Shown piece by piece: positions 1-64,000 of a DNA stretch of 64,000 nucleotides. The notes below the pieces were generated by a model. It was not told the origin of the DNA, ran no database searches, and worked only from the letters and a program-made list of their open reading frames with translations. This DNA is from Acidobacteriota bacterium (GTDB taxonomy: Bacteria; Acidobacteriota; Terriglobia; Versatilivoradales; Versatilivoraceae). Numbering within the stretch: the stretch's first letter is position 1; the number at the start of each line of letters is the position of its first letter. The position numbers and the translations under genes are program-made. The DNA is taken from the NCBI GenBank assembly GCA_022616615.1, contig JAKEER010000513.1, positions 1-64,000 on the forward strand. Direction: 5' to 3'.

Positions 1-255
1 ATACCAGCGACTGGACCCAGGATCCCAGCGGGCGCCGAGTTCTTTCAGCTTCTCCCGGTCTGAGAATGCAGCTCCTTCGACGTAGTGTTTCTGAGGTTCA
101 GGGGGAACGAGTTGCTGAGCCTCTCGGGCGGATGCTCGCTTGCTGTGCCACCACTGATTGCCTTCCGGGTCCCACTGGAAACCACGGGATTTGAGTTCCT
201 CGCGGATGGGGTAGGTGTTGCCTTCCAGGTAGTAGCGTTTAGGTTCTTTGTCCAT
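1..255 (-). CDS. DUF5710-like tandem-domain protein, partial (continues past the left edge)
   Basis: The reading frame is open from ATG at 255 to the window edge, with a strong AGGAGG ribosome site 6-7 bases upstream. The 85 visible residues hold two copies of one motif of about 30 residues: an aromatic start (YYLEGN, HYVEGA), a charged helix ending in LKSRGFQWDP or LKELGARWDP, and a closing WW or RWY. This matches the DUF5710-type motif (LGARWD..KRWY), which is often found in primase, helicase or mobilisation proteins of plasmids and integrative elements; that association is family knowledge. It is the last visible gene of the T4SS operon, 63 bases after its neighbour. Function is unknown; a DNA-processing role on the mobile element is a guess. 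Confidence 0.7.
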   Translation of the reverse strand, partial: MDKEPKRYYLEGNTYPIREELKSRGFQWDPEGNQWWHSKRASAREAQQLVPPEPQKHYVEGAAFSDREKLKELGARWDPGSSRWY

Positions 256-318
256 AAGACCTCCTAAAAATGTAATGAGAGACGTTGGTTGATAAGCCTG
301 CTGCCAACAGGGTTCGTT

Positions 319-786
319 CTAGCGTTCTTCAATCAGCCACAGGTAGTCGGGATCTTTTCCGATTGCCAGATCGCGACTGGCGCCGAGAGTGACTGGCGAG
401 ATCAGGAAGTACTCGACACGCTGCGGGAGCTGGCCGGTATCGGAGCAAGCCGGCAGCGCTTCGGCGTAACCGAGGTAGACTGGCTCGCTATCCCGGGTGC
501 ACCAGACAGCCTTGCCCAGCGAGAGGGTAACGGAGGTTTCTGTCCCGGCTCCGTTGTCAGACAGTTGGCCTCGCAGGGCGCCGGAAGCAACTAGGCCGGC
601 GACGGCGGCAATGTCCGCACTTGAGAGGAAGAGGCGGAGTCCGTCAGGGAACGGTTCCACGCGCGCAATGGAAAAAGGAGGAGGGAGGCTGCCCTCCTCG
701 ATCATCTCCTCGATAACATAGTCCGCAGCCCGGATCGGAGCGGTTGAGAGAAGGAAGACGATGAAAACGGAAAGCAGGTGCTTCAT
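319..786 (-). CDS. Exported protein of unknown function in the T4SS operon
   Basis: A protein of 155 residues with a clear signal peptide (charged MKH, hydrophobic LLSVFIVFLLSTAP, cleavage near IRA-AD), so it is probably periplasmic. Two cysteines occur in the second half (WCTRDSE, PACSDTG) and could form a disulfide. I recognise no family. The start overlaps the stop of the upstream gene as ATGA and has a GGAGG ribosome site, so it is translated with the conjugation operon. It could be an entry-exclusion or pilus-accessory protein, but nothing in the sequence proves that. Confidence 0.6.
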   Translation of the reverse strand: MKHLLSVFIVFLLSTAPIRAADYVIEEMIEEGSLPPPFSIARVEPFPDGLRLFLSSADIAAVAGLVASGALRGQLSDNGAGTETSVTLSLGKAVWCTRDSEPVYLGYAEALPACSDTGQLPQRVEYFLISPVTLGASRDLAIGKDPDYLWLIEER

Positions 787-1085
787 GACACACCTCCAGG
801 TGACTTAGAGTCGATGATCGATTGCGTGGACGCCGTCGCGTCTTTGCTGAGTCGAGATTGCGGAGCCGGGCTGGTGTTGAGCCAGCGAGTGACATGAGCC
901 TGCATTGCCTCAGGCGTCGAAACTTCTGTGGGTTCGATAAACCAGATACTGTCGCCATTAGAGACGGCGATACCATTGCCCTCTTCGCAGGGAAGGGCCG
1001 CGAGGCGGTGGCCGCTTGCGTGCTGGATCGCAGCGGCTATGCCGTAGACCTCTTGCTTGCTTGGAGCGGGATTAGGTGGTTCCAT
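783..1085 (-). CDS. Small hypothetical protein in the T4SS operon
   Basis: A soluble-looking protein of 100 residues with no signal peptide or membrane segment. The middle part (HRLAALPCEEGNGIAV, then DSIWFIEP) looks like a small beta-rich fold; the C-terminus is Ser/Ala-rich and probably disordered. It has a good ribosome site (AGGAGG), sits 20 bases after the coiled-coil gene and shares an ATGA junction with the next exported protein. No family recognised. Confidence 0.55.
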   Translation of the reverse strand: MEPPNPAPSKQEVYGIAAAIQHASGHRLAALPCEEGNGIAVSNGDSIWFIEPTEVSTPEAMQAHVTRWLNTSPAPQSRLSKDATASTQSIIDSKSPGGVS

Positions 1086-1105
1086 GGCTTCCTCCTGGTG
1101 TTGCT

Positions 1106-2362
1106 TTAGAGCTCGTGATCGATCTGTTTGAGCGTTTGCTGGACTACTGCACCTACCGGCACGCGGGCGTAATCTTCTTTGGCAAGAGCGACGGCCGGTT
1201 TACGAAGCTCGGGTTCCTGGATGGAAGAGTTGGTGACATGGATCTCTTGCCGGCCGCGGCCAGGACCTTGCAAGTCGCCGTTGCCACGTTCCAGGGTGGT
1301 GTTCTGTTCAGTTCTTTCCAGTGGCGCCGGGCTCTCGCTTCCAGCAAGCGTCAGGTCGAGTCCTTTGCCCGTGAGTGCCCGGCTGAGAGCGTCATAGGCC
1401 AGCTCGGCAGCCTTCACGTTCTGGTGGTATTGCCGGTAGGAGGCGACCGCATCGAGCGCTTGTCCTTCAGCAGCGCGAGTGAATTTGTCGCGCTGCTCCA
1501 GCGCCTCCTGGAAAACTTTCTGCTCGGTGGGTGTGAGAGAGCGGTTAGAAGACTCCTTTTCAAGGTGGGTGATGGTTTTCTGGATCTCAACCACTTCACG
1601 GGTGGCTGCCTGGACTTTCTGGTGCGCCTTATGTGAGTCCTCCAGATGCTGCTCAGCTCGCTCCAAAGCACGTTGGGCTTGGTGGAGGTTGGGAAGTGGA
1701 GGGGGCGCTGCGGCCTTGCCGGTTTCGAGGGTCTTGAGTTTGGTCTCATAAGCGGTGACAACGGTCGTCAGCCCGCGGCTGGTGGCATTCTCCAGGCGGG
1801 ACCGGTCCTGGTAGGCCTGGGACAGATTGTCCTTCCCCAGCTCCTGGTAGCGGAACTGGAGGAGCTCGTGGGCACCGGCTTTGTCCCGGTGGACGTCGAG
1901 TTCTATTTTTGCTTTGGCAAGTCCCTTTTCGATGAGACCAGTCTCGGTCGATGGTTTCACCTTGGTGGCCAGTTCGTGGAGCGCGGTGCGGGCCTTCCCT
2001 TCATAATCACGGATGACAGTTTCATAGGCCGGCTCTTTACTGGCTTTGTCATGGGCCAGGCCGACCAACTGGTTGTGGACGGACTTGAGGGCGGAGACAT
2101 GGACTAAGCCTTCGAAGTACCTGCGGGCATAGGGATCCTGGGTCTGGTCGAGCACTTCCTGCCAATGGCGAGTGGCTCGGGCAGCGGCTTGCCCTTTATC
2201 GACGCTTTCGAGCAGCTGCTGGGCATGCTTCTCGTGGTGGAGGCCGAGCTTCTCCTGCAGGTTGCCAATCAGGTTTTCGCTTGGGGAGCGGCTGTCTTTG
2301 ATGACGGATCGAGCCACAGCTTCTTGTTCGATCGTGGTCGTCTCTTCCTTGCGGTGTTCCAT
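1106..2362 (-). CDS. Long coiled-coil protein of the conjugation operon
   Basis: A protein of 418 residues, rich in Gln, Glu, Lys and Ala, with heptad-like helices through most of its length (for example residues about 30-330). It has no signal peptide, membrane segment or nucleotide-binding motif. The C-terminal 90 residues are polar and low in complexity. The start has an AAGGAGG ribosome site, 17 bases after virB11. Its position directly after virB11 and its coiled-coil character fit a cytoplasmic scaffold, or a detached relaxase-tail-like protein, but no relaxase motifs are present. The gene is certain; the function is unknown. Confidence 0.6.
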   Translation of the reverse strand: MEHRKEETTTIEQEAVARSVIKDSRSPSENLIGNLQEKLGLHHEKHAQQLLESVDKGQAAARATRHWQEVLDQTQDPYARRYFEGLVHVSALKSVHNQLVGLAHDKASKEPAYETVIRDYEGKARTALHELATKVKPSTETGLIEKGLAKAKIELDVHRDKAGAHELLQFRYQELGKDNLSQAYQDRSRLENATSRGLTTVVTAYETKLKTLETGKAAAPPPLPNLHQAQRALERAEQHLEDSHKAHQKVQAATREVVEIQKTITHLEKESSNRSLTPTEQKVFQEALEQRDKFTRAAEGQALDAVASYRQYHQNVKAAELAYDALSRALTGKGLDLTLAGSESPAPLERTEQNTTLERGNGDLQGPGRGRQEIHVTNSSIQEPELRKPAVALAKEDYARVPVGAVVQQTLKQIDHEL

Positions 2363-2379
2363 GGGTTAACCTCCTTCGG

Positions 2380-3498
2380 TCAGGCCCAGAAGTCTGGGAG
2401 CTGATAGTCGGGAATCATCTTGAGATCGTCGAGCCAGGATGGCGCGTCTTGGACGAAGAACTGCCCGTGGGCTTTGCGGCTGCTGTCGTAGTGGGAGAAC
2501 TCGAAGCGGTAGAGGGTCGTGAGCTTGTAGGGCGGGAACTCGACCGAGCGTTCATAGTCGAGACCCTGGATTTCGGCGATCTCAACCAATTTTCGGGAGT
2601 GGTCCGGGAACTGGTTGACCTGAACCACGATCTGGATGGCGCGGGATACCATCTCCTTGACGGCCCTGGCGGGCACGTCCAGGCCGGCTTGCAGAATGAG
2701 GCTTTCCAAGGCCAGCAGGGCGTCGTAAGCGGAGTTGGCGTGGATGGTGCCGGCGCCGTAATGCCCGGTGTTAAACGCTCGGACTAGATCCAACGCTTCG
2801 GCGCCGCGAACTTCGCCCACGATAATCCAGCGCGGATTCATCCTCAGGCTGGTGCGGACTAGATCGCGGAGGGTGACATCGCGGTCCTCTGGATCCAGCG
2901 CCCGCTTTGTTTCCAGAGCCAACCAGAGCTCATTGGAGAGCGCGATCTCACGAGCATCTTCCACGGTCACGATAACGTCCGTGTCCCGGATGAAGGAACA
3001 GAGGCAGTTCAAGAGGGTGGTCTTGCCCGAGCCGGCTCCCCCTGCAATGAGTGTGTTCTTGCCGAGGCGCACGATCGCTTCGAGCATTGAGACCCCAGCC
3101 GGGTCGATCGAGCCAAAACCCACCAGGTCGGTCCAGGTGAAGTGATCCAGGGGAAACTTGCGGATGGCGATGCAGGCGCCACGGTTATAGCAGGGATCGA
3201 TGATCACGTTCACGCGGGACTTGTCCGGCAGGCGAGCGTCCAGGATGGGCTCACGGTGGTCAAGCCTGCGGTTCATCTGCCGGCCGATGGTCTTGGCGGC
3301 CGTCATCAGGTCCTCGTCGGAGAGCCAGAAAACTGGAACGCGCTCGAAGCCACTGCGGCGTCCACGGACGCAAACATGCTGGCTGCTGAACACCATGATG
3401 TCGGTGATATGGGGGTCATCCAGCAACGCAGCAATCGGGCTGAGTGAGACCTTCAGCAGTTCGTTATCGAGAGCGGTTGCATTCAGCGTCATTGGCAT
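2380..3498 (-). CDS. virB11: VirB11/TrbB/CpaF-type secretion ATPase
   Basis: A hexameric ATPase of the type II/IV secretion superfamily that powers pilus assembly and substrate transfer at the inner membrane. It is 372 residues long, normal for the family. Visible motifs are Walker A GGAGSGKTT (about 152-161), the Asp box VTVEDARE (about 178-185), Walker B region IIVGEVRG (about 225-232) and the His box HYGAGTIHAN (about 246-255). The N-terminal domain before Walker A is typical of TrbB/CpaF. The start overlaps the end of the small upstream gene by 10 bases. The ribosome site is weak, so initiation may depend on coupling; ATG at 3492 is an alternative start. Confidence 0.93.
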   Translation of the reverse strand: MPMTLNATALDNELLKVSLSPIAALLDDPHITDIMVFSSQHVCVRGRRSGFERVPVFWLSDEDLMTAAKTIGRQMNRRLDHREPILDARLPDKSRVNVIIDPCYNRGACIAIRKFPLDHFTWTDLVGFGSIDPAGVSMLEAIVRLGKNTLIAGGAGSGKTTLLNCLCSFIRDTDVIVTVEDAREIALSNELWLALETKRALDPEDRDVTLRDLVRTSLRMNPRWIIVGEVRGAEALDLVRAFNTGHYGAGTIHANSAYDALLALESLILQAGLDVPARAVKEMVSRAIQIVVQVNQFPDHSRKLVEIAEIQGLDYERSVEFPPYKLTTLYRFEFSHYDSSRKAHGQFFVQDAPSWLDDLKMIPDYQLPDFWA

Positions 3499-3701
3499 GG
3501 GTTCTGTTTGGAAGTCTCTGACTGATTGACTCGGATAACAGCCTCGTGGATTCGCCGGCCCCTCACATGCTCCCGGCGACGGATATTTTCCAAACCGCGC
3601 TTCGCTGCCAGCGCCAGGTTGCCCGCCTGGACAGTGGCCGTCTGCTCGGCGTGCGAGGCTGGCAACTCCGGAAAACGAACATAGACGAAGAAGCTCCTCA
3701 T
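3489..3701 (-). CDS. Small basic protein between the T4SS genes
   Basis: A protein of 70 residues with a strong GGAGGG ribosome site six bases before the ATG, overlapping virB11 by 10 bases. This supports a real gene rather than a shadow. It starts with a hydrophobic beta-like stretch (SFFVYVRFPEL) and then has an Arg-rich helix (LAAKRGLENIRRREHVRGRR). No signal peptide. No family recognised; a nucleic-acid-binding or adaptor role is only suggested by the charge. Confidence 0.55.
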   Translation of the reverse strand: MRSFFVYVRFPELPASHAEQTATVQAGNLALAAKRGLENIRRREHVRGRRIHEAVIRVNQSETSKQNPCQ

Positions 3702-3716
3702 TTCTCCCTCCCTACC

Positions 3717-4472
3717 TCAACCTTGAATCCGGCGGCCGGAGTGCTGACCGGTGTTCGCTCTGGAGATGATCTGAACTGCGAGCATTTCGGCTGAAAGGCG
3801 AATAGCTGCCGGCAGGCCGCGCGGATGGCCGGCGCCGTAGCGAATGAAGAAAGATTTTTTCAAAGCAGTGTTTCTGAGATAGGCCTCCACCATGACGCCC
3901 GGCAGAGTGGTCGGGGTCTCTTGGCGCTCGACGCCGACGATCGAGACGCCAATCTGGTGGGGGGCTCTGGGCTTGATGACCAGGTCCTGAGCCTGGAGGG
4001 CTTGCGCCAAGGCGACGCGGTAAGCGTTCTGGCAGCAGGCCCCCGGGGAGAGATCCTTTAGAACGTCAATCTGGACCTGGTTCCCTGCCAGGAGAAAACC
4101 TTCGTCGAAGTCATAGCCGAAGTAGGCATTGCCCTGCAGCTTGCGGTAAATCCGCTCGGTGAAGAATCGATGGAGACTCTTAGGCTCGAGGTAGACATCG
4201 GGAGAATCGGTCAAAAAGGGCTTCCGAGCCCCCAGCCGCCGCAGCTCGGCCAGCGCCTGGCGCGGGTCGATGCCGGTCGGTTCCGACACCCCGTGGGGTG
4301 ATCCCCGGTGGGGCGACACCCGGTAGGGTGATGCCCAGAAGGGCAGCGCCAGCAAGACGCCGGCGAAGCAGCTCAGAGCCATGATGGCGCGCCGGTGCCC
4401 ACTGATACCTAGGTGCCCACTGGCACCTCGGCGCCTGGCGCACCCGCTCAGATAGAGTTCATTGGGTCGCAT
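3717..4472 (-). CDS. Membrane-anchored protein of the T4SS operon with micro-repeats
   Basis: I chose the ATG at 4472 (MRPNELYLSGC) because an AAGGA ribosome site lies 7 bases before it; it overlaps the end of virB10 by 14 bases. The product is 251 residues: a basic N-terminus, one membrane segment (IMALSCFAGVLLALPFW), then a conserved-looking soluble domain (RKPFLTDSPDVYLEP through FFIRYGAGH). The linker after the membrane segment is built from five-residue repeats of the S-P-H/Y-R type, encoded by four tandem 15-bp units at 4285-4344. Two 18-bp units at 4394-4429 encode GASGHL/GISGHR-type repeats. It sits where some conjugation systems keep envelope accessory genes. No family recognised. 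Confidence 0.65.
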   Translation of the reverse strand: MRPNELYLSGCARRRGASGHLGISGHRRAIMALSCFAGVLLALPFWASPYRVSPHRGSPHGVSEPTGIDPRQALAELRRLGARKPFLTDSPDVYLEPKSLHRFFTERIYRKLQGNAYFGYDFDEGFLLAGNQVQIDVLKDLSPGACCQNAYRVALAQALQAQDLVIKPRAPHQIGVSIVGVERQETPTTLPGVMVEAYLRNTALKKSFFIRYGAGHPRGLPAAIRLSAEMLAVQIISRANTGQHSGRRIQG

Positions 4473-5805
4473 AACTGCGTTCCTTGATCCTGGCGTAGGG
4501 CGAGATGAACACGTCATCGGCCAGGTAAATCTTCATCTTGTGCCCCTGGTGTACGGTGATGGTCGGCACGATGGAAGCGTATTGCGACATGATCGTGTCC
4601 AGAATGCGCTCGAAGTTCCGAGAAGTGCGGTCGATGATGATTGAGGTCTGTGAGAAGAGTTCGCTGCGGCGCTGAGCTGCGCCGGCCAAGCCATCGAGGA
4701 CACCGAAAAAGATGGCGGTTCCGAATTGCAGCAACCAGTGCCGATTGACGTTGGAAACAGCGCCCAGCGCGCCGGTTTCATCGAGCGCCTTGAGGGCTTT
4801 CTGGCTGCCCGGAAACTCCACGCTGGGGCCGTTGGGCAGGATGATGCGATGAAAACTGATGAAGAGCCGGTGAGCGCCCTTGTAATTGACGACCTGGGAC
4901 GAGCCTACAATGCGGGAGTTGGCGGGAAAGACCACGTAGCGGCCACCCGCGTCGAAGACATCCTTGCTTATCTGGCAGATCACGGGTGAAGGCTCAGTGT
5001 CGGCAATGATCCGATTGACGAGCACGGCATCGAGTAGCTCGCCTTCGTACAGGGTCACCGGAGGAAGGTCGGTGTAAAGGATGCGGGTCTTTTCGTCCTT
5101 CTCCTCCTGGGGCTTTTGAGCGACCTCTGAAAGCGTCTGCCTGGGCGGTGCAGGGACTGCTTTACTCTGACCTTCGGTCCTTCGCGGAGCCGCCAGCGCG
5201 TTGTCCTTCTTCTCAACCGCGTTGTCCTTCTTCTCAACGTACTTGGCCCCACCAAAGGTTCGGCTATAGACGAACATGGGCTGGGGGGTGCCCTGTGGAA
5301 CCTCGTTCGAGGAATTTGCGCCGCCCCCACTCTGCGGTCGAGGCCTGTGAGATTCGTAAGGGAGAGTCGCCGGCTCAACGGCCTGCCGTGGGTCCCGGAT
5401 GACGTCGGCAATGGCCTCCTCTTCTGCGGAGGTTTGCTTGGGATCTGTGGTGTGGACCGGGAACGCATCGTCCTTTTGGAGATCCTTCATCAGGTTGTTG
5501 AGCTGGTGCGTCGTGTCCTCGTCTTTGCGGACCAGGAAGCCGTCGTTGCGCAGCTGGGCGGCTTTGAGCTGCTCGTTTTCTTGCTGGCGGGCATCGTATT
5601 TCTGCTGCTCGAGGTCGTCGGCTGTCAGCCGGGGTTGCGGCGTTTGCGGCTTGCTCCTATTGACAGCGGTAAAGAGAGCGAACAGTCCCAGGCCGAGCAG
5701 TGCTAGAGCGATGGTCGTTGCAAACAGCCAGGTGCGGCCGTTGCCCTTCGTTGCGGCCGCCGGCTTCTCTTCGACGATGTCTGTGTTGGGTTCCAAGGGT
5801 TCCAT
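4459..5805 (-). CDS. virB10: VirB10/TrbI inner-to-outer membrane core protein
   Basis: A protein of 448 residues with the usual layout: a short cytoplasmic tail, one membrane segment (LFATTIALALLGLGLFALFTA, about 29-49), a long proline- and charge-rich periplasmic linker (about 50-265), then the C-terminal VirB10/TrbI beta-barrel domain starting near TLYEGELLDAVLVNRI and continuing through VVFPANSRIVGSS and FGTAIFFGVLDGLAG. In T4SSs this protein spans the periplasm and forms the outer-membrane pore with VirB9. The linker carries an internal repeat (VEKKDNA twice). The ribosome site is GGAGA, 17 bases after virB9. Confidence 0.92.
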   Translation of the reverse strand: MEPLEPNTDIVEEKPAAATKGNGRTWLFATTIALALLGLGLFALFTAVNRSKPQTPQPRLTADDLEQQKYDARQQENEQLKAAQLRNDGFLVRKDEDTTHQLNNLMKDLQKDDAFPVHTTDPKQTSAEEEAIADVIRDPRQAVEPATLPYESHRPRPQSGGGANSSNEVPQGTPQPMFVYSRTFGGAKYVEKKDNAVEKKDNALAAPRRTEGQSKAVPAPPRQTLSEVAQKPQEEKDEKTRILYTDLPPVTLYEGELLDAVLVNRIIADTEPSPVICQISKDVFDAGGRYVVFPANSRIVGSSQVVNYKGAHRLFISFHRIILPNGPSVEFPGSQKALKALDETGALGAVSNVNRHWLLQFGTAIFFGVLDGLAGAAQRRSELFSQTSIIIDRTSRNFERILDTIMSQYASIVPTITVHQGHKMKIYLADDVFISPYARIKERSYATQ

Positions 5806-5822
5806 GCAAGTCTCCAGTCTCG

Positions 5823-6596
5823 TCAGCGGGCACGAATCTCGCTGACCTCGTTGGCGAGTTTCAGAAAGAAGCGCTTCCCATCTTCTCGTGTGAGCACACG
5901 GTGCACGGTGTAGTACTCGCCTTCATCCGTGAACTTGACGGGCTCCAGCTTTTTGGGATCGTTCTTCTCTCCGATGTAAACCACGGGCCGGTCCTGGGAT
6001 TTGGCCAGGTGAATGTAGGTGAAGATGCGGTCGTCGGAGACCTTAGTGATCTTGAAGCGCTCGTCTTTGATGTCGTAATTGCTGTTCAGTGAGAACAGCA
6101 TCGCTTCCTTCACCTGTTTGGCGTTTTGGTCCAGGGCGGATTGCAACTGCGCCTGGCCGGCTTCCACCCGCTCCTTGACCAGGTTTTGCGCCTCGGTCCG
6201 GACCTTGTCTTTGAAGAACTGCAGGTTGCTGGACTGGATGATGACCAACTGGTCGACGAACTCGCTGGGCTCAGAAGACAGGTAAAAAACAAAGAGCTTC
6301 TCGTTATCGGTGAAGATTGAAACGGAGGTGCTCTTGTTGGGGACGAGCGGGGTGACAATGCCGATCGTGCCGTTGGACTCGGCATGGAACCCTTTCGGGT
6401 CGGTGACTACAAAATCGTTAATCTTCAATCCTTCCGGGAGTCGGAAGGTGGTGCCTACGCCTACGACCGTGACGACTTTATAGACGCGAGTGGCATTCTC
6501 TCCGTCGAAGTCGCAAGTGAGCGTGCGGGGCTCGCCGGCCGAGAACAGTTGGGTCGAGAGCAAGACAACGAAAAGAAGCTGAAAGGTGCGAATCAT
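5823..6596 (-). CDS. virB9: VirB9/TrbG outer-membrane core protein
   Basis: The frame runs further upstream, but the ATG at 6596 is the start: it has AAGGAGG just before it, overlaps the virB8 stop as ATGA, and begins a signal peptide (MIRTFQLLFVVLLSTQLFSAGEP). The mature protein of about 235 residues has the N-terminal VirB9 beta-domain (TFRLPEGLKINDFVV) and a C-terminal beta-domain (DERFKITKVSDDRIFTYI through PVVYIGEKND). These two domains, joined by a helical linker, define VirB9/TrbG. It packs around VirB10 in the core complex. Confidence 0.88.
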   Translation of the reverse strand: MIRTFQLLFVVLLSTQLFSAGEPRTLTCDFDGENATRVYKVVTVVGVGTTFRLPEGLKINDFVVTDPKGFHAESNGTIGIVTPLVPNKSTSVSIFTDNEKLFVFYLSSEPSEFVDQLVIIQSSNLQFFKDKVRTEAQNLVKERVEAGQAQLQSALDQNAKQVKEAMLFSLNSNYDIKDERFKITKVSDDRIFTYIHLAKSQDRPVVYIGEKNDPKKLEPVKFTDEGEYYTVHRVLTREDGKRFFLKLANEVSEIRAR

Positions 6597-7234
6597 TGTC
6601 CCTCCTTGAATTGGCTTTGGCGGTACTCGAGCACAATCAAGCCGTGGGGATTGCGCTGGGAGCGCTTGATGGGCTTGATGAGCAGGACCGTTTGGTACTG
6701 GCCCTCTTCCAGGACCTCGGTAGTTTGGGAGAGTGCCTTCGCTTGGAAGTACACCTGGACCTTGAGAACCGGCTGAGTCTCGGTGATCAGGACACTCCGG
6801 ATTTCGGCAACACCCTGCGCATTGCGGGTCATCAACTCGGAGCGGTGGGCCAAGTTGACGGCCTCTTTGATCTGGACCAAGGCTTCTGGAGTCGCCCACT
6901 TCACTACGGATTCGAGGTTTGTTTTGACCGTGAAGCGATTGTAGGTGAAGAGCTCACCCAGAAAATCTTCACAGAACTTACGGATCTCGACCGGAGCGCG
7001 GTGTTCGCCAGCCGCATCAATGACGCTGAAATCCACCGCCAGGGCGTCACCCGTGGCTTGATTGATGACAATAGGCAGCACGCGCTCGGTGCGGCCCTCG
7101 ACAACCTTGCCGGCCAGGACCGCACCCAGGAGCAGCGCCGTCAGGAGCAGCACCAGAACGATCAGCTTCAGCCAAGTGTTGACAAAGGCCAGGTTGCCGC
7201 TGGAACGGATGAAATCATCGGTTGGGCGAGACAC
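6593..7234 (-). CDS. virB8: VirB8/TrbF inner-membrane assembly factor
   Basis: A protein of 213 residues with a GTG start preceded by AAGGAGG. It has one membrane segment near the N-terminus (LIVLVLLLTALLLGAVLAG, about 24-42), then a periplasmic NTF2-like domain ending in beta strands (QYQTVLLIKPIKRSQRNPHGLIVLEY shape). This topology and its position directly before virB9-virB10 identify VirB8/TrbF, which nucleates the T4SS at the inner membrane. It shares an ATGA overlap with virB9. Confidence 0.82.
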   Translation of the reverse strand: MSRPTDDFIRSSGNLAFVNTWLKLIVLVLLLTALLLGAVLAGKVVEGRTERVLPIVINQATGDALAVDFSVIDAAGEHRAPVEIRKFCEDFLGELFTYNRFTVKTNLESVVKWATPEALVQIKEAVNLAHRSELMTRNAQGVAEIRSVLITETQPVLKVQVYFQAKALSQTTEVLEEGQYQTVLLIKPIKRSQRNPHGLIVLEYRQSQFKEGQ

Positions 7235-7243
7235 GTTTCCTCC

Positions 7244-8215
7244 TTACTTGCCGAGTGCGGCGCGTGCCGTGGAGCTAAGCTTGCTGCCGACCGTCTGCGC
7301 GGCACCCGCTCCCGCCCGCGCCGCTGCGCCGGTGGCAGTCCCGGTGGCACGGACCAGGGCGCCTCCGGCAATCAGGTTGGCGCTAATGCCGGCGACGCCG
7401 AGTGCAGTCGAGCTGGCGCCCGAGCCGGCCGCTCCGCCGATGAGGGCATTGACCACTTTGTTCGTCGAAAGGACCACACCTACGGACAGGATCGGCCCGA
7501 TAACCTGGGTGACGATTTGCGGCACGGATGGTAATCCGAACGGTGCGGGAATCGCGGCTCCCGCAATGGAGGCGGCCATTCTCAACGCAGCTCCGTAGAG
7601 CGGGATCAGCAGGATGTAGGACAGAACAGCTGCCAGCCAGCGCTGGCTGTGGCCACGAAAGTCGCGGTCGAATGCCAGGGCGAAGAAGACGGGCCCGAGG
7701 ACGAGGTTCAGGGCCAGGACGGTGATCGAGCCGGCAATGTTGAGAAAGATGAGTGCATAGCACAGAAAGAAAATGAGCACGCCTAGCATGCTGAGAATGG
7801 CCCCGAAGCTAAGGTTGACGAGGCTTCCCAAGATTGTGGCTACCAGCCCTTGGCTGTTTTCCGTGGCTTGGGTGGAGGTCTGCATGAAAGCCATGCCTCC
7901 AGCCATTTGGTTGAAGACCTCATTCAGGTCCGGGTAGAAGGCGACGGCGAGCAGTTGAACCGCCCGAAAGAGGCTGGAGGATAACTGTGGCCAGATGCCG
8001 AACATGCCGGCGATGAAGAGGTATTTGACGAGGATCCTGGGCAGCTCGGAGCGATTGCCCACAGCCACCTGCAGTCCCTCCTGCAGGAACACTTTGAACA
8101 GAAGGAAACCCCAAAGGATGGCGCCTAAGGCGGTGTAGACGGCCACGAAATCGGTTCCCCAGGCGCCGCGCAGACCAAACCAAAGCGTATCCATGAGCCA
8201 GGACAAACTGATCAT
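7244..8215 (-). CDS. virB6: VirB6/TrbL polytopic inner-membrane protein
   Basis: A protein of 323 residues with at least six hydrophobic segments (among them FVAVYTALGAILWGFLLFKVF, LGVLIFFLCYALIFLNIAGSI, VLALNLVLGPVFFALAF and AAVLSYILLIPLYGAALRMA). The C-terminus is Ala/Gly-rich (ATGTATGAAARAGAGAA), as is common in TrbL/VirB6. These proteins form the inner-membrane part of the T4SS channel. The start overlaps the upstream exported protein as ATGA and has AAGGAGGAAA before it. Confidence 0.85.
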   Translation of the reverse strand: MISLSWLMDTLWFGLRGAWGTDFVAVYTALGAILWGFLLFKVFLQEGLQVAVGNRSELPRILVKYLFIAGMFGIWPQLSSSLFRAVQLLAVAFYPDLNEVFNQMAGGMAFMQTSTQATENSQGLVATILGSLVNLSFGAILSMLGVLIFFLCYALIFLNIAGSITVLALNLVLGPVFFALAFDRDFRGHSQRWLAAVLSYILLIPLYGAALRMAASIAGAAIPAPFGLPSVPQIVTQVIGPILSVGVVLSTNKVVNALIGGAAGSGASSTALGVAGISANLIAGGALVRATGTATGAAARAGAGAAQTVGSKLSSTARAALGK

Positions 8216-9048
8216 CGCGCGTTTCCTCCTTCAACTCGGCGGACAAAGAAGAATTGCTGGTGTTCCGGCTTCGTGGAGGGTTTGCCGTTCTCTGAAAAGA
8301 GAGTCCCGCTGACTTTGATTTCTTCCCTGAGGTTTAGCGGCTTGAAGAGAAAACAAAGCGCGTAGAGGCCCCAGTTGCTTTCGACTTCGGCTCGCAGGTC
8401 CGGGTAGCGATTGACGAGTTCGTTCGCCCTAACGGATTCCATCTCCAGCGCAGTGGATGTGCCTCGACTGTACAGAGTCGCCTTTGGGTTGAGGAACATT
8501 GGAATCGCCAAAACCAGAATGATCCGGTTGGGTTCGACGTGAACGTATCTACCCAGAACGGACAAAGCGGTGTAGTTTTCGTAGGGCAAGTACTGGAGCA
8601 CTTCATATCCGTTCCATCGCCCGTTGAACCAGAGATTCATGGCAGGACAGCCGGGGGAGCGCGGGTCAAGTCTCTGGAATGATACGGACCTGCCATTGGC
8701 CGTGAGGCTCAGGAGCCTACCCATCGGGATATGGAAAAAGGAGACTCCTCCGGCCGCGATTCCTGGGCGAAACCGGCCCGGCATGAGTGTAGGCGCCGCC
8801 TCGGTTTTCTTGCTCTTGAGGTGCACCAGCCGAACGCTGGAGACTTGCGGATTCTCTGTCCACACCGGATCGATGAACATCACCACACGCTGGGTGACGT
8901 ACTGGTAGTAGCTGCGGTCCTGGCCATCCAACAGGATCTTGTAGCAATACGACGGGGCGTTTTTCGAAACGGGCTCCTCGGCGAGGGCAACAGGACCACA
9001 GGTGGTAAGGAGCGAGAAAGCCAAGAGGCTTGGGAAGATAGGGTTCAT
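8212..9048 (-). CDS. Exported T4SS-operon protein, no known family
   Basis: A protein of 278 residues with a signal peptide (MNPIFPSLLAFSLLTTCGPVALA-EE). The mature part is beta-rich and contains four cysteines (SYCYK, PGCPA, ALCFL and one in the leader). It lies between virB5 and virB6, where known trb/virB systems carry only small accessory genes such as the TrbK type, and it is much larger than those. ATGA overlap with virB6 and an AAGGA ribosome site show it belongs to the operon. It may be an adhesin or a pilus-tip/periplasmic core component, which is inference from location only. Confidence 0.65.
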   Translation of the reverse strand: MNPIFPSLLAFSLLTTCGPVALAEEPVSKNAPSYCYKILLDGQDRSYYQYVTQRVVMFIDPVWTENPQVSSVRLVHLKSKKTEAAPTLMPGRFRPGIAAGGVSFFHIPMGRLLSLTANGRSVSFQRLDPRSPGCPAMNLWFNGRWNGYEVLQYLPYENYTALSVLGRYVHVEPNRIILVLAIPMFLNPKATLYSRGTSTALEMESVRANELVNRYPDLRAEVESNWGLYALCFLFKPLNLREEIKVSGTLFSENGKPSTKPEHQQFFFVRRVEGGNAR

Positions 9049-9059
9049 GATAGCTTTCC

Positions 9060-9827
9060 TTAGCGGTTGCGAGTCAGTTCCAGCAGCTGGTCAAGATTGC
9101 GGACATCGCCTGGTTGGGCCTGGATCTCGAGCTGCTTCATCTTCATGATGAGATTGCGGGCTTCCTTCTGTTGCGTCAGCAGGCGCTGCTGCACAATCTT
9201 TTGTTCCGCCTGGATGGCAGCGACTTCGATCAAAATGGCGTTCGTCAGCGCAATCTGTTGGCTGAGTGCGATCTCGTTTCCTTCCGTGTCTTCTCCCAGA
9301 ACCAAGCCACCGTTGCGCGCCTTGAAGCGCTGCAAGGCTTCGTGGTGAGCCACATCCTGTCCCTGCAGTTCCAGAAGATGAGCTTCCTCCCGTTTCAACT
9401 GCTCAATCTGTTGCTCGGAGAGTTGAATCAGATTGTCGGTGTACGTCCTGTACTCGGGTGAGCGCGTGTAGAGAGGACTGGTTGTGAGCGACAACACCTG
9501 GGCGTCATAGGCCGCCTGGTCAAAGGTCTTCCAGATTCCGATGACGTGATCTCGCAGACGTGCCCAGTCCGAAGGGATAAAGTCCTGCCAATCCCCCGAA
9601 GAGAGCCGGCGGTAGATCTGGCGAAAGTTTTTGAAGTACTTCTCAAATTCGAGCTTGTACTTATCGAACTCGTCCTTATAGGTCAGGAACGTCTTATAGT
9701 GGGCGGCTGTTTGGATGAACTGCGAGGCGCGCTGGGCGAGCGCGGCCGTGTCGGTGAAGATAAAGGCATCGGCCCGCCCAGTCAGGCCAAACAGGAACAA
9801 AGCTGCCGTCATCATCAGTCTCTTCAT
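9060..9827 (-). CDS. virB5: VirB5/TrbJ-like pilus-associated protein
   Basis: A protein of 255 residues with a signal peptide (MKRLMMTAALFLFGLTGRADA-F) and an almost entirely helical mature part: repeated aromatic/charged helices (YKDEFDKYKLEFEKYFKNF), a central LTTSPLYTRSPEYRTY segment and a long C-terminal coiled coil (LIEVAAIQAEQKIVQQRLL). This is the pattern of TrbJ/VirB5, the minor pilus-tip/assembly protein, and its place between virB4 and virB6 fits the trb order E-J-L. GGAGG ribosome site. Confidence 0.78.
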   Translation of the reverse strand: MKRLMMTAALFLFGLTGRADAFIFTDTAALAQRASQFIQTAAHYKTFLTYKDEFDKYKLEFEKYFKNFRQIYRRLSSGDWQDFIPSDWARLRDHVIGIWKTFDQAAYDAQVLSLTTSPLYTRSPEYRTYTDNLIQLSEQQIEQLKREEAHLLELQGQDVAHHEALQRFKARNGGLVLGEDTEGNEIALSQQIALTNAILIEVAAIQAEQKIVQQRLLTQQKEARNLIMKMKQLEIQAQPGDVRNLDQLLELTRNR

Positions 9828-9841
9828 GAGTGCCTCCGTTT

Positions 9842-10225
9842 CTATAGTGTCTGTTCAGACTGCAAGCGCTGCTTTTCGGTCTCTCGCCTTGCAGCCTCCC
9901 GAAGCGAGGCTTTCTCCTGTGCCTCCGGATAGTAGGCCAGAACGAGATCCTGCCATTGGCCAGCGACAAAAAGCCGAGTGCACGGGTGGTTGGAGGCCAC
10001 GAGTTGCTCGTTAGCATGGGCTGTCACGTAACCTCTATAGTCATCTACGAAGACCCTTACGCCGCTCTCCTCCCAGAGGTACTTGGGACCCGGCCTGCCT
10101 ACTTCACGGCCAAGCTCCCTGCCAACCGTGGCCAGTCGCTGGAACACGCCGCTCTTTCGCGCTTCCTCATACTGCGTGCGTTTGAGCTGCTTCAATTCTT
10201 CAAGGCTCATTCCTTCGGTTTCCAT
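9842..10225 (-). CDS. Hypothetical cytoplasmic protein between virB4 and virB5
   Basis: A protein of 127 residues, AGGAG ribosome site at the first ATG (a second in-frame ATG is five codons on). A charged N-terminal helix (SLEELKQLKRTQYEEARK) and C-terminal helix flank a beta-rich centre (KYLWEESGVRVFVDDYRGYVT and LFVAGQWQDLVLAYYP). No signal peptide. No family recognised. The conserved operon position suggests a role with the VirB4 ATPase or in regulation, but this is not shown. Confidence 0.6.
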   Translation of the reverse strand: METEGMSLEELKQLKRTQYEEARKSGVFQRLATVGRELGREVGRPGPKYLWEESGVRVFVDDYRGYVTAHANEQLVASNHPCTRLFVAGQWQDLVLAYYPEAQEKASLREAARRETEKQRLQSEQTL

Positions 10226-10243
10226 GACTTGCTCCTGCCTTTC

Positions 10244-12805
10244 TCAATGAGCGCCGCGCGCCGTGTGCTGAAGGGCCGCGCCAGCCGGTGCCAGCCCTAG
10301 GTGCTCGGACACTAGCCCGGCCATGCGTTGCTCCAGATAGGGTTCCAGAATTTCTAACCGCTCTTTGGTCGTGCGGCACTGTCCGGTTAAGCGGACCAGG
10401 TCGTTGACGGCATTTCCGACGCTGCCGTGATGAAGTTGTGTCATGAGGCGCCGCATGTCTCTTTCTTCGCTCTGGGTGGTGGCCAGCCAATAGGTATGGG
10501 GATCGGTCACGGGCCGAAGGATGCGGCGCAAGCCTCCAGCCGACCAATAGAGGACTTCATGCTTGGCTGGGTCGAGGCTCTTGTATTGCTCGATGTGGTA
10601 ATCGGTCATCTGGAGCTTGCGCAGGGAAGCCTCGACGTCGGGCTGGCCGGCAAAATAGAAGGCCTGCTTGAGATTAGTAATGATGGCCCGTGACCAGGGC
10701 TGGTCGGGCCGATCTAAATCACCCAGGGACTGGGTGATGATGTCGAGCATGATGTTCCAGTGCCGGCCGGTGCGGACAATCAGGGAAATCCAGAATGCGA
10801 ACGCCTCGTCGGTCAGATAACGGTGGGCCTCATCCAGGACAAACCGCTTTTCGACGCGCCGGAGGGATTCGTCGACCGTGCTGTCGTAGACCTTGGAGAA
10901 GATGACGTAGACGATGGCGGTCATCAGCTCAGGCTCACCGTCGAGGTCCCGGAGATCGAAGTAGCAGTAACGCGCACTCTTCAAGCTATCCTGGCCGGAG
11001 TTGAACATCTCGCCCCGGCGGCCAACGGTCCAGAGCTTGAAAGCACTGGCCAGCTCGAAGTTCTTGAACTCCATCTGCATGATGCTGGCCAGCAAGGTGA
11101 GTGGCGGAATGGGTGTGTGCTGCTGTTGGTTGCGGAGCAACATCCGGTAGCCATTAAAGAACTCGGTGAGGCCGTTGCGCATGGCCATCTCATTGGCCGG
11201 GGTGGTCAGGTCTCTGCCGGCCATCAGCTTCAGGAGCCCCATGCAGAACTCGAACTGCTCGTCGCTGACAGGTTGAGAAGGATCATCGATGGTGAACGGA
11301 TTGAAGTGGAAACTGGTCTGCGACTTCGAAACACGCATGATTGCCGTCTCAGACGGCATCTCCTCTCGCAGGAACTCAAACAAGTCACCGTAGGAGTTGG
11401 AGAGATCCACCACCCAGAGCATGGGGTTCACAATGAGGTGAGAAAGAATGTCCTTGATGACGAAAAAACTCTTGCCGCCGCCGGTTGGGCCGCAGACGGC
11501 TCGGTGCCGAGCCTTTTCGCGGCTGGTGAAGGGGTTGTAGGCGAAGACACCATGTAAACGATCTTCCAGGTAGTCCACCGGATCAGAGTCGCCCCGGTAG
11601 AGGATGTAGGCGCTGAGCAAGTCGCCAGCATTGCCGGAAGCAATCAGCGACCTCCGCAAGTAGAAGCGATCATGCCCGGGAAACGTGGAAAAGAAGGCTG
11701 GCCGGAGATTACGTTTTTCGAGGATCCCGAAGCTGCCGATGTCCTTGAGCAATCCCATCACTTGAGTTTGGCGGGAGCGGAGCGTTTCCTTATCTTTGGC
11801 ACGGACGAGGACCGAAAAATGCCACCAGAGTGGAAGTTCCTTCTCGTTCTCGATGCGGCTGCGGAAGTTCTTGATTTCCTCGACGTACTGCAGATTCTTC
11901 GGATCGACTGCGGACAGGGCTAAGGCAATCGGCGTGTTGAAGTCTTGTTCCTTGTACAACCGTTGCTTGTTGTTGCAGAAGCCGATGGACTGACGCAACA
12001 CAAGCGGAAAGGAGAGTTCGTAAAACCGCCTGAGGTAGAGGGCGAGAGAGGTGGGTGGCGGGTACTTGATGCCCACGACAGAGCAGTATTCCTGATCGTT
12101 AATGACGACGTGCTGTTCGGAGAAGACGTAGCGGCTGTGGGCGAGTTGAGCGTTCAAGGAAAGATCGGGACGATAGGCAGGCGGTTTTACGAAATTGATT
12201 AACTGATAGAGAGCCCGGAAAGATTCCGTGCGGTCCAGGGCCTGGAACCCAAAGCGGGCAAAGGCGTTGGAGAGCACCAGAAAGCCTTCTTCCAGCTTTT
12301 GAGCGTCCAGACGGACCTGGTCCCGGTAAAACCGGAAGAGCTTGCTTTCCTGGACGAGCAGATTCCAGGGTGGTGCCTTTCTCCTGGGATTGAAGTAACG
12401 CAAGGCGCAGAAGATGCGATTGCCGAAACTGCGAGCCACGATGCCGTCCCAGAAACGTTGCTTGTTGTCTTCCACGAATTGAATCAGTGGATGTGCCTGG
12501 GGATTGCTTTTAAGTGGAATGGGCTCGGGCGTGTCGCGGACCAGGAGGTTCGAAAGCATGAAGCCGGCTCCTTCATCGGGAAGCTGCTCGAGCGCCGTGT
12601 GGGTGTAATAGCTGTACTGCTGCTTGTCCTCTTCCGAGAGGCCCTCGTAGTCGAGACCGCCAAGCTCGAATAAGACCAGCAGCCCGCCATCCTTCATTAG
12701 GATCAGAGGCAACGTATGATCGGGGAGGAAATCAACGTAGAGAAGCGCGTTTTCAAGCTTTTGTTCGTACTTGTTAATACTTCTGAGCAGGTCGCGAAAC
12801 CTCAT
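10244..12805 (-). CDS. virB4: VirB4/TrbE secretion ATPase
   Basis: The largest T4SS gene, about 853 residues. Start chosen at ATG 12805 (MRFRDLLRSIN) because GAGG lies seven bases before it; ATG 12817 and TTG 12823 are alternatives. The N-terminal half is the CagE/TrbE/VirB4 domain; the C-terminal half is a RecA-like ATPase with Walker A GPTGGGKSF (about 438-446), a DLSNSYGDLF strand after it and Walker B FVLDEAHRYL (about 655-664). VirB4 energises pilin extraction and pilus assembly at the inner membrane. It overlaps the end of virB3 by about 32 bases, so the two are coupled. Normal length, no defects seen. Confidence 0.94.
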   Translation of the reverse strand: MRFRDLLRSINKYEQKLENALLYVDFLPDHTLPLILMKDGGLLVLFELGGLDYEGLSEEDKQQYSYYTHTALEQLPDEGAGFMLSNLLVRDTPEPIPLKSNPQAHPLIQFVEDNKQRFWDGIVARSFGNRIFCALRYFNPRRKAPPWNLLVQESKLFRFYRDQVRLDAQKLEEGFLVLSNAFARFGFQALDRTESFRALYQLINFVKPPAYRPDLSLNAQLAHSRYVFSEQHVVINDQEYCSVVGIKYPPPTSLALYLRRFYELSFPLVLRQSIGFCNNKQRLYKEQDFNTPIALALSAVDPKNLQYVEEIKNFRSRIENEKELPLWWHFSVLVRAKDKETLRSRQTQVMGLLKDIGSFGILEKRNLRPAFFSTFPGHDRFYLRRSLIASGNAGDLLSAYILYRGDSDPVDYLEDRLHGVFAYNPFTSREKARHRAVCGPTGGGKSFFVIKDILSHLIVNPMLWVVDLSNSYGDLFEFLREEMPSETAIMRVSKSQTSFHFNPFTIDDPSQPVSDEQFEFCMGLLKLMAGRDLTTPANEMAMRNGLTEFFNGYRMLLRNQQQHTPIPPLTLLASIMQMEFKNFELASAFKLWTVGRRGEMFNSGQDSLKSARYCYFDLRDLDGEPELMTAIVYVIFSKVYDSTVDESLRRVEKRFVLDEAHRYLTDEAFAFWISLIVRTGRHWNIMLDIITQSLGDLDRPDQPWSRAIITNLKQAFYFAGQPDVEASLRKLQMTDYHIEQYKSLDPAKHEVLYWSAGGLRRILRPVTDPHTYWLATTQSEERDMRRLMTQLHHGSVGNAVNDLVRLTGQCRTTKERLEILEPYLEQRMAGLVSEHLGLAPAGAALQHTARGAH

Positions 12806-13127
12806 TACGAGCCTCATGGTCAAGCAGTTTCATGCGTTGGAGAGAAAGCGCCTGGGAATTGAACTCCCCTTTGAGAAAAGGGGTGACGTTGGAATCTAGT
12901 GGATCTCGATTGTCCAACCAGAAAGACGCTGCATAGAACCCGGCCGTGACCAACACGGCAAAGACGATGACGGAGATCTTGAGAAAAGCTGATCCGCGGT
13001 TCACCAGTGCGAAAGACACGGTCATGATCAGGAGGCCGATGCCCAGTGAGGCAAAGAGCTTGAGATAGGTGACTCCCCAGATCCTGGGCACGTGCTGGAT
13101 GTTGCGGAAAATCGGCGTCTCTTTCAT
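12774..13127 (-). CDS. virB3: VirB3/TrbD-like small membrane protein
   Basis: A protein of 117 residues with two adjacent membrane segments (YLKLFASLGIGLLIMTVSFAL and FLKISVIVFAVLVTAGFYAA) and a cytoplasmic C-terminal tail. A small two-helix protein between virB2 and virB4 is the signature of VirB3/TrbD. It starts four bases after the virB2 stop and overlaps virB4. It is a little longer than many VirB3 proteins. Confidence 0.78.
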   Translation of the reverse strand: MKETPIFRNIQHVPRIWGVTYLKLFASLGIGLLIMTVSFALVNRGSAFLKISVIVFAVLVTAGFYAASFWLDNRDPLDSNVTPFLKGEFNSQALSLQRMKLLDHEARNEVSRPAQKY

Positions 13128-13131
13128 CTGG

Positions 13132-13440
13132 CTAAGCGATGAAGGTATTGGCCAAGAAGCCTAAGACGATGCCAACGATCGCAAAGATGAGCGCGGTCAT
13201 CGAATCTGTGTCTCCCTGGCTGAGTTTGTAAGCGGTGCGCCCGAGGCCCACGAGGCCAACAAGACCGGCAACCAGCGTGCCGGCTGCCACGGCAATGGTC
13301 CGGATATCGGTGATGGCACCCTGGAAGGCGGGCGCGACAGTCGTCTGGGCCTGTAGCGCCACTGGGGCCAGGATTAAGACAACGGCCACCATTGCAGGAT
13401 TCCGGGCGATGAGTGTGAACGGTAGGGTTCGGACTTTCAT
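13132..13440 (-). CDS. virB2: VirB2/TrbC pilin
   Basis: A pilin precursor of 102 residues: a long signal sequence (NPAMVAVVLILAPVALQAQ-TT), a short polar loop, then two hydrophobic helices (IRTIAVAAGTLVAGLVGLVGL and MTALIFAIVGIVLGFLANTFI) separated by GRTAYKLSQGD. This is the standard VirB2/TrbC architecture; the processed subunit would be about 70 residues and form the conjugative pilus. First of the recognisable core genes, four bases before virB3. Confidence 0.86.
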   Translation of the reverse strand: MKVRTLPFTLIARNPAMVAVVLILAPVALQAQTTVAPAFQGAITDIRTIAVAAGTLVAGLVGLVGLGRTAYKLSQGDTDSMTALIFAIVGIVLGFLANTFIA

Positions 13441-13484
13441 GAGTTGAGTGTTTCTCCTTTCGTGATGCGGTCGTGAGTCGGAAG

Positions 13485-13589
13485 CTAGTCCTCGGATTTG
13501 CGTTTCTTGATCAAGAGCGCTCCGATCACAAGCGCCGCCGCCAGGAGAGCCGCGAAGAACCAGTACATGACTTGTTGGAAAGTCTCCAT
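13485..13589 (-). CDS. 34-residue single-membrane-span protein at the head of the T4SS operon
   Basis: A short frame, METFQQVMYWFF and onward, ending in the basic tail IKKRKSED. A GGAGG ribosome site stands six bases before the ATG at 13589; an ATG two codons earlier touches the ribosome site and is less likely. The core (WFFAALLAAALVIGALLI) is a clean membrane helix. It lies 44 bases before virB2 in the same direction. Such micro-proteins are usually missed in annotation. Function unknown. Confidence 0.55.
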   Translation of the reverse strand: METFQQVMYWFFAALLAAALVIGALLIKKRKSED

Positions 13590-14148
13590 ATGCATCCTCC
13601 TTCTAAAATGTTCGGTGTCCGAGCGTCTGCCGGAGTGGGCAAGATGCGGTTAGGGGGCGGACCTGGCGTCAGCTCGCTCGCTGAGACCGTTGCCGGTCAT
13701 CGCCAGGCTCCGTTGCCTTTTTTTTGCCCCTCACTTATAAAGAGGGCGGCAGAGGGAAAAGTGTTAATGGAAAATGAGGTGCCAACGACCCTCCTCTGCA
13801 GACAGCGGAGAACTCACCGCGAGCAGGATGCGGGCAAAAGCGGGTTGAACGCCGAGCAGACGATTGTATGAAAGCGGGAGTTGCGCGCGTTCGTCGCCCG
13901 ATCGCAGCCACAAGTGGCGGGCGGCCCTGGGAGCGCAGTGGCCACGACTGGTGCGACTTGGAAAATGTGTCGGAAAGTTGAGCTGGAAGTCCTTCCTAGC
14001 TTGCTTCACCTACGGGGAAGAAGGAAGGGATAAATAAGGGGCAGACACCCATCGGAGCGGGTGAACGACCTATGACCAGGATCACACTTGGGGGGCGGAT
14101 GTAAATCATTTTCTGGTCTGAACTATTAGGGGCCCAGCAAAGACAGGT
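13590..14148. other. Intergenic region upstream of the T4SS operon
   Basis: No convincing gene. The only long frame here (81 codons on the minus strand, ending at 13764) has no ribosome site and reads as an unfolded Arg/Pro mix. The region holds copy A of the duplicated block (13720-13769, extending weaker to 13663) and must contain the operon promoter, but I see no unambiguous -35/-10 pair. Confidence 0.5.
13720..13769. repeat. Duplicated block, copy A
   Basis: Fifty bases that match 24658-24707 in 46 positions, same orientation and no gaps. The core reads TTTGCCCCTCACTTATAAAG and ends in TGTTAATG. Similarity continues more weakly upstream (13663 to 13719 against 24612 to 24657) and returns near 13915 (GGGAGCGCAGTGG, like GGGAGCGCGGTGA at about 24774). 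Copy A lies just upstream of the T4SS operon, so the block may be a backbone regulatory segment of the mobile element. Confidence 0.8.
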
Positions 14149-16797
14149 TTACTTGCGGGAACGCCCTGAACCACCCTCTCCATGTAGAGTGAATCCAGCC
14201 CAGAAGTATGGAGAAGCATCCTTGCGGTACTGGCGGATGATGTCGAGTTTGGCCATTCGCAGAGCCGAGCCTTTGGCTTCCCCTCGAGCCAGATAACCAT
14301 AGAAGCGCTTCATCAGGTTGGCAGTGGAATCGTCGCCCACCTTCCAAAGGCTGGCCACCACCGTCCTGGCACCGGCGTAGAAGAAGGCCCGCACCAGATT
14401 CACCATGCCTTCCTGTTCCTGCAGGCGACCCAGGTAGGTGTCACACGCTGAGAGCACTACCAACTCTGCATTCAGATTCAAATGACGAATATCGCGTTCT
14501 TGCAGCAGGCCGTCCATTCCCGAGTTTGGATCTCTCCCGAGAACCAGCGAGGATCGGTCTGGAAACGTCGCATCGGAAAGGGCGTGTACCGCAAAGTGAA
14601 GGATCCTGAAAACAGGAAGATTCTGGGATAAGAAAGCGGCCTTGGTGGCATTTGGGCCGATCAACGTGATGCTTCTGTTTCCCATGATTCCAGCGATCGC
14701 CTCGACTTCGTCTGCCGATCCTGGAAGAGGCTTAAGGCGGCTGAGAGCAGAATCCCACGGACCACCGGACGTGCTCATGGCCTGAGGGGATACCTGCTGA
14801 ACGTGACTGATTTCCTGGCCATAGGGAACTCCTCCGATACCTAAGAAGGGCAATTGTCCTCTTTCCGTGGTGTGGGCCGTGCTGAGCAAATAATAGACTG
14901 TTGCTGATGGAGCCACAGAGACGGTGTGGGACTGCAAGACAAATTGCCCTCTGGAATCCACCAGCGACTCGAAGGGCAAGAGATGAAGTTTGCCGTCAGG
15001 GACAATCGTGAGGTGGCTAAACTGGTCTGGACTTCTCAGCACAGGGCGAAGCAACATCGAGTAAAGCTGCTTAGCTCTTTGGATCGTTGGTTTCGCTGAC
15101 CGGAGGTCCCCTAGATGGCCGTCTATTAGCGACTCAAGCTTCTTTCGCCCGGCTAGCGGCACAATGTCGAAGTTCCGCATGGTGATGATCAGGCAATAGG
15201 AAGCTGGCTCGCTCAAGACATATTCAAGAACGACTTCGTCCGGATCGAGAATGCTGCTCAGGTATTCAACAGAAACAGGACTGCTGCGGATCGTGAGTTC
15301 CTGGAAGCGCGTTCGAGGCTGAGGAATCGAATTCAATCTTTCCTTAGCTCGCCAGAGTTGGTCGAGTAGTGCATTGGTCTGGTTTCGGTTGCTGAGGTTT
15401 GTGAACTGCAGTCGGATTTGTATCTGGTTGATCTCCTTTTCCAGGGCCTTGGTCTCTTCATCCGATTTTGGAACTGCAGGCGAATGGTCTCGGATCGCAT
15501 CGGCCACGGCTCGGCCTCTTGCCCTTTCCAGAATCTCGAAAGCTCTGGGCTTGTCCTTCAGGTACTCGACGGCCAAAGTGAAGTGGCCAACGTAAATGGC
15601 GCTCATTGTGGCAATCAGAGAGCTCTTCGAAAATGTGCTGGGAGCATTTGCCAGCATCGCTTCTGTGATATCAGCAGCTTGCTCCAGAAGTCTATCCGCT
15701 TCCCGGAATCGGCCTCGCTTTGCCACCAACTCTGCTATGAGCGCCAGGTGCTGAGGCAAGTGGTATCGGTCCTGAACCTGACGCATGGCATCCATGGCCA
15801 GGTTGGCTCGGTCTTCGGCTTTCTGGAGATTACCGTTGTCCCGGTACACCTTTGCCAACTCGAACATGCTCCAGGCCATGGTGTGGTGAAAGCCTCCATC
15901 AATGCAGAGATTTCGAGCGACTTCTAGGTAAGACGCAGCTAATGGAAGATTGTTTTCTGACGCGGAAAGTTTCGCTAGCAGGATCAGATAGTAAGCTTCA
16001 TCAAGACGTCGTTTGAGGGAACGGACCACTTTCAGATTCTTCTCCAACATCTTTCGTGCTTCAGCCCGATTCTGGAGTTCACCCAATGAGCGCGCCTTTC
16101 CGGCATACGCGATATAGGGGAAGCCCGCATCTGACAACGTTGCGGCTAGGCTCAGAGCCTCGTCCAGGAACTTAATGGCTTGATCGTGAAGTCCGAGCTC
16201 ACCCAATCCGTTCCCAATAGTTGTCGCATACCAAATCTGCGCTCCGACATCGCCAAGGGATTCGGCAGAGTGAAATGCCTCCCTCATTAGTTCTTGAGTC
16301 CTATAGATGTCGCCTTGAAAGAATGCGATGTATCCAAGTTTTCCCTGGGCTCTCGCTTCCCATGCCTTGTCTCCCAGTTGTTCAGCGAGTGATCGGACCT
16401 CCTCCCATGCGCGCTGAGCTGCTGGCGGATCGATCTCAATGTCCACTTCTGCTTTCGCGACCAACCATCGCAACTTCAGATGGGCGTCATTGTGAATGAT
16501 AGGATTTTCCATCTGTGCTGCAAGACTACGCGAGAGGTCTGGCAACGAGCGACTTTGGAAAGATGCCTGGATGTTTCCGATCCGGGCGTAAAGTGCGTTC
16601 TTTGTGTCTCCGTCCTGACTGAAGAGAATCTCGGCGCGTTCATACAACGGCCCGGCTTGGATCCAATTGTTGAGCCAGGCCAGGCGATCTGCTTCTTCGA
16701 GCAACCGCTCGGGATTTTGAATTTGGGAGTCTAAGCGCAACCCGAAAGCAAAGATGTTAATCAGAGAGATAATCAGAAATTGATGTAGTCTTTGCAC
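14149..16797 (-). CDS. TPR-CHAT protein (caspase-like protease)
   Basis: The frame is open to 17043, but the first part overlaps the divergent phosphorylase gene, so I take the GTG at 16797, which starts a signal-anchor (VQRLHQFLIISLINIFAFGL). That gives 882 residues; the ribosome site is weak and the start is uncertain. Residues about 35-470 are TPR-like helical pairs. The C-terminal 300 residues are a CHAT domain: LTIVPDGKLHLLPFESL, the catalytic His in ILHFAVHA (about His738) and catalytic Cys in VVLSACDT (about Cys785), then ARTVVASLWKVGDDSTA. Both catalytic residues are present, so it should be an active clan-CD protease. The TPR part would bind a partner or sensor. Neighbours (sigma factor, anti-sigma factor, phosphorylase) suggest signalling. 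Confidence 0.85.
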   Translation of the reverse strand: MQRLHQFLIISLINIFAFGLRLDSQIQNPERLLEEADRLAWLNNWIQAGPLYERAEILFSQDGDTKNALYARIGNIQASFQSRSLPDLSRSLAAQMENPIIHNDAHLKLRWLVAKAEVDIEIDPPAAQRAWEEVRSLAEQLGDKAWEARAQGKLGYIAFFQGDIYRTQELMREAFHSAESLGDVGAQIWYATTIGNGLGELGLHDQAIKFLDEALSLAATLSDAGFPYIAYAGKARSLGELQNRAEARKMLEKNLKVVRSLKRRLDEAYYLILLAKLSASENNLPLAASYLEVARNLCIDGGFHHTMAWSMFELAKVYRDNGNLQKAEDRANLAMDAMRQVQDRYHLPQHLALIAELVAKRGRFREADRLLEQAADITEAMLANAPSTFSKSSLIATMSAIYVGHFTLAVEYLKDKPRAFEILERARGRAVADAIRDHSPAVPKSDEETKALEKEINQIQIRLQFTNLSNRNQTNALLDQLWRAKERLNSIPQPRTRFQELTIRSSPVSVEYLSSILDPDEVVLEYVLSEPASYCLIITMRNFDIVPLAGRKKLESLIDGHLGDLRSAKPTIQRAKQLYSMLLRPVLRSPDQFSHLTIVPDGKLHLLPFESLVDSRGQFVLQSHTVSVAPSATVYYLLSTAHTTERGQLPFLGIGGVPYGQEISHVQQVSPQAMSTSGGPWDSALSRLKPLPGSADEVEAIAGIMGNRSITLIGPNATKAAFLSQNLPVFRILHFAVHALSDATFPDRSSLVLGRDPNSGMDGLLQERDIRHLNLNAELVVLSACDTYLGRLQEQEGMVNLVRAFFYAGARTVVASLWKVGDDSTANLMKRFYGYLARGEAKGSALRMAKLDIIRQYRKDASPYFWAGFTLHGEGGSGRSRK

Positions 16798-16924
16798 GAC
16801 TGCTCTGAATTTCGATCTAATTTGCCTGAAATCGAAACTATGTTTTCGGAAGGCAAATTCAGATTCTGGTTCGGTGTAAGATGGAAGTCTGGATGCGAGC
16901 AAAAGCAGGACAGTCTGGAGGCTT

Positions 16925-17845
16925 GTGAAAAGATTGATTCTGAGACATAAGATGCTCCTGACTGTCGTACTCTGCGTTCTCGTCCTGCTGCTATACTTCC
17001 GCAACCCTTGGCCGACCGCGACAAGAGGACCAGGGATCATCACCCAAGGAAGTCCGATGAGCGTTGTCTATGCTTTTGCAGCCACAAAGATCGAGGGCGA
17101 CTCCGTTGGGCACCTCGTGACTCGCCTCGACGGCGATGCCGCAAACGTCAGTCGCGGGCGAATCGGAACGAACGATGTCTTTCTGTTCATCACCGGCATT
17201 GGTCCAAAAAGGGCGAAAGCCAGAGCCTCGACTGTGCTGCTCAGCCCAACGGCAACAGCCAACGGCCGATCCACCGTTGAACGGCCTGACGGGGTTCTTG
17301 TCCTTGGCACCTGTGGCAGCTTGAACAGTTTCCTTGCCGAGGATGAGGTCATTGTCTATCGGCAATGCCTCGCCACTGACAACAATTCTGCCCGAGCGCT
17401 CTGCACAACACCATTGGCAGAACACATCACGTCTGTCCTTAAGTCGAAGGGTATTAATCCTCGGTCAGCTATTGGCATCTCATCGCCACGAATTGCCACG
17501 ACGAAACAGGAGAAGCTCACGTTGGCCAAGACTGGGGCAGACGTCGTGGACATGGAGAGTTTCGAAATCATTGTCGTGGCCAATCAAGCTCGGTTGCCCG
17601 TCGCGGTAATCCGGGTTGTGTCAGATTCTTTGGAACGGAAGATCCCTGACCTAAATTTCGCTCTGCTGGATAACGGCGAGATCGATACTCTTAAGGCCCT
17701 AAGAGTTGCCATCGGTTCGCCGATTCGCACGGCAAGGGTGTTGGCGGCATCGAAGCGGGCGCTCAAGAAGTTGAGCGAGGTTCTGGAAATTGTTTTGAGT
17801 AGCGATGCCTATGCCATGCTGCCTTCGGAAACTACATCAGGCTGA
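16925..17845 (+). CDS. Membrane-anchored nucleoside phosphorylase-superfamily protein
   Basis: A protein of 306 residues from a GTG with GGAGG just before it. One membrane segment (MLLTVVLCVLVLLLYF, about 10-25) is followed by a PNP/UDP-phosphorylase-like domain: FITGIGPKRAKA (phosphate/ribose loop), VLVLGTCGSL, VVDMESFEI (the family's Met-Glu nucleoside-binding motif) and VIRVVSDS (Ser-Asp of the base pocket). It resembles MTA/SAH nucleosidases and hopanoid-cluster phosphorylases. It would cleave a nucleoside; the substrate cannot be read from sequence. It diverges from the TPR-CHAT gene and ends 6 bases from the convergent TonB receptor. PNP domains and CHAT domains both recur in prokaryotic conflict and signalling proteins (family knowledge). 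Confidence 0.75.
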   Translation: MKRLILRHKMLLTVVLCVLVLLLYFRNPWPTATRGPGIITQGSPMSVVYAFAATKIEGDSVGHLVTRLDGDAANVSRGRIGTNDVFLFITGIGPKRAKARASTVLLSPTATANGRSTVERPDGVLVLGTCGSLNSFLAEDEVIVYRQCLATDNNSARALCTTPLAEHITSVLKSKGINPRSAIGISSPRIATTKQEKLTLAKTGADVVDMESFEIIVVANQARLPVAVIRVVSDSLERKIPDLNFALLDNGEIDTLKALRVAIGSPIRTARVLAASKRALKKLSEVLEIVLSSDAYAMLPSETTSG

Positions 17846-17851
17846 AACAAC

Positions 17852-20800
17852 TTAGAAGAAAAACTTCAAACTGAATTGGATTTGTCTTGGCCCAAACGCG
17901 GCCACGGGCCTGCCGCCCTGGGTGAAAGAATTGTCGACTTCACGAACATTCACCCGGTTAAAGAGGTTGAATGCGTCCACACTCAAATCAATGATCCTGG
18001 CCTCGCCGATGGAAACATGACGCGTCAACCTGATATCGACTGAAGCAAAGCTAGGCGTTCTGTAAACGTTCCTACCAAGGTTCCCCACCGAGCCCAGCCG
18101 AGGCAGCGCCAGCGCTACTATCCCGTCTGGAGAAGGGAAACTTCCAGCTGTACCCAAAGGCACCACATCAGGCCGGGCCGTCTCTGAACTGTTGATCAGC
18201 GTACTATCTCGAAAAGTCAGGAGATTGTATGGGCGGCCGGAAGACACCTCAATGACCGGCGCAACTGTCCAGCCTCGCAAGAGACCACGAATGGCCGGCA
18301 AGTTCGAGAATCGAGTCGGGCTGTCAAAAATGCCGCTTACGACGAACCGGTGCCGCTGATCGAAGTTCGAGTTTCCGCGCTCCAACCGGGTGTTCGTATT
18401 GTCCTGAGGTTCCTGGAGGGATAGAAGATCGGTTGAATCATCGATCGCGTGCGACCAGGTCCAAGATCCCAGCATTTGGTAATGACGTGAGAATCTCTTG
18501 TTGAGTGTCGCTGTCACTGCGTGATAGACCGAAGACCCGGATGACTCATACTGCTTCACATTGAAAACAGGGACAAATGCATTGTTTGGCGCGTGGGGCA
18601 GTCCAAAGTTCCTCACCAGCGAATCCATCACCGGTTTTGAAAAGGAGCCACCAGAAACGCTATTTGCCCAAGCGTAATTGGGACCGGTCGCTCGAAATTG
18701 ATTGAAGATCAATTGTCCGAGTGGGGCCAGGGAGGTGGCCGATTTCCCACCAAGCGCATCCCACAAACCCGCTAGTGGCCCGGCCCCGCCACCATAAATT
18801 GAAGTCGCGCATCCGTTGGCTGAGACCTCTGGAACGCCTGGGCAGATTGCTGACGCGCGCTCGTAGGCAACGATCAGATCGTAATTGCCTTGGTTGATGT
18901 TTCTCGGGCGTAGGAGATGCGCCCCGTGCGCATATGTGTAGTCCACACCAAGCGTCATACTGGTAGCTAGCTGCCGTTCAATCCCAAAGGTGCCTTGGAG
19001 AGCAGAGTCGTACTGGAACTTCCTTGCCACAGGAAATGTCTGTGCTAGGAGGGGGCTCAGCGTCAAGGCGCTATTCTGGTTCGAGAATACTGGAGAAAGC
19101 GGATCAAATCGTTGCGCCGCGCCATCGTAACCTAGAGCAGGATTGGCAACTGCTTGACCGAGCAGACCGGTAAAGGCACGTCCTTGGAATAGGTCGTCGG
19201 CACCGACCTTATGCGGTGCAAGCAGATAAGGTGACTTGGTTCCATCAACCACATTCGAGAGGAAGGCGATGGCCAGTAACGGGTGTCCATAAAACAGCCC
19301 GTAGGAACCACGGATCACTGTCTTCCCATTGCCGGCTGGATCCCAGGCAAAACCGGCCCGAGGTGCCCAGTTGTTCCTGTCGCGTGGAATACCTTGCGTC
19401 ACTCCGAGCAGGTCTTGACCAATCTCTGATAGTTGATTGCCCGCCAAAAATCGCGGTGTGAACTCCACGTCGTAGCGCAAGCCATAATTCAATGTAAAAT
19501 TGCTCGCGATTTTCCAGGAATCCTGAATGAAGGCCCCCAGGGTCGTATTCTTCAGGCGGGCCTTGGCATTCTCAAAACCACCAAACTGCTGAACGAATGA
19601 GTCCGGCAGGCCAAACCCGTATGCCTGAGCTGCCGAGAACGCAGGAGCGTCGCTTAGTTTCCATGCAGACGTCAATGACGATCCCATCACAGCCGTGATG
19701 ATTGGGTCGTCGACGGCCAAAGCTGCAGGAAAGAAGTAAATACCCGACTGATTAATTGGGAAGATTGCTTTTACCGGAAGAATATTGAAGTCCGTTCCCA
19801 TCTTCAGCGTGTGCGATCGGCGGATGTACGTGATGTTGTCAGCAACTTGCCAGCGCTTCTCGGTTCGAAATAACGGAGCAAACTGCTGTTGGCCAATCGA
19901 TGCGACTCCAGGGATTTCTACCGCCACTTGAGAGGAGTTTGGTGTTAGGGACGCGCCACGTCGTGCAAACTGAAACCGGAATTCACTCAGCCAAGTCGGA
20001 CTGATCTGACTTGTGAGCTGCGACGCAATAGCGAGATCACGCGTCGAGCTATTGGATGTTCTGGAGAAAGCATTAAGCGCTGTTACCTGGTTTTGACTGT
20101 TACTCTGAAGGCCCGTGAGATCGGATGGACTCACACTGAAACGGCCAAAGAGATTCTGGTCGCTCGAAAACTTGTGGTCCAAGCGAGCGGAATAGAAGTA
20201 AGTCGTCTCTGTTGTCTTGTAATTCCCGACTTCCGTCGCTAGTCCACGAAAGGACGCGGGCAGAGGGTTCGGGACCAATCCAAAGGTGATCGGGCCCCCA
20301 GGAGTATTGCCCCGGATCGCCACATCAGCTCCAGCAGTTGCCAAGAGTGCATAGGGGATCGCCACCGCTGGCTCCACACGCTGGAGATATTCTTCCTGCT
20401 GCGAGGTCAGCAAGGCGCTTGTCTGAACTCCTCCAGGCAGCTTGAAAGGGACTCGCTTTAACTCAAAGTTGTCGCGTCCAATCTCAGAGAAGTTGATTGA
20501 GTTTGCCTGAGCGGTTTCAAAGGAGATGAAACCGAACGTCTGGTCTTTCTTGATCGGACCGCCCAACGTGGCCCCCGTTTGAGTGCGAGTATCCCCAGGA
20601 TCAGATTCGCCGGCGAATGCATTGGTCGCCGAGACTTTGCGGCTACGAAGATAGCCGAACACATTCCCTCGCCATTGATTGGTGCCCTGTTTTGAGACAA
20701 TGTTGATCACGGCGCTGGAGGCTCTGCCATGCTCAGGCGTATAGCCACTTTTCAGGATTTGAAACTCCTGAACGGCCTCCTGAGACACCGTTGCACGGAC

Positions 20801-21436
20801 GCCATTGACCGAGTTGTCCATCACGTCTGCTCCGTCGATGCTGACGAAATTCGCTCGCGACCGCTGCCCGTTGATATTGAGACCACTCGTCGGAGCGGGC
20901 GCCAGAATTGGTTGATTGTCTCGAGTGGCGGCGGAATCCAGTAGCGTGAATTGAATGTAGCTACGTCCGTTGATGGGCAGATCCTCGATCGCCCTCTGGT
21001 CAATGGTGGTAGCAAGGGATGATCGCGTCGTTTCGATCGTTGTGTTGGACACTAGAATATCCAGCGCCTCAGCCAAGACACTGATCTGAAGTCTCACAGG
21101 CAAGTAAGCCTTTTGGCCAACGGTGAGCGGAACATCTTGCATAACTGCCGTGCGGAAGCCTTTGGCCTCGACTCTGATTTTGTATCGAGCCGGTGGCAAT
21201 GAGATAAAGCTGTACTCGCCCGTCTCGCGGCTGGTGGTCTCCCGGACAAGCCCAATTTCTGGGTTCTCGATTCTAATGTGAACACCGGCGATCGCGCTAT
21301 CTGAAGGATCAGTAATCACGCCCTGGAGGTCGGCAGTGCTCACCTGAGCTCGGATCGAGAATGGCGTAAGAGCAGCGAACAGCACAGCAGTGCCAAAAAC
21401 AATTCTAGGAAAGATTCTTTCAGTATCGAGAATCAT
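17852..21436 (-). CDS. TonB-dependent receptor with carboxypeptidase-regulatory domain
   Basis: About 1194 residues from ATG 21436 (MILDTERIFPRIVFG; another in-frame start lies ten codons upstream). Signal peptide, then a Cna-B/carboxypeptidase-regulatory-like domain (VSTADLQGVITDPSDSAIAG through YKIRVEAKGF), a plug domain (TIDQRAIEDLPINGRSY, GLNINGQRSRANFVSIDG) and a large beta-barrel with OmpA-related/Oar features (WRGNVFGYLRS, NNWAPRAGFAWDP, FDQRHRFVVSG). It ends in aromatic LKFFF, as outer-membrane barrels do. The gene is intact, unlike the two other receptors in this window. It is about 200 bases downstream of the anti-sigma gene on the same strand. Ligand unknown. Confidence 0.9.
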   Translation of the reverse strand: MILDTERIFPRIVFGTAVLFAALTPFSIRAQVSTADLQGVITDPSDSAIAGVHIRIENPEIGLVRETTSRETGEYSFISLPPARYKIRVEAKGFRTAVMQDVPLTVGQKAYLPVRLQISVLAEALDILVSNTTIETTRSSLATTIDQRAIEDLPINGRSYIQFTLLDSAATRDNQPILAPAPTSGLNINGQRSRANFVSIDGADVMDNSVNGVRATVSQEAVQEFQILKSGYTPEHGRASSAVINIVSKQGTNQWRGNVFGYLRSRKVSATNAFAGESDPGDTRTQTGATLGGPIKKDQTFGFISFETAQANSINFSEIGRDNFELKRVPFKLPGGVQTSALLTSQQEEYLQRVEPAVAIPYALLATAGADVAIRGNTPGGPITFGLVPNPLPASFRGLATEVGNYKTTETTYFYSARLDHKFSSDQNLFGRFSVSPSDLTGLQSNSQNQVTALNAFSRTSNSSTRDLAIASQLTSQISPTWLSEFRFQFARRGASLTPNSSQVAVEIPGVASIGQQQFAPLFRTEKRWQVADNITYIRRSHTLKMGTDFNILPVKAIFPINQSGIYFFPAALAVDDPIITAVMGSSLTSAWKLSDAPAFSAAQAYGFGLPDSFVQQFGGFENAKARLKNTTLGAFIQDSWKIASNFTLNYGLRYDVEFTPRFLAGNQLSEIGQDLLGVTQGIPRDRNNWAPRAGFAWDPAGNGKTVIRGSYGLFYGHPLLAIAFLSNVVDGTKSPYLLAPHKVGADDLFQGRAFTGLLGQAVANPALGYDGAAQRFDPLSPVFSNQNSALTLSPLLAQTFPVARKFQYDSALQGTFGIERQLATSMTLGVDYTYAHGAHLLRPRNINQGNYDLIVAYERASAICPGVPEVSANGCATSIYGGGAGPLAGLWDALGGKSATSLAPLGQLIFNQFRATGPNYAWANSVSGGSFSKPVMDSLVRNFGLPHAPNNAFVPVFNVKQYESSGSSVYHAVTATLNKRFSRHYQMLGSWTWSHAIDDSTDLLSLQEPQDNTNTRLERGNSNFDQRHRFVVSGIFDSPTRFSNLPAIRGLLRGWTVAPVIEVSSGRPYNLLTFRDSTLINSSETARPDVVPLGTAGSFPSPDGIVALALPRLGSVGNLGRNVYRTPSFASVDIRLTRHVSIGEARIIDLSVDAFNLFNRVNVREVDNSFTQGGRPVAAFGPRQIQFSLKFFF

Positions 21437-21663
21437 GGCTGGCCTCGAGATTATGTTGTGAACCAAAGGCCAAGAGGGAAATCAGAAGGGGAGCACGTGC
21501 CTTCGGGTACGATGGTTTCGATGGAAACTGCTGGTGGATCTCCTTCCGAACCAGTGAGGCTAGGACACGTTGAAATTGGATTCTATTTAGAAGTTCAAGG
21601 GGACGACTCGCTTGAGTTTTGGCATGTTGTGGCTTAGTCGAATGCGGACGGATCGGTCCCCCT

Positions 21664-22464
21664 CTATTGTCTTTCGGATGTGATAGCCTTCGATTCTTCC
21701 CTTAAGTTCAGCGGGTATTTGTTCCATCCCGACTCAAACCGGCGGATGCCCAAGCTGTACTTCCCCGCTGGAAAATTGCCTGTATCGATGTTTACGGTCA
21801 GGACATTGAGATGACCTCGCATGCCCGCCTTACCTCTTGCCATCGGGGATTGAGCCTGCGTTCCGAAGATACCGACTTCGTAATCCCCTTCCTCGCTTCC
21901 AATGGGCAAGTAGATCGAGAGTTGTATCCGTCCTCTTGGTAGAACCAAATCTCCTTTTTGGTTGTTGCTCTCTCCGCGGGTCACGCCACGCCTTCGTAGG
22001 TCTAAGACCGCTACTTGCACTTCAGCCGGTTTCTGTTCCTGAGTTGAAGGCGGCACCGGGCTTGGAACAGGAGAGGCAGGCTGTGGCGGAGCCTTCACGA
22101 TGGGAGGTGGCCCGGGAACAATCGAGCCCGGACCTGTCATCAGCTTCCACGAGATCCAGAAGCCGACCCCCACTACTAAGACTGCTACTGCCGCAAGACG
22201 GTAAAGCCTTTGGCGAGATTTGTACTCCCGCAGAAATACTCTGTGCTCTTGAAAACAGGGCGAGCACTTTCCGATGTGAGTGACGACAGCCTCAGGATTG
22301 TCGAGCTTGCGTCGCCAACCGAGCGCTCTGAGAACCTCACCACCCGGGCAGCCAATGCGTTGAGGGTTAGGAAAGTCATGTTGAAATGACTCACGAAAGG
22401 AATCTAGGATCTCGCGCTCGTCTCTTGGCGAAACATGCTTGTCGTTCGGAGGTTTCTTTGCCAT
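21664..22464 (-). CDS. Zinc-finger membrane anti-sigma factor
   Basis: Start at ATG 22464 (MAKKPPND), 35 bases after the sigma-factor stop; 266 residues. The N-terminal part has the anti-sigma zinc-finger signature His63-x3-Cys67-x2-Cys70 (VTHIGKCSPCFQEH) with an upstream Cys39. One membrane segment follows (RLAAVAVLVVGVGFWISWKL, about 89-108), then a Pro-rich linker and an extracytoplasmic beta-rich domain (VAVLDLRRRGV through GKYSLGIRRFES). This is the expected layout of a membrane-bound sigma regulator: the finger holds the sigma factor in the cytoplasm while the outer domain senses a signal. Coupled to the ECF gene. Confidence 0.78.
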   Translation of the reverse strand: MAKKPPNDKHVSPRDEREILDSFRESFQHDFPNPQRIGCPGGEVLRALGWRRKLDNPEAVVTHIGKCSPCFQEHRVFLREYKSRQRLYRLAAVAVLVVGVGFWISWKLMTGPGSIVPGPPPIVKAPPQPASPVPSPVPPSTQEQKPAEVQVAVLDLRRRGVTRGESNNQKGDLVLPRGRIQLSIYLPIGSEEGDYEVGIFGTQAQSPMARGKAGMRGHLNVLTVNIDTGNFPAGKYSLGIRRFESGWNKYPLNLREESKAITSERQ

Positions 22465-22498
22465 GGTGTCTGGTGGCCTTAGCTGCGGGCCGCTTGAA

Positions 22499-23083
22499 TT
22501 AGAGCTTGCGAAACCTTTTCCGAATCGCCTGAAGGGTCTGGCAGTACTGTACCCTGGCGCTTTTGTGTGAGACTCCAAGAAGTTGACCGATTTCCTTCCA
22601 AGAGTAACCCTGATCGATTTTCATGACTATCAGGTTTCTTTCGTAGTCGTCGAGGGATCGGAGAATCCTTTGGGCTTCCAGCCACCCGAGAATTTGGCTT
22701 TCCAAGTTGTCATCAACAGGCTGGCTATGAAATTCTTCCTCATCCGACTGTCCAACAGCCAAGTCCTGGGTCGCGAGTCCGTTCACTTCATGAATGAACG
22801 CCGAAAAGAGGTAATTTGGAATGTCTTTCACGGCGTCTCTTCTTCCATTGCGGATCACTTTCGAGGTGGCCTGAAGAACCTTCCAGGCAGCTCCCAAGGC
22901 AGCGCCTCCATCTCTCAGTCGGCGTTTTGTGTATGCATTCATTTGTGGCCAGAGTGAAATCGCCGCGTCGATGAGACGTGGGTCAAGGAGCCTCCCGTCG
23001 CTGTCGAGCCAAAAATCAGCATCTGCCGCAGGTAGGTCGGGGGGCTTGGGAGTTCGTCCGGGTGAAACGCTGTTGCTGTCCAT
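22499..23083 (-). CDS. ECF-type RNA polymerase sigma factor
   Basis: A protein of 194 residues. The C-terminal region 4 is clear: LDDYERNLIVMKIDQGYSWKEIGQLLG, then VSHKSARVQYCQTLQAIRKRF, which is the -35-binding helix-turn-helix. The region 2 part (AYTKRRLRDGGAALGAAWKVL) is divergent from textbook ECF factors. The first 30 residues are Pro-rich and probably disordered. The downstream zinc-finger gene is its likely antagonist. It probably controls the adjacent receptor and perhaps itself; I see no matching pair of promoters that would show this. Confidence 0.8.
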   Translation of the reverse strand: MDSNSVSPGRTPKPPDLPAADADFWLDSDGRLLDPRLIDAAISLWPQMNAYTKRRLRDGGAALGAAWKVLQATSKVIRNGRRDAVKDIPNYLFSAFIHEVNGLATQDLAVGQSDEEEFHSQPVDDNLESQILGWLEAQRILRSLDDYERNLIVMKIDQGYSWKEIGQLLGVSHKSARVQYCQTLQAIRKRFRKL

Positions 23084-23222
23084 AACGAAATCCGTAAGCA
23101 GTGGTTCTAGAGTATGCCACGTCTTTCACGAGCCGTGAGGGAGAGTTATACTATTTACGGCCCGCGAGGTGGATTCGTTCTCATCGTGATTGTAGAGCGA
23201 CTGCCGACAGGAATGCTCGTGC

Positions 23223-23558
23223 TCATGCGACCCGCTTCTTGACTTTGGCAGGTAGAAAGCGAATCTCGACTCTCTGTTTGAGTGCTGCAGCCACCCGTCG
23301 CAGCATCGACAGCGAGTGGCCTTCATAGTCCGCATCTTCGAGACGGCAGATGACTGATGTGGTGGTGCTGACCAGAGCTGCGAGCTGTTTCTGAGTGAGT
23401 CCGGCGTTCGTTCTCAGCTCGCAGATCTTGCGGGCTATCTCGGCATTCGCCCTTTCCTCTTCCAGCGCTGCGATACGATCCGGTTTGCCTTCGTAATAGC
23501 GTCGATGCAGGATCTCGACGGCATCCGTTGCAGGTTTTCTTTTGCGATGTGTTTTCAT
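23223..23558 (-). CDS. higA: HigA-type antitoxin (XRE helix-turn-helix)
   Basis: A protein of 111 residues. The XRE helix-turn-helix spans about residues 40-100 (IARKICELRTNAGLTQKQLAAL through ICRLEDADY, then MLRRVAAALKQRVEIRF). Basic ends (KTHRKRK, KVKKRVA). It overlaps the toxin gene as ATGA, toxin first, the usual HigBA order. It should bind the toxin and repress the operon through the palindrome at 23941-23960. Confidence 0.85.
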   Translation of the reverse strand: MKTHRKRKPATDAVEILHRRYYEGKPDRIAALEEERANAEIARKICELRTNAGLTQKQLAALVSTTTSVICRLEDADYEGHSLSMLRRVAAALKQRVEIRFLPAKVKKRVA

Positions 23559-23923
23559 CGTTGCTCCAATGTGTGACGCCTCGGATCGGATTCGAATTTC
23601 TTCTTCCGCTCCACTGCTCGGTCGATTTCCTTGGGTGGTACCGTCCTTTCTTTCATGAGACCGTGAGAAAGCACAGCCGTCGCCTTGCCGTGAAAAAAAT
23701 AAAGAATCCGATAGTTGACACTTTGAAGGCTAGCGCGAAGTTCGTAGACGCCGTCTCGGAGATAATCCGCCTCGGGCCGGCGGAGTTCATGTCCGAGCTC
23801 TCCAAGGCGCTCAATTCTCACCCGACATTTGTCCTGAGCTTTGATCGGGAGACTATCCATCCAGTCTAACAGAGCCACCTGGTCCTCTTGCTCACAGTAG
23901 ATTACAACCCTCGTCGGTGGCAT
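23555..23923 (-). CDS. higB: HigB/Gp49-type toxin (RelE-like)
   Basis: A protein of 122 residues of the Gp49-like/HigB family. It shows the family pattern: VIYCEQEDQVALLDWMDSL at the N-terminus, a helix KCRVRIERLGELGHELRRPEADYLRDGVYELR, and the core strands NYRILYFFHGKATAVLSHGLMKE. This fold cleaves mRNA at the ribosome. Conserved basic residues (Arg of YELRAS, Arg of YRILYF) are kept, so it looks functional. It is promoter-proximal, 17 bases downstream of the palindrome. Confidence 0.85.
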   Translation of the reverse strand: MPPTRVVIYCEQEDQVALLDWMDSLPIKAQDKCRVRIERLGELGHELRRPEADYLRDGVYELRASLQSVNYRILYFFHGKATAVLSHGLMKERTVPPKEIDRAVERKKKFESDPRRHTLEQR

Positions 23924-23940
23924 CCGATCACCTCACAGTG

Positions 23941-23960
23941 TATTCGCAATATTGCGAATA
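23941..23960. promoter_or_regulatory. HigBA operator: perfect 20-bp palindrome in the promoter
   Basis: TATTCGCAAT followed directly by its reverse complement ATTGCGAATA. On the minus strand a -35 TTGACT abuts the palindrome and a TACACT -10 lies 18 bases on, so the palindrome fills the spacer. A repressor bound there would block RNA polymerase, as expected for HigA autoregulation. Confidence 0.8.
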
Positions 23961-23984
23961 AGTCAATTGTGCAGTCCTGGTTCG

Positions 23985-24350
23985 ATGACGACGATATCGA
24001 AGTCTCGGAGAACGGGTCGAAGCTTACGCCAGCAATTCACGATTCACCTTCTTGGCCTCAAGAAGATCGTCGGCTCAAAATCGATGGTGTAGGGGAGCAG
24101 TTTCAGACACGGGCGTAGTTCCAACAGGAAAGAGCTGATCTCAGCCTCGTAGTCGATCAGCAGCCGGTAATGAGGTAAGCCTAAGCTCGTTGAGATCAAT
24201 CCCGAGAGCGGCAGACAGGTTTGCTTGCTGGTGCAAATCGATTGCCAGTGTCCTGTAGCCCGCCCGGGTAAAGCAAACCGCGAGATTCAAGGCCACCGTG
24301 GATTTTCCGCAAACCCCTTTTGCATTTGCCAGTGTAAACACCTGCGCCAT
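23985..24350 (-). pseudogene. Broken parA/soj partition ATPase
   Basis: The start is intact (ATG 24350) and encodes the ParA N-terminus, but Walker A reads AKGVCGKSTVAL instead of KGGVGKST. After LGIDLNELRLT the frame is lost. The same protein continues in other frames: YRLLIDYEAEISSFLLELRP, then DDLLEAKKVNRELLA, then KLRPVLRDFDIVVIE, the last being the Walker B strand. At least three frameshifts and the altered P-loop show a dead gene. The rest of ParA is missing. Source is probably a plasmid or integrative element, like the neighbouring T4SS. Confidence 0.75.
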
Positions 24351-24535
24351 ACAAAGGTCCTCTCCAGAGGTTGGCTGTCGCTAATGGCTGATTCAGTCGG
24401 GGGAAGCCCGTTTGTTGAAATGAACCACGAGATAGCTACTCACCAACACAGCAAAATACGCCGCAGGGGCACGCAAGTGCCTGAAAAACAGGTGTCGTGG
24501 TGGATCATAGGTCGTTAACAATTTGTGTGCGTTGT

Positions 24536-24580
24536 GCCTTGGCGCAGGCGACGGAGGTTCAAATCCTCCCGCCCCGACCC
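24536..24580 (+). tRNA. 3' fragment of a tRNA gene, most like tRNA-Pro
   Basis: A complete T arm is present: stem GGAGG/CCTCC around loop TTCAAAT (24553-24569), followed by a 3' acceptor strand CGCCCCG and A (24570-24577) and then CCCACC. The matching 5' acceptor CGGGGCG is not found in the 100 bases upstream, and the anticodon region (CCTTGG) does not fold into a proper stem, so this is not a full tRNA. The CGGGGCG-type acceptor and TTGG fit tRNA-Pro(TGG). Such 3' fragments are typical attachment-site copies left by tRNA-targeting integrases. Confidence 0.5.
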
Positions 24581-24657
24581 ACCACTCGGGGAGACGATTG
24601 GGGGGCGAGCGTGGCTTCAGCGCGTTGGCTGATACTGGTTGTCGCCAAGCTCAGTTG

Positions 24658-24707
24658 TTTTTTGCCCCTCATTTATAAAGAGAGCTGCAGAGGGAAAAAT
24701 GTTAATG
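24658..24707. repeat. Duplicated block, copy B
   Basis: Matches copy A (13720-13769) at 46 of 50 bases in the same orientation. Weaker similarity reaches upstream to about 24612. It stands 78 bases after the tRNA fragment. The two copies bracket 10.9 kb that holds the CHAT/phosphorylase/receptor/sigma island, HigBA and the dead parA. Confidence 0.8.
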
Positions 24708-25019
24708 AGAAAAAAGAGGACGCTTCTTGCGCCATTGGACTGATGAAGTGCCTTTCCGCAAGGGTGGCCATGGGAGCGCGGTGAGGCTTGGATTTACTCA
24801 TGAAACCGGTTGCAGCAGAACTTCTTTTGGCAGAAACCCGGGTATTTACCCGATGCACCGGTGGCAGAGGAGGTCAGTTTCCGGCTGGCCGATTGAGTGA
24901 GCACAGTGTCTGATCCTTCAATCATGGACGATCTCTGCCTTGCTCGGGAAAACGCGAAAGTCGGAGATTCATTACTCACGCGAGCAATTTCTTGATTACT
25001 TCACCGCTGATCGTTGAGG

Positions 25020-25345
25020 CGAAAATCTCGGCCTTGGAATTTCAACAACAGATACGGAATCGGGCCCTGATGTCATGGGCTGCACCGAAGTTCCAGGTCA
25101 AGAGACAGGTCGCCGCTATAGTTTTCCTTATGGTTTGGATGGTCTGCCGAGAGAGAGCGCAATCCAACTGGTGTCAAAAGGCGCTCACGTACGACTTCCA
25201 TCACAGATCGCCAGTAACTTTCGTCGAGCACTGGGTTTCGAAGTGAGATCGCCAGGATTTGGTTCGGCCGGCATGCTGGGTCGTCGCCAGTTTCGCTATC
25301 GACCCTGTCGCATCTTGAGGTCAAGGCAGACGTTTCTTGTTGCAA
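25020..25345 (-). pseudogene. Fragment of glycogen-debranching-enzyme C-terminal domain
   Basis: One minus-strand frame contains the hallmark of the GDE_C/GH133 amylo-alpha-1,6-glucosidase domain: SETGDDPACRPNQILAISL, then VVRERLLTPVGLRSLS and YSGDLSLD. After a stop codon (25080 area) HQG appears in frame where intact enzymes have AYHQGTVW, so the remnant continues past the stop. Both ends are missing: the metallophosphoesterase gene abuts it at 25351 and plasmid debris follows on the other side. A truncated, dead gene. Confidence 0.65.
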
Positions 25346-25350
25346 AAGCT

Positions 25351-26289
25351 TTAGGAACCGCTGTCCGCCTGCCAACCGAATGGATGGTATGACCAGCCGA
25401 TCTGATCGTCTTCAATTGTGTAAACGGCAAAGCCCTCCGGATGACCCATTCGAGGGCCTTTCCACCAATTTCCACACACTGCTCCCGATGTTATGTAACG
25501 TGTCTCTTTGTACTGGTGACTCTCGACAATGTGCAAATGCCCTTGAAGGATAAGCATGACGTTATAGCCGGCGCAGAATTCCAGGACTTCCTTGGTATTG
25601 ACAATGACACGGCTAGGCAGTACAGGCTCGGTAGCGCCTTTCTCAAAGGTCCCGTAAATTGAGAAAAACGGGATGTGGGTCACCAATACGACAGGTCGCC
25701 TGGGACCGACGACCTGAAGATCGTTCTGCAGCCAGGCAAACTGTGCCGCATCGATTCGCCCTTCGTACGCGCGATCCGGGGTCAGATAGATTGAATCGAG
25801 CAAGACGAAGTGCCAGTCCTGAAAGTCAAAGGAACGATACGTCTGCCCCTCGCCTACTCGATTGGCGAACATCTTCTTTCCGAATTCGGGATGGTCTATA
25901 TTCACGCCAGACTGAACGCCGACCCCGAAAACGTCGTGGTTGCCTATAGCGTGATACACAGGGAGATCTAACTTGTTGGTGATCTGCCGGTAAAGCTTGT
26001 AAAGGGCGTCGGCCCTCTCAAATTTGGTCTGATAGCTATCGAAAACGAAGTCGCCTCCGCCTATCGCAAATGCAGGTTTGGGCCACAACCGGTTCATCAC
26101 ACTGACTGCCTGACCGTACCCGACATCTCCGTGCAGTTCGGGCTGGACGTGCACATCGGTGTAATGGATGAAACTGAAACGCTTCTTTCTCGGCGACGAA
26201 AGATACGGTACCGGAACGGGCACGGTCAGAGTTCCCAGCAAGCCTGCGGATAGGAACCCACCTCGGAGCAAAAAGCTTCGTCTATTCAA
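25351..26289 (-). CDS. Exported metallophosphoesterase (calcineurin-like)
   Basis: A protein of 312 residues with a twin-arginine-like leader (NRRSFLLRGGFLSAGLLGT). All five calcineurin-type metal motifs are visible: HYTDVHVQPE (DxH), GGGDFVFDS (GD), AIGNHDVFG (GNHD), VLVTHIPFF (H) and LQGHLHIVE (GHxH). It should be an active two-metal phosphoesterase or phosphodiesterase in the periplasm; the substrate is not readable. It ends against the debranching-enzyme remnant and starts 38 bases from the TIM-barrel gene downstream of which it lies in the same direction. Confidence 0.88.
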   Translation of the reverse strand: MNRRSFLLRGGFLSAGLLGTLTVPVPVPYLSSPRKKRFSFIHYTDVHVQPELHGDVGYGQAVSVMNRLWPKPAFAIGGGDFVFDSYQTKFERADALYKLYRQITNKLDLPVYHAIGNHDVFGVGVQSGVNIDHPEFGKKMFANRVGEGQTYRSFDFQDWHFVLLDSIYLTPDRAYEGRIDAAQFAWLQNDLQVVGPRRPVVLVTHIPFFSIYGTFEKGATEPVLPSRVIVNTKEVLEFCAGYNVMLILQGHLHIVESHQYKETRYITSGAVCGNWWKGPRMGHPEGFAVYTIEDDQIGWSYHPFGWQADSGS

Positions 26290-26326
26290 AACTACCCTCC
26301 TCTTCGTGGTAAAGACCCAAGTAGAA

Positions 26327-27288
26327 CTACATCAGTTGTTTCATCAAAGTTGCACTACTCTTTAGGGTGTTGATTCGATCCGGCTCTTCGAGTTCAAAAA
26401 TCAACAAACCGGCAAACTGGTTTCTCTTGAGTGTCTCCGCCAATCTCGGAAAATCGACAATCCCGGTTCCAAGCGCCCGATGTTCACGCCAATCGCTGCT
26501 TCGGACATCATCGAGATGGTAATGAAGCACTTTCTTACCCAGAGTATCGACGATCTTCATCAGTACATCGTTATAACGCTGCCGTCCCTCAGCAGAGTCT
26601 CTCCGTTCGGGAGGAAGGTTGATATCTGTGCAGCTCCGGATGTGACCGGTATCAATGGTAGCTCCAACATTTGGGTGATTGATCTCAAACATCAGATCCG
26701 TGTACTCCTGGATGGATTCCGGCCACATAGTTTCGAGCCCCACCTTCAAGTTCCTTGCTGCTGCGTAGTCTCCTAGCGAACGGAAGGTCTCCAGCATCTG
26801 TCCCCAAACTTCCTTGTAGCTAAGCTGATTTCCCAAGGCACCGACGTGAACGACTGCCATCTCTCCTTTAAGAAAGGCCAGACCGTCCATCCCTTTCTTG
26901 ATCTGGTCTATGGTGAAGTTTCGAACATCCTCGTTGAAGGCGAAAAGATGAAGGTCGTGAAATGGCATGTGAGCCGAGATGTGAGCGAAAGGACGCGTGG
27001 CGTTGAACAGGTGCTCTCGATCGTTATGGTTCATTCGATGAAACCAGAACCCGGGAATAGAGCCAAGGGAATGCCGCGCACTCGCGAACGCGAGAATTTC
27101 GATCGTGGCGAATCCCAATCGCTGGATCTCGGTGATCGATTCGATCAGGGAATGCCCGGCAAGACAGGCTGTGTGCTGGCACCGAGTTGGGTAGCGTCGG
27201 GTATAGTTTTGGCGGCTGCTATGTTTTCCCAGGATTTCCAGAAAAGCGGCGCGGTCAGTGTGGCCGACAGGAATTGTCTCCGCTTCAT
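26327..27288 (-). pseudogene. Sugar-phosphate isomerase/epimerase (xylose-isomerase-like TIM barrel), frameshifted
   Basis: The natural start is ATG 27288 with a GGAGGA site: MKRRQFLSATLTAPLFW, a Tat-like leader, running to LGASTQP in one frame. The rest of the protein (CLAGHSLIESITEIQRLGF onward) is in another frame. A single missing base in the CAG-CC-TGT stretch at 27167-27168 explains the shift; adding one base gives QPCLAGHS. The barrel part is otherwise complete with metal-site residues (VGLETMWPES, GATIDTGH, LHYHLDDV, IFELEEP). It is either a very recent pseudogene or a sequencing error. The gene lies 20 bases after the truncated receptor. Confidence 0.8.
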
Positions 27289-27308
27289 GGCTCCTCCGAT
27301 ATCCGAAA

Positions 27309-28610
27309 CTAGAAAATGAACTTGAGGCCGAACTGGATGGCCCGCGCTGATCCCGCTGAGAAAATCCTTCCAAATTGCGGCGTCCCCAACACTGTGCCTG
27401 GGTTTCCGAAGTTTGTCCGGTTGAAGAGATTGAAGATTTCAGTCCGAAACTGCAGAGAATAACCTTCAGAAATGGCAGTGCTTTTGTTAAGCGAAAAATC
27501 GATTCCAGCAAAACCGGGCAGACGGAGCTGCGGCTCAGTTCTTGATACACCACCAAACGCAAACGGCGCAGGAGGTGTATAAGCCGCCGTATTGAAGTAT
27601 TTTTCTGGGGTACGTTCTGAGCTTTGCAGCTCTGGGTCTACTCCGGACACACGGTTGGGTCGCGATCCTCCACCCAGGGACCCTGTTTGATTGGGCGTGT
27701 TGGTGATGACTGCAGGTAGTCCGTCACGCAAACTGACAATCCCACTCACCTGCCAACCTTCGATGAGCTTAGCCTTGGTTCCACTGGCACCTGCTGCCCA
27801 TTTCTGTCCTGGACCGAAGGGCAGCTCCCAAACGTAGGCTGTCGTGAATACCTTCGTTCGATCGGCGGTTGACAACGAGCGCTCCAGACGAAGATTCAAG
27901 ATGTCTTGAGAGCTGGAACCAGTGGGGGCAAAGGAGACGCCACTGTCGTCATCGATCATCTTTGAGAAGGTGAAGGCACTGAGAATCGACATGCCTTGTG
28001 AGAATCTCTTGTCCAGCTTGAGCTGAAGGCTATGGTAAGTGGAAGAAGCATCCAACGGCCCATCGAGAATAATGTCGCCGTATTGTGGGAAGGGCCGACG
28101 GGACTGAGCGTTCCCAGGTCCGAGGAGATTCGCTGGGACCTGGTTGATGTTGCGGTTATTTGCAACCAGATGCGTTCCCTTGCTGCCAACGTAAGCTGCC
28201 TCGAAGAGGAAGTTTACGAAAAAGCCTTGCTGGATGCCGAAGTTCCATTGTTGCTGCTGAGGCAAGTTTGTTTTTCTCTGAACCGTGGTTCCACTCTGAC
28301 CCAGCGCATTGCGATCGATTTGCAGAGGCGGGAGACCAGTTTCCAGCCTAATTGGGAAGGTAACGCCGTTGTCTGGGCTACGAAAATCTCGTGTGGCCAG
28401 AAATCCGGTGTACCGGTTAGTTCGAATCATAAGCAGTCCGGTTCCGCCGTAGAAGGCTCCGTATCCGCCGCGGATGACTGTGCTCCGTCCAGTCCAGGGC
28501 TGAAAGGCAAATCCAAAACGAGGTCCGATGGCTCCTCGCACGGTGTCTGTTAGTGCGCGGGGAATGTCGACTCCCGCAAAAACAAACTTTCCCGATTGGG
28601 TGTCAAAGGT
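27309..28610 (-). pseudogene. TonB-dependent receptor, C-terminal part only
   Basis: About 430 residues of an Oar-type beta-barrel: GPRFGFAFQPWTGRSTVIRG, AYVGSKGTHLV, then LDKRFSQGMSILSAFTFSKM and the end FGLKFIF, a proper barrel terminus. The signal, regulatory domain, plug and first barrel half are absent. At 28605-28620 the sequence switches without a gap to the N-terminus of a CocE-type hydrolase, so this is a deletion or rearrangement scar, not a natural start. Confidence 0.75.
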
Positions 28611-29062
28611 GGACTGCCTCCGTTCGACCAGGGTTGTTTGGTGATCCACTCCAACGTATCGAACCCATCCTGTCCTTCAGTGTTGTAAGGGACAAAGCTC
28701 CCTCCCGAGGCGTATCTGCCGCGACAGTCCTGCACAACTACTGTGTAACCAGAACGCGCGTAGAGTTCGGCGGTCTTCTGTCCGCTGCCTTTGTTGTAAG
28801 GCGTGCGCATGAGAAGAACCGGCTGTCCCTTCCCAGGCGCTAATGTGTAGACATCCGTGGCGAGCTTGATTCCGTCACGCATCTCGACAAGGACAGTCTC
28901 TTTCGACATGCCAGGAATGACTTTCGACCACGCCAAGTTACCGAAGGCGAACAAAATTAGCCCCCAGGCGACTAGAAGAGGTCTCCAAGCACTCTTATAC
29001 AGGTCGAAAACTTTTGTGGGACTCATTTGACGAACGTTCAATTTAGGAGGCCGACAGGGCAT
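28610..29062 (-). pseudogene. CocE/NonD-type X-Pro dipeptidyl-peptidase-like hydrolase, N-terminal part only
   Basis: A leader/membrane segment (LLVAWGLILFAFGNLAW) is followed by the start of the alpha/beta-hydrolase fold of the CocE family: VLVEMRDGIKLATDVYTLAP, VLLMRTPYNK, YTVVVQDCRGRYASGG and DGFDTLEWITKQPWSNG. In intact proteins the nucleophile loop (GMFGGSYGG) comes next; here it is cut exactly after SNG and joined to a TonB-receptor barrel. No catalytic Ser remains, so the gene is dead. Confidence 0.78.
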
Positions 29063-29435
29063 ATAAGGCTTGTTTGGAGGGCGTATTCCGTTTGGAACGA
29101 TTTCCCATACTGCTCAGGGAACATAACTCCTCTTTCAACAGCCTCAGGTATGATCCGAATCAGCCCGTCATCTTCACGCCAGGCAGAACATTCGCTACAG
29201 TCGCGCTACCAGCTAGCAAGCTTTCCATTGATCCGCGGAAAACCCCAATAACATCTCCGATCGTGCTTTCGGCCCACACTACGCCGATTCTGCCAGCCAA
29301 GTCCAGACGGTCGTGAGCACTTCCATCCCGATAATCCCATCAGGGAGTCGACTCACTTCATCAGTTTCCGCTTGAGAACTGAAACGACTAACAGGATTAG
29401 AACGCAAAGAGGAGCGGTTCCAAAGGCAACCAGGA
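29063..29435. other. Intergenic region with a possible inverted CocE remnant
   Basis: No functional gene. On the plus strand, about 29140-29310, a frame reads YDPNQPV, then SIDPRK and IVLSAHTTPIL, which resembles the C-terminal jelly-roll of CocE proteins (YDP..PV, D-x-R, VL..TxP). If right, this is a piece of the hydrolase at 28610-29062 lying on the opposite strand. The match is short and by eye only. Confidence 0.35.
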
Positions 29436-32400
29436 TTAGAGATAGCCGATGGCCTTAAGAAGCTGATCGAAATCGGAAGGTACTTGGACAAGGGGCTCAT
29501 TGATGTCGCGGGCAGCGTACCGAAGCATATTCCGTAGTAATCTTTCAGCAACAGGGTGGCCCAGATTTTCTCGAATTAGTAGAGTGTTCAGAACGAACCG
29601 TCCCGCTCCCAGACTGTAAGCAGCAACCATCAATCCGGACGAATAGTCTTGAGAGGCTTTAATTGCTCCCGCAATCGCTTCCAGCGGCGGATCTTGGCCG
29701 ATCCAGGCAGAGTCGGGAATGATTTCGCGGTAGAACGTGTTGTCCATCAGGCCACCAGCGGGTAGACCGTCGAAGATTGGGTGTGCTTTCGCCCATTCGT
29801 CCTTTAGATAGAGCCAGCTGGCGAGGGGTTCTTCATAGAATTTCTTATCTGCCTTTAAGAAGGAAGGCTCGCCCTTGTTCACGAGGGGCAACCAGCCCAA
29901 TGGATGACCGTCCCTGCCAAAGACTCCCTGTGACAAGAAAACAGCTACAGAACCGCGAGCAATGTGCCGGGCAAGCTCCCGAAACGCGCGGACGCCTCCG
30001 TTAGCGGGTGTTCTTGATACGAGAATTACTTCCCGAGATTGCTGCGAGCCAGGCGAGAATTGACGAACATTGATCCCTCGGCTGCTGAGCCAGGTTGCAA
30101 GCTCTGTATCTTCACCCCACATGAGAACTTCCGTGTCGACAGCAGGCATCCCCTTGGGATCAACCAAAAACATGCTCGTTCTACCGCCGGCGGCAGCAGC
30201 ACCCTTCTCAAAATTTGCTAGAAACTCGTATTCCCCAGACTGCCCATCAAGGCCAACTTCCTCTGCAAACACCGGCACCGAAAAGGGAGACTCAGTACCG
30301 CTAGGCTGGGGAATTCTCACACTGACAGTTTTTTCGAAAATCCGGTGGTTGTTCGGCCCAACTATTTCGAGCCGAATTGGATACTCACCTGGCTTCAAAA
30401 CATCTTCATTTGCAAGTACAGCCTCCAGTTTCACTCGAGCACCTCGGTAGATGTGTCTTGGTTCTGCGAACAGACACAGTCGAAGTGGTGCCCATCCATC
30501 GAAAAGCGCCTCTATTGTCCCCGGTTTCAACTCGCGGAAGGCGGTGGTTAGTCCTTCGCCAGTCATGACATGGTCAATCATCCCGGTCAGACTGTAACCG
30601 ACCAGATTTGGATTAGAGCGAATAGCATTCAATCCAAGAGTTCGCTGACCAGCCATCTTCTTGAGGCTTTCCGCAAAAAAATCCGCCGGACGGGCAAAGC
30701 ACTCATCTAATCTCCACCGTTTCCAATCCGCCAAAAACTGATTGAGTTTATCTGCGTAGAACTGTCCGTCTTCGAGGCTCTCCTTGCCTAGTTGTTCGAA
30801 ATGTCGCACAGTCCGCCACAGGTCTACCGCGCTGCCGATTCCATATTCAGTCAGAAAAACGGGTTTGGTGTCATGTCCAATGGTCCGCAAGATCTGTGTC
30901 GTAGCCGCTGTCTCAGGAACCCTGGAATACAGGTGAGTATCTCCAACTCCTTCTTGAGAACGACCAAACCAATACCCACCCTCGGGTCCCAAGCCTCGAA
31001 TCAACATTTCTTTAGCCGGTGGAGCCTGGGAGCCTTCGTCACCTAAGAGGTACTCCCAATTCCGGGAACCCGGATTACAGATCGAACCGATATTGAGCTG
31101 GCCATCAAATCGACCGCTGTTGAGAAAGACCAACCGGCTTGGGTCAAGAGAGTGAACCAGCGGTAGCATGTCAACGGCATGCCGGAACTGCCGACCGTCT
31201 TTAATCTCGTTGAGGAGCCCCCATATCGTTATAGACGCGTGGTTCCGGTCGCGGCGAATCACGCCTGCGGCCGAACGATCGAAGCGCTCTTCCAGATGGG
31301 CGGAGTCAGCCATCGTGTAGCTCGCGTACGACTCGGAGTAAACCATCAATCCTAGTTCGTCGCAGAGATCCAGCTGAGATCTTTTTGCTCCGCCCCAGAT
31401 GAAGCGGACCATGTTGAAGCCCATTGCCTTCTGGTTGATCAGGTCACGGCGCTCCAGATCAGGATCATGAGCGTACTGAAGTCCGATTGGATAGTGATTG
31501 ACGGTATGAGAAGAACGCAAGAAGAGGCGACGGCCGTTCAATCTGAAGTAACCACGTTCAAATCGAAAGTCCCGAAATCCACAGCGACATGAGAACTTGT
31601 CGACCGAGCCCAGAGCCTTGGTCGTCAATAGGGTCATAACCCGGTACAAGAATGGATCTTCCAAAGACCAAAGACGTGGTGCCTGAACCTTGAGACTATC
31701 TTCAATAACCGTAACACCTGGCGGCAACTGACGACGTAAACGTGCCAAATTCAGAACTCTCCCGTCTTTGTCCGACGAAATCGAGCATTCGACGTCTGCT
31801 TCTGTGGTCTTCTGCGTCGCGTTACGAATGGTGATTCGAGTCTTTACTACACCTGTCTTTGGATCAGGAAGAACAAACAAGTCCTCAATCCTGACAGCTG
31901 GGCTGAGTACCAGCTCGACAGAATCAGTGATACCGCCATGGTTGTAAGCCGCTCCAGCCCTGTACGGCATGACTTTGCATCGGTGAGGAGTTTCGCCTAA
32001 CACGATTCCGTCAGTCCGTTCGTGAGTGGGATTGAGGACTCTGACCGCGATCCGATTCTCTGTGCCAGGTTTAATGCTGCTTGTTGCGTCGAAGATAAAA
32101 GGATCCTCTGCGCCTTCGTGGGTGCCCACGTGAGTGCCATTCACCCAGACATCCGCGAGATAATCCACCTCCCAAAACTTCAGCAGGTATCGCCCTTCCG
32201 CACAGTGATTGGCTGGAACAAAGACATCTTTCCAATACCAAGCCACTCCATGATACCCAGGGAAAGCATCTTGGATTATCCAGGGAACCTTGGTTTCCTT
32301 CGCTTCTTTCTGGGTCTCTTTCCACCATCGGTGTTCTCGTCCGTGGTTGGCCGGATCCGTTGCAAGCATCCAAGTCCCATCCAATGATAGAGTTGTCCCT

Positions 32401-32528
32401 GAAACTATGTGGTCGCCAGATTGGGCCTCAGTTCCTTCTGGGGAAATGAGCACGCCGGTCGTCGTTAGACCCGCACTCTTACCGAGAAGCGAAAGCCAAT
32501 TCCGCCTGGAAATTCTGTTAGTCCGCAC
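29436..32528 (-). CDS. Glycoside hydrolase family 2 (beta-galactosidase/glucuronidase-like)
   Basis: A protein of 1030 residues with a twin-arginine-like leader (ISRRNWLSLLGKSAG). It contains the GH2 N-terminal jelly-roll (SLDGTWMLATDP, WYWKDVFVP, YLADVWVNGTHVGTHEG), the immunoglobulin-like domain, and the TIM barrel with the general acid in IWGLLNEIKDG (about Glu441) and the nucleophile in FLTEYGIGS (about Glu561). A C-terminal region of about 250 residues (VEAVLANED onward, then a flavodoxin-like part VLMWGEDTELATWLSSRG) extends beyond the usual GH2 core. Probably exported and active on a plant-type beta-glycoside; specificity unknown. Confidence 0.87.
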   Translation of the reverse strand: MRTNRISRRNWLSLLGKSAGLTTTGVLISPEGTEAQSGDHIVSGTTLSLDGTWMLATDPANHGREHRWWKETQKEAKETKVPWIIQDAFPGYHGVAWYWKDVFVPANHCAEGRYLLKFWEVDYLADVWVNGTHVGTHEGAEDPFIFDATSSIKPGTENRIAVRVLNPTHERTDGIVLGETPHRCKVMPYRAGAAYNHGGITDSVELVLSPAVRIEDLFVLPDPKTGVVKTRITIRNATQKTTEADVECSISSDKDGRVLNLARLRRQLPPGVTVIEDSLKVQAPRLWSLEDPFLYRVMTLLTTKALGSVDKFSCRCGFRDFRFERGYFRLNGRRLFLRSSHTVNHYPIGLQYAHDPDLERRDLINQKAMGFNMVRFIWGGAKRSQLDLCDELGLMVYSESYASYTMADSAHLEERFDRSAAGVIRRDRNHASITIWGLLNEIKDGRQFRHAVDMLPLVHSLDPSRLVFLNSGRFDGQLNIGSICNPGSRNWEYLLGDEGSQAPPAKEMLIRGLGPEGGYWFGRSQEGVGDTHLYSRVPETAATTQILRTIGHDTKPVFLTEYGIGSAVDLWRTVRHFEQLGKESLEDGQFYADKLNQFLADWKRWRLDECFARPADFFAESLKKMAGQRTLGLNAIRSNPNLVGYSLTGMIDHVMTGEGLTTAFRELKPGTIEALFDGWAPLRLCLFAEPRHIYRGARVKLEAVLANEDVLKPGEYPIRLEIVGPNNHRIFEKTVSVRIPQPSGTESPFSVPVFAEEVGLDGQSGEYEFLANFEKGAAAAGGRTSMFLVDPKGMPAVDTEVLMWGEDTELATWLSSRGINVRQFSPGSQQSREVILVSRTPANGGVRAFRELARHIARGSVAVFLSQGVFGRDGHPLGWLPLVNKGEPSFLKADKKFYEEPLASWLYLKDEWAKAHPIFDGLPAGGLMDNTFYREIIPDSAWIGQDPPLEAIAGAIKASQDYSSGLMVAAYSLGAGRFVLNTLLIRENLGHPVAERLLRNMLRYAARDINEPLVQVPSDFDQLLKAIGYL

Positions 32529-32573
32529 ATGTCCTCCTGACTTTTGTTTGTCCCCTGACCAGCAAGCGAGTTA

Positions 32574-32788
32574 GTTGGACTAAACCGCTGCCGCGGTAGG
32601 GAGGCAGCCTCAAGAGAAAGTGCTTGATTCTACCGGGGTCGCTGGTACCATCAGCCGTGAATATGGAGCTTTTTATCTCCTTTTGCCGCCAGCTAACTTC
32701 CTGCAAGTCTTTGACCGACAAATGGATCGGATTCAATCCCCATAGAGTCGGTGCAGACCGACGGACCACCCCAGCAGTTTAGTCCAAC
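32574..32788. repeat. 215-bp segment bounded by 17-bp inverted repeats
   Basis: GTTGGACTAAACCGCTG at the left end and its reverse complement with one mismatch (CAGCAGTTTAGTCCAAC) at the right. The size and ends resemble a MITE-like non-autonomous element, but there is no clear target duplication and no transposase. Confidence 0.45.
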
Positions 32789-32790
32789 AA

Positions 32791-32865
32791 AGTCTTTGCG
32801 ACCGCTCGCGGGAGTTCGGCCTTCCCACTGATGTCACAGCTTGCTCGCGAGCCGTCGCAAAGACT
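32791..32865. repeat. Long stem-loop (20-bp arms, 35-base loop)
   Basis: AGTCTTTGCGACCGCTCGCG pairs with CGCGAGCCGTCGCAAAGACT with a single mismatch. No T-run follows, so it is not a standard terminator; it could be a REP-like palindrome. It lies just downstream of the cyclase gene's stop... on the upstream side of the GH2 gene, i.e. between two co-oriented genes. Confidence 0.5.
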
Positions 32866-32953
32866 CCTATTCGTTAGGCAGGTTGGTGCTGTGGTTCAGA
32901 ATCAATGACTATTTTTCAGAGTAGGATCGGGACAGGACTGTTACTGCTGGTTT

Positions 32954-33892
32954 CTATCGAATCGCAACTGGGTTTCCCGGAGACCCCGTGGCCCCCTTGA
33001 GACGCAGAGGAGCAAAGAAGAAGGCAAATTCGTAAACCCTGTCTCGAGCCAAGGCCGAGGTATCAAGATTTTCGAGAATATAAATGCCATTCTGTGTAAG
33101 CAAAACCTGATGGGCAGGATGAAACAGTTCAGGATCCGATCCGGGTATTGCATCTGCTCCCCAGTTATCGAACCCGACCAAAGTGATCTCCCGTTGCGCA
33201 AGAAAACGTGCGGCGCTCAAGCCAATTCCGGGCTCACCGCTCGTATACTGGCTATGATCCGTTTCCCACAGTCCACCCCAACCGGTATGAACAAACACAC
33301 AGTCTCCGGGATTAATCTGTATCCGTTGGCCTTCCAAAGCCTGTTTCAGATCGGTATCAGTGACCTCGTAACCCTTTTCGAGCCTAGCCTTTTTCTTGAG
33401 TAATGCGATATCTAGGAGGACGCCCCGGGCAAAAAAGACCCCAACCTTCTCGATACCAAGTTTGGCCAGTCCCTTCGGCGTGACAAATTGCCTTTGGTCA
33501 AATCCGTTGTAGTACACGTCCCCAATTCCCACGTGCCCCAGCCCATCGAGCTGTGTGCCCACCTGACCCAACTGACTTGCCACGAACTCTTCATGCCAGC
33601 TGAGCCGGTTCCGCCCAATCAGGGGCGTGGCCTGAGGGACTACCAGTGTGTACTGACGGCCAGACACTTGCGGCATTTCCGCTTCGTATAGCCTACCCAT
33701 CAGATAAACAGCCCCGGTCTTGATGAGTTTCGCAGCTCCTATGACTCTGTCGGGCGTGATGTTGTTTGCGGCCCCACGCTCGTCGTTCTCCCCCCATTTT
33801 GACGAGCCTCGGCTCGGCTCGATAATGTCATTCGCAAGGGCAGAGATGCTAACGAACAGACCCAAGCAGATGGTTAAGAGCGAGTTTCTCAT
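32954..33892 (-). CDS. Exported cyclase-family (kynurenine-formamidase-like) hydrolase
   Basis: A protein of 312 residues with a signal peptide (NSLLTICLGLFVSISALAN-D). The metal-binding signature of the cyclase/formamidase family is present in variant form: VGTQLDGLGHVG in place of HxGTHxDxPxH, so one His is replaced by Gln. Other typical elements are GVLLDIALLK, GDCVFVHTGW and FDNWGADAIPGSDPE. The family hydrolyses amide or lactone bonds, often of aromatic compounds. The enzyme looks complete; substrate unknown. Confidence 0.8.
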   Translation of the reverse strand: MRNSLLTICLGLFVSISALANDIIEPSRGSSKWGENDERGAANNITPDRVIGAAKLIKTGAVYLMGRLYEAEMPQVSGRQYTLVVPQATPLIGRNRLSWHEEFVASQLGQVGTQLDGLGHVGIGDVYYNGFDQRQFVTPKGLAKLGIEKVGVFFARGVLLDIALLKKKARLEKGYEVTDTDLKQALEGQRIQINPGDCVFVHTGWGGLWETDHSQYTSGEPGIGLSAARFLAQREITLVGFDNWGADAIPGSDPELFHPAHQVLLTQNGIYILENLDTSALARDRVYEFAFFFAPLRLKGATGSPGNPVAIR

Positions 33893-34044
33893 TTTGGGCT
33901 TTGGTTTTCCGGATCAAGAGTTGAGGCGAAATTCTACGAGCCAGACTAAATTCTGTTACTTCCGGATAAAGTTGGCATCGCTTCGATCGAGTGGGTAAGA
34001 TGGCGTTCTTTTGTGGAAATGTGGTGAACTCAGCCGGAACATCC

Positions 34045-34165
34045 AGCATTCTTGGATCCTGGTGCTTTCACCTTTGATGGGACAGCCACCGGAAACTCGG
34101 CTGCGGACTTCCTCTTGGGGGAATTGTCCGCCGTAACTCGGCGCCCCCAGATTGATTTGGGGATG
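34045..34165 (+). pseudogene. Inverted internal fragment of a TonB-receptor barrel
   Basis: On the plus strand the frame DPGAFTFDGTATGNSAADFLLG, continuing RRPQIDLGMK, is the conserved early-barrel segment of Oar-type receptors (GxFTFxGxxTGNxxADFLLG). It is on the opposite strand from the receptor pseudogene it touches at about 34170, so part of the receptor has been inverted. Confidence 0.65.
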
Positions 34166-34174
34166 AAGTCGCAC

Positions 34175-35607
34175 TTGCCGTCCAGGACTCGCACTGGTGA
34201 GTCTCCCGAAGACTCCAGAGGTGACAACATTCACCGGGTTTCCAAAGTTTACCTGGTTAAATGCGTTGAAGAATTCCGAGCGAAACTGGATACGGCTTTG
34301 CTCCGTGACCCCGAAGTTTTTCATCAAAGCCAAGTCGGTGTGTGAGTTCCTGGTTGCAGCCGCGTTTTTCCTCCTGAAAACTTCGCCCGCCCCGAAAGTG
34401 GTTCAACAGCGTAGGCGAAAAAGTGTGAGTCTCGTTGATTGACCAAGTGTGTATCCTTTGATTTTCATCCCGCACACCGTAGGCTGGATAAGGGCCACTG
34501 GCGAAGGGGATCGTGAAGGACGTTTTGTCAAACAAGAAGCTTGACGACAGTTTGTCATTCGACGAAATGTTGTAATCAATCTTGCCGATGAACTGGTTGA
34601 CGTTGATTGGGTTTGAGCCTTCGGTGACCAGAAGTCCTCCTCCACTCGAGGGGGCTACTGGAATAATGTCGTTCAGAAGTTTCGCGGATACGGGATTGAT
34701 TCTGTTTGCGGGAATCGTATTGTTGGGGAAAGGCTGGCCTGTGCGAGGATCTGTAATTGTCTGGCTGAAGATCCCCTGCCTTTCTAGTGCTGTCAATGGA
34801 AACGAACTGGCAATTGATGTGCCTCGGATTCTTAGTCCTTGGTAGGAGCCGAAACCAAATAGTCTGTTCTTGAGAATTGGGCCGCCAATACTCGCTCCAA
34901 ACTGATTCTGTCTGAGAAGCGGGACTGTCGACGAAAAGAAGTTCCTCGCATTTAACTTGTCATTGCGCAGAAACTCCCATGCCGCACCGTGGATATCATT
35001 GGTTCCAGACTTGGTGACGGCCGTGAATATTGATCCTGCGTAGAACCCATACTCAGCACTGTACGAGTTGGTGATCAGCTTAAACTCTTCTAGAGCGTCA
35101 GGTGAGGGATAGTTCAACCCAGAATTGTTGTACGCCCCTGCGAACCGCATGCCGTCGATTTGGTAGTCCGTTTCGTTGGTTCGCGACCCATTCACACTCA
35201 CGAAATTAGCGCCGCGGTTGCCGCCAGTGATTGCAACCGGGTTGCTTGACAAAGTCACGCCCGTGAGCAGACTTGCCAATTGAAGTGGATTGCGCCCGTT
35301 GAGCGGCAGCTCGGTGATTCGCTTGCTCTCGACAACGTCACCTCCAGTTGATGAGTAGGTATCAACTAGCGGGGCACCCGCAGTTACCTCTACGGTCTCG
35401 GTCATGTCGCCGAGTTCCAACTGAATGTCGATCCGTGCATTTTGGTTGAGCTGCAGCGCAATGCCAGTTCGGGTGATAGACTTGAATCCTGGCGCCTCAA
35501 TGGTCAGCTTATACTTTGAGCTGATTGGCAAGAGCGGAATCAAATAGGATCCGTCGGAAGCACTTTGAACGCTGCGCGCGTAGTTGGTGAGTTCATCTGT
35601 AGCCGTC
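34175..35607 (-). pseudogene. TonB-dependent receptor, internal part (interrupted, deleted and frameshifted)
   Basis: Begins at the left edge of the IS element with TATDELTNYARSVQ, continues the Cna-B domain (GSYLIPLLPISSKYKLTIEAPGF), the plug (RITELPLNGRNPLQLA, NFVSVNGSRTNETDYQIDG) and first barrel strands to THTFSPTLLNHF. There most of the barrel is missing, and the C-terminal part (HTDLALMKNFGVTEQSRIQF, FFNAFNQVNFGNP) follows in a different frame and stops abruptly after SASPGRQV. The usual end (QFGLK..F) is lost where the inverted fragment starts. Combined with the N-terminal piece at 39096-39259 this was once one receptor gene. Confidence 0.85.
35602..35607. repeat. Target-site duplication, left copy (GCCGTC)
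   Basis: GCCGTC stands directly before the TG end of the IS21 element and again directly after its CA end (39096-39101). Counting one more base gives AGCCGTC on both sides, so the exact size is 6 or 7 bp. Confidence 0.8.
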
Positions 35608-35727
35608 TGCCGATTCCGGTGAAGTTGTCCAGTGAATCCGGGGAAGGTGTCCAGGGCCGGAGCGAAGCGACGCTGGGGTGATGGGATAGTGACTCAGCTG
35701 GACAACATCGGTCAAGCGAGAAGACTT

Positions 35728-36522
35728 TTAGTCATCATTAATATCATCTCCTTTCTTTTCGTTGGGGGGTGCCGACATAGGCGAAGTTTGACTATGTGCT
35801 GGCGGGGACTGGATCGTGTTGACAGGCTCCCGGTCTGGCGGCGCGACTGGAGCTTGGTCCTGGTTCCAGAGTTTCTCCATGCGATCGAGCCGAAGCCGGA
35901 GATAGTTCCAGTAGTCGGGTCCGACGTCTTGCTGGTCCAGTTCGACGAGGACCGATTGGAAGTAACGCAGGCTGTGGATCAGACCTTGTCTGGAGTGATT
36001 GCGCCAGGAGGCGTACTTGCGAACGCAGCCGAGCAGGATGGCGCGTTCGATGCGTTGGAGGGAAACCCCGGACTGGAACCAGTGGCGGGCCAGGATTTCG
36101 TCGGCGGTGGAGAAGGCGGACTGGATGCAAGGCCGGGCCTGGAGCAGCTTTTTCAGAGTCCCGGCAAACGCCTCGGCGGCGGGGTCAGGTTTTTCCGATT
36201 CGGGTTTCCGGTAAGGCCAGAAGACTTCGGTGACTTCGATGTGGCCGCGGCTAGCAGGACTGCGGCTGAAGTGACTGTGACAGACGCCAGCGGTATCCAT
36301 CTCGCGCAGGTAGGAGCGAATGCTGGCGGTGCCTTTGTGAAGGCCACGAGCCAGTTCGGTCTGGGTGGTTTCCAGCACTCCGGTATCGCGACGGGCATTG
36401 AGACAGAGATAGACAAAGAGCTTAAAGGCGCCGTCGGAAAGCAGGGTGAGAGCTTTCTCGATCTCGGCTCCGGCGGCAAACCAGCCTTTGGGGTTTTTCA
36501 GGATGAGGGGGGTGGCGTTCAT
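35728..36522 (-). CDS. Third gene of the IS21 element: winged-helix DNA-binding protein
   Basis: A protein of 264 residues starting ATGA-overlapped with istB. Residues about 20-100 look like a winged helix of the replication-initiator/HTH_36 type (LSDGAFKLFVYLCLNARRD, then TQTELARGLHKGTASIRSYLREM). A helical middle follows (QSAFSTADEILARHWFQSG, IERAILLGCVRKYASW) and a polar Pro/Asp-rich tail. IS21 elements normally carry only istA and istB. This protein may help target choice or regulate transposition, but that is inferred only from position and the DNA-binding fold. Confidence 0.75.
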   Translation of the reverse strand: MNATPLILKNPKGWFAAGAEIEKALTLLSDGAFKLFVYLCLNARRDTGVLETTQTELARGLHKGTASIRSYLREMDTAGVCHSHFSRSPASRGHIEVTEVFWPYRKPESEKPDPAAEAFAGTLKKLLQARPCIQSAFSTADEILARHWFQSGVSLQRIERAILLGCVRKYASWRNHSRQGLIHSLRYFQSVLVELDQQDVGPDYWNYLRLRLDRMEKLWNQDQAPVAPPDREPVNTIQSPPAHSQTSPMSAPPNEKKGDDINDD

Positions 36523-37286
36523 GCTTCCTCCTCTCGGCGCTGAGCTTTGGTATCACCGCTGGTTTTGCGGACGGGCCGCAGGGTTTCGCCCTGAAGCGCG
36601 ATCGCGTGGTGGTTGGAGAGGATGCGCTCCAGGATGGCGTCGGCCAGGGTGGGACTGCCGACCAGATCGTGCCAGGACGGGACGGGAAACTGGCTGGTGA
36701 GGACGGTGGAGCGAACCCCGGAGCGGTCCTCCAGGACTTCCAATAAGTGACGGCGTTCGGGGTCGCTGAGCGGGACCAGCCCCCAGTCGTCGATGGCCAG
36801 CACGTCGACGCGGGCCAGCTTGGCCAGCAGGCGGTCGAAGCTGCCGTCGGCAGAAGCGATGGCGAGTTGGCGGAAGAACTTGGCAGCTGCGGCATAGTAG
36901 GCGGTGAAGCCTTCGCGGCAAGCCTTTTCCAGCAGGGCGCAGCAGAGATAGGTTTTGCCGACGCCGCTGGGTCCGGTGAGGGTGATGTTGTGGTGCTGGC
37001 GGACCCAGTCGCAGCTGGCCAGACTGCGGAGCAAGGCGCGGTCAAGCTGGCGAGGATGGCGGTAGTTGACGTCTTCGAGGGACGCGGGCTGTTTCAGACG
37101 AGCTTTGCGCAGCCGGGTGGCGGCGGCCCGATTTTCGCGCCAGAGCCATTGGGCATCCACCAACTGGGCGAGCCGTTCCTCGAAGCTGAGGGAGCTGGTT
37201 TCGGCCTGTTGGAGCTGTTGTTCGAGGGCCTGAGCCATGCCGTGGAGTTTCATGCGGGAGAGTTTTTCAAACGTTTGTTCGCGCAT
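36519..37286 (-). CDS. istB: IstB transposition helper ATPase
   Basis: The frame is open further, but the ATG at 37286 overlaps the istA stop (TGATG) and gives the standard 255-residue IstB. Walker A GPSGVGKTYL (about 105-114), Walker B DVLAIDDWG (about 161-169), sensor TVLTSQFPV. The DnaA-like AAA+ helper forms the target complex for IstA. Intact. Confidence 0.95.
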   Translation of the reverse strand: MREQTFEKLSRMKLHGMAQALEQQLQQAETSSLSFEERLAQLVDAQWLWRENRAAATRLRKARLKQPASLEDVNYRHPRQLDRALLRSLASCDWVRQHHNITLTGPSGVGKTYLCCALLEKACREGFTAYYAAAAKFFRQLAIASADGSFDRLLAKLARVDVLAIDDWGLVPLSDPERRHLLEVLEDRSGVRSTVLTSQFPVPSWHDLVGSPTLADAILERILSNHHAIALQGETLRPVRKTSGDTKAQRREEEA

Positions 37287-38845
37287 CACCGCACCTCCGG
37301 CTGACGATAGTAGTCGGCGCCACGGACATTGGCGTGAACCTGGGAGTGCAGGGCGGGTGGAGCCAGGGGCTCTAGCGGCTGGCGGTCGAGGCCGGTTTCC
37401 AGCATCGACTTGAGGCTGCGGTAGGAGCAGGCATTCAGCGTTATCGCACGTCGGCAGGCCGCTTCCAATCGCTGGGGGCCGTAACGATCTGCCAAACGGA
37501 GAACACCCAGGCAAGAGCGGTAACCGAGCTCCGGATGCTTGCGGGACTTGAGAATGCGTTCCACGGCGGCGGCTGTCTGGGGACCCACGGCCTGGCCACG
37601 TTCGATCATTCGCGAGGCGGTCCATTCCAGGTGTTGATGTTTCTTGGGCCGGTGCTCGGGGAGAGTGGTGTGACGGCCTGGCGCAAAACTTCGGGCGTGG
37701 GTAGCGATGCGGCGGCCCTTGAGGAAGATCTCAACGGTGGTGGCGGAGAGGCGGGCTTCGACCTCCTGGTGGACACAGCCGTAGGGCACGCTGTAGTAGT
37801 GGCGGTCGATCTCAATGTGGTAGTCGATGTTTACCTTCGCCTTCTTCCACCGGGCAAAGACGAAGGGTTCGGCGGGCAGCGGCTTGAGCCGAGGCCGCTC
37901 CAGTTCCTCAAACAGCCTGGCCCGCGTGGTGTCGAGCTTGCGAAACTTGCGCTGGTTGAGGTGGTCGAGCAGTTCCCGAATGGCCCGGTTCAGCTCGGCC
38001 AGGGTGTGGAAGGTACGTTTCCGCAGGGCAGCCAGGATCCAACGTTCCACGATCAAAACTGCGGCCTCGACCTTAGCCTTGTCGCGGGGTTTTCCGACGC
38101 GGGCCGGAAGAATCACCGTGCCATAGTGGTCGGCCAGATCACGATAAGTGGGGTTGAGGTCAGGTTCGTAGTAGCAAGGATCTTTGACGCCGGTTTTCCA
38201 GTTGTCCGGCACAATCGCCGCCGGCACGCCGCCGAAGAACTCCAGGGCCCGGACATGCGACCCGATCCATCCGGCCAGGTCCCGCTTCCAGGTGGCCTCG
38301 GCATAGGTGTAATTGCTGGCGCCGAGAACGGCGACAAAGATCGCCGCTTCGTGGAGTTGACCGGTGTTGGGATCGACAATCGGGACGGTCTGGCCGGCAT
38401 GATCGACAAACAGCTTCTCACCGGCCCGGTGTTCCTGCCGCAGGGTGAGATCGAGGCGGGCCGCCCAGCGGTGGTACCGGTCGCAGAACTGGCTGTACTG
38501 GTAGCCATCCGGATGGCTCTGCTTGTACTCCTGCCACAGCAGCTGCAGGGTGACATGCCGGTGGCGGCGAAGCTCGGCGTGAACGGAGGCAAAGTCCGGC
38601 TGGGGAATCTCACGCGATACCACCTGGGTACGATCCCCAAATAGCCGCTGCTCCAAGGCGGCATCATCCAGATCTGGGGGCAAGGGCCAAGCCAGACTCG
38701 CCGCGCCGGCTCGGCTCAGGTAATTGGCTACCGTACTGTGAGGGATTGAACAACTCCGGGCAATCTCCCGGTTCTTCAGCTGCAGCTCAAACTTGAGACG
38801 AAGGACTTCTTTGATTTTGCGCATGGACAACCTCTTGGCTGGCAT
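37286..38845 (-). CDS. istA: IstA transposase of IS21 family
   Basis: A protein of 519 residues, start at ATG 38845 with GAGGAGGAA before it. N-terminal helix-turn-helix (RKIKEVLRLKFELQLKNREIA, STVANYL). The DDE catalytic triad is visible in FVDHAGQTVP (Asp148), AIVPDNWKTGV (Asp214) and GKPRDKAKVE (Glu260). The C-terminal beta-barrel and Arg-rich tail are present. No frameshift, so the element should be capable of transposition. Confidence 0.95.
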   Translation of the reverse strand: MPAKRLSMRKIKEVLRLKFELQLKNREIARSCSIPHSTVANYLSRAGAASLAWPLPPDLDDAALEQRLFGDRTQVVSREIPQPDFASVHAELRRHRHVTLQLLWQEYKQSHPDGYQYSQFCDRYHRWAARLDLTLRQEHRAGEKLFVDHAGQTVPIVDPNTGQLHEAAIFVAVLGASNYTYAEATWKRDLAGWIGSHVRALEFFGGVPAAIVPDNWKTGVKDPCYYEPDLNPTYRDLADHYGTVILPARVGKPRDKAKVEAAVLIVERWILAALRKRTFHTLAELNRAIRELLDHLNQRKFRKLDTTRARLFEELERPRLKPLPAEPFVFARWKKAKVNIDYHIEIDRHYYSVPYGCVHQEVEARLSATTVEIFLKGRRIATHARSFAPGRHTTLPEHRPKKHQHLEWTASRMIERGQAVGPQTAAAVERILKSRKHPELGYRSCLGVLRLADRYGPQRLEAACRRAITLNACSYRSLKSMLETGLDRQPLEPLAPPALHSQVHANVRGADYYRQPEVR

Positions 38846-38917
38846 TCGGTTCCTCCTCGAAACAATCGAGAAGAAAACCTACCAGCAGATTGCCCAACGC
38901 ACGCTTCACTCAGAAAG

Positions 38918-38980
38918 ATTCCGGGATGGTGTCCACTCATTCCGGGATGGTGTCCACTCATTCCGGGATGGTGTCCACCT
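38918..38980. repeat. Three tandem 21-bp repeats at the right end of the IS
   Basis: ATTCCGGGATGGTGTCCACTC occurs three times with no spacer (the third ends ACCT). They have the orientation of the left-end boxes and are opposite to the four boxes at 39000-39090. Probably transposase-binding sites; spacing and lack of unique spacers exclude CRISPR. Confidence 0.85.
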
Positions 38981-38999
38981 GTTCCGCTCAGGTGAAAAA

Positions 39000-39090
39000 G
39001 TGGACAACATCGCGCCGGAATCACTGGACAACTTCCTCCGGAATCGGTGGACAACTTCGACCGGAATCAGTGGACAACTTGCCCCGGAAT
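39000..39090. repeat. Four right-terminal transposase-box repeats
   Basis: GTGGACAACnTC-n-CCGGAAT occurs four times with a period of about 23 bp (39000, 39024, 39047, 39070), the outermost forming the inverted terminal repeat. Equivalent boxes in inverted orientation form the left end (35612-35655). Confidence 0.85.
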
Positions 39091-39095
39091 ACGCA

Positions 39096-39259
39096 GCCGT
39101 CACCTTGACGCCAGGGATGGTAGCTCCGGACGGGTCAGTCAACGTTCCCAGGATTGTTGCCGTGGTCTGCTGGCTGAGTCCAGTCCCAAGCATAACGACC
39201 CATGAAAGGACCACAAGACAGACGCAAGTGAACCTACGTTTCGAACCAAAAGCAGACAT
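39096..39259 (-). pseudogene. TonB-dependent receptor, N-terminal part cut off by the IS
   Basis: Signal peptide (FTCVCLVVLSWVVMLGTGLSQ-Q) and the start of the Cna-B domain (TILGTLTDPSGATIPGVKVTA). The frame then enters the IS end. In frame with 35607 leftwards when the IS is removed. It has its own promoter (39318-39346). Confidence 0.88.
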
Positions 39260-39316
39260 GACTTTGACTCCTTTCGTAATGACTAGGAAAACACTCGACT
39301 TGTACCGATTTCAGAG

Positions 39317-39346
39317 TGATATATCATAGCTCATAAAAGCTGTCAA
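39317..39346 (-). promoter_or_regulatory. Promoter with palindromic -10 in front of the interrupted receptor gene
   Basis: On the minus strand TTGACA (39346-39341), a 17-base spacer and TATATC (39323-39318). The -10 lies inside the palindrome TGATATATCA (39317-39326), and the 16-base string TGATATATCATAGCTC recurs with one change at 42930-42945. A further nearly identical TGATATATCG is at 39400-39409. Confidence 0.65.
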
Positions 39347-39500
39347 CAAATTAATAGATCTCTCAGAATAATGACTTTAGACAGTTCTGATCGGAAATAT
39401 GATATATCGAGGCGTTCGGGGGCGGCACCTTTCACAGGTGCTGCCGACCACGAATCGTCGCGAGCACGTAGCAGATCATCGCGCTAACCCGACCTGACGA

Positions 39501-40895
39501 TCAGCTGAATAGTGGAGAAATTTCTCTGAATCCAACAAACTCGGTACCCGAGGCAGGCTCCAAATACTCAAAGTCCCGGCCAGAAGGAGTGTTGGTGATG
39601 CGTTTGTTCCAGTCTATACCCATCTGCGAGTAGATCGTTGCAAGGACATCCTCGGTATAGATGGAGCGGTTCTCCTCCCACCCGGGCTTTACGACTCGCT
39701 GACCTTCAGGATCGGTCACGCCAATGACGCGACCTCCCTGGACGCCCGCGCCGGCAAACAGTGCGGTCGAGGCAAACCGATTGTGATCGCGCCCCTTGTT
39801 CACGGTAAGATCTCCACCGGTACGACCGAATTCACCCACGCAAACAACAAAGGTTTTCTCCAGCAGAGCCTTCCCGTCTGCCAGTTGGACCTTGTCAAGA
39901 TCTGAGAGCAGAGACGACAAAGCACTATCCAACTCGCGGCATAAGGTGTAGTGATTGACCTTCGCCTGCTTGTCGTACATGTTGGCATGGAGATCCCATC
40001 CATTGTGAGAGATCAGCACAAAGCGGGTTCCGGCATCGGATCGGACCAGGTTTCGAGCGAGGAGGCAAGCATCGCCAAGCGGCGAAAGCCCATACCGCCG
40101 ACGATCGTCTTCCGAGAGGGCTAAGGTTTGAGCGATTTTTGGAGAAACCATCATGTCGACGGTGCTCTGAGCAAAAGCCTCGAATTGTTGAAATGGCTTG
40201 CTGTCGACTGGAATCCGTCGCTGTGAAGCCGCGTTCAATTCATTCAGCAATTGCCTTCGCCGAGCAAACGCTGCCTTGTCAGTTTCAGGAATTACAAACT
40301 CGGTGCCCTGTTGCATGTCGAGCGACAAGGGGCCATACCGGCTGGGCAGGCATCCTTCGCGGACCAAGCCCGCATTGGTATTATTAAAGTTCATGGCCAC
40401 GAAAGGCGGCAGAAAGTCCGATTCTTTGCGCCTTGACTGAAACTCGCTTGCAATGACCGCTCCGACCGACGGCATCTCTTTCCGGCGGGCCGCGCTGAAG
40501 CTGTGCCCCACCTGCAAGTAATACTGAGCCCTGGCATGGGCGCTCTCCCACGCTTCTATCGAGCGGACGATAGCGAGCCGATCCACTCTCGTGGCTAGAC
40601 CAGGGAAAAGACCGTAGGGCATAACAATTCCGGACTTCAGCGTGCTAATGTCGAAGTCTGGCGGGGTCCACCGGCCCTCCTTCAAATCGAAGGTATCGAG
40701 CTGACTTGCCCCGCCATTCAGAAAAATGAAGATGCAGAAATCAGCTGCCCCCCGAAGATTTACTTTCCCACTCGCTACCACGTTGTGAGGTTGGAGGAGA
40801 GACTCCCGGTAAAAGCCCGACATTGCTGCCATCCCGACTCGGATCAACTGTCGCCGGGTTATTACGGGCAAAAAAATTGAATGGCTTGTCATCAC
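39501..40895 (-). CDS. DUF1501 protein (alkaline-phosphatase-like fold), exported
   Basis: A protein of 464 residues. A leader with a twin-arginine (ITRRQLIRVGMAAMSG) and typical DUF1501 motifs: FLNGGASQLDTFDLK, FPGLATRVDRLAIVRS, a central RFVLISHNGWDLH, FVVCVGEFGRTGG and KGRDHNRFAST, which carry the predicted metal ligands of the alkaline-phosphatase clan. DUF1501 genes are nearly always next to DUF1549/DUF1553 genes, as here (18 bases apart). Biochemical function is not established for the family; extracellular hydrolysis of a sulfated or phosphorylated compound is speculation. Confidence 0.85.
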   Translation of the reverse strand: MMTSHSIFLPVITRRQLIRVGMAAMSGFYRESLLQPHNVVASGKVNLRGAADFCIFIFLNGGASQLDTFDLKEGRWTPPDFDISTLKSGIVMPYGLFPGLATRVDRLAIVRSIEAWESAHARAQYYLQVGHSFSAARRKEMPSVGAVIASEFQSRRKESDFLPPFVAMNFNNTNAGLVREGCLPSRYGPLSLDMQQGTEFVIPETDKAAFARRRQLLNELNAASQRRIPVDSKPFQQFEAFAQSTVDMMVSPKIAQTLALSEDDRRRYGLSPLGDACLLARNLVRSDAGTRFVLISHNGWDLHANMYDKQAKVNHYTLCRELDSALSSLLSDLDKVQLADGKALLEKTFVVCVGEFGRTGGDLTVNKGRDHNRFASTALFAGAGVQGGRVIGVTDPEGQRVVKPGWEENRSIYTEDVLATIYSQMGIDWNKRITNTPSGRDFEYLEPASGTEFVGFREISPLFS

Positions 40896-40913
40896 TCAGA
40901 TCTCCTGATGGCA

Positions 40914-42749
40914 TCAGTAATAGAATAGAAAGTCCGGTCTGTTTACGAGGCTCCAAGCCAGATCCTCCAGTCCCTGCGAGTGATACTTCTCCAGAGCTGC
41001 AACTGTGACTTTTTTCTCCTTCGGATCAGGGAAACGAGACAAGAACGCCAAAAACATTTCATCCACAATTTCCTCATTCGAAAGAGGCGGGTTGCTATTG
41101 AGCAACTTGCCCATCCGGCTGTTTTCAGTCACGCGAATTCGATCCTTGACGAACTTGCTGTTCATGAGGATCGATGTCTGAACCATGGAACTGTTCCGAT
41201 CCTTGTCACCCTTGTCTCTGTTGTTCTGACCAAAGCTGGTCAAGAAACTCAGCATAGGGTGAAGCTCTGCGCCGGCCAAGTCCTCAGGGGAACGAGTCTC
41301 CATGACGCGCTGCACCTTAAGAGTAGTACCAGCGATCGGGATCTGGCTGAAAACGCCGGACGCCTGCTGAATGGCATCACACAGCTCCTCCGCGGTGAGT
41401 CGTCGCACAAAGCGGCGCGCAAAATAGGAAGCATATTGCTCTTTCCATGCTCCCTTGAAGTGGGACGATAATTGATAGGCACTCGACGTCACAATGACCC
41501 GGATCACGTGGCGGAGATCGTAGTTATGCGCGACGAAGTCCTTGGCTAGAGCGTCGAGGAGTTCCGGGTGAGCCGGCTGAATTGTCCAAGGGGCAGGGGG
41601 AGGATTCTGAGGGTCCTGCCGGGCCAGATCGAACTCGAGGGGCGGATCCACGATCCCAACTCCCATCAGTTCGGCCCAGATCACGTTCACGGTTGCCTTG
41701 GCAAACTGAGGGTGAGACGTCAGCATGCGGGCATAAGCCGCCCTCCAGTTCTCATTGGGTTGGGGCTTTTCGCCAGTGAGCAAGAATTCAGGGGTCACGT
41801 CAGCATCTTGCCGTTCCATCCGCACAACACTCTTGCTTTTCAAGTCGTAACCTTTGCCATCCTCGACCAAGGCGAATTCCTGGCTGATCGAATACGGACG
41901 GTAGACGCGGGTCTTGCTGAAAAAACTGGCTTGACGCCAAAGACTCGCCCTCTTGACCTTACTCAACCCGAGGTTGATCTTCTCCAAATGATGCTCACCG
42001 TTGTGACAGGAAACACATTCCAGATCGACGCCCAGGAAGAGCTTAGCCGTCGTAATGGCCATCTCATCGTAGGTGTCTTCATTATTGATTCCTTCAAAAT
42101 CGAAGACGCCGTCGACATGATCGCGCACCAGGAAATTAGAGGGCCCGTCCTGCCAATTGGAGCGGGTCTTTGCCGTGATGAGTTCCGTTGCGAGCTGGTT
42201 GTAGGGAACGTTGAGCAACAGAGCATCATAGAGGTAATCATGGAAAACGTTCCTGCCGTTGCCTAGGTGAGCCATCCCATTTCGAAACAGTTCACCCAAG
42301 AAGTAGGACCACCGGTCGAGGAAGGGCGTGCGCGGCTTTTGAAGTTGTAAGCTTATCTTGGTTGTCATGAGCTCTTCGACGAGCTTGTCTCTCTTGTTTG
42401 GATCTTTGTCGGCCAGGAATCTGCGGATAGCCTCTGGCTCCGGCAAGCGACCGGTGAGATCCAAATGAATGCGACGGAGGAACTCTGCGTCAGTCGCAAG
42501 TCCGGCGTAAGGTATTTTGTTCTTCTCTATTTTGGCGAAAATGAGCTCATCTACGTAATTTCGCCGGGGAACCGAAGAATTACTTTCTTGCCCAACTACA
42601 CGCGTCACTTCATCGGTGAGCCGATTGAGGCGCTTAAGCTTGGGTTCCTCCACTTTCAGAGGGTGCTCGTGGTGTTCTCTGGACCATGCCGCACTCATAA
42701 CACCAAGCCAAAGGAGCATGACTGCTGCAAGAAGGAAAAGAAATTTCAT
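40914..42749 (-). CDS. DUF1549/DUF1553 exported protein with a haem-like CxxCH motif
   Basis: Start at ATG 42749 (MKFLFLLAAVMLLWLGVMSAA, a signal peptide); about 611 residues. The DUF1549 domain begins near NYVDELIFAKIEKNKIPYAG and has LRRIHLDLTGRLPEPEAIRRF. A CVSCHNGEHH motif (about 245-254) fits a c-type haem site. DUF1553 follows (WAELMGVGIVDPPLEFDL, HVIRVIVTSSAYQLSS, RRLTAEELCDAIQQASG). Unlike the copy at 54.4 kb it lacks the N-terminal PSCyt1 domain. Transcribed before the DUF1501 gene, 18 bases apart. Confidence 0.85.
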   Translation of the reverse strand: MKFLFLLAAVMLLWLGVMSAAWSREHHEHPLKVEEPKLKRLNRLTDEVTRVVGQESNSSVPRRNYVDELIFAKIEKNKIPYAGLATDAEFLRRIHLDLTGRLPEPEAIRRFLADKDPNKRDKLVEELMTTKISLQLQKPRTPFLDRWSYFLGELFRNGMAHLGNGRNVFHDYLYDALLLNVPYNQLATELITAKTRSNWQDGPSNFLVRDHVDGVFDFEGINNEDTYDEMAITTAKLFLGVDLECVSCHNGEHHLEKINLGLSKVKRASLWRQASFFSKTRVYRPYSISQEFALVEDGKGYDLKSKSVVRMERQDADVTPEFLLTGEKPQPNENWRAAYARMLTSHPQFAKATVNVIWAELMGVGIVDPPLEFDLARQDPQNPPPAPWTIQPAHPELLDALAKDFVAHNYDLRHVIRVIVTSSAYQLSSHFKGAWKEQYASYFARRFVRRLTAEELCDAIQQASGVFSQIPIAGTTLKVQRVMETRSPEDLAGAELHPMLSFLTSFGQNNRDKGDKDRNSSMVQTSILMNSKFVKDRIRVTENSRMGKLLNSNPPLSNEEIVDEMFLAFLSRFPDPKEKKVTVAALEKYHSQGLEDLAWSLVNRPDFLFYY

Positions 42750-42909
42750 TCCCAGAACTCCGAAATTGGGTCCCAAGAACCGCTAAGACAAGTCCTAGAG
42801 CCAAGAGACAAATCAAGCTGTTGCTGTATAAACTATCATAGATCAAAATCCGAGAGTCAAGAAAAATGTTGCACCAAAGTAAGGTATTGTACGGAGAATG
42901 CCTTCAGTC

Positions 42910-42945
42910 TTGACTTCGATTTCGAGTAATGATATATCATAGTTC
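42910..42945 (+). promoter_or_regulatory. Promoter with palindromic -10 for the 43-49 kb operon
   Basis: TTGACT (42910-42915), 17 bases, TATATC (42933-42938). The -10 sits in the 12-base palindrome ATGATATATCAT (42929-42940). The ATG of the dehydrogenase gene is at 42970, leaving a leader of roughly 25 bases. Same layout as the receptor promoter at 39317-39346, so the two probably share a regulator, perhaps the GntR protein of this cluster. Confidence 0.7.
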
Positions 42946-42969
42946 GTCTTTTGTCTAGTCAAACATCTG

Positions 42970-43981
42970 ATGAAAATTCTGCGATTGAATGCTCACTCGT
43001 TTCCCTTAATTAACAGCACAGGAGAAGAGCGAGTATCAAAACGTTGGCGGCGAACTCATTGCCTGTGAGACAGTCGACGCCAAAGATCCGATACTGTCAA
43101 ACACTATGGTGCTGGCCGTCGTTTCTGCAAAGGTGGGAGCCGACTTCATAGACAAATTGGAAGATTGCCGGGTGATCGCACGCTATGGCAGTGGCACCGA
43201 CAATATCGACGTTGCAGCTGCCACCGCCCGCGGCATCGTTGTAACGAATGTGCCCGACTTCTGCTTGACGGAAATGGCGGATCATACAATGGCGCTCCTG
43301 CTGGGACTCGCACGCAAGCTTTTGGTCATGGACCGCTGCACGCGCACAGGAGAGTGGCAAGCAAGAGTGCACCAAAGGCTTAGGCGAGTTCACGGGAAGC
43401 GACTAGGCTTGGTCGGTTTCGGACGCATTGCACAGGCGGTTGCAGAGCGGGCAAAATCGTTTGGTTTAGAGGTCCATGCGTTTGATCCGTTTCTAGACCC
43501 ACAGGCAGTCGCTCAGTTGGAAGTCACGCCGACTTCTTTTGATGAAGTGCTGCGGGCTAGTGACTTTATCTCACTTCACGTGCCTCTGACGAAGTCAACG
43601 TTTCATCTCATCGGAGAGGATCAGTTCCGATTGATGAGGCCGAACGCCGTATTCATCAACACCGCACGCGGAGCCGTAGTCGATGAACAGGCTCTCGTGC
43701 GAGCTCTCTCGGAAAGATGGATTGCCGCTGCTGGACTGGACGTCTATGAGAGCCTTTCGATGTTTGATCCCGCTCCTACGCTCCCCAGTCATCCGCTCTT
43801 TAGAATGGAAAATGTGATCCTGACCCCGCACTGCGGGGGCTGTTCAGAAGAGTCTCTGGAAGAGTTAATGCAGGAGGGTGCACGGCAAGCGGTCTCTGTT
43901 CTCAAAGGAGAGTGGCCGCAGCATTGTGTCAACACGGATGTCGTCCCTCGTCGCCAATTATTGGCAAGGTCTCATATCTGA
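42970..43981 (+). pseudogene. D-2-hydroxyacid dehydrogenase, frameshifted near the N-terminus
   Basis: ATG 42970, just behind the promoter, starts MKILRLNAHSFPL, but the frame breaks within about 60 bases; the protein resumes one base further in EYQNVGGELIACETVDAKDP and is then open to 43981 (the part from ATG 43106 is 291 residues). The total of 1012 bases is 337 codons plus one base, the size of a normal family member with one inserted base around 43009-43040. The rest has the NAD fold (GKRLGLVGFGRIAQAVAE), the Arg in INTARGAVVDE and the His in ILTPHCGG. Either a real mutation, a sequencing error, or initiation at 43106 producing a shortened protein. Confidence 0.75.
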
Positions 43982-43999
43982 ATCTTGAGTCAGGAATGG

Positions 44000-44791
44000 A
44001 TGACAAACATGGGAAAACTGGAGGGGCAGGTTGCCTTGATTACCGGTGCGGCGGGTGGGCTCGGCCAGTCCCTAGCCGAAGGCTTTGTGCGTGAGGGATG
44101 CCGTCTCCTTCTCTCGGATCTGGATGCACCCAGACTCTCGAGAGTCATTGACCATCTGCGAAGTCAAGGAGCAGCCGTCGTACGAGGCGCCCCGGCAGAC
44201 CTGCGAAGCTGCGACCAAACCACGGCCCTGGTTGAACGAGTCATTCAAGAGTATGGCCACATCAATATCCTCGTAAACAACGCTGCGGTTTCATCCATGC
44301 GGTCACTCTGGGACCTGACGGAGCGGGATTGGGACGAGATTCTCGACGTCAATGTCAAGGGACTGTTCTTCACGCTGCAGAGCGCAGCGCGGCACATGGT
44401 CGAAAGAGGCAGTGGTTCGATCATCAATATCGCCTCAGTGGCTGGCCGGGTTGGTCGTCCAACTCTGCTGCATTACGCAGCCAGCAAGGCAGCGGTTATT
44501 TCAATCACCCGCTCAGCAGCACTGGCGCTGGCCAAACAGCGGGTGCGAGTCAATGCTATCGCCCCTGGCATGATCGACACGGAGATGCTTCACGATCTCC
44601 AATCCGCTTGGAATAACATGTCAACAGCTGAAGACAAGAGCGCACATAATCCGTCTCCCGACAAGGTACCCCTAGGCCGGGTTGCCAAACCTCAGGACAT
44701 CGTGGCAACCGCCGTATATCTGGCGAGTCGAGACTCGGAATACATGACAGGCCAAACGCTCAATGTTTGCGGTGGCCTGGTCATGAGCTAA
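44000..44791 (+). CDS. Short-chain dehydrogenase/reductase (SDR, FabG-like)
   Basis: Start chosen at ATG 44000 (MTNMGKLEGQ; AGGA site four bases before); TTG 43985 and ATG 44009 are alternatives. About 263 residues with the classical SDR motifs: cofactor loop TGAAGGLGQS, NNAA, catalytic Ser in NIASVAG, YAASK (Tyr and Lys) and PGMIDTEM. The Asp after the second strand (LLLSDLD) points to NAD(H). It probably oxidises a hydroxy intermediate in the pathway of this operon. Starts 18 bases after the dehydrogenase. Confidence 0.88.
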   Translation: MTNMGKLEGQVALITGAAGGLGQSLAEGFVREGCRLLLSDLDAPRLSRVIDHLRSQGAAVVRGAPADLRSCDQTTALVERVIQEYGHINILVNNAAVSSMRSLWDLTERDWDEILDVNVKGLFFTLQSAARHMVERGSGSIINIASVAGRVGRPTLLHYAASKAAVISITRSAALALAKQRVRVNAIAPGMIDTEMLHDLQSAWNNMSTAEDKSAHNPSPDKVPLGRVAKPQDIVATAVYLASRDSEYMTGQTLNVCGGLVMS

Positions 44792-44810
44792 GGCTAAGGA
44801 GCTTGACTGC

Positions 44811-45863
44811 ATGAAAACTGACCTGCTGAAAGGCGATCAGGGTAGCCTTAATCTTGATCCCGAATTCTGCAAAGAACTCTATCGTAAAATGCGACTGATT
44901 CGCCGCTTTGAAGAGCGGGTCATCGAACTCGTCAATGCCAACGATATCGCCGGAGTTACGCACGAGTATATTGGAGAGGAAGCCATCGCGGTCGGGGTTT
45001 GCAGTATGCTGCTGCCACACGACGTGATCACGAGCACTCACCGGGGGCATGGTCACATCCTTGCGAAGGGAGGTGACCCCAAGCGCATGATGGCAGAATT
45101 GTTTGGACGGGAAACTGGCTACAACCGAGGCAAGGGCGGATCGATGCACATCGCAGATCTTTCCCTTGGCATCTATGGCGCAAACGGCATGGTTGCAGGG
45201 GGCGTCCCGATTGCTGCTGGCGCAGCCTGGGCCGCAAGACTTGGGGGGACTGGAAGGGTGGCTGTCGCCTTTTTCGGTGACGGAGCAGCCAATCAAGGAG
45301 TTCTACACGAGACGATGAATCTGGCAGGTATTTGGCGACTGCCCATTCTCTTCGTATGTGAAAACAACCAGTATGCCGTCAGTACGCCTGTGGGCTACGC
45401 AACGTCTGGTGACAGCATCGCGAGTCGCGCGGCCGCTTATGGGTTTCCAGGGGCCGCCGTTGACGGTATGGATGTCGAAGCCATCATGGCAGCAACCGGC
45501 TGCGCGCTTGATCGAGCACGACGCGGGGATGGGCCATCCCTGCTTGAGTGCCAGGCTTACCGATACCAGGGACACTTCACCGCTGAACGAGCTCTGGGGC
45601 TCAAGTATCGAGCTGCTGAAGAAATCGAAAGCTGGCGCCAGCGAGATCCGATCGTTGGCTGGGCAACTAAACTCGAAGAAAGGGGGCTACTGGGCACATC
45701 GGAGCGATCGGAGGTGGATGAAGCAGTGGAGGCGGCACTCAACGAGGCTGTTGAATATGCCCGATCCAGTGCATTTCCTTCACCTGAGGAGGCTCTTGAC
45801 CACATGTACGCAGTAGGATATCCGAGCCTTCCGGCAAGGGGGTTTGAGTGGAACGACAGATAA
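44811..45863 (+). CDS. E1 component alpha subunit of a 2-oxoacid (pyruvate/acetoin-type) dehydrogenase
   Basis: A protein of 350 residues. The thiamine-diphosphate motif runs from FFGDGAANQG (about 155-164) to CENNQYAVST (about 183-192). HRGHGHILAKG and GRETGYNRGKGGSMH are typical of PdhA/AcoA. AAGGAG ribosome site. With the beta subunit it would decarboxylate a 2-oxoacid (or cleave acetoin) and pass the acyl group to a lipoyl arm. Confidence 0.92.
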   Translation: MKTDLLKGDQGSLNLDPEFCKELYRKMRLIRRFEERVIELVNANDIAGVTHEYIGEEAIAVGVCSMLLPHDVITSTHRGHGHILAKGGDPKRMMAELFGRETGYNRGKGGSMHIADLSLGIYGANGMVAGGVPIAAGAAWAARLGGTGRVAVAFFGDGAANQGVLHETMNLAGIWRLPILFVCENNQYAVSTPVGYATSGDSIASRAAAYGFPGAAVDGMDVEAIMAATGCALDRARRGDGPSLLECQAYRYQGHFTAERALGLKYRAAEEIESWRQRDPIVGWATKLEERGLLGTSERSEVDEAVEAALNEAVEYARSSAFPSPEEALDHMYAVGYPSLPARGFEWNDR

Positions 45864-46870
45864 ACTATTTGCAGGCCCTTCGCGAGGCACTGCTGTCTGA
45901 AATGCGGAGGGATGCCAACGTTGTTGTGCTTGGAGAGGACGTCCGCCATTCTTTGCGCGGAATCACCAAAGGATGTCATGAGGAATTTGGACCGGAACGC
46001 ATTTTTGATACCCCGATCTCCGAGGCAGCGTTTGTCGGGATGGCGACCGGTGGTGCCATCGCCGGACTTCGCCCCGTTGTTGAGTTTCAAATTGGAACGT
46101 TGATCTACGTGGCGCTGGAACAAATGGTGAATCAGGCCCAGAAACTTCGCTACATGATGGGCGGACAGGGCAGAATTCCAGTTACTTACTTGGTTCCAGG
46201 TTCAGGAGCTCGACCCGGCCTTGCGGGACAGCACTCCGACCACGCTTATCCTTCCTTGCTGCAGGGCGGAATGAAGGTCGTAATTCCAGCGACCCCATTT
46301 GACGCCAAGGGACTGTTTACGGCTGCCATTCGCGAAGATGACCCGGTTGTGGTTTTTGCTCCGGCTGCTTCCATGAGCCTCAAAGGTCCCGTCCCTGAGG
46401 AGGAAGTGTATGTTCCTTTGGGCAAGGGTGAGCTCAAAAAGCACGGTACTGACATCACAGTGCTAGCAGTCGGTCCTTTGGTGTACGAGGCTTTGAAAGT
46501 GGCACATCGGCTTGACCCTGAGGGTATCTCCGTAGAAGTCATGGACCCGCGTTCTTTGTTGCCCTTCGATTATGAGCTATTGGCTTCCTCGATACGCAGG
46601 ACAGGTCGTCTCATTGTGTTTGATGATTCGAATCGAACTTGCGGATTCGCCGCTGAGATTGCCGCCTTCGCGGGTGAGAACCTGTTCGACAGCCTAAAGG
46701 GGGCGATCATTCGCATTACTCGCTCCGATGTCCCAGTTCCCTTCAGCACTGCTCTCGACCGGCACGTCTTGCCACAGGGAGAGCAACTGGAGAACGCAAT
46801 TCGGAGGATTTTGGGTGAAAAGAAAAACGTGTTACCGCAAGAAATCCCCATTGGTACGAGGAGAGATTAA
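45848..46870 (+). CDS. E1 component beta subunit of a 2-oxoacid dehydrogenase
   Basis: A protein of 340 residues, GTG start inside the last codons of the alpha gene (16-base overlap). Typical PdhB/AcoB motifs: LREALLSEMRRDANVVVLGEDV, PISEAAFVGMATGGAIAG, GQHSDHAYPSLL and ISVEVMDPRSLLPFD. Forms the alpha2-beta2 E1 with the preceding protein. Confidence 0.92.
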   Translation: MERQINYLQALREALLSEMRRDANVVVLGEDVRHSLRGITKGCHEEFGPERIFDTPISEAAFVGMATGGAIAGLRPVVEFQIGTLIYVALEQMVNQAQKLRYMMGGQGRIPVTYLVPGSGARPGLAGQHSDHAYPSLLQGGMKVVIPATPFDAKGLFTAAIREDDPVVVFAPAASMSLKGPVPEEEVYVPLGKGELKKHGTDITVLAVGPLVYEALKVAHRLDPEGISVEVMDPRSLLPFDYELLASSIRRTGRLIVFDDSNRTCGFAAEIAAFAGENLFDSLKGAIIRITRSDVPVPFSTALDRHVLPQGEQLENAIRRILGEKKNVLPQEIPIGTRRD

Positions 46871-46875
46871 CCTCG

Positions 46876-47121
46876 ATGGCCTCACTTGTGCAGGTTCTCA
46901 TTCCCAAGATGGGAATGGATACGACAGAGGTGCAGATTGGCAGATGGCTCGTAAAGGCTGGAGATTCGGTCGCTCCCGGGGCTCCATTGGTTGAGTTAGA
47001 GTCTGAAAAGGCAGTATTCACAGTTGAGGCCGAGATTGCCGCTAAGGTCAAAGAGATCTTGCAGCCAATGGGGAAGATAGCCGCCATTGGGGACGCTCTC
47101 TGCACCCTTGAAAAGACCTAG
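46876..47121 (+). CDS. Free-standing lipoyl (biotinyl/lipoyl attachment) domain
   Basis: A protein of 81 residues that is just one lipoyl domain: VLIPKMGMDTTEVQIGRWLVKAGD, then LVELESEKAVFTVEA with the lipoylated Lys at about 45, and GDALCTLE. It follows the E1 genes directly, where an E2 acyltransferase gene is expected; no E2 catalytic domain (HxxxDG) or E3 is in the operon. It must either serve an E2 encoded elsewhere or work as a separate acyl carrier. Confidence 0.85.
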   Translation: MASLVQVLIPKMGMDTTEVQIGRWLVKAGDSVAPGAPLVELESEKAVFTVEAEIAAKVKEILQPMGKIAAIGDALCTLEKT

Positions 47122-47200
47122 GAATCGAGATTGACGGGCGATATCAGAAGGTCAAGGTCAGACGAAACGAGAAGCTCGAGAAGCTAAGGAGAAATTTGCG

Positions 47201-47890
47201 ATGCCGCTGGAGAATGTTATCTTTCGAGATATCCAGGTCGAGTCTTTACGAGACAAAGTTGTCGCTGCCCTAAAAGATGCCTTTTTTTCCGGCACGCTTA
47301 AGCCCGGGGACATGATTGTTGAACGCGAACTAGCTCGCCGCATGAATATCGGCACGCCAGCCATTCGTGAAGCTCTGATTACTCTCCAGGAACAGGGCTT
47401 TGTGAGGCGCGTTGCCAACACCGCTACCTATGTCAGCGAGTTTTCAGTCGAGGACGTGCGTCAACTCTACCAGCTTCGGGTCGAATTTGAGCTTTTGGCC
47501 CTGCAATGGGCAAAACCCCACGTCACCGAGAACGACCTCACCGACTTGGAGAAGATCGTGACCAACATGGTCGAAGCGGCAGAAAAGAAGCGGGCCAGGG
47601 AGTTTTACGAAAGTGACCTCAAATTTCACAAGTGTTGCTGGACACTTTCTCGGAATCCTTTTCTGGCGCGCAGCTTGGAGACGCTGGTGACCCCCCTGTT
47701 CGCCTTCGTACTCAACGCAAGCGAAGCTTCCGTGGAAGTTCCTGTGGCTCGCGAACACCTCAACATTGTGAATGCCTTGCGAAATCTTAACGACCCTGAA
47801 TTCTCGGCAGTCGTTCGCGCTACCCTGAGCAGCTTCGCTTTGCGCGGCACTTCCTCCATGGTCGCCCAGGAAAAGACAAAGGTAAAATAG
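47201..47890 (+). CDS. GntR-family regulator (FCD subfamily)
   Basis: A protein of 229 residues with N-terminal winged helix (LRDKVVAALKDAFFSGTLKPGD, ARRMNIGTPAIREALITL, GFVRRV) and C-terminal FCD effector domain (LYQLRVEFELLALQWA, FHKCCWTLSRNPFL, REHLNIVNAL; metal-binding His residues present). It sits between the catabolic genes and the permease and is the best candidate to bind the TGATATATCA palindromes at 39317 and 42930. Confidence 0.88.
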   Translation: MPLENVIFRDIQVESLRDKVVAALKDAFFSGTLKPGDMIVERELARRMNIGTPAIREALITLQEQGFVRRVANTATYVSEFSVEDVRQLYQLRVEFELLALQWAKPHVTENDLTDLEKIVTNMVEAAEKKRAREFYESDLKFHKCCWTLSRNPFLARSLETLVTPLFAFVLNASEASVEVPVAREHLNIVNALRNLNDPEFSAVVRATLSSFALRGTSSMVAQEKTKVK

Positions 47891-47897
47891 CCAAAAA

Positions 47898-49175
47898 ATG
47901 AACCGGTGGCGCCGCATTATTCCTGCCGCTTTCGTGATGTACACGATCGCCTACATTGACAGGACCAACTTCTCACTAGCCATCCCCGCTTTGCAGGCAG
48001 ACCTCAGCTTGAGCTCTCAGTACGCCGGAATTGCAGCTGGAGTGTTTTTCTTCGGGTATTTCATTTTCCAGATTCCGGGCGGCCACCTCGCCCAAAGGTG
48101 GAGCGCGAGAAAATACATCTTCTGGGCGCTACTGGCTTGGGGAGCCTTTGCGACGTTGTGCGGCTTGGCTCGGTCGGTCGAGGAACTCCTGGTGTATCGC
48201 TTCTGTTTAGGATTGGCCGAAGGAGGAGTATGGCCGGCGACAATGGTGTTGCTGTCGAATTGGTTTCCTCGCGAGGAGAGAGCCCGCGCCGGCGGATACT
48301 GGGTCTTGTGCCAGCCGGTAGCGATCGTCGTTTCCAACCCGATCTCAGGGTGGCTGCTCGACCACTACAGCTGGCGAGTCATGTTTGTCGCTGAGGGGCT
48401 GCTACCGGTCGTTTTTGCCCAACTCTGGTTGTGGGCCGTCAAGGATAGTCCGGCAGAAGCGCCGTGGGTCAAGGATCAAGAGCGGCTGTATCTAAAACAG
48501 GCATTGCAGCACGAGAAAGAGCCTATCGATCGTCATGAGTCCAAAGGACTCCGGGGCGTTCTGTCGGACTCGAATATCTTGCTTTTCATTGTTCTCGATA
48601 TTTGCTTTGCGTGCGGAGCGTATGGACTGCTCATGTGGCTGCCTACGGCGATTCATTCCTTTCGCTCTTCCAACAACATGGTCGTCGGAATCCTGTCGGC
48701 CTTGCCCTATTTGGCAGCATGCTTCGGAAGCGTCTACAACTCTAGACACTCAGACTTGAAGCGTGAGCGCAGGTTCCATGTCGCGATTCCTTGTGTTGTC
48801 GCTGGACTCTGCCTGATGCTCGGAGCTCTGTGGGGCGGCACATTTCCTGGGCTTTCGCTTCTGTTCTTGTGTGCCACCGGCGGTGGTGTCTATGCGGCCA
48901 TTGGCCCGATGTGGGCTTTGCTGACAGAAGTCCTGCCACGCCACTCCGCCGGAATTGCGCTTGGAGTTGTGAACGGAATGGCTAATCTGGGCGGCTTTGT
49001 GGGACCATATCTGGTCGGAATGCTCCGTGATCGCACTCAAAGCTTCGTTCCTGGATTTGTCTTTCTGAGCTTATCGCTAGTGGTTTCTGGACTGCTTACG
49101 CTGCTGGTGCGCCAGTCAGCTTACCCGTCTCAGGCTGAAGTCAGTCTCCACCCTTCGCAGTCCAGGGTGAAGTAA
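47898..49175 (+). CDS. MFS permease, anion:cation symporter (ACS) type
   Basis: A protein of 425 residues with 12 expected membrane segments. Motifs of the ACS subfamily (hexuronate, glucarate, tartrate carriers): YIDRTNFSLAIPALQADL, FFGYFIFQIPGGHLAQRW, GLAEGGVWPATMVLLSNWFP, EERARAGGYW. It starts seven bases after the regulator. It likely imports the sugar acid or carboxylate that the operon degrades. Confidence 0.9.
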   Translation: MNRWRRIIPAAFVMYTIAYIDRTNFSLAIPALQADLSLSSQYAGIAAGVFFFGYFIFQIPGGHLAQRWSARKYIFWALLAWGAFATLCGLARSVEELLVYRFCLGLAEGGVWPATMVLLSNWFPREERARAGGYWVLCQPVAIVVSNPISGWLLDHYSWRVMFVAEGLLPVVFAQLWLWAVKDSPAEAPWVKDQERLYLKQALQHEKEPIDRHESKGLRGVLSDSNILLFIVLDICFACGAYGLLMWLPTAIHSFRSSNNMVVGILSALPYLAACFGSVYNSRHSDLKRERRFHVAIPCVVAGLCLMLGALWGGTFPGLSLLFLCATGGGVYAAIGPMWALLTEVLPRHSAGIALGVVNGMANLGGFVGPYLVGMLRDRTQSFVPGFVFLSLSLVVSGLLTLLVRQSAYPSQAEVSLHPSQSRVK

Positions 49176-49210
49176 CGGAATAAGAGCTCTGAGACCCTTG
49201 CCACACTGAT

Positions 49211-50845
49211 TTGGACAGCCGCAACAATGGTGGCTATGCCGAATTGGCGTTCAAAGCGAATCTGGGTTTTCATCAAGAAGAGCTCCCCTTGTGTTCCGTC
49301 GCCGCAGCACTAATCTTGATACTTGTCTACCTTCAGTCCTCTGGCTTCGGCCAAAAGGCAAACCCAACGGTTCTACAGGAAACCTACGAGAAGGCTCAAC
49401 GGGCGTTCTTGATGGGAGACCTGGAATCCGCGCAGCGGGCCCTGGATGAAGTACTGAAAGCACGTTCCGACATTCCGGAAGCCTATAATCTACTCGGCGC
49501 AATTTACGCCCGCCAAGGCCACTCCGATAAGGCCGTGGCCAATTTCAAAAAAGCAGTGACACTGCGACCCGGCTATTCTGAGGCAGTGGACAATCTGAGT
49601 CTTCACCTGATCAGATCGGGGCAGGCGAAGCAGGCCATCGGCGAGTTGCAAGCATTGCTGAGGTTAGATCCAGTATCAACCGAGATCCAAACCTGGCTAG
49701 GGCGCGTTTATTTCCAAACAGGCGAGTTCAACAAGGCAGTCTCCCACCTGGAGCGCGTCAAAGCTCCCTTCGACATCAGGACAGCCGAAATTGACACGAT
49801 GTTGGGAAGTTCCTATCTCCAGATAGGAAATGAGAATCGTGCTCGAAGGCATCTCGAGAAGGCTGTCTCATCGGCTCAAAAGAATGAACTCGCGGGAGAA
49901 GCATGGTTGGGCCTGGGAATTCTTTTGACTCGCCAGGGAGATCAGAAGAAGGCGATGGAAGCCTTCCAGCGAGCGACTGGAATCGAGCCTCAGAGGCTCG
50001 AAGCTCAGCTCGGCCTCGCACAGGCGTATTTTCGCTCCAGTCAGTTCCAGGAATGTCTAATGGTTCTCAAAGGGTTGCCGAATCTGCACAATACCCCGGA
50101 AGCTCTCAACCTCGTTGGAGCCACTCTCTCCAAAATGGGCGAACAAGTCGAAGCGGAGACTTCCTTCCGCCGAGCGATTGAGCTGGATCCCAAGAACCAT
50201 GATGCCTACTACAACCTGGCGCTTGTCCTGCTGAAGAGGGAGTCAACGGCTGAAGCCATCGCTGTATTTCAGAAAGCTCTCGCTCTCTTTCCCAAGTCAC
50301 AGAACCTGATCACAACTTTGGGGATCGCCTATCAACTGACCGGCGAACTCGAAGCCGCACGCGCAGAGTTCAGCCGGTTAGTGAGATTGGATCCGTCAAG
50401 CAGCCAAGCTCATTTGCTCTTAGGCAGTTCCTATTTGGAATCCGGTCAGCACCCCCTCGCGCTCAGTTATTTGGAGAAAGCGGAGAAGCTGGACTCGAAT
50501 AACCCTAAGACCTGTTACCTGCTAGGGCTGGTTCATTCCTATCTCGGCAACTCGGAGAAGTCGCGGTCCTATTTGGAGAGGACCACAAAGCTCGACAGCA
50601 GGTTTTGTTTTGCTTTCTACCAACTGGCCAAAGGGAAGCTGGAGCAACGGGACCATCAAGGCGCTCTCGAATACAGCCGAAAAGCAGCAGACTGTGATGC
50701 CGACTTCGCTCAGCCCCATTACCAGATGAGTCAGATCTACGCAAGCATGGGCCAGAGGGAGCTGGCTGAGAAAGAGATGACGTTGTTTCAGAGTATTCAA
50801 TCGAAAATTCCTGAACGTAAGTATCAAGTGTTTGTCCTTCCGTGA
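49211..50845 (+). CDS. Exported TPR protein
   Basis: A protein of 544 residues (TTG start, uncertain) with one hydrophobic segment near the N-terminus (CSVAAALILILVYLQSSGFG) and about 13 TPR repeats that fill the rest (for example PEAYNLLGAIYARQGHSDKAVANFKKA, HDAYYNLALVLLKRESTAEAI). Its last codon overlaps the start of the CRTAC1 gene as GTGA, so the two products probably act together in the periplasm or at the membrane. Confidence 0.82.
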   Translation: MDSRNNGGYAELAFKANLGFHQEELPLCSVAAALILILVYLQSSGFGQKANPTVLQETYEKAQRAFLMGDLESAQRALDEVLKARSDIPEAYNLLGAIYARQGHSDKAVANFKKAVTLRPGYSEAVDNLSLHLIRSGQAKQAIGELQALLRLDPVSTEIQTWLGRVYFQTGEFNKAVSHLERVKAPFDIRTAEIDTMLGSSYLQIGNENRARRHLEKAVSSAQKNELAGEAWLGLGILLTRQGDQKKAMEAFQRATGIEPQRLEAQLGLAQAYFRSSQFQECLMVLKGLPNLHNTPEALNLVGATLSKMGEQVEAETSFRRAIELDPKNHDAYYNLALVLLKRESTAEAIAVFQKALALFPKSQNLITTLGIAYQLTGELEAARAEFSRLVRLDPSSSQAHLLLGSSYLESGQHPLALSYLEKAEKLDSNNPKTCYLLGLVHSYLGNSEKSRSYLERTTKLDSRFCFAFYQLAKGKLEQRDHQGALEYSRKAADCDADFAQPHYQMSQIYASMGQRELAEKEMTLFQSIQSKIPERKYQVFVLP

Positions 50846-52497
50846 ATCACAGCCTTCGGTTTTTTCTCTTCTTTGTCTTTTTTGTGTCACGAGTGACTTC
50901 GACCGGCGTCGAGCCCGCTTTTGAGGACATAGCCAGCTCTGCAGGTTTCAACATAATGGTTCGATCGGGTTCCTCTGAGAAGAAGTACCTTGTGGAAACA
51001 ATGACGGGAGGCGTTTGTCTCATCGACTTTGACAACGATGGATACTTGGATGTCTATGTCGTCAATGGTTCGGACGTTCAGTCTTATTTGGCAAACAAGC
51101 CAGGCTTCGGAAATCGGCTTTATCGAAATGAGCGCAATGGCCGATTCTCTGACGTCACAGTGATCGCGGGAGTGGCAAGTGCTTCTGACTGGGGAATGGG
51201 ATGCTCGGTAGCGGACTTTGACGGAGATGGGTTTGCGGACTTGTATGTTACAAAACTCGGGCGAAACGCGTTGTACCGTAACAACAGAAATGGCAGGTTC
51301 AGCGACGTGAGTCGGTCTTCGGGAACGGACCATGTCGGATGGAGTACGGGCTCTGTCTGGGGGGACTTTGACAAGGATGGCTGGCTGGATCTGTACGTGG
51401 TCAATTATGTTGATTTCGATTTCAACAAAGCTCCCGAACCGGGGAGCGGTGAAAACTGCAAGTATCTTGGAATCGACGTTGCTTGCGGTCCTCGAGGGTT
51501 GAGACCCGCCGCGAACGTTTTTTTTAGGAATAGTGGGAATGGGACCTTCTCGGATGAAACGGAACTCCGAGGACTGAAGACCCAGCCCAGCTATGGCTTA
51601 GGGGCATGTGCTGCGGATTATGACAATGATAGCGATCTCGACATCTTTGTAGCCAATGACTCAAAGGCCAATTATCTGCTTCAAAACCAGGGCGAAGGGA
51701 AGTTTAAGGAAGTGGCACTACTCTCAGGCGTTGCCTACAACGAAGATGGCAATGCACAAGCTAGCATGGGAACCGACTTTGCCGATTATGACAACGACGG
51801 ATATCTGGACCTGATCGTAACCAACTTTGCCCGCGACACCAATACCCTCTATCACAACGAACGGAATGGGACGTTCAAAGACTCAACGACTCGGGGCAGT
51901 CAGCGCGACAGTTACCCTTATATGAGCTGGGGCGTTGGTTTTGTCGACTTCGACAACGATGGGCTCAAGGATCTCTTTGTGGTCAACGGCCACTTGTATC
52001 CACAAATTGATCGCTTGAAAAACGAAATCGGCTATCGCCAGCGCGATCTCTGCTATCGCAACCTTGGAGACGGCCGGTTTCTTAACCTTTCCTCTCGCCT
52101 CAATCACGGTGGGCATGTCGGAAGAGGCGCCGCGTTTGGTGACCTCGACAACGACGGGCGTATCGACGTCGTGATTTCCAACTTGGATGACAGGCTCAAC
52201 GTACTGATGAACCGAGACGGGTCCAAGAACAATTGGATTTTGATTCGTTGTATCGGAAGTGATCACAACCGAGAAGCGATTGGCGCGCGGATTTCGGTTA
52301 CCACGGCTCAGGGAACACAGACCAGAGAGGTCCGCGCAGGTTGCAGTTACCTCTCGTCGAGTGATCGAAGAGTGCATTTCGGATTAGGCAAGGCAAAGAT
52401 CGTCACTGAAATATTGGTGGCTTGGCCCAGCGGAGAGCGCATAAAGCTCTCCAATGTCCCTGTGAATCAAGTATTGACCATCAAGGAACCTGACTGA
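50842..52497 (+). CDS. CRTAC1-type FG-GAP/VCBS repeat protein with ASPIC/UnbV domain
   Basis: A protein of 551 residues with GTG start and signal peptide (FFLFFVFFVSRVTS). Six or more FG-GAP repeats with calcium-binding DxDxDG loops (IDFDNDGYLDVYVVN, ADFDGDGFADLYVT, GDFDKDGWLDLYVVN, ADYDNDSDLDIFVAN, ADYDNDGYLDLIVTN, VDFDNDGLKDLFVVN), then an ASPIC/UnbV domain (GARISVTTAQGTQTREVRAGCSYLSS, VHFGLGKA). The repeats form a beta-propeller. Translationally coupled to the TPR gene. Exact function of this common Acidobacteria/Planctomycetes pair is not known. Confidence 0.88.
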   Translation: MNHSLRFFLFFVFFVSRVTSTGVEPAFEDIASSAGFNIMVRSGSSEKKYLVETMTGGVCLIDFDNDGYLDVYVVNGSDVQSYLANKPGFGNRLYRNERNGRFSDVTVIAGVASASDWGMGCSVADFDGDGFADLYVTKLGRNALYRNNRNGRFSDVSRSSGTDHVGWSTGSVWGDFDKDGWLDLYVVNYVDFDFNKAPEPGSGENCKYLGIDVACGPRGLRPAANVFFRNSGNGTFSDETELRGLKTQPSYGLGACAADYDNDSDLDIFVANDSKANYLLQNQGEGKFKEVALLSGVAYNEDGNAQASMGTDFADYDNDGYLDLIVTNFARDTNTLYHNERNGTFKDSTTRGSQRDSYPYMSWGVGFVDFDNDGLKDLFVVNGHLYPQIDRLKNEIGYRQRDLCYRNLGDGRFLNLSSRLNHGGHVGRGAAFGDLDNDGRIDVVISNLDDRLNVLMNRDGSKNNWILIRCIGSDHNREAIGARISVTTAQGTQTREVRAGCSYLSSSDRRVHFGLGKAKIVTEILVAWPSGERIKLSNVPVNQVLTIKEPD

Positions 52498-52946
52498 AGT
52501 GCCCGGACACTCGAATGAACTGGACCTAGACAGGACTGACTAGCGCAAGTTCGTTGAGCAAACTACCCACTTCACCCAAGACGACTTCCCTCCCTGGAGA
52601 GAAGGGCGGGTGATCGGCAACCCAAGAACTGAGCGACTTGGAAACGGCATGCTCGCTAAAAGTCCATATCACCCCCTACCGTACTGCCACTCCAACTATT
52701 GAAGTTTCGGACACGGCAGGCCTTATCGGTTTAAATGTTGACAGGTGCTGTTATCGCCAGCTACAACGGGGATCAGTCAACAGAATCCAATTAGTGTTGG
52801 GCTTGATGTTCTCACAACGGGAGTCGCAACTCCGATTTGCGGCGGTTTCCCCGGGTGAGAACGCAAAAGCCGCGTAGCTGTTCGTAGTCCCATGACACGG
52901 TCAACTTTTCTTTTGAAAGGACGATCAGCGACTCCGGCCGAGACGC
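52498..52946. other. Intergenic region, nothing recognised
   Basis: Lies between two convergent genes. A plus-strand frame of 79 codons (52638-52877) has no ribosome site and no known motif. A weak hairpin CCCTCCCT/AGGGCGGG at about 52588-52611, without a T-run, could help terminate the CRTAC1 transcript. Confidence 0.4.
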
Positions 52947-54407
52947 TCAAGCAAAGATGTCTTTCACGACCTTGCCATGAACATCGGTCAATCGGAAGTT
53001 CCGTCCCGCGTAGCGATAGGTGAGCCGCTCATGGTCAAGGCCCAGCAAGTGCAATAGGGTCGCGTGAAGATCGTGGAAGTGTACCTTGTTTTCCACCGAA
53101 TAGTAGCCGTAGTCATCGGTCGCGCCGTACTTGAATCCAGCTTTCACTCCGCCGCCGGCCAGCCACATGGTGAAACCCTCGGGATTATGGTCGCGGCCGT
53201 CTGAGCCTTGTGCGGTTGGCGTCCTACCGAACTCGCCACCCCACAGAACGAGCGTATCCTTCAGCAGGCCTCTTCCTTTGAGATCCTTCAACAGACCCGC
53301 AATGGGGTGGTCAACTTCCATCGCGTTACCAGAATGCCCTTTCCGCAAATCGGAGTGCTGATCCCACTTATAGCTGTGCGTCACCTGAACAAACCGAACG
53401 CCCTGCTCGGACAAACGTCGGGCCATCAAGCACTGCCGACCGAAGTTCTCGGTGACAGGATTATCAATGCCATAGAGCCGGAGCGTCGCTGGCGACTCGC
53501 GTGACAGATCCTGCAGGTCCGGTGCCGTCGTTTGCATACGAAAGGCCAATTCAAACGACTCGATGCGTCCCTCGAGCGCCTGATCCGGACCGGACTCGGC
53601 CAAATGCTCGCGGTTCATCTCCTGAAGCAAATTCAGCTCCAGACGCTGGATGTTTCGCGGTGTCTCGTGATTCGTGATAAAGGGGATCTTCGCTTGTATG
53701 GCAGGGATGCCGGCGTTGCCGACGGGGGTGCCTTGGAAGGCCGCCGGCAGAAAGGCTGAACTCCAATTGTTCGCACCACCGTGAGTTAAAGTGGGGCAGA
53801 TGGTGATAAAGCCGGGCATGTTTTGATTTTCGCTCCCCAGGCCATAGTTGATCCAAGAACCCATACTTGGACGAACAAAAGTATCACTGCCCGTGTGGAG
53901 TTCCAGCAGCGCCCCACCATGACGGGAGTTGGAACCATACATCGAATTGATCACACAGAGATCGTCCACGCACTTCGCGATGTGCGGAAACAGTTCGCTG
54001 ACCCAGATGCCACTCTCGCCATGCTGCTTGAACTCCCAGGGGGATTTGAGCAAATTGAACGTCTCACTCGAAACGACTCTCGGACGTTTAAAAGGAAGTG
54101 GTTTTCCGTGGTCGCGTTGAAGGAGTGGTTTGTAATCGAAGGTGTCGACTTGCGAGGGGCCGCCATGCATGAAAAGAAAAATAACTCGTTTGGCCCGAGG
54201 GGCGAAGTGCGGAGGCCGAGGCGCCAGTGGATCAGCTGCTGCGCCAGAATCGACCCTGGCAGTGATTTGAGCCGCAGCAGCCTCCTCACCGAGTAGCACA
54301 GCCAGAGCCAATCCGCCGAATCCAGCGCTGCTGGTCCGGAGCATTTCTCGCCGTGAAAGAGCATGATTCCAAAACGAATTCCAATGCCGAATGGAAGCAG
54401 GTCTCAC
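52947..54407 (-). CDS. DUF1501 protein, exported
   Basis: A protein of 486 residues with a Tat-type leader (LSRREMLRTSSAGFGGLALAVL). DUF1501 motifs: RVIFLFMHGGPSQVDTFDYKP, SELFPHIAKCVDDLCVI, GVRFVQVTHSYKWDQHSDLRK, LWGGEFGRTPTAQGSDGRDHNP, HFHDLHATLLHLLGLDHERLTYRY (split here for length). It is the planctomycete-like long form, different from the copy at 39.5 kb. It directly follows the PSCyt1 gene (27 bases). Confidence 0.88.
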   Translation of the reverse strand: MRPASIRHWNSFWNHALSRREMLRTSSAGFGGLALAVLLGEEAAAAQITARVDSGAAADPLAPRPPHFAPRAKRVIFLFMHGGPSQVDTFDYKPLLQRDHGKPLPFKRPRVVSSETFNLLKSPWEFKQHGESGIWVSELFPHIAKCVDDLCVINSMYGSNSRHGGALLELHTGSDTFVRPSMGSWINYGLGSENQNMPGFITICPTLTHGGANNWSSAFLPAAFQGTPVGNAGIPAIQAKIPFITNHETPRNIQRLELNLLQEMNREHLAESGPDQALEGRIESFELAFRMQTTAPDLQDLSRESPATLRLYGIDNPVTENFGRQCLMARRLSEQGVRFVQVTHSYKWDQHSDLRKGHSGNAMEVDHPIAGLLKDLKGRGLLKDTLVLWGGEFGRTPTAQGSDGRDHNPEGFTMWLAGGGVKAGFKYGATDDYGYYSVENKVHFHDLHATLLHLLGLDHERLTYRYAGRNFRLTDVHGKVVKDIFA

Positions 54408-54434
54408 AGGTTTCCTCCCTCGATCCTCTATCGC

Positions 54435-57400
54435 CTAATTCACATAAACAAACTCATTCGAGGCCACAAGTGTGTGGCAGAGACTCTGCCACGCCCTCAA
54501 TCGGCGTTCCTCGAAGTTTAGTTGGCCGCCGTCGAGCGCCGCTTCCATACGCCCAACAAAGGCAAGAGCTCGATCCACCTCGCTGGCGTTGGGTAGGCGG
54601 CCGAAAGCCAGCATGTAGGCCTGCCGGACGCGACCCCTGTCATCGAGCTCTGGCCGCTTAACCAAGTTCGCGGCCATTTTCCCGGTTTCCCTGAGCACCA
54701 CCGAACCGTTCATCATGAACAATGCTTGCGGCGCCACCACAGTGCTTTGGCGATCTCCGTTCAGAACACTCGGATCACCGAAGTCAAAGGCTTGGAAGAC
54801 GTCGTAGAGGGAACTCCGAATGATGGGAAGATAGATGGATCGGCGGTTGGCGTCATAGTTGGTTTTGTCATGGCTCTTTATGCTGGTGACGTATTCTCGT
54901 TCTTTGAAAGTGAGCATGGAGCCACCCATGGTCAAGTCGAGCCCCTCACCAACAGCGATAATGGCGTCGCGAATCTCCTCAGCTTCAAGCCGCCGCCGAT
55001 CCATTCGCCAAAACAGCTTGTTTTCCGGGTCCACTTCAGCCCCCTTCTCATCCCAGGCCGTGCTCATCTGATAGGTACTAGAGAGGATGATGACGCGGTG
55101 CATTGCCTTGATGGACCACTTCTCCTGAATGAAGCGCCGCGCCAACCAGTCGAGTAACGGCAGGTTCGTCGGTGGCTCGCCAAGTCTGCCAAAGTTGTCA
55201 GTGGACGGAACAATTCCTCTTCCGAAGTGCCATCGCCAGATTCGGTTCACCATGACACGACTGGTCAAGGGATGATCTTCTCGAGTGAGCCACTGGGCCA
55301 GATCCAACCGCCCGCTGTGGTTGGTATCAATGGGCGTTTGATTTTCTCCCGCGATCACTCTGAGAAACCGTCGAGGAACACGATCGCCAAGGGTGAGATG
55401 ACTACCCCGAATGTGAATGGGCAGGTCACCGATTTCTCCCTCAGTCACCCCCATTGCACGTGGAAACTGCGGAGTAGATTCTTGTAAAGCCTTAAGCTCT
55501 TTTTTGAGCCGGTCGATTTCCACTCTCGTTTCGACGGAATAATATCGTTCGGACTTTGAGGGGGCTCGACAAGGTCCAAATTCTTCATAAAGCACCTGTC
55601 TAAGCGCTTCCAGAGCTGGATCAGCCAGTTTCTCGTCCTTGTCGTTACCGCTCCTGAGGTTCGTGTCGTTGTCTTCCGCTTTGTCATCTGTTGACCCTTC
55701 AGGATGGAGAGCCCTCCAAGCACCGTCGGCGCGATCGAAGAGGCTCTGGTAGAAAGCCGCCAGTTCTTGTCGGGTCGAGGGCTTGAGCCCATCGAATAGA
55801 CGGGCCACCGGCGAGGTCCACTCCGCCAGCGAATCATAGGCCGGTGTTCCAAAAGCATGCCAGGCGTAGAGGACCGAGGCGGGGGCACCCCGCGATCGGC
55901 GTAGATACTCAGTCCACTGCAAGAGAATATCTGGATTGATTCCATAGTCGACTGCAAGCTGCACGGAGGTTTTTGGAACGACGGCGCCCACCGCCAGCGG
56001 ATTCGGAGCCACGAGCAGCTGGTCGAAATAAGGGAACGGCCCGTCAATCTCCAGTCGGACGGTGTTCTGGCCTTGCCGAAACGGAAAGATTCCGATCGCC
56101 GTCCACAGCTGGGCATCTGGAGAGGAGGTACGGTTGATCTCGGGGGGTGTACCTGCCTGAACCAGCACCCCATTGATCCTGATGTCGAGTGTGTGGAACT
56201 GGGGAGAGGCCCGACGAATTTCCAGTTGATAATTTCCATCCTCGGGTAGGGCGACCTCGTATTCCACAAAATAGGGAGCTGTTTTCGTATCAACCAGCAC
56301 GCGGGGATCGTCTGCGTCTTGCTTGAATTTCTTATCGACGTTTCCTCGCAAGAAATCGATCGCACTAACAGTCAACAGGCCAGATTTGTCCGCTTTCTCC
56401 GAATCTCCAAGCACCGATTGAAGCTTCATGGACTCATACCGCAAGAGGTCAGTAGCCGCCAATAAATAGGTTTCGACTTTGCGACGGGCCGTGTCAGAGA
56501 TCTCCCTATCGGCTGGCCTAGAGAGCCGACTGATTTGTTTCTGCTGGGCTTCGATCCTCTTGTTGTGTGCTTCGAGCCGGTCTTGGTCTTGCTTTGGAGC
56601 CAGAACATGTTCATGCCACTTTGCGACAACCTTAAAATTCTCCAGCGTCTTCGAACTTTTGAAGATCCCCGCCAGTGAATAGTAGTCGGCCGTCGGAATG
56701 GGATCGAATTTGTGATCATGACAGCGGGCACAACCGACGGTCAGCGCCATAAAAGCACGGCTCATGGTGTCGATCTGTTCGTCAATGATGTCCATCTGCA
56801 TCTTCACAGGATCATCCTCGGCGAGCATCTTCGCGCCCAGCGAAAGAAACCCGGTGGCAGTCTGGCGCTCGTAGATCGTGGCTTCGTCGTGGGCTCTTGG
56901 CAGGAGGTCACCTGCCAGCTGTTCGAGGATAAACTGGTTATATGGCTTGTCCTTATTAAAGGCGTTGATGACGTAATCGCGATACCGATACGCGTTCTTG
57001 TAGACCAGGTTTTCATCCAATCCGTTAGAGTCGGCGTAGCGAGCCACATCCAGCCAGTGCCGTCCCCACCGCTCGCCATAACGTGGCGAGGCTAGCAGAC
57101 GATCCACCAGGCGGGTAAACGCATCCGGCGAATCATCGGCCAGGAATGCCTGGACCTCTTCAGGGGTAGGAGGCATGCCAGTGAGATCAAATGTCGCCCT
57201 ACGTATCAAGGTACGTTTATCAGCTGCCGACGCAGGTGTTAGCCCTTTCGCTTCAAGCGCTGCCAAGATGAATGCATCCAGAGGAGTTTTTACCCATCCT
57301 TGTTGCTTGACCTGGGGAATGGCAGGCTCTTTCGGACTCTGAAAGGCCCAGAAAGAATTGACGGTGGAATTAGCGTCCCCATCCGCGGAGGCTGGCGGTG

Positions 57401-57794
57401 CGGTGCCCCAGGGCGCGCCCATCTTAATCCAGGAAATCAGGGTCGAAATTTCATCGTCCGCCAACTTACCGGTTGGAGGCATACGAAGACGATCATCATT
57501 GTAGTTGACAGCCGTGACAAGCAGGCTTCTTTGTGGTTCTCCAGGCACGATCGCTTTCCCACGGCTGCCCCCTTCACGCAAGCCCGCTTCACTGTCGAGT
57601 TTCAGCCCACCCATGACCGGCTGGCTGGCACTTGAATGACAAGCGTAACAGTGCTTCGCCAGCAACGGGCGAACCTGCTTCTCGAAAAACTCAGCACCCT
57701 TCGTGTCCTGGGCATTGCCCTCAGGCAGCCAAGCGAAAGAACAGAGCACGAAAAGCAGGAGTCGGAGGGAAGATGGGTTCGACGACTTACGCAT
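54435..57794 (-). CDS. PSCyt1-DUF1549-DUF1553 exported cytochrome-like protein
   Basis: A protein of 1119 residues with signal peptide (LRLLLFVLCSFAWLPEGNA-Q). The PSCyt1 domain has the haem motif HCYACHSS (Cys49, Cys52, His53), a distal RMPPTGKLADDE. DUF1549 follows (DAFILAALEAKGLTPA, RRATFDLTGMPPTPEEV, CARCHDHKFDPIP near 352), a beta-rich insert of carbohydrate-binding type (YQLEIRRASPQFHTLDIRI), then DUF1553 (HPLTSRVMVNRIWRWHFGRG, RRRLEAEEIRDAI, VNGDRQ-type end). Co-transcribed with the DUF1501 gene. Probably a periplasmic redox partner or enzyme; no reaction is established for the family. Confidence 0.88.
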   Translation of the reverse strand: MRKSSNPSSLRLLLFVLCSFAWLPEGNAQDTKGAEFFEKQVRPLLAKHCYACHSSASQPVMGGLKLDSEAGLREGGSRGKAIVPGEPQRSLLVTAVNYNDDRLRMPPTGKLADDEISTLISWIKMGAPWGTAPPASADGDANSTVNSFWAFQSPKEPAIPQVKQQGWVKTPLDAFILAALEAKGLTPASAADKRTLIRRATFDLTGMPPTPEEVQAFLADDSPDAFTRLVDRLLASPRYGERWGRHWLDVARYADSNGLDENLVYKNAYRYRDYVINAFNKDKPYNQFILEQLAGDLLPRAHDEATIYERQTATGFLSLGAKMLAEDDPVKMQMDIIDEQIDTMSRAFMALTVGCARCHDHKFDPIPTADYYSLAGIFKSSKTLENFKVVAKWHEHVLAPKQDQDRLEAHNKRIEAQQKQISRLSRPADREISDTARRKVETYLLAATDLLRYESMKLQSVLGDSEKADKSGLLTVSAIDFLRGNVDKKFKQDADDPRVLVDTKTAPYFVEYEVALPEDGNYQLEIRRASPQFHTLDIRINGVLVQAGTPPEINRTSSPDAQLWTAIGIFPFRQGQNTVRLEIDGPFPYFDQLLVAPNPLAVGAVVPKTSVQLAVDYGINPDILLQWTEYLRRSRGAPASVLYAWHAFGTPAYDSLAEWTSPVARLFDGLKPSTRQELAAFYQSLFDRADGAWRALHPEGSTDDKAEDNDTNLRSGNDKDEKLADPALEALRQVLYEEFGPCRAPSKSERYYSVETRVEIDRLKKELKALQESTPQFPRAMGVTEGEIGDLPIHIRGSHLTLGDRVPRRFLRVIAGENQTPIDTNHSGRLDLAQWLTREDHPLTSRVMVNRIWRWHFGRGIVPSTDNFGRLGEPPTNLPLLDWLARRFIQEKWSIKAMHRVIILSSTYQMSTAWDEKGAEVDPENKLFWRMDRRRLEAEEIRDAIIAVGEGLDLTMGGSMLTFKEREYVTSIKSHDKTNYDANRRSIYLPIIRSSLYDVFQAFDFGDPSVLNGDRQSTVVAPQALFMMNGSVVLRETGKMAANLVKRPELDDRGRVRQAYMLAFGRLPNASEVDRALAFVGRMEAALDGGQLNFEERRLRAWQSLCHTLVASNEFVYVN

Positions 57795-57846
57795 AACAGA
57801 CTTCCGAATTGAGGCAAACTAATCTCAAAAGGCTCACAATCCCCCA

Positions 57847-58965
57847 TCACAACGTTCGCAAACCTTCTCGCGGCCGTTGGTTATCTTCTTGCATCCAGCA
57901 AGAACTCAGCGGAATGGCATTCCGTAGCTTGGGATCAGACGCGTTGACACCGTTTACAACGTTGATGGGTAATTTCCCCTCGAGGATGCGGCTGACAATC
58001 TGGCAGGCTGTCGTCCGCATCTCGCACAGTGCCGCAGATGAATAGAACGCAGAATGGGGAGTGATCAAACAGTTTGGAAATTGAAGGAGATCGGGATCAA
58101 GTTGCGGCTCTCGCTCCAAGACATCCAACCCAACACCTCCGAGTATCCGGCCACGTAGTGCTTGAACAAGGGCATCCTCGTTCACAATCGGTCCTCGTGC
58201 GGTATTGATCAAGAGAGCTCCAGGCTTGATGATCGAGAATGCACGGGAGTCTAGCATGCCAACGGTTTCAGGAGTCAGGGGAGTATGCAATGAAATGACG
58301 TCTGAAGAACCAAGCAAATGATCGAGGGTTCTAACACGATCAATGCCTAGTGCCTTCTCATAGCCATTGGAGACATAGGGGTCGAAAAATTGAACAGAGT
58401 ATCCGAATGCCTTAGCGCGCAGCGCCGTCGCGGTCCCAATCCTTCCGCAGCCGATAATCCCAAATTTCAAGCCACGCAATCTGCGGACTTCTCCAGCTGC
58501 TTGCCACGACCACCCACCCTGCCCAACTTCCTTTAAGACGGAAGCCAGCTTTCGCTCCAGGCACAGTGTCAACATCAGGGTGTGGTCTGCAACCTCTTCC
58601 GTGCCGTAGTCAGGAACATGACACACGGGAATGCCTAATCGGTGAGCTGCTTCCAGGTCAACATTGTCGAACCCCACACCATTCCGAACAATCACCTTTG
58701 CGTTCGTGAGCTGATCGAGGAGTTCTGCCTGCATTCTTGGGGAATGCGATACTATAACCGCGTCACTTTGCTTTAGAAGTTCGGATGCGGTCCCATCCGC
58801 TGCTTTCAGGCAGACAAGTACAACCTCGGCCGCGTCCATGAGAGTTTCCGCTTCCAAAGATGTATCGGTCCAGAAAGGCGATTCGACGCAATCCAGCAGA
58901 GCAACCAAGGCCTTTGCTAACAAAGTCAGGTCTCCTGTGTCAGGTGGGAACAGAACCTGCCGCAA
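57847..58965 (-). CDS. D-2-hydroxyacid dehydrogenase (CtBP-like)
   Basis: A protein of 372 residues, overlapping the GntR gene by 26 bases. NAD motif GLKFGIIGCGRIGTA, catalytic Arg in INTARGPIVNEDAL, and His in LITPHSAFYS. NGVGFDNVDLEAAHRLGIPVCHVPDYGTEEVADH is typical of the C-terminal-binding-protein branch. The C-terminus has a 25-residue extension (ASDPKLRNAIPLSS onward). It parallels the frameshifted dehydrogenase of the first cluster. Likely reduces or oxidises a 2-oxo/2-hydroxy acid. Confidence 0.88.
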   Translation of the reverse strand: MRQVLFPPDTGDLTLLAKALVALLDCVESPFWTDTSLEAETLMDAAEVVLVCLKAADGTASELLKQSDAVIVSHSPRMQAELLDQLTNAKVIVRNGVGFDNVDLEAAHRLGIPVCHVPDYGTEEVADHTLMLTLCLERKLASVLKEVGQGGWSWQAAGEVRRLRGLKFGIIGCGRIGTATALRAKAFGYSVQFFDPYVSNGYEKALGIDRVRTLDHLLGSSDVISLHTPLTPETVGMLDSRAFSIIKPGALLINTARGPIVNEDALVQALRGRILGGVGLDVLEREPQLDPDLLQFPNCLITPHSAFYSSAALCEMRTTACQIVSRILEGKLPINVVNGVNASDPKLRNAIPLSSCWMQEDNQRPREGLRTL

Positions 58966-59659
58966 TACGAGGCTTCAACCTGATCCTTTTCTTCTCGATT
59001 TCATCAATCCGCGAAAACAGCTCAATCGCATTCCTCTTGCTGGTGTCAATGTGGCTGGCAAGCAGTTCTTCTGCAAGCTTTGCGTCGCGCGCCTTCAGCG
59101 CTTTCACAATACCAAGATGCTCTTCACCTGCACGCCGAGCATGCCGGTCCTCGCGATATCCGACCAACCGCAGAGAGTGAATGAGAAGAGAAATGTTTTC
59201 CAGGTAAGAGATCAGGCGCCTATTTCCGGAATACCGCACTATCAGACGGTGCAGCCGGAAGTCAACCTCAGCCTGCTGATCATTCCATTTGGCCCCCGTG
59301 TGGCTGTTGAGCTTTTCCAATTCCCGTTCAAACTCAAGAAGGTCATTCAGCTTCAGATTGGGAACAGCTCTACGAACGGCAAGGCTTTCCAGGGCTTTTC
59401 GTATCTCATAGATCTCTTCCACATCGTCCGCTGTGAACGCGACTACCTTCGCCCCTTGATTTTTCACACGGTTGACTAAGCCATCCCGCTCCAATGCAAA
59501 CAAAACCTCTCGAATGGGAGTGCGGCTAACGTCGTGCGCAGATGCCAGGTCTTCTTCGACCAGCCTCGACCCAGGTGGATATTCGCCACTAATGATCTTA
59601 CCGAGAATCTCCGCATACAAATGGGAGCGAAATTGTTCGATCTGGTGGTCCTCTTTCAC
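58940..59659 (-). CDS. GntR-family regulator (FCD subfamily)
   Basis: A protein of 239 residues with GTG start. Winged helix (LYAEILGKIISGEYPPGSRLVEEDLA, DVSRTPIREVLFAL, GLVNRV) and FCD domain (EIRKALESLAVRRA, DFRLHRLIVRYSGN, EEHLGIVKALKARD). Palindromic GTATAC operators occur in its own promoter and in the divergent promoter of the large TPR gene, so it probably represses both and the dehydrogenase behind it. Confidence 0.9.
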   Translation of the reverse strand: MKEDHQIEQFRSHLYAEILGKIISGEYPPGSRLVEEDLASAHDVSRTPIREVLFALERDGLVNRVKNQGAKVVAFTADDVEEIYEIRKALESLAVRRAVPNLKLNDLLEFERELEKLNSHTGAKWNDQQAEVDFRLHRLIVRYSGNRRLISYLENISLLIHSLRLVGYREDRHARRAGEEHLGIVKALKARDAKLAEELLASHIDTSKRNAIELFSRIDEIEKKRIRLKPRIAAGSVPT

Positions 59660-59668
59660 AGGTAGGAA

Positions 59669-59697
59669 CTGTATACGATGCTAATCACACTGTCCAA
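59669..59697 (-). promoter_or_regulatory. GntR-gene promoter with operator over the -10
   Basis: On the minus strand TTGGAC (59697-59692), 16 bases, TATACA (59675-59670). The -10 is part of the palindrome-like TCGTATACAG (59678-59669), an FCD/GntR-type site matching the one at 59827-59836. Suggests autorepression. Confidence 0.6.
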
Positions 59698-59792
59698 CAA
59701 AAATTGTTGACAACCTTCTAATGCAAAGGATCAGAGCCTGCACTACCGTCTCCGTCTCTCAATAAGGACTTCCAGATTGTTGAGTTTCGTAG

Positions 59793-59836
59793 TTGACAAG
59801 AAATGTTCGAGGAGTACAATCAATAATTGTATACAA
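59793..59836 (+). promoter_or_regulatory. Promoter of the large TPR gene with a GntR operator at the start point
   Basis: TTGACA (59793-59798), 16 bases, TACAAT (59815-59820), then the perfect 10-base palindrome TTGTATACAA (59827-59836) at the expected transcription start. The leader to the ATG at 59993 is about 160 bases with no gene in it. A regulator bound here would block the polymerase. Confidence 0.7.
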
Positions 59837-59992
59837 ACAGGTAACAGGGATGGGGTTGCCAATGAGGTCAGGACAGGAGGCATTCGTGGCCTTGTTGAGG
59901 TGCGACAAGAAAGTTTTGAAAGGTAAACCTATGTGATGATACTCCGGTAGATAGATGGTCACCATGGTGTAGATTCCAATTGGAGTGGGAGT

Positions 59993-62900
59993 ATGTCAAA
60001 GCACCTGTGTTCCTCACTAGTGGGGTTGCTGTTTCTGACCATATGGGGTGGAGCACAGGTGTTTTTTGTTGCCATGGCGGAAGCGCCAGGCAAATTAGTT
60101 TTAGCTCAGGAACACGAGCGCCAAGCCTACCTTCAACTCAAGGCCAAAAACCTTAGGGGCGCCATTCAGGAGTTCCGGTCGGCCCTGATGCTTAATCCTG
60201 GTTCGTTGCCAGCCCATGTGGGGTTAGGTGTTGCCTTGCGCGAGACTGGCGACGTAATCGGTTCAATTTCCGAATTTCATATGGCCTTACAGTTGAACCC
60301 TAATGATTTCGAAGCTCATTACAATTTAGCTCTCACCTATGGCCAAAAAGGCGACTTGGAAAATTCGAAAGCCAAGCTCTTGCGAGCGCTCGAGATCAAG
60401 CCAGAGAGTGCTGAAGCTCATCATCACCTTGGGGTATTGCTAGCTGGCTGGCCGCAAAGAGAAGATTATCAAGCGGCTAGTGCGGAGTTTAAAAAGGCTA
60501 TTAAGTATAAGCCCAATTTTCCTGAAGCCCATAAGAACCTGGCTATTGCCTTGGCGGCTCTAGGGGATCGCGATGGCTCCCTGGCGGAGTTCAAGTCTGC
60601 TCTTGAACTGAATCCCAACTATCCGGAAGCGTACTATTCGATGGGTCTTGTGCTGAAGCAGAAGGGGGCATCGGATGAGGCCATCGAAGCCTTCCGTTTT
60701 GCATTGAAGCATAAGCGGGATTATGCCGAGGCCCGCCTCCAGCTCGGTCTTTTGCTGATGAGAAGGAAAGAGTTGGATCAGTCTATTGTGGAGCTTCGCA
60801 AGGCCACTGAGCTCAAACCTGATTTCCGGGAGGCCTACAACGTTCTAGGGCAGGCACTCGCCCTTAAGGGCGATGCCGAGGCCGCCAGGATTGAAATCCA
60901 AAAATCAGAGCTCCTGCGTCAGCATGCGGAGAGAGCGACCGAGGCCAGGCACCTGAGTAATGCCGGCGTGGAATTATTGCAGAAAATGCAATTGGAAGAA
61001 GCCGAGGCCAAGATGCGGAAGGCCGCGGAGCTAGATCCCGACTCTCCCATTGCCCGCTACAATCTTGGTCTCGTATTGGCTGCCAAAGGCGATTTCAAAA
61101 CGGCTATTCCTGAATTCCGCAAGGCGTCGAAGCATCAGCCTGAAAATCCAAAGATCTACCTCAACCTAGGGCGTGCCTTGGAACTGAATGGAGATTTGGA
61201 AGCGGCCATGGGTGAATATGAGCAGGCTCTTCGATTGCGGCCGGATTACAGAGAGGCTCGCAAAGCCCTGGAAGACATTTCGGCCAAGCAGAAAGAAGAG
61301 TCTCGCTCCAGACATCCCAAGCAGTCGAGTAAAAGGCATTTGGACGTGTTTCGAGAGGGCACTGAGAAGGAGCTTAAGACGGCTGAGATGCTGCGAAAGG
61401 CACAACTGGAGCGTGACAGAGCGCGGGTACATAACAATCAAGCTTTGGAGTTGTGGGAAAAGGGAGATATTGAAGGGTCTATTCGACAGTACCGGCACTC
61501 GCTCAGCAGGGATCCGACGGATGCTTTAGTCCACTACAACCTGGCCTTGGCGCTACAGCGGAAGCAGGATTTGGATGGAGCGCTGCTAGAGTTGCAAATG
61601 GCCCTCCATCATAAGCCGAACTTTGCCGAAGCCCACAATGATCTTGGTTTACTGCTACAAGGAAAAGGCGAATTGCAGAGCGCTGTGGATCACTTCCGTT
61701 CGGCTCTTTCCTTGAAGCCTGATTTCGTCGAGGCCAATTACAATCTGGGAGCATCGCTCATGCAGCAGGACAATCATCAGGATGCCGAGATGGCCCTGCG
61801 CAATGCGCTAACTCTGAAGCCGAATTATGCCCAGGCTCACTATGCCTTGGCGCTCACCTTGGACGTAAAGGGGAGATCAGAAGAAGCGGAATCCGAGTTT
61901 CGACAGGCGCTAACGCTAAAGCCGAGTTTTGCTGAGGCACATTACGGTCTCGGCAAGTTGCTTCGTCGACTGAATCAGTATGACGCGGCTCTCCAAGAGT
62001 TGCAGGCAGCGGTGAGGCTTCGGCCCAACCACGCAGAGGCGCATGTTGAGTTGGCTCAGACGCTGGAACGAGTTGGCCGGCTGGAGGCGGCCGTGTTTGA
62101 ATTTCGCGAGGCTGCCCGGCTCAATCCAAATTCCCCTGAAGTTCGCTATCTTCTTGGGAGAACCCTTAGAAAGGCAGGCGAAGAGGCATCAGCGGCGGCT
62201 GAATTTCGCGAGTCAGAGCGTCTTCGCCAACAATCACGAAACCGGATTGAAACTCTGAAGCACAAGGACCTGGGAATTGAGTATCTGCAGAAAGGCGATT
62301 TCGAAAGAGCAATCCTGGAATTGCGGGATGCAGTCAAACTTGAGCCCAGGGATGCCGACGCTCACTATAATCTGGGATTGGGGTTAAGGCAGATTGGGAA
62401 TGCAGTGGACGCCAAAAATGCGTTTCAACTGGCCGTACGGCTCAAAGACGACTTTGCCGAGGCACACAACAATTTAGGAGTCGTCCTTGCCCAACAGGGG
62501 AACGTAGAAGAGGCAACACGAGAGTTTCAGAGAGCAGTCCAGCTGAAACCAAGCTATGCGGAAGCTCACCATAACTTAGGTGCCTTGCTTTCCGGAACAG
62601 GCGATCTTAAACGCGCCATTGTAGCGCTCCAAGAAGCCGTCAGCCTAAGACCCGTTTATGCTGAAGCCCATTTGAATCTAGGATTAGCCTATGGTCGGAG
62701 TGGGAATCTGGAAAACGCGATCGACCAGTTCCGACTGGCGGTGCAGCAGCAGCCTGACTACCTGGAAGCCCGTTTTAACTTGGGCCTCGCGCTGGCTGGA
62801 AGTTCTTCTTATGAGGCGGCTGCCTCTGAGTTGAAGAAGGTTCTTGCTGTGAAGCCGGATCATGGTGAAGCTCGATATTTCCTAGGTCGCGTGATGAGAG

Positions 62901-63175
62901 ATCAGGGAGATGAGCCAAGTGCGATCAGGGAGCTGAAGGAAGCAGTTCGGATCATGCCTCATCACGTGGATTCTCACTTTTTGTTGGCGCTTGCGCTTGA
63001 GTCCTCAGGTGAGGGCGCGCGCGCACTCAGTCATCTTCGGCGCGTGTTGGAACTCAATCCCGATCATGTTGAAGCAGGGCAGGAACTCGAACGGCTTCTC
63101 AAAAAGTCTCCAGAGTCCTTAGGATCGGAGTCACAGCGGACTGCTACTCAGGCCAATCCCGAATCGGCGCCTTGA
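59993..63175 (+). CDS. Very large exported TPR-repeat protein
   Basis: A protein of 1060 residues with a signal peptide or anchor (SLVGLLFLTIWGGAQVFFVAMA). Almost the whole length is TPR repeats, roughly 24-26 units of 34 residues, with the recurrent signature YPEAYYSMGLVLKQKG / AEAHHNLGALLSGTG and LKP..AEAH turns. A less regular, very charged stretch at about 425-475 (EEKSR-type KQKEESRSRHPKQSSKRH) separates two TPR superhelices. No enzymatic domain. The near-identical repeats suggest internal duplication. Likely a periplasmic scaffold. Confidence 0.9.
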   Translation: MSKHLCSSLVGLLFLTIWGGAQVFFVAMAEAPGKLVLAQEHERQAYLQLKAKNLRGAIQEFRSALMLNPGSLPAHVGLGVALRETGDVIGSISEFHMALQLNPNDFEAHYNLALTYGQKGDLENSKAKLLRALEIKPESAEAHHHLGVLLAGWPQREDYQAASAEFKKAIKYKPNFPEAHKNLAIALAALGDRDGSLAEFKSALELNPNYPEAYYSMGLVLKQKGASDEAIEAFRFALKHKRDYAEARLQLGLLLMRRKELDQSIVELRKATELKPDFREAYNVLGQALALKGDAEAARIEIQKSELLRQHAERATEARHLSNAGVELLQKMQLEEAEAKMRKAAELDPDSPIARYNLGLVLAAKGDFKTAIPEFRKASKHQPENPKIYLNLGRALELNGDLEAAMGEYEQALRLRPDYREARKALEDISAKQKEESRSRHPKQSSKRHLDVFREGTEKELKTAEMLRKAQLERDRARVHNNQALELWEKGDIEGSIRQYRHSLSRDPTDALVHYNLALALQRKQDLDGALLELQMALHHKPNFAEAHNDLGLLLQGKGELQSAVDHFRSALSLKPDFVEANYNLGASLMQQDNHQDAEMALRNALTLKPNYAQAHYALALTLDVKGRSEEAESEFRQALTLKPSFAEAHYGLGKLLRRLNQYDAALQELQAAVRLRPNHAEAHVELAQTLERVGRLEAAVFEFREAARLNPNSPEVRYLLGRTLRKAGEEASAAAEFRESERLRQQSRNRIETLKHKDLGIEYLQKGDFERAILELRDAVKLEPRDADAHYNLGLGLRQIGNAVDAKNAFQLAVRLKDDFAEAHNNLGVVLAQQGNVEEATREFQRAVQLKPSYAEAHHNLGALLSGTGDLKRAIVALQEAVSLRPVYAEAHLNLGLAYGRSGNLENAIDQFRLAVQQQPDYLEARFNLGLALAGSSSYEAAASELKKVLAVKPDHGEARYFLGRVMRDQGDEPSAIRELKEAVRIMPHHVDSHFLLALALESSGEGARALSHLRRVLELNPDHVEAGQELERLLKKSPESLGSESQRTATQANPESAP

Positions 63176-63220
63176 TTCTCAGTGGCATCCTCACCTTCAT
63201 CACTACTCGCCAAGGATCTG

Positions 63221-64000
63221 GTGGAGCATGCATCTGTGCCGCCAGGATCGTCAAGACATCGATTTCTGGTTTCTCTTCTGAATAGAACTCTGGTGCGAAC
63301 AGTAATTCCGAGTTTTCTGCTATTGGTCGGTGTTCTCGCCTTGACTGTGGGCGGTGCACGAGATTCTCGCTCCATCGAGGATCTGCGGAAAGCGGAGTCA
63401 GCTCTAAATCAGACGCGTCTGGATGAAGCTCTAACGCTTTGCCTCCAAGTCATCGAGAGGGATTCTAAGTATGCACCCGCTTATTACCTTCTAGGAACCA
63501 TTTACGAGCAACAGGGTTCCAAGGAGTCTGCAAAGCAAGCATTACTGAAGGCGCTCAAGCTCGATCCTGGGCATTTGGCTAGCCATCTTAAACTCGGTAC
63601 CATTCACCTCCAGGAAGGCGACTTCAGCTCGGCAGCCAAAGCTTTGCAGACAGCCGCTACGCTCGGCGATGCGTCAGGGGCAAGCCAATACGGCCTGGGG
63701 CTCATCTTAGTTTCGAAGTCGAAATATGCACAGGCACGCCCACTTCTGCTTGCGGCGGTCAGAACCGATCCCAAAAACGCAGAAAAACTCTTTGCGTTGA
63801 TAGCGGTTGAACTTCAGTTAAAGCAACGAACCAAGGCACGCACCCATTCCCTTCAGCTGGCAAGACTTCACTCAGGCAATCCTTGGGTCCTGTATCGGCT
63901 TGGTATTTTGTTCATACAGCATCAGATGCTTGATGACGCGCAGGCACAACTCGAAAGGGCAGCGACCTTGTTGTCAGGAACGACTGACCTGAAGGGCGTG
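63221..64000 (+). CDS. Exported TPR protein, partial (continues past the right edge)
   Basis: No ATG is available near the start. GTG 63221 (VEHASVPPG) has AGGA four bases upstream; GTG 63182, 63236 and 63293 are alternatives. All are in frame with one hydrophobic segment (VIPSFLLLVGVLALTVGG), followed by TPR units (LDEALTLCLQVIERDSKYA, YYLLGTIYEQQGSKESAKQAL). The frame stays open for 260 codons to the edge. It follows the large TPR gene by 45 bases and is probably co-transcribed. Confidence 0.75.
   Translation, partial: MEHASVPPGSSRHRFLVSLLNRTLVRTVIPSFLLLVGVLALTVGGARDSRSIEDLRKAESALNQTRLDEALTLCLQVIERDSKYAPAYYLLGTIYEQQGSKESAKQALLKALKLDPGHLASHLKLGTIHLQEGDFSSAAKALQTAATLGDASGASQYGLGLILVSKSKYAQARPLLLAAVRTDPKNAEKLFALIAVELQLKQRTKARTHSLQLARLHSGNPWVLYRLGILFIQHQMLDDAQAQLERAATLLSGTTDLKGV

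Follow-up and report, generated by a model that had tools for sequence, protein, structure and literature searches.

Single-pass anti-sigma factors of the RseA/DegS/RseP and FecR types are first cut on the periplasmic side and then within the membrane. In the CalpL-CalpT-CalpS system, a protease cuts an anti-sigma-like protein and thereby frees a sigma factor. The active site of DdvA from Myxococcus xanthus is reportedly incomplete, and the papers on this protein are said to propose autoproteolysis in trans before cleavage by RseP. DdvA combines in one protein a zinc-binding cytoplasmic anti-sigma domain, one transmembrane (TM) helix and a TPR-CHAT part on the periplasmic side (PDB 8rot, 8rw5, 8rlz), and its partner is the ECF sigma factor DdvS, which controls a CBASS/CRISPR island in Myxococcus (PMC12288465). 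In type III-E CRISPR, a TPR-CHAT protease (Csx29), the sigma-factor inhibitor on which it acts (Csx30) and an ECF-like sigma factor (CASP-sigma) are encoded in one locus (PMC10028731). ECF54 sigma genes adjoin genes for CHAT-domain proteases, and proteolytic control has been proposed for them and discussed as protease regulation without an anti-sigma factor (PMC8999054).

We analyzed a locus with similar components in an Acidobacteriota genome (source assembly, 9.58 Mb), within a stretch of 64,000 nucleotides that is here called the window. The cassette lies on the minus strand and encodes, in the order of transcription, a sigma factor, an anti-sigma factor, an outer-membrane barrel and a TPR-CHAT protease. 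The features in and around it are as follows.

1106..13440, minus strand: near-complete VirB/Trb type IV secretion operon, downstream of the CHAT gene on the same strand, encoding a VirB11-like T2SSE protein, TrbI/VirB10, TrbL/VirB6, VirB4 and small membrane proteins
14149..16797, minus strand: TPR-CHAT protease, about 882 aa with GTG 16797 as start; hydrophobic N-terminus for predicted export or anchoring, TPR array, CHAT domain
14443-14445, minus strand: codon of the CHAT catalytic Cys785
14584-14586, minus strand: codon of the CHAT catalytic His738
17054..17845, plus strand: PNP_UDP_1 nucleosidase/phosphorylase-family protein, likely start about 17054, divergent from the CHAT gene
17852..21466, minus strand: CarboxypepD_reg and outer-membrane beta-barrel protein (PF25183), 1204 aa
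21664..22464, minus strand: membrane anti-sigma factor, 266 aa, likely start 22464; CHCC zinc domain (C39, H63, C67, C70), TM helix at about 88-110, Pro-rich linker, Ig-like outer domain
21976-21978, minus strand: codon of the invariant Arg163 of the anti-sigma factor, located in a flexible outer-domain loop
22499..23083, minus strand: divergent ECF-type sigma factor, 194 aa
23223-23923, minus strand, just upstream of the sigma gene: HigA-like HTH_37 regulator and a Gp49/HigB-like protein, which together are probably a toxin-antitoxin pair of type II

A preliminary description of this DNA had named an intact CHAT protease, a zinc-finger membrane anti-sigma factor with its ECF sigma factor, a nucleoside phosphorylase and a TonB receptor. 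The first four assignments hold. The 964-aa open reading frame of the CHAT gene was found to be over-extended at its start; GTG 16797 puts H738 and C785 exactly in register, and the protein matches PF12770 (E=1.3e-68) and TPR repeats in Pfam. The zinc ligands, single TM helix, Pro-rich linker and beta-rich outer domain of the anti-sigma factor are clear from the alignment and the structure model, and the phosphorylase matches PNP_UDP_1 (E=7e-18). The sigma factor is divergent: region 4 alone passes the Pfam cut-off, just above it, and the NCBIfam sigma70-ECF match lies below its cut-off. Its assignment is carried by a consistent family of sigma genes adjoining the anti-sigma gene across loci. 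The supposed TonB receptor is indeed an outer-membrane barrel, and its identity is revised to CarboxypepD_reg plus OMP_b-brl_4 (PF25183, E=8e-116), an abundant family.

The catalytic His and Cys columns were invariant in all 24 aligned class I CHAT proteins, and nearly all class I CHAT proteins have a hydrophobic N-terminus, predicted to be a signal peptide or TM anchor. The protease is therefore predicted to be exported and to share a compartment with the outer domain of the anti-sigma factor. In four of the loci used for comparison (L119, L126, L134 and L135), a single sigma/anti-sigma pair, or an anti-sigma gene alone, stands between two CHAT genes of about 950-1050 aa.

The anti-sigma protein of the window had no family match in Pfam, NCBIfam or PADLOC. 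We aligned 32 class I anti-sigma factors and found that they share a zinc domain (C-H-C-C in most), a single TM helix, a linker that varies in length, and a beta domain. In the window protein the beta domain was modelled confidently; its PDB matches were weak and mostly Ig-like. Only six residues are invariant in the 32 proteins, namely H63, C67, C70, R163, G193 and Y195. Three of them are zinc ligands (H63, C67 and C70), G193 and Y195 lie in the beta core, and the sixth is Arg163. Arg163 is retained in 32/32 class I outer domains despite a mean identity of 26%, and it falls within a stretch with a block-mean pLDDT of 57. Once class II is included, the position is basic in 53/56 proteins, in an alignment that is gappy there and may favor Arg. 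Clan CD proteases, such as separase and metacaspases, often accept Arg or Lys at P1. Together with the invariance of Arg163, this leads us to predict that the CHAT protease cuts after this residue. In three further loci (L117, L125 and L128), the anti-sigma profile also picks up long proteins (594-736 aa) that have no CHAT domain. The match covers their zinc-domain/TM part, and they appear to carry other output domains on a similar N-terminus.

We then considered whether this neighborhood is conserved, since the preliminary description had named missing co-occurrence in related genomes as grounds for rejecting a link between CHAT and the sigma pair. The neighborhood was found to be conserved across the phylum. 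The home genome contains 26 CHAT matches and at least 10 anti-sigma paralogues, and 7 of 10 paralogues share a contig with a CHAT gene no more than 8 kb away. The anti-sigma profile hit 40 of the 396 Acidobacteriota genomes searched. A CHAT gene lies within 12 kb in 26 of 36 class I anti-sigma loci, against 0.98 expected from CHAT density; the corresponding P value of 1e-36 ignores relatedness, and the loci span many genera and several families. Most of the class I loci without a nearby CHAT gene lie near contig ends, and gene maps of loci picked by anti-sigma similarity alone show the same neighbors. Tight sigma-anti-sigma-CHAT operons occur in L032 and L054. They are also seen in class II, which is more divergent, has a longer CHAT protein and shows the order sigma, anti-sigma, CHAT in L106, L110-L112, L114 and L118. 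Distances of CHAT and anti-sigma proteins correlate across genomes (r=0.71; 0.44 for distant pairs), and no such correlation was seen in the six home-genome cassettes tested (r=-0.09). The sequence distances may thus be taken to support co-inheritance across genomes and not among home-genome paralogues. The cassette is thus present in many copies in soil Acidobacteriota, and related cassettes also occur in Edaphobacter isolates. Neither the CHAT protein of the window nor the alignment of anti-sigma factors returned a match in a collection-wide search, and the plasmid collection contained no match to the window anti-sigma protein. Certain class I CHAT genes (L136-L139) are accompanied by a barrel and a PhoD-like gene, with no sigma pair in the fetched stretch.

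The genes accompanying CHAT vary among loci. The window barrel is 57% identical to that of a sister cassette in L028, and the next best barrels in the fetched loci reach about 32% or less. In L055 and L056 a PNP homologue stands immediately upstream of the CHAT gene, and PNP proteins also occur in L111. A Detocs-type ATP nucleosidase was considered for the window PNP protein and found to be unsupported, its best NCBIfam match being HpnG, below the cut-off. Other partners of CHAT are alpha/beta hydrolases (L028, L036 and L040), PhoD-like phosphatases (L031 by Pfam; L136, L138 and L139 by evident similarity) and S41/PDZ peptidases. No N-terminal hydrophobic segment or signal peptide was found in the 23 S41/PDZ peptidases near CHAT that were checked, and a role for them as Prc-like periplasmic site-1 proteases was rejected on this ground.

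To place the protease among known systems, we compared its structure model (pTM 0.77) with the PDB using Foldseek. The first two ranks were taken by DdvA (8rw5 and 8rot), followed by Csx29 and separase. The global TM-scores against DdvA were low (0.26-0.27), presumably as a result of TPR arrays that curve differently. DdvA also ranked first in a CHAT-domain profile search (1.3e-6), with its His and Cys positions retained in the alignment, and the window protein scored only 16.9 bits against the Csx29 model, which has a cut-off of 300. The zinc domain of DdvA was weakly matched by the window anti-sigma factor (E=0.11/0.28). A further tie comes from L127, in which a protein of 1152 aa joins the zinc domain, the TM helix and a CHAT domain with His and Cys kept, beside a sigma-like open reading frame; this fused form is represented by one example in one Acidobacteriota genome. 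Two more candidate fusions (L123 and L132) were rejected, as the zinc-domain match lies outside the CHAT open reading frame.

DdvA is thus a described relative of a gene set for which the preliminary description had known of no described counterpart, and it replaces Csx29 of type III-E as the nearest precedent. The proposed protease-sigma circuit is itself partly supported by the conserved neighborhood and the L127 fusion, and cleavage of the anti-sigma factor is plausible. Its location is changed: Csx29 is cytoplasmic and activated by RNA via Cas7-11, whereas export is predicted for the window protease and the inhibitor sits in the membrane. No Cas7-11 (gRAMP) was found among the annotated open reading frames of the island, and the module proteins gave no specific PADLOC match. 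Given the likeness to DdvA and the L127 fusion, the window system is best described as a split DdvA-like switch: in the window and the class I loci, the zinc domain/TM part and the TPR-CHAT part are encoded by two genes. Two more features set it apart from DdvA: the CHAT dyad is complete, and the anti-sigma factor bears an Ig-like outer domain of its own, containing the invariant Arg. The window system differs from ECF54 in having a membrane anti-sigma factor (PMC8999054), and its CHAT protease differs from CalpL of type III CRISPR, a cytoplasmic protease of the Lon family that is activated by cyclic oligoadenylate. Compared with RseA/DegS/RseP, in which the site-1 protease is a serine protease, it would be caspase-like (clan CD). 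CalpL also appears in PMC11417357. In PADLOC and PHROG, the module drew generic TPR and sigma matches and no specific family.

We propose, with a probability of roughly 60%, that the island is a trans-envelope switch, a two-protein counterpart of DdvA in which cutting of the anti-sigma outer domain frees the sigma factor. The basis of this reading is the conserved linkage, the invariant dyad, the predicted export and single-TM topology, the DdvA-like fold, one fusion and the invariant Arg. In the resting state, the ECF-type sigma factor would be tethered to the inner membrane through the zinc domain of its anti-sigma factor. The exported protease would sense an envelope signal via its TPR array, possibly through the adjoining outer-membrane barrel, and would then cut the anti-sigma outer domain, most likely after Arg163. 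Intramembrane proteolysis by a host protease of the RseP type could complete the release, and the freed sigma factor would transcribe its own cassette together with neighboring hydrolase and/or transfer genes.

In another reading, CHAT and the hydrolase are effectors or targets: the sigma pair would respond to a signal by way of a host site-1 protease (DegS- or Prc-type) and drive the expression of both, which would act on other substrates. This fits the finding that CHAT is often transcribed separately or convergently (e.g. L029, L060 and L100) and is immediately followed by a hydrolase gene, of the S41, alpha/beta-hydrolase or PhoD-like type, and caspase-like proteases and nucleoside phosphorylase-family domains have been described in bacterial conflict systems (PMC7159879). 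However, CHAT is predicted to be exported and its S41, alpha/beta-hydrolase and PNP partners mostly have no signal peptide, so that direct activation of these partners by CHAT is unlikely, and both the L127 fusion and DdvA place CHAT at the anti-sigma step. We regard this reading as rather unlikely. Signaling like that of FecA-FecR-FecI, with the barrel as receptor, the anti-sigma outer domain as its partner and CHAT as an accessory, appears improbable to us. The barrel does lie between anti-sigma and CHAT in the window and L028, adjoining CHAT in the latter, and directly upstream of CHAT in L031, L136, L138 and L139, but in most class I loci no barrel adjoins the sigma, anti-sigma and CHAT genes. 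Moreover, the window anti-sigma protein has neither a FecR domain nor another Pfam match, and more than 50 barrels of the PF25183 type occur in the home genome.

A third reading concerns the output and is compatible with the trans-envelope switch. Here the class I sigma factor would control the divergently transcribed VirB operon on its own mobile element, and the module would regulate conjugation. Of the 27 VirB4 genes that exceed the Pfam threshold in these genomes, 13 are found no more than 10 kb from a class I anti-sigma gene, typically in divergent orientation to the sigma gene. In addition, a palindrome stands upstream of CHAT in Edaphobacter-type loci, and in some of these it recurs on the VirB side, at times as a weaker copy. 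Yet no such module accompanies half of the VirB4 genes, many modules lack a VirB4 gene, class II genomes contain modules and no VirB4 match, and no common promoter was found in the regions upstream of sigma, CHAT and virB. Control of conjugation is therefore an unlikely output.

Genes for ParA or RepA-like proteins were found nearby in Edaphobacter-type loci, and known or candidate defence genes adjoin the module in several loci, including HmaA (L093), ZacABC (L094), TmtA (L099) and type I restriction (L107). PADLOC families numbered 69 near the modules and 10 in a control set (52 proteins from other regions), which hints at a defence role and is confounded by the frequent presence of defence genes on mobile elements. 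A new and complete relay, from the barrel through exported TPR-CHAT and a cut after the invariant Arg to the sigma factor, with numerous paralogues in each genome and interchangeable hydrolase cassettes, carried on conjugative elements and acting at the cell surface to warn of phage or invading DNA, seems to us possible but doubtful. The link between TPR-CHAT and sigma factors, known from type III-E CRISPR and one Myxococcus protein, emerges from these loci as a broad theme in Acidobacteriota envelope signaling. The Acidobacteriota module offers an intact, separate protease with a defined candidate substrate and a candidate site, which opens to direct test the idea that caspase-like proteolysis frees ECF sigma factors from the periplasmic side.

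A common sigma-dependent promoter motif for sigma, CHAT and virB was considered and rejected: an EM search of the upstream regions gave only a T-rich pattern at inconsistent positions, and repeated dyads in these regions were mostly near shuffled levels. In L100-L104, the palindrome ACACANNNNTGTGT lies upstream of CHAT, no more than about 50 bp from its start (e.g. L101:2294 and L103:5091). On the VirB side, a second exact copy was found in L103 (11277) and weaker copies in L100 and L101. Among the loci scanned, its occurrence upstream of CHAT is confined to those of the Edaphobacter type, and it is a possible operator. Other CHAT genes of the home genome lie near a different sigma gene (L033, L037, L038 and L045), and in L037, L038 and L045 a nearby protein with a RYLLGEL-type start resembles another anti-sigma family. 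In L105, a 21-base block upstream of sigma (TCTAYTAGCTAAGCGCGTTGA, at L105:3430) is repeated with one mismatch at L105:10994, on the minus strand, near partition-type genes of the same element.
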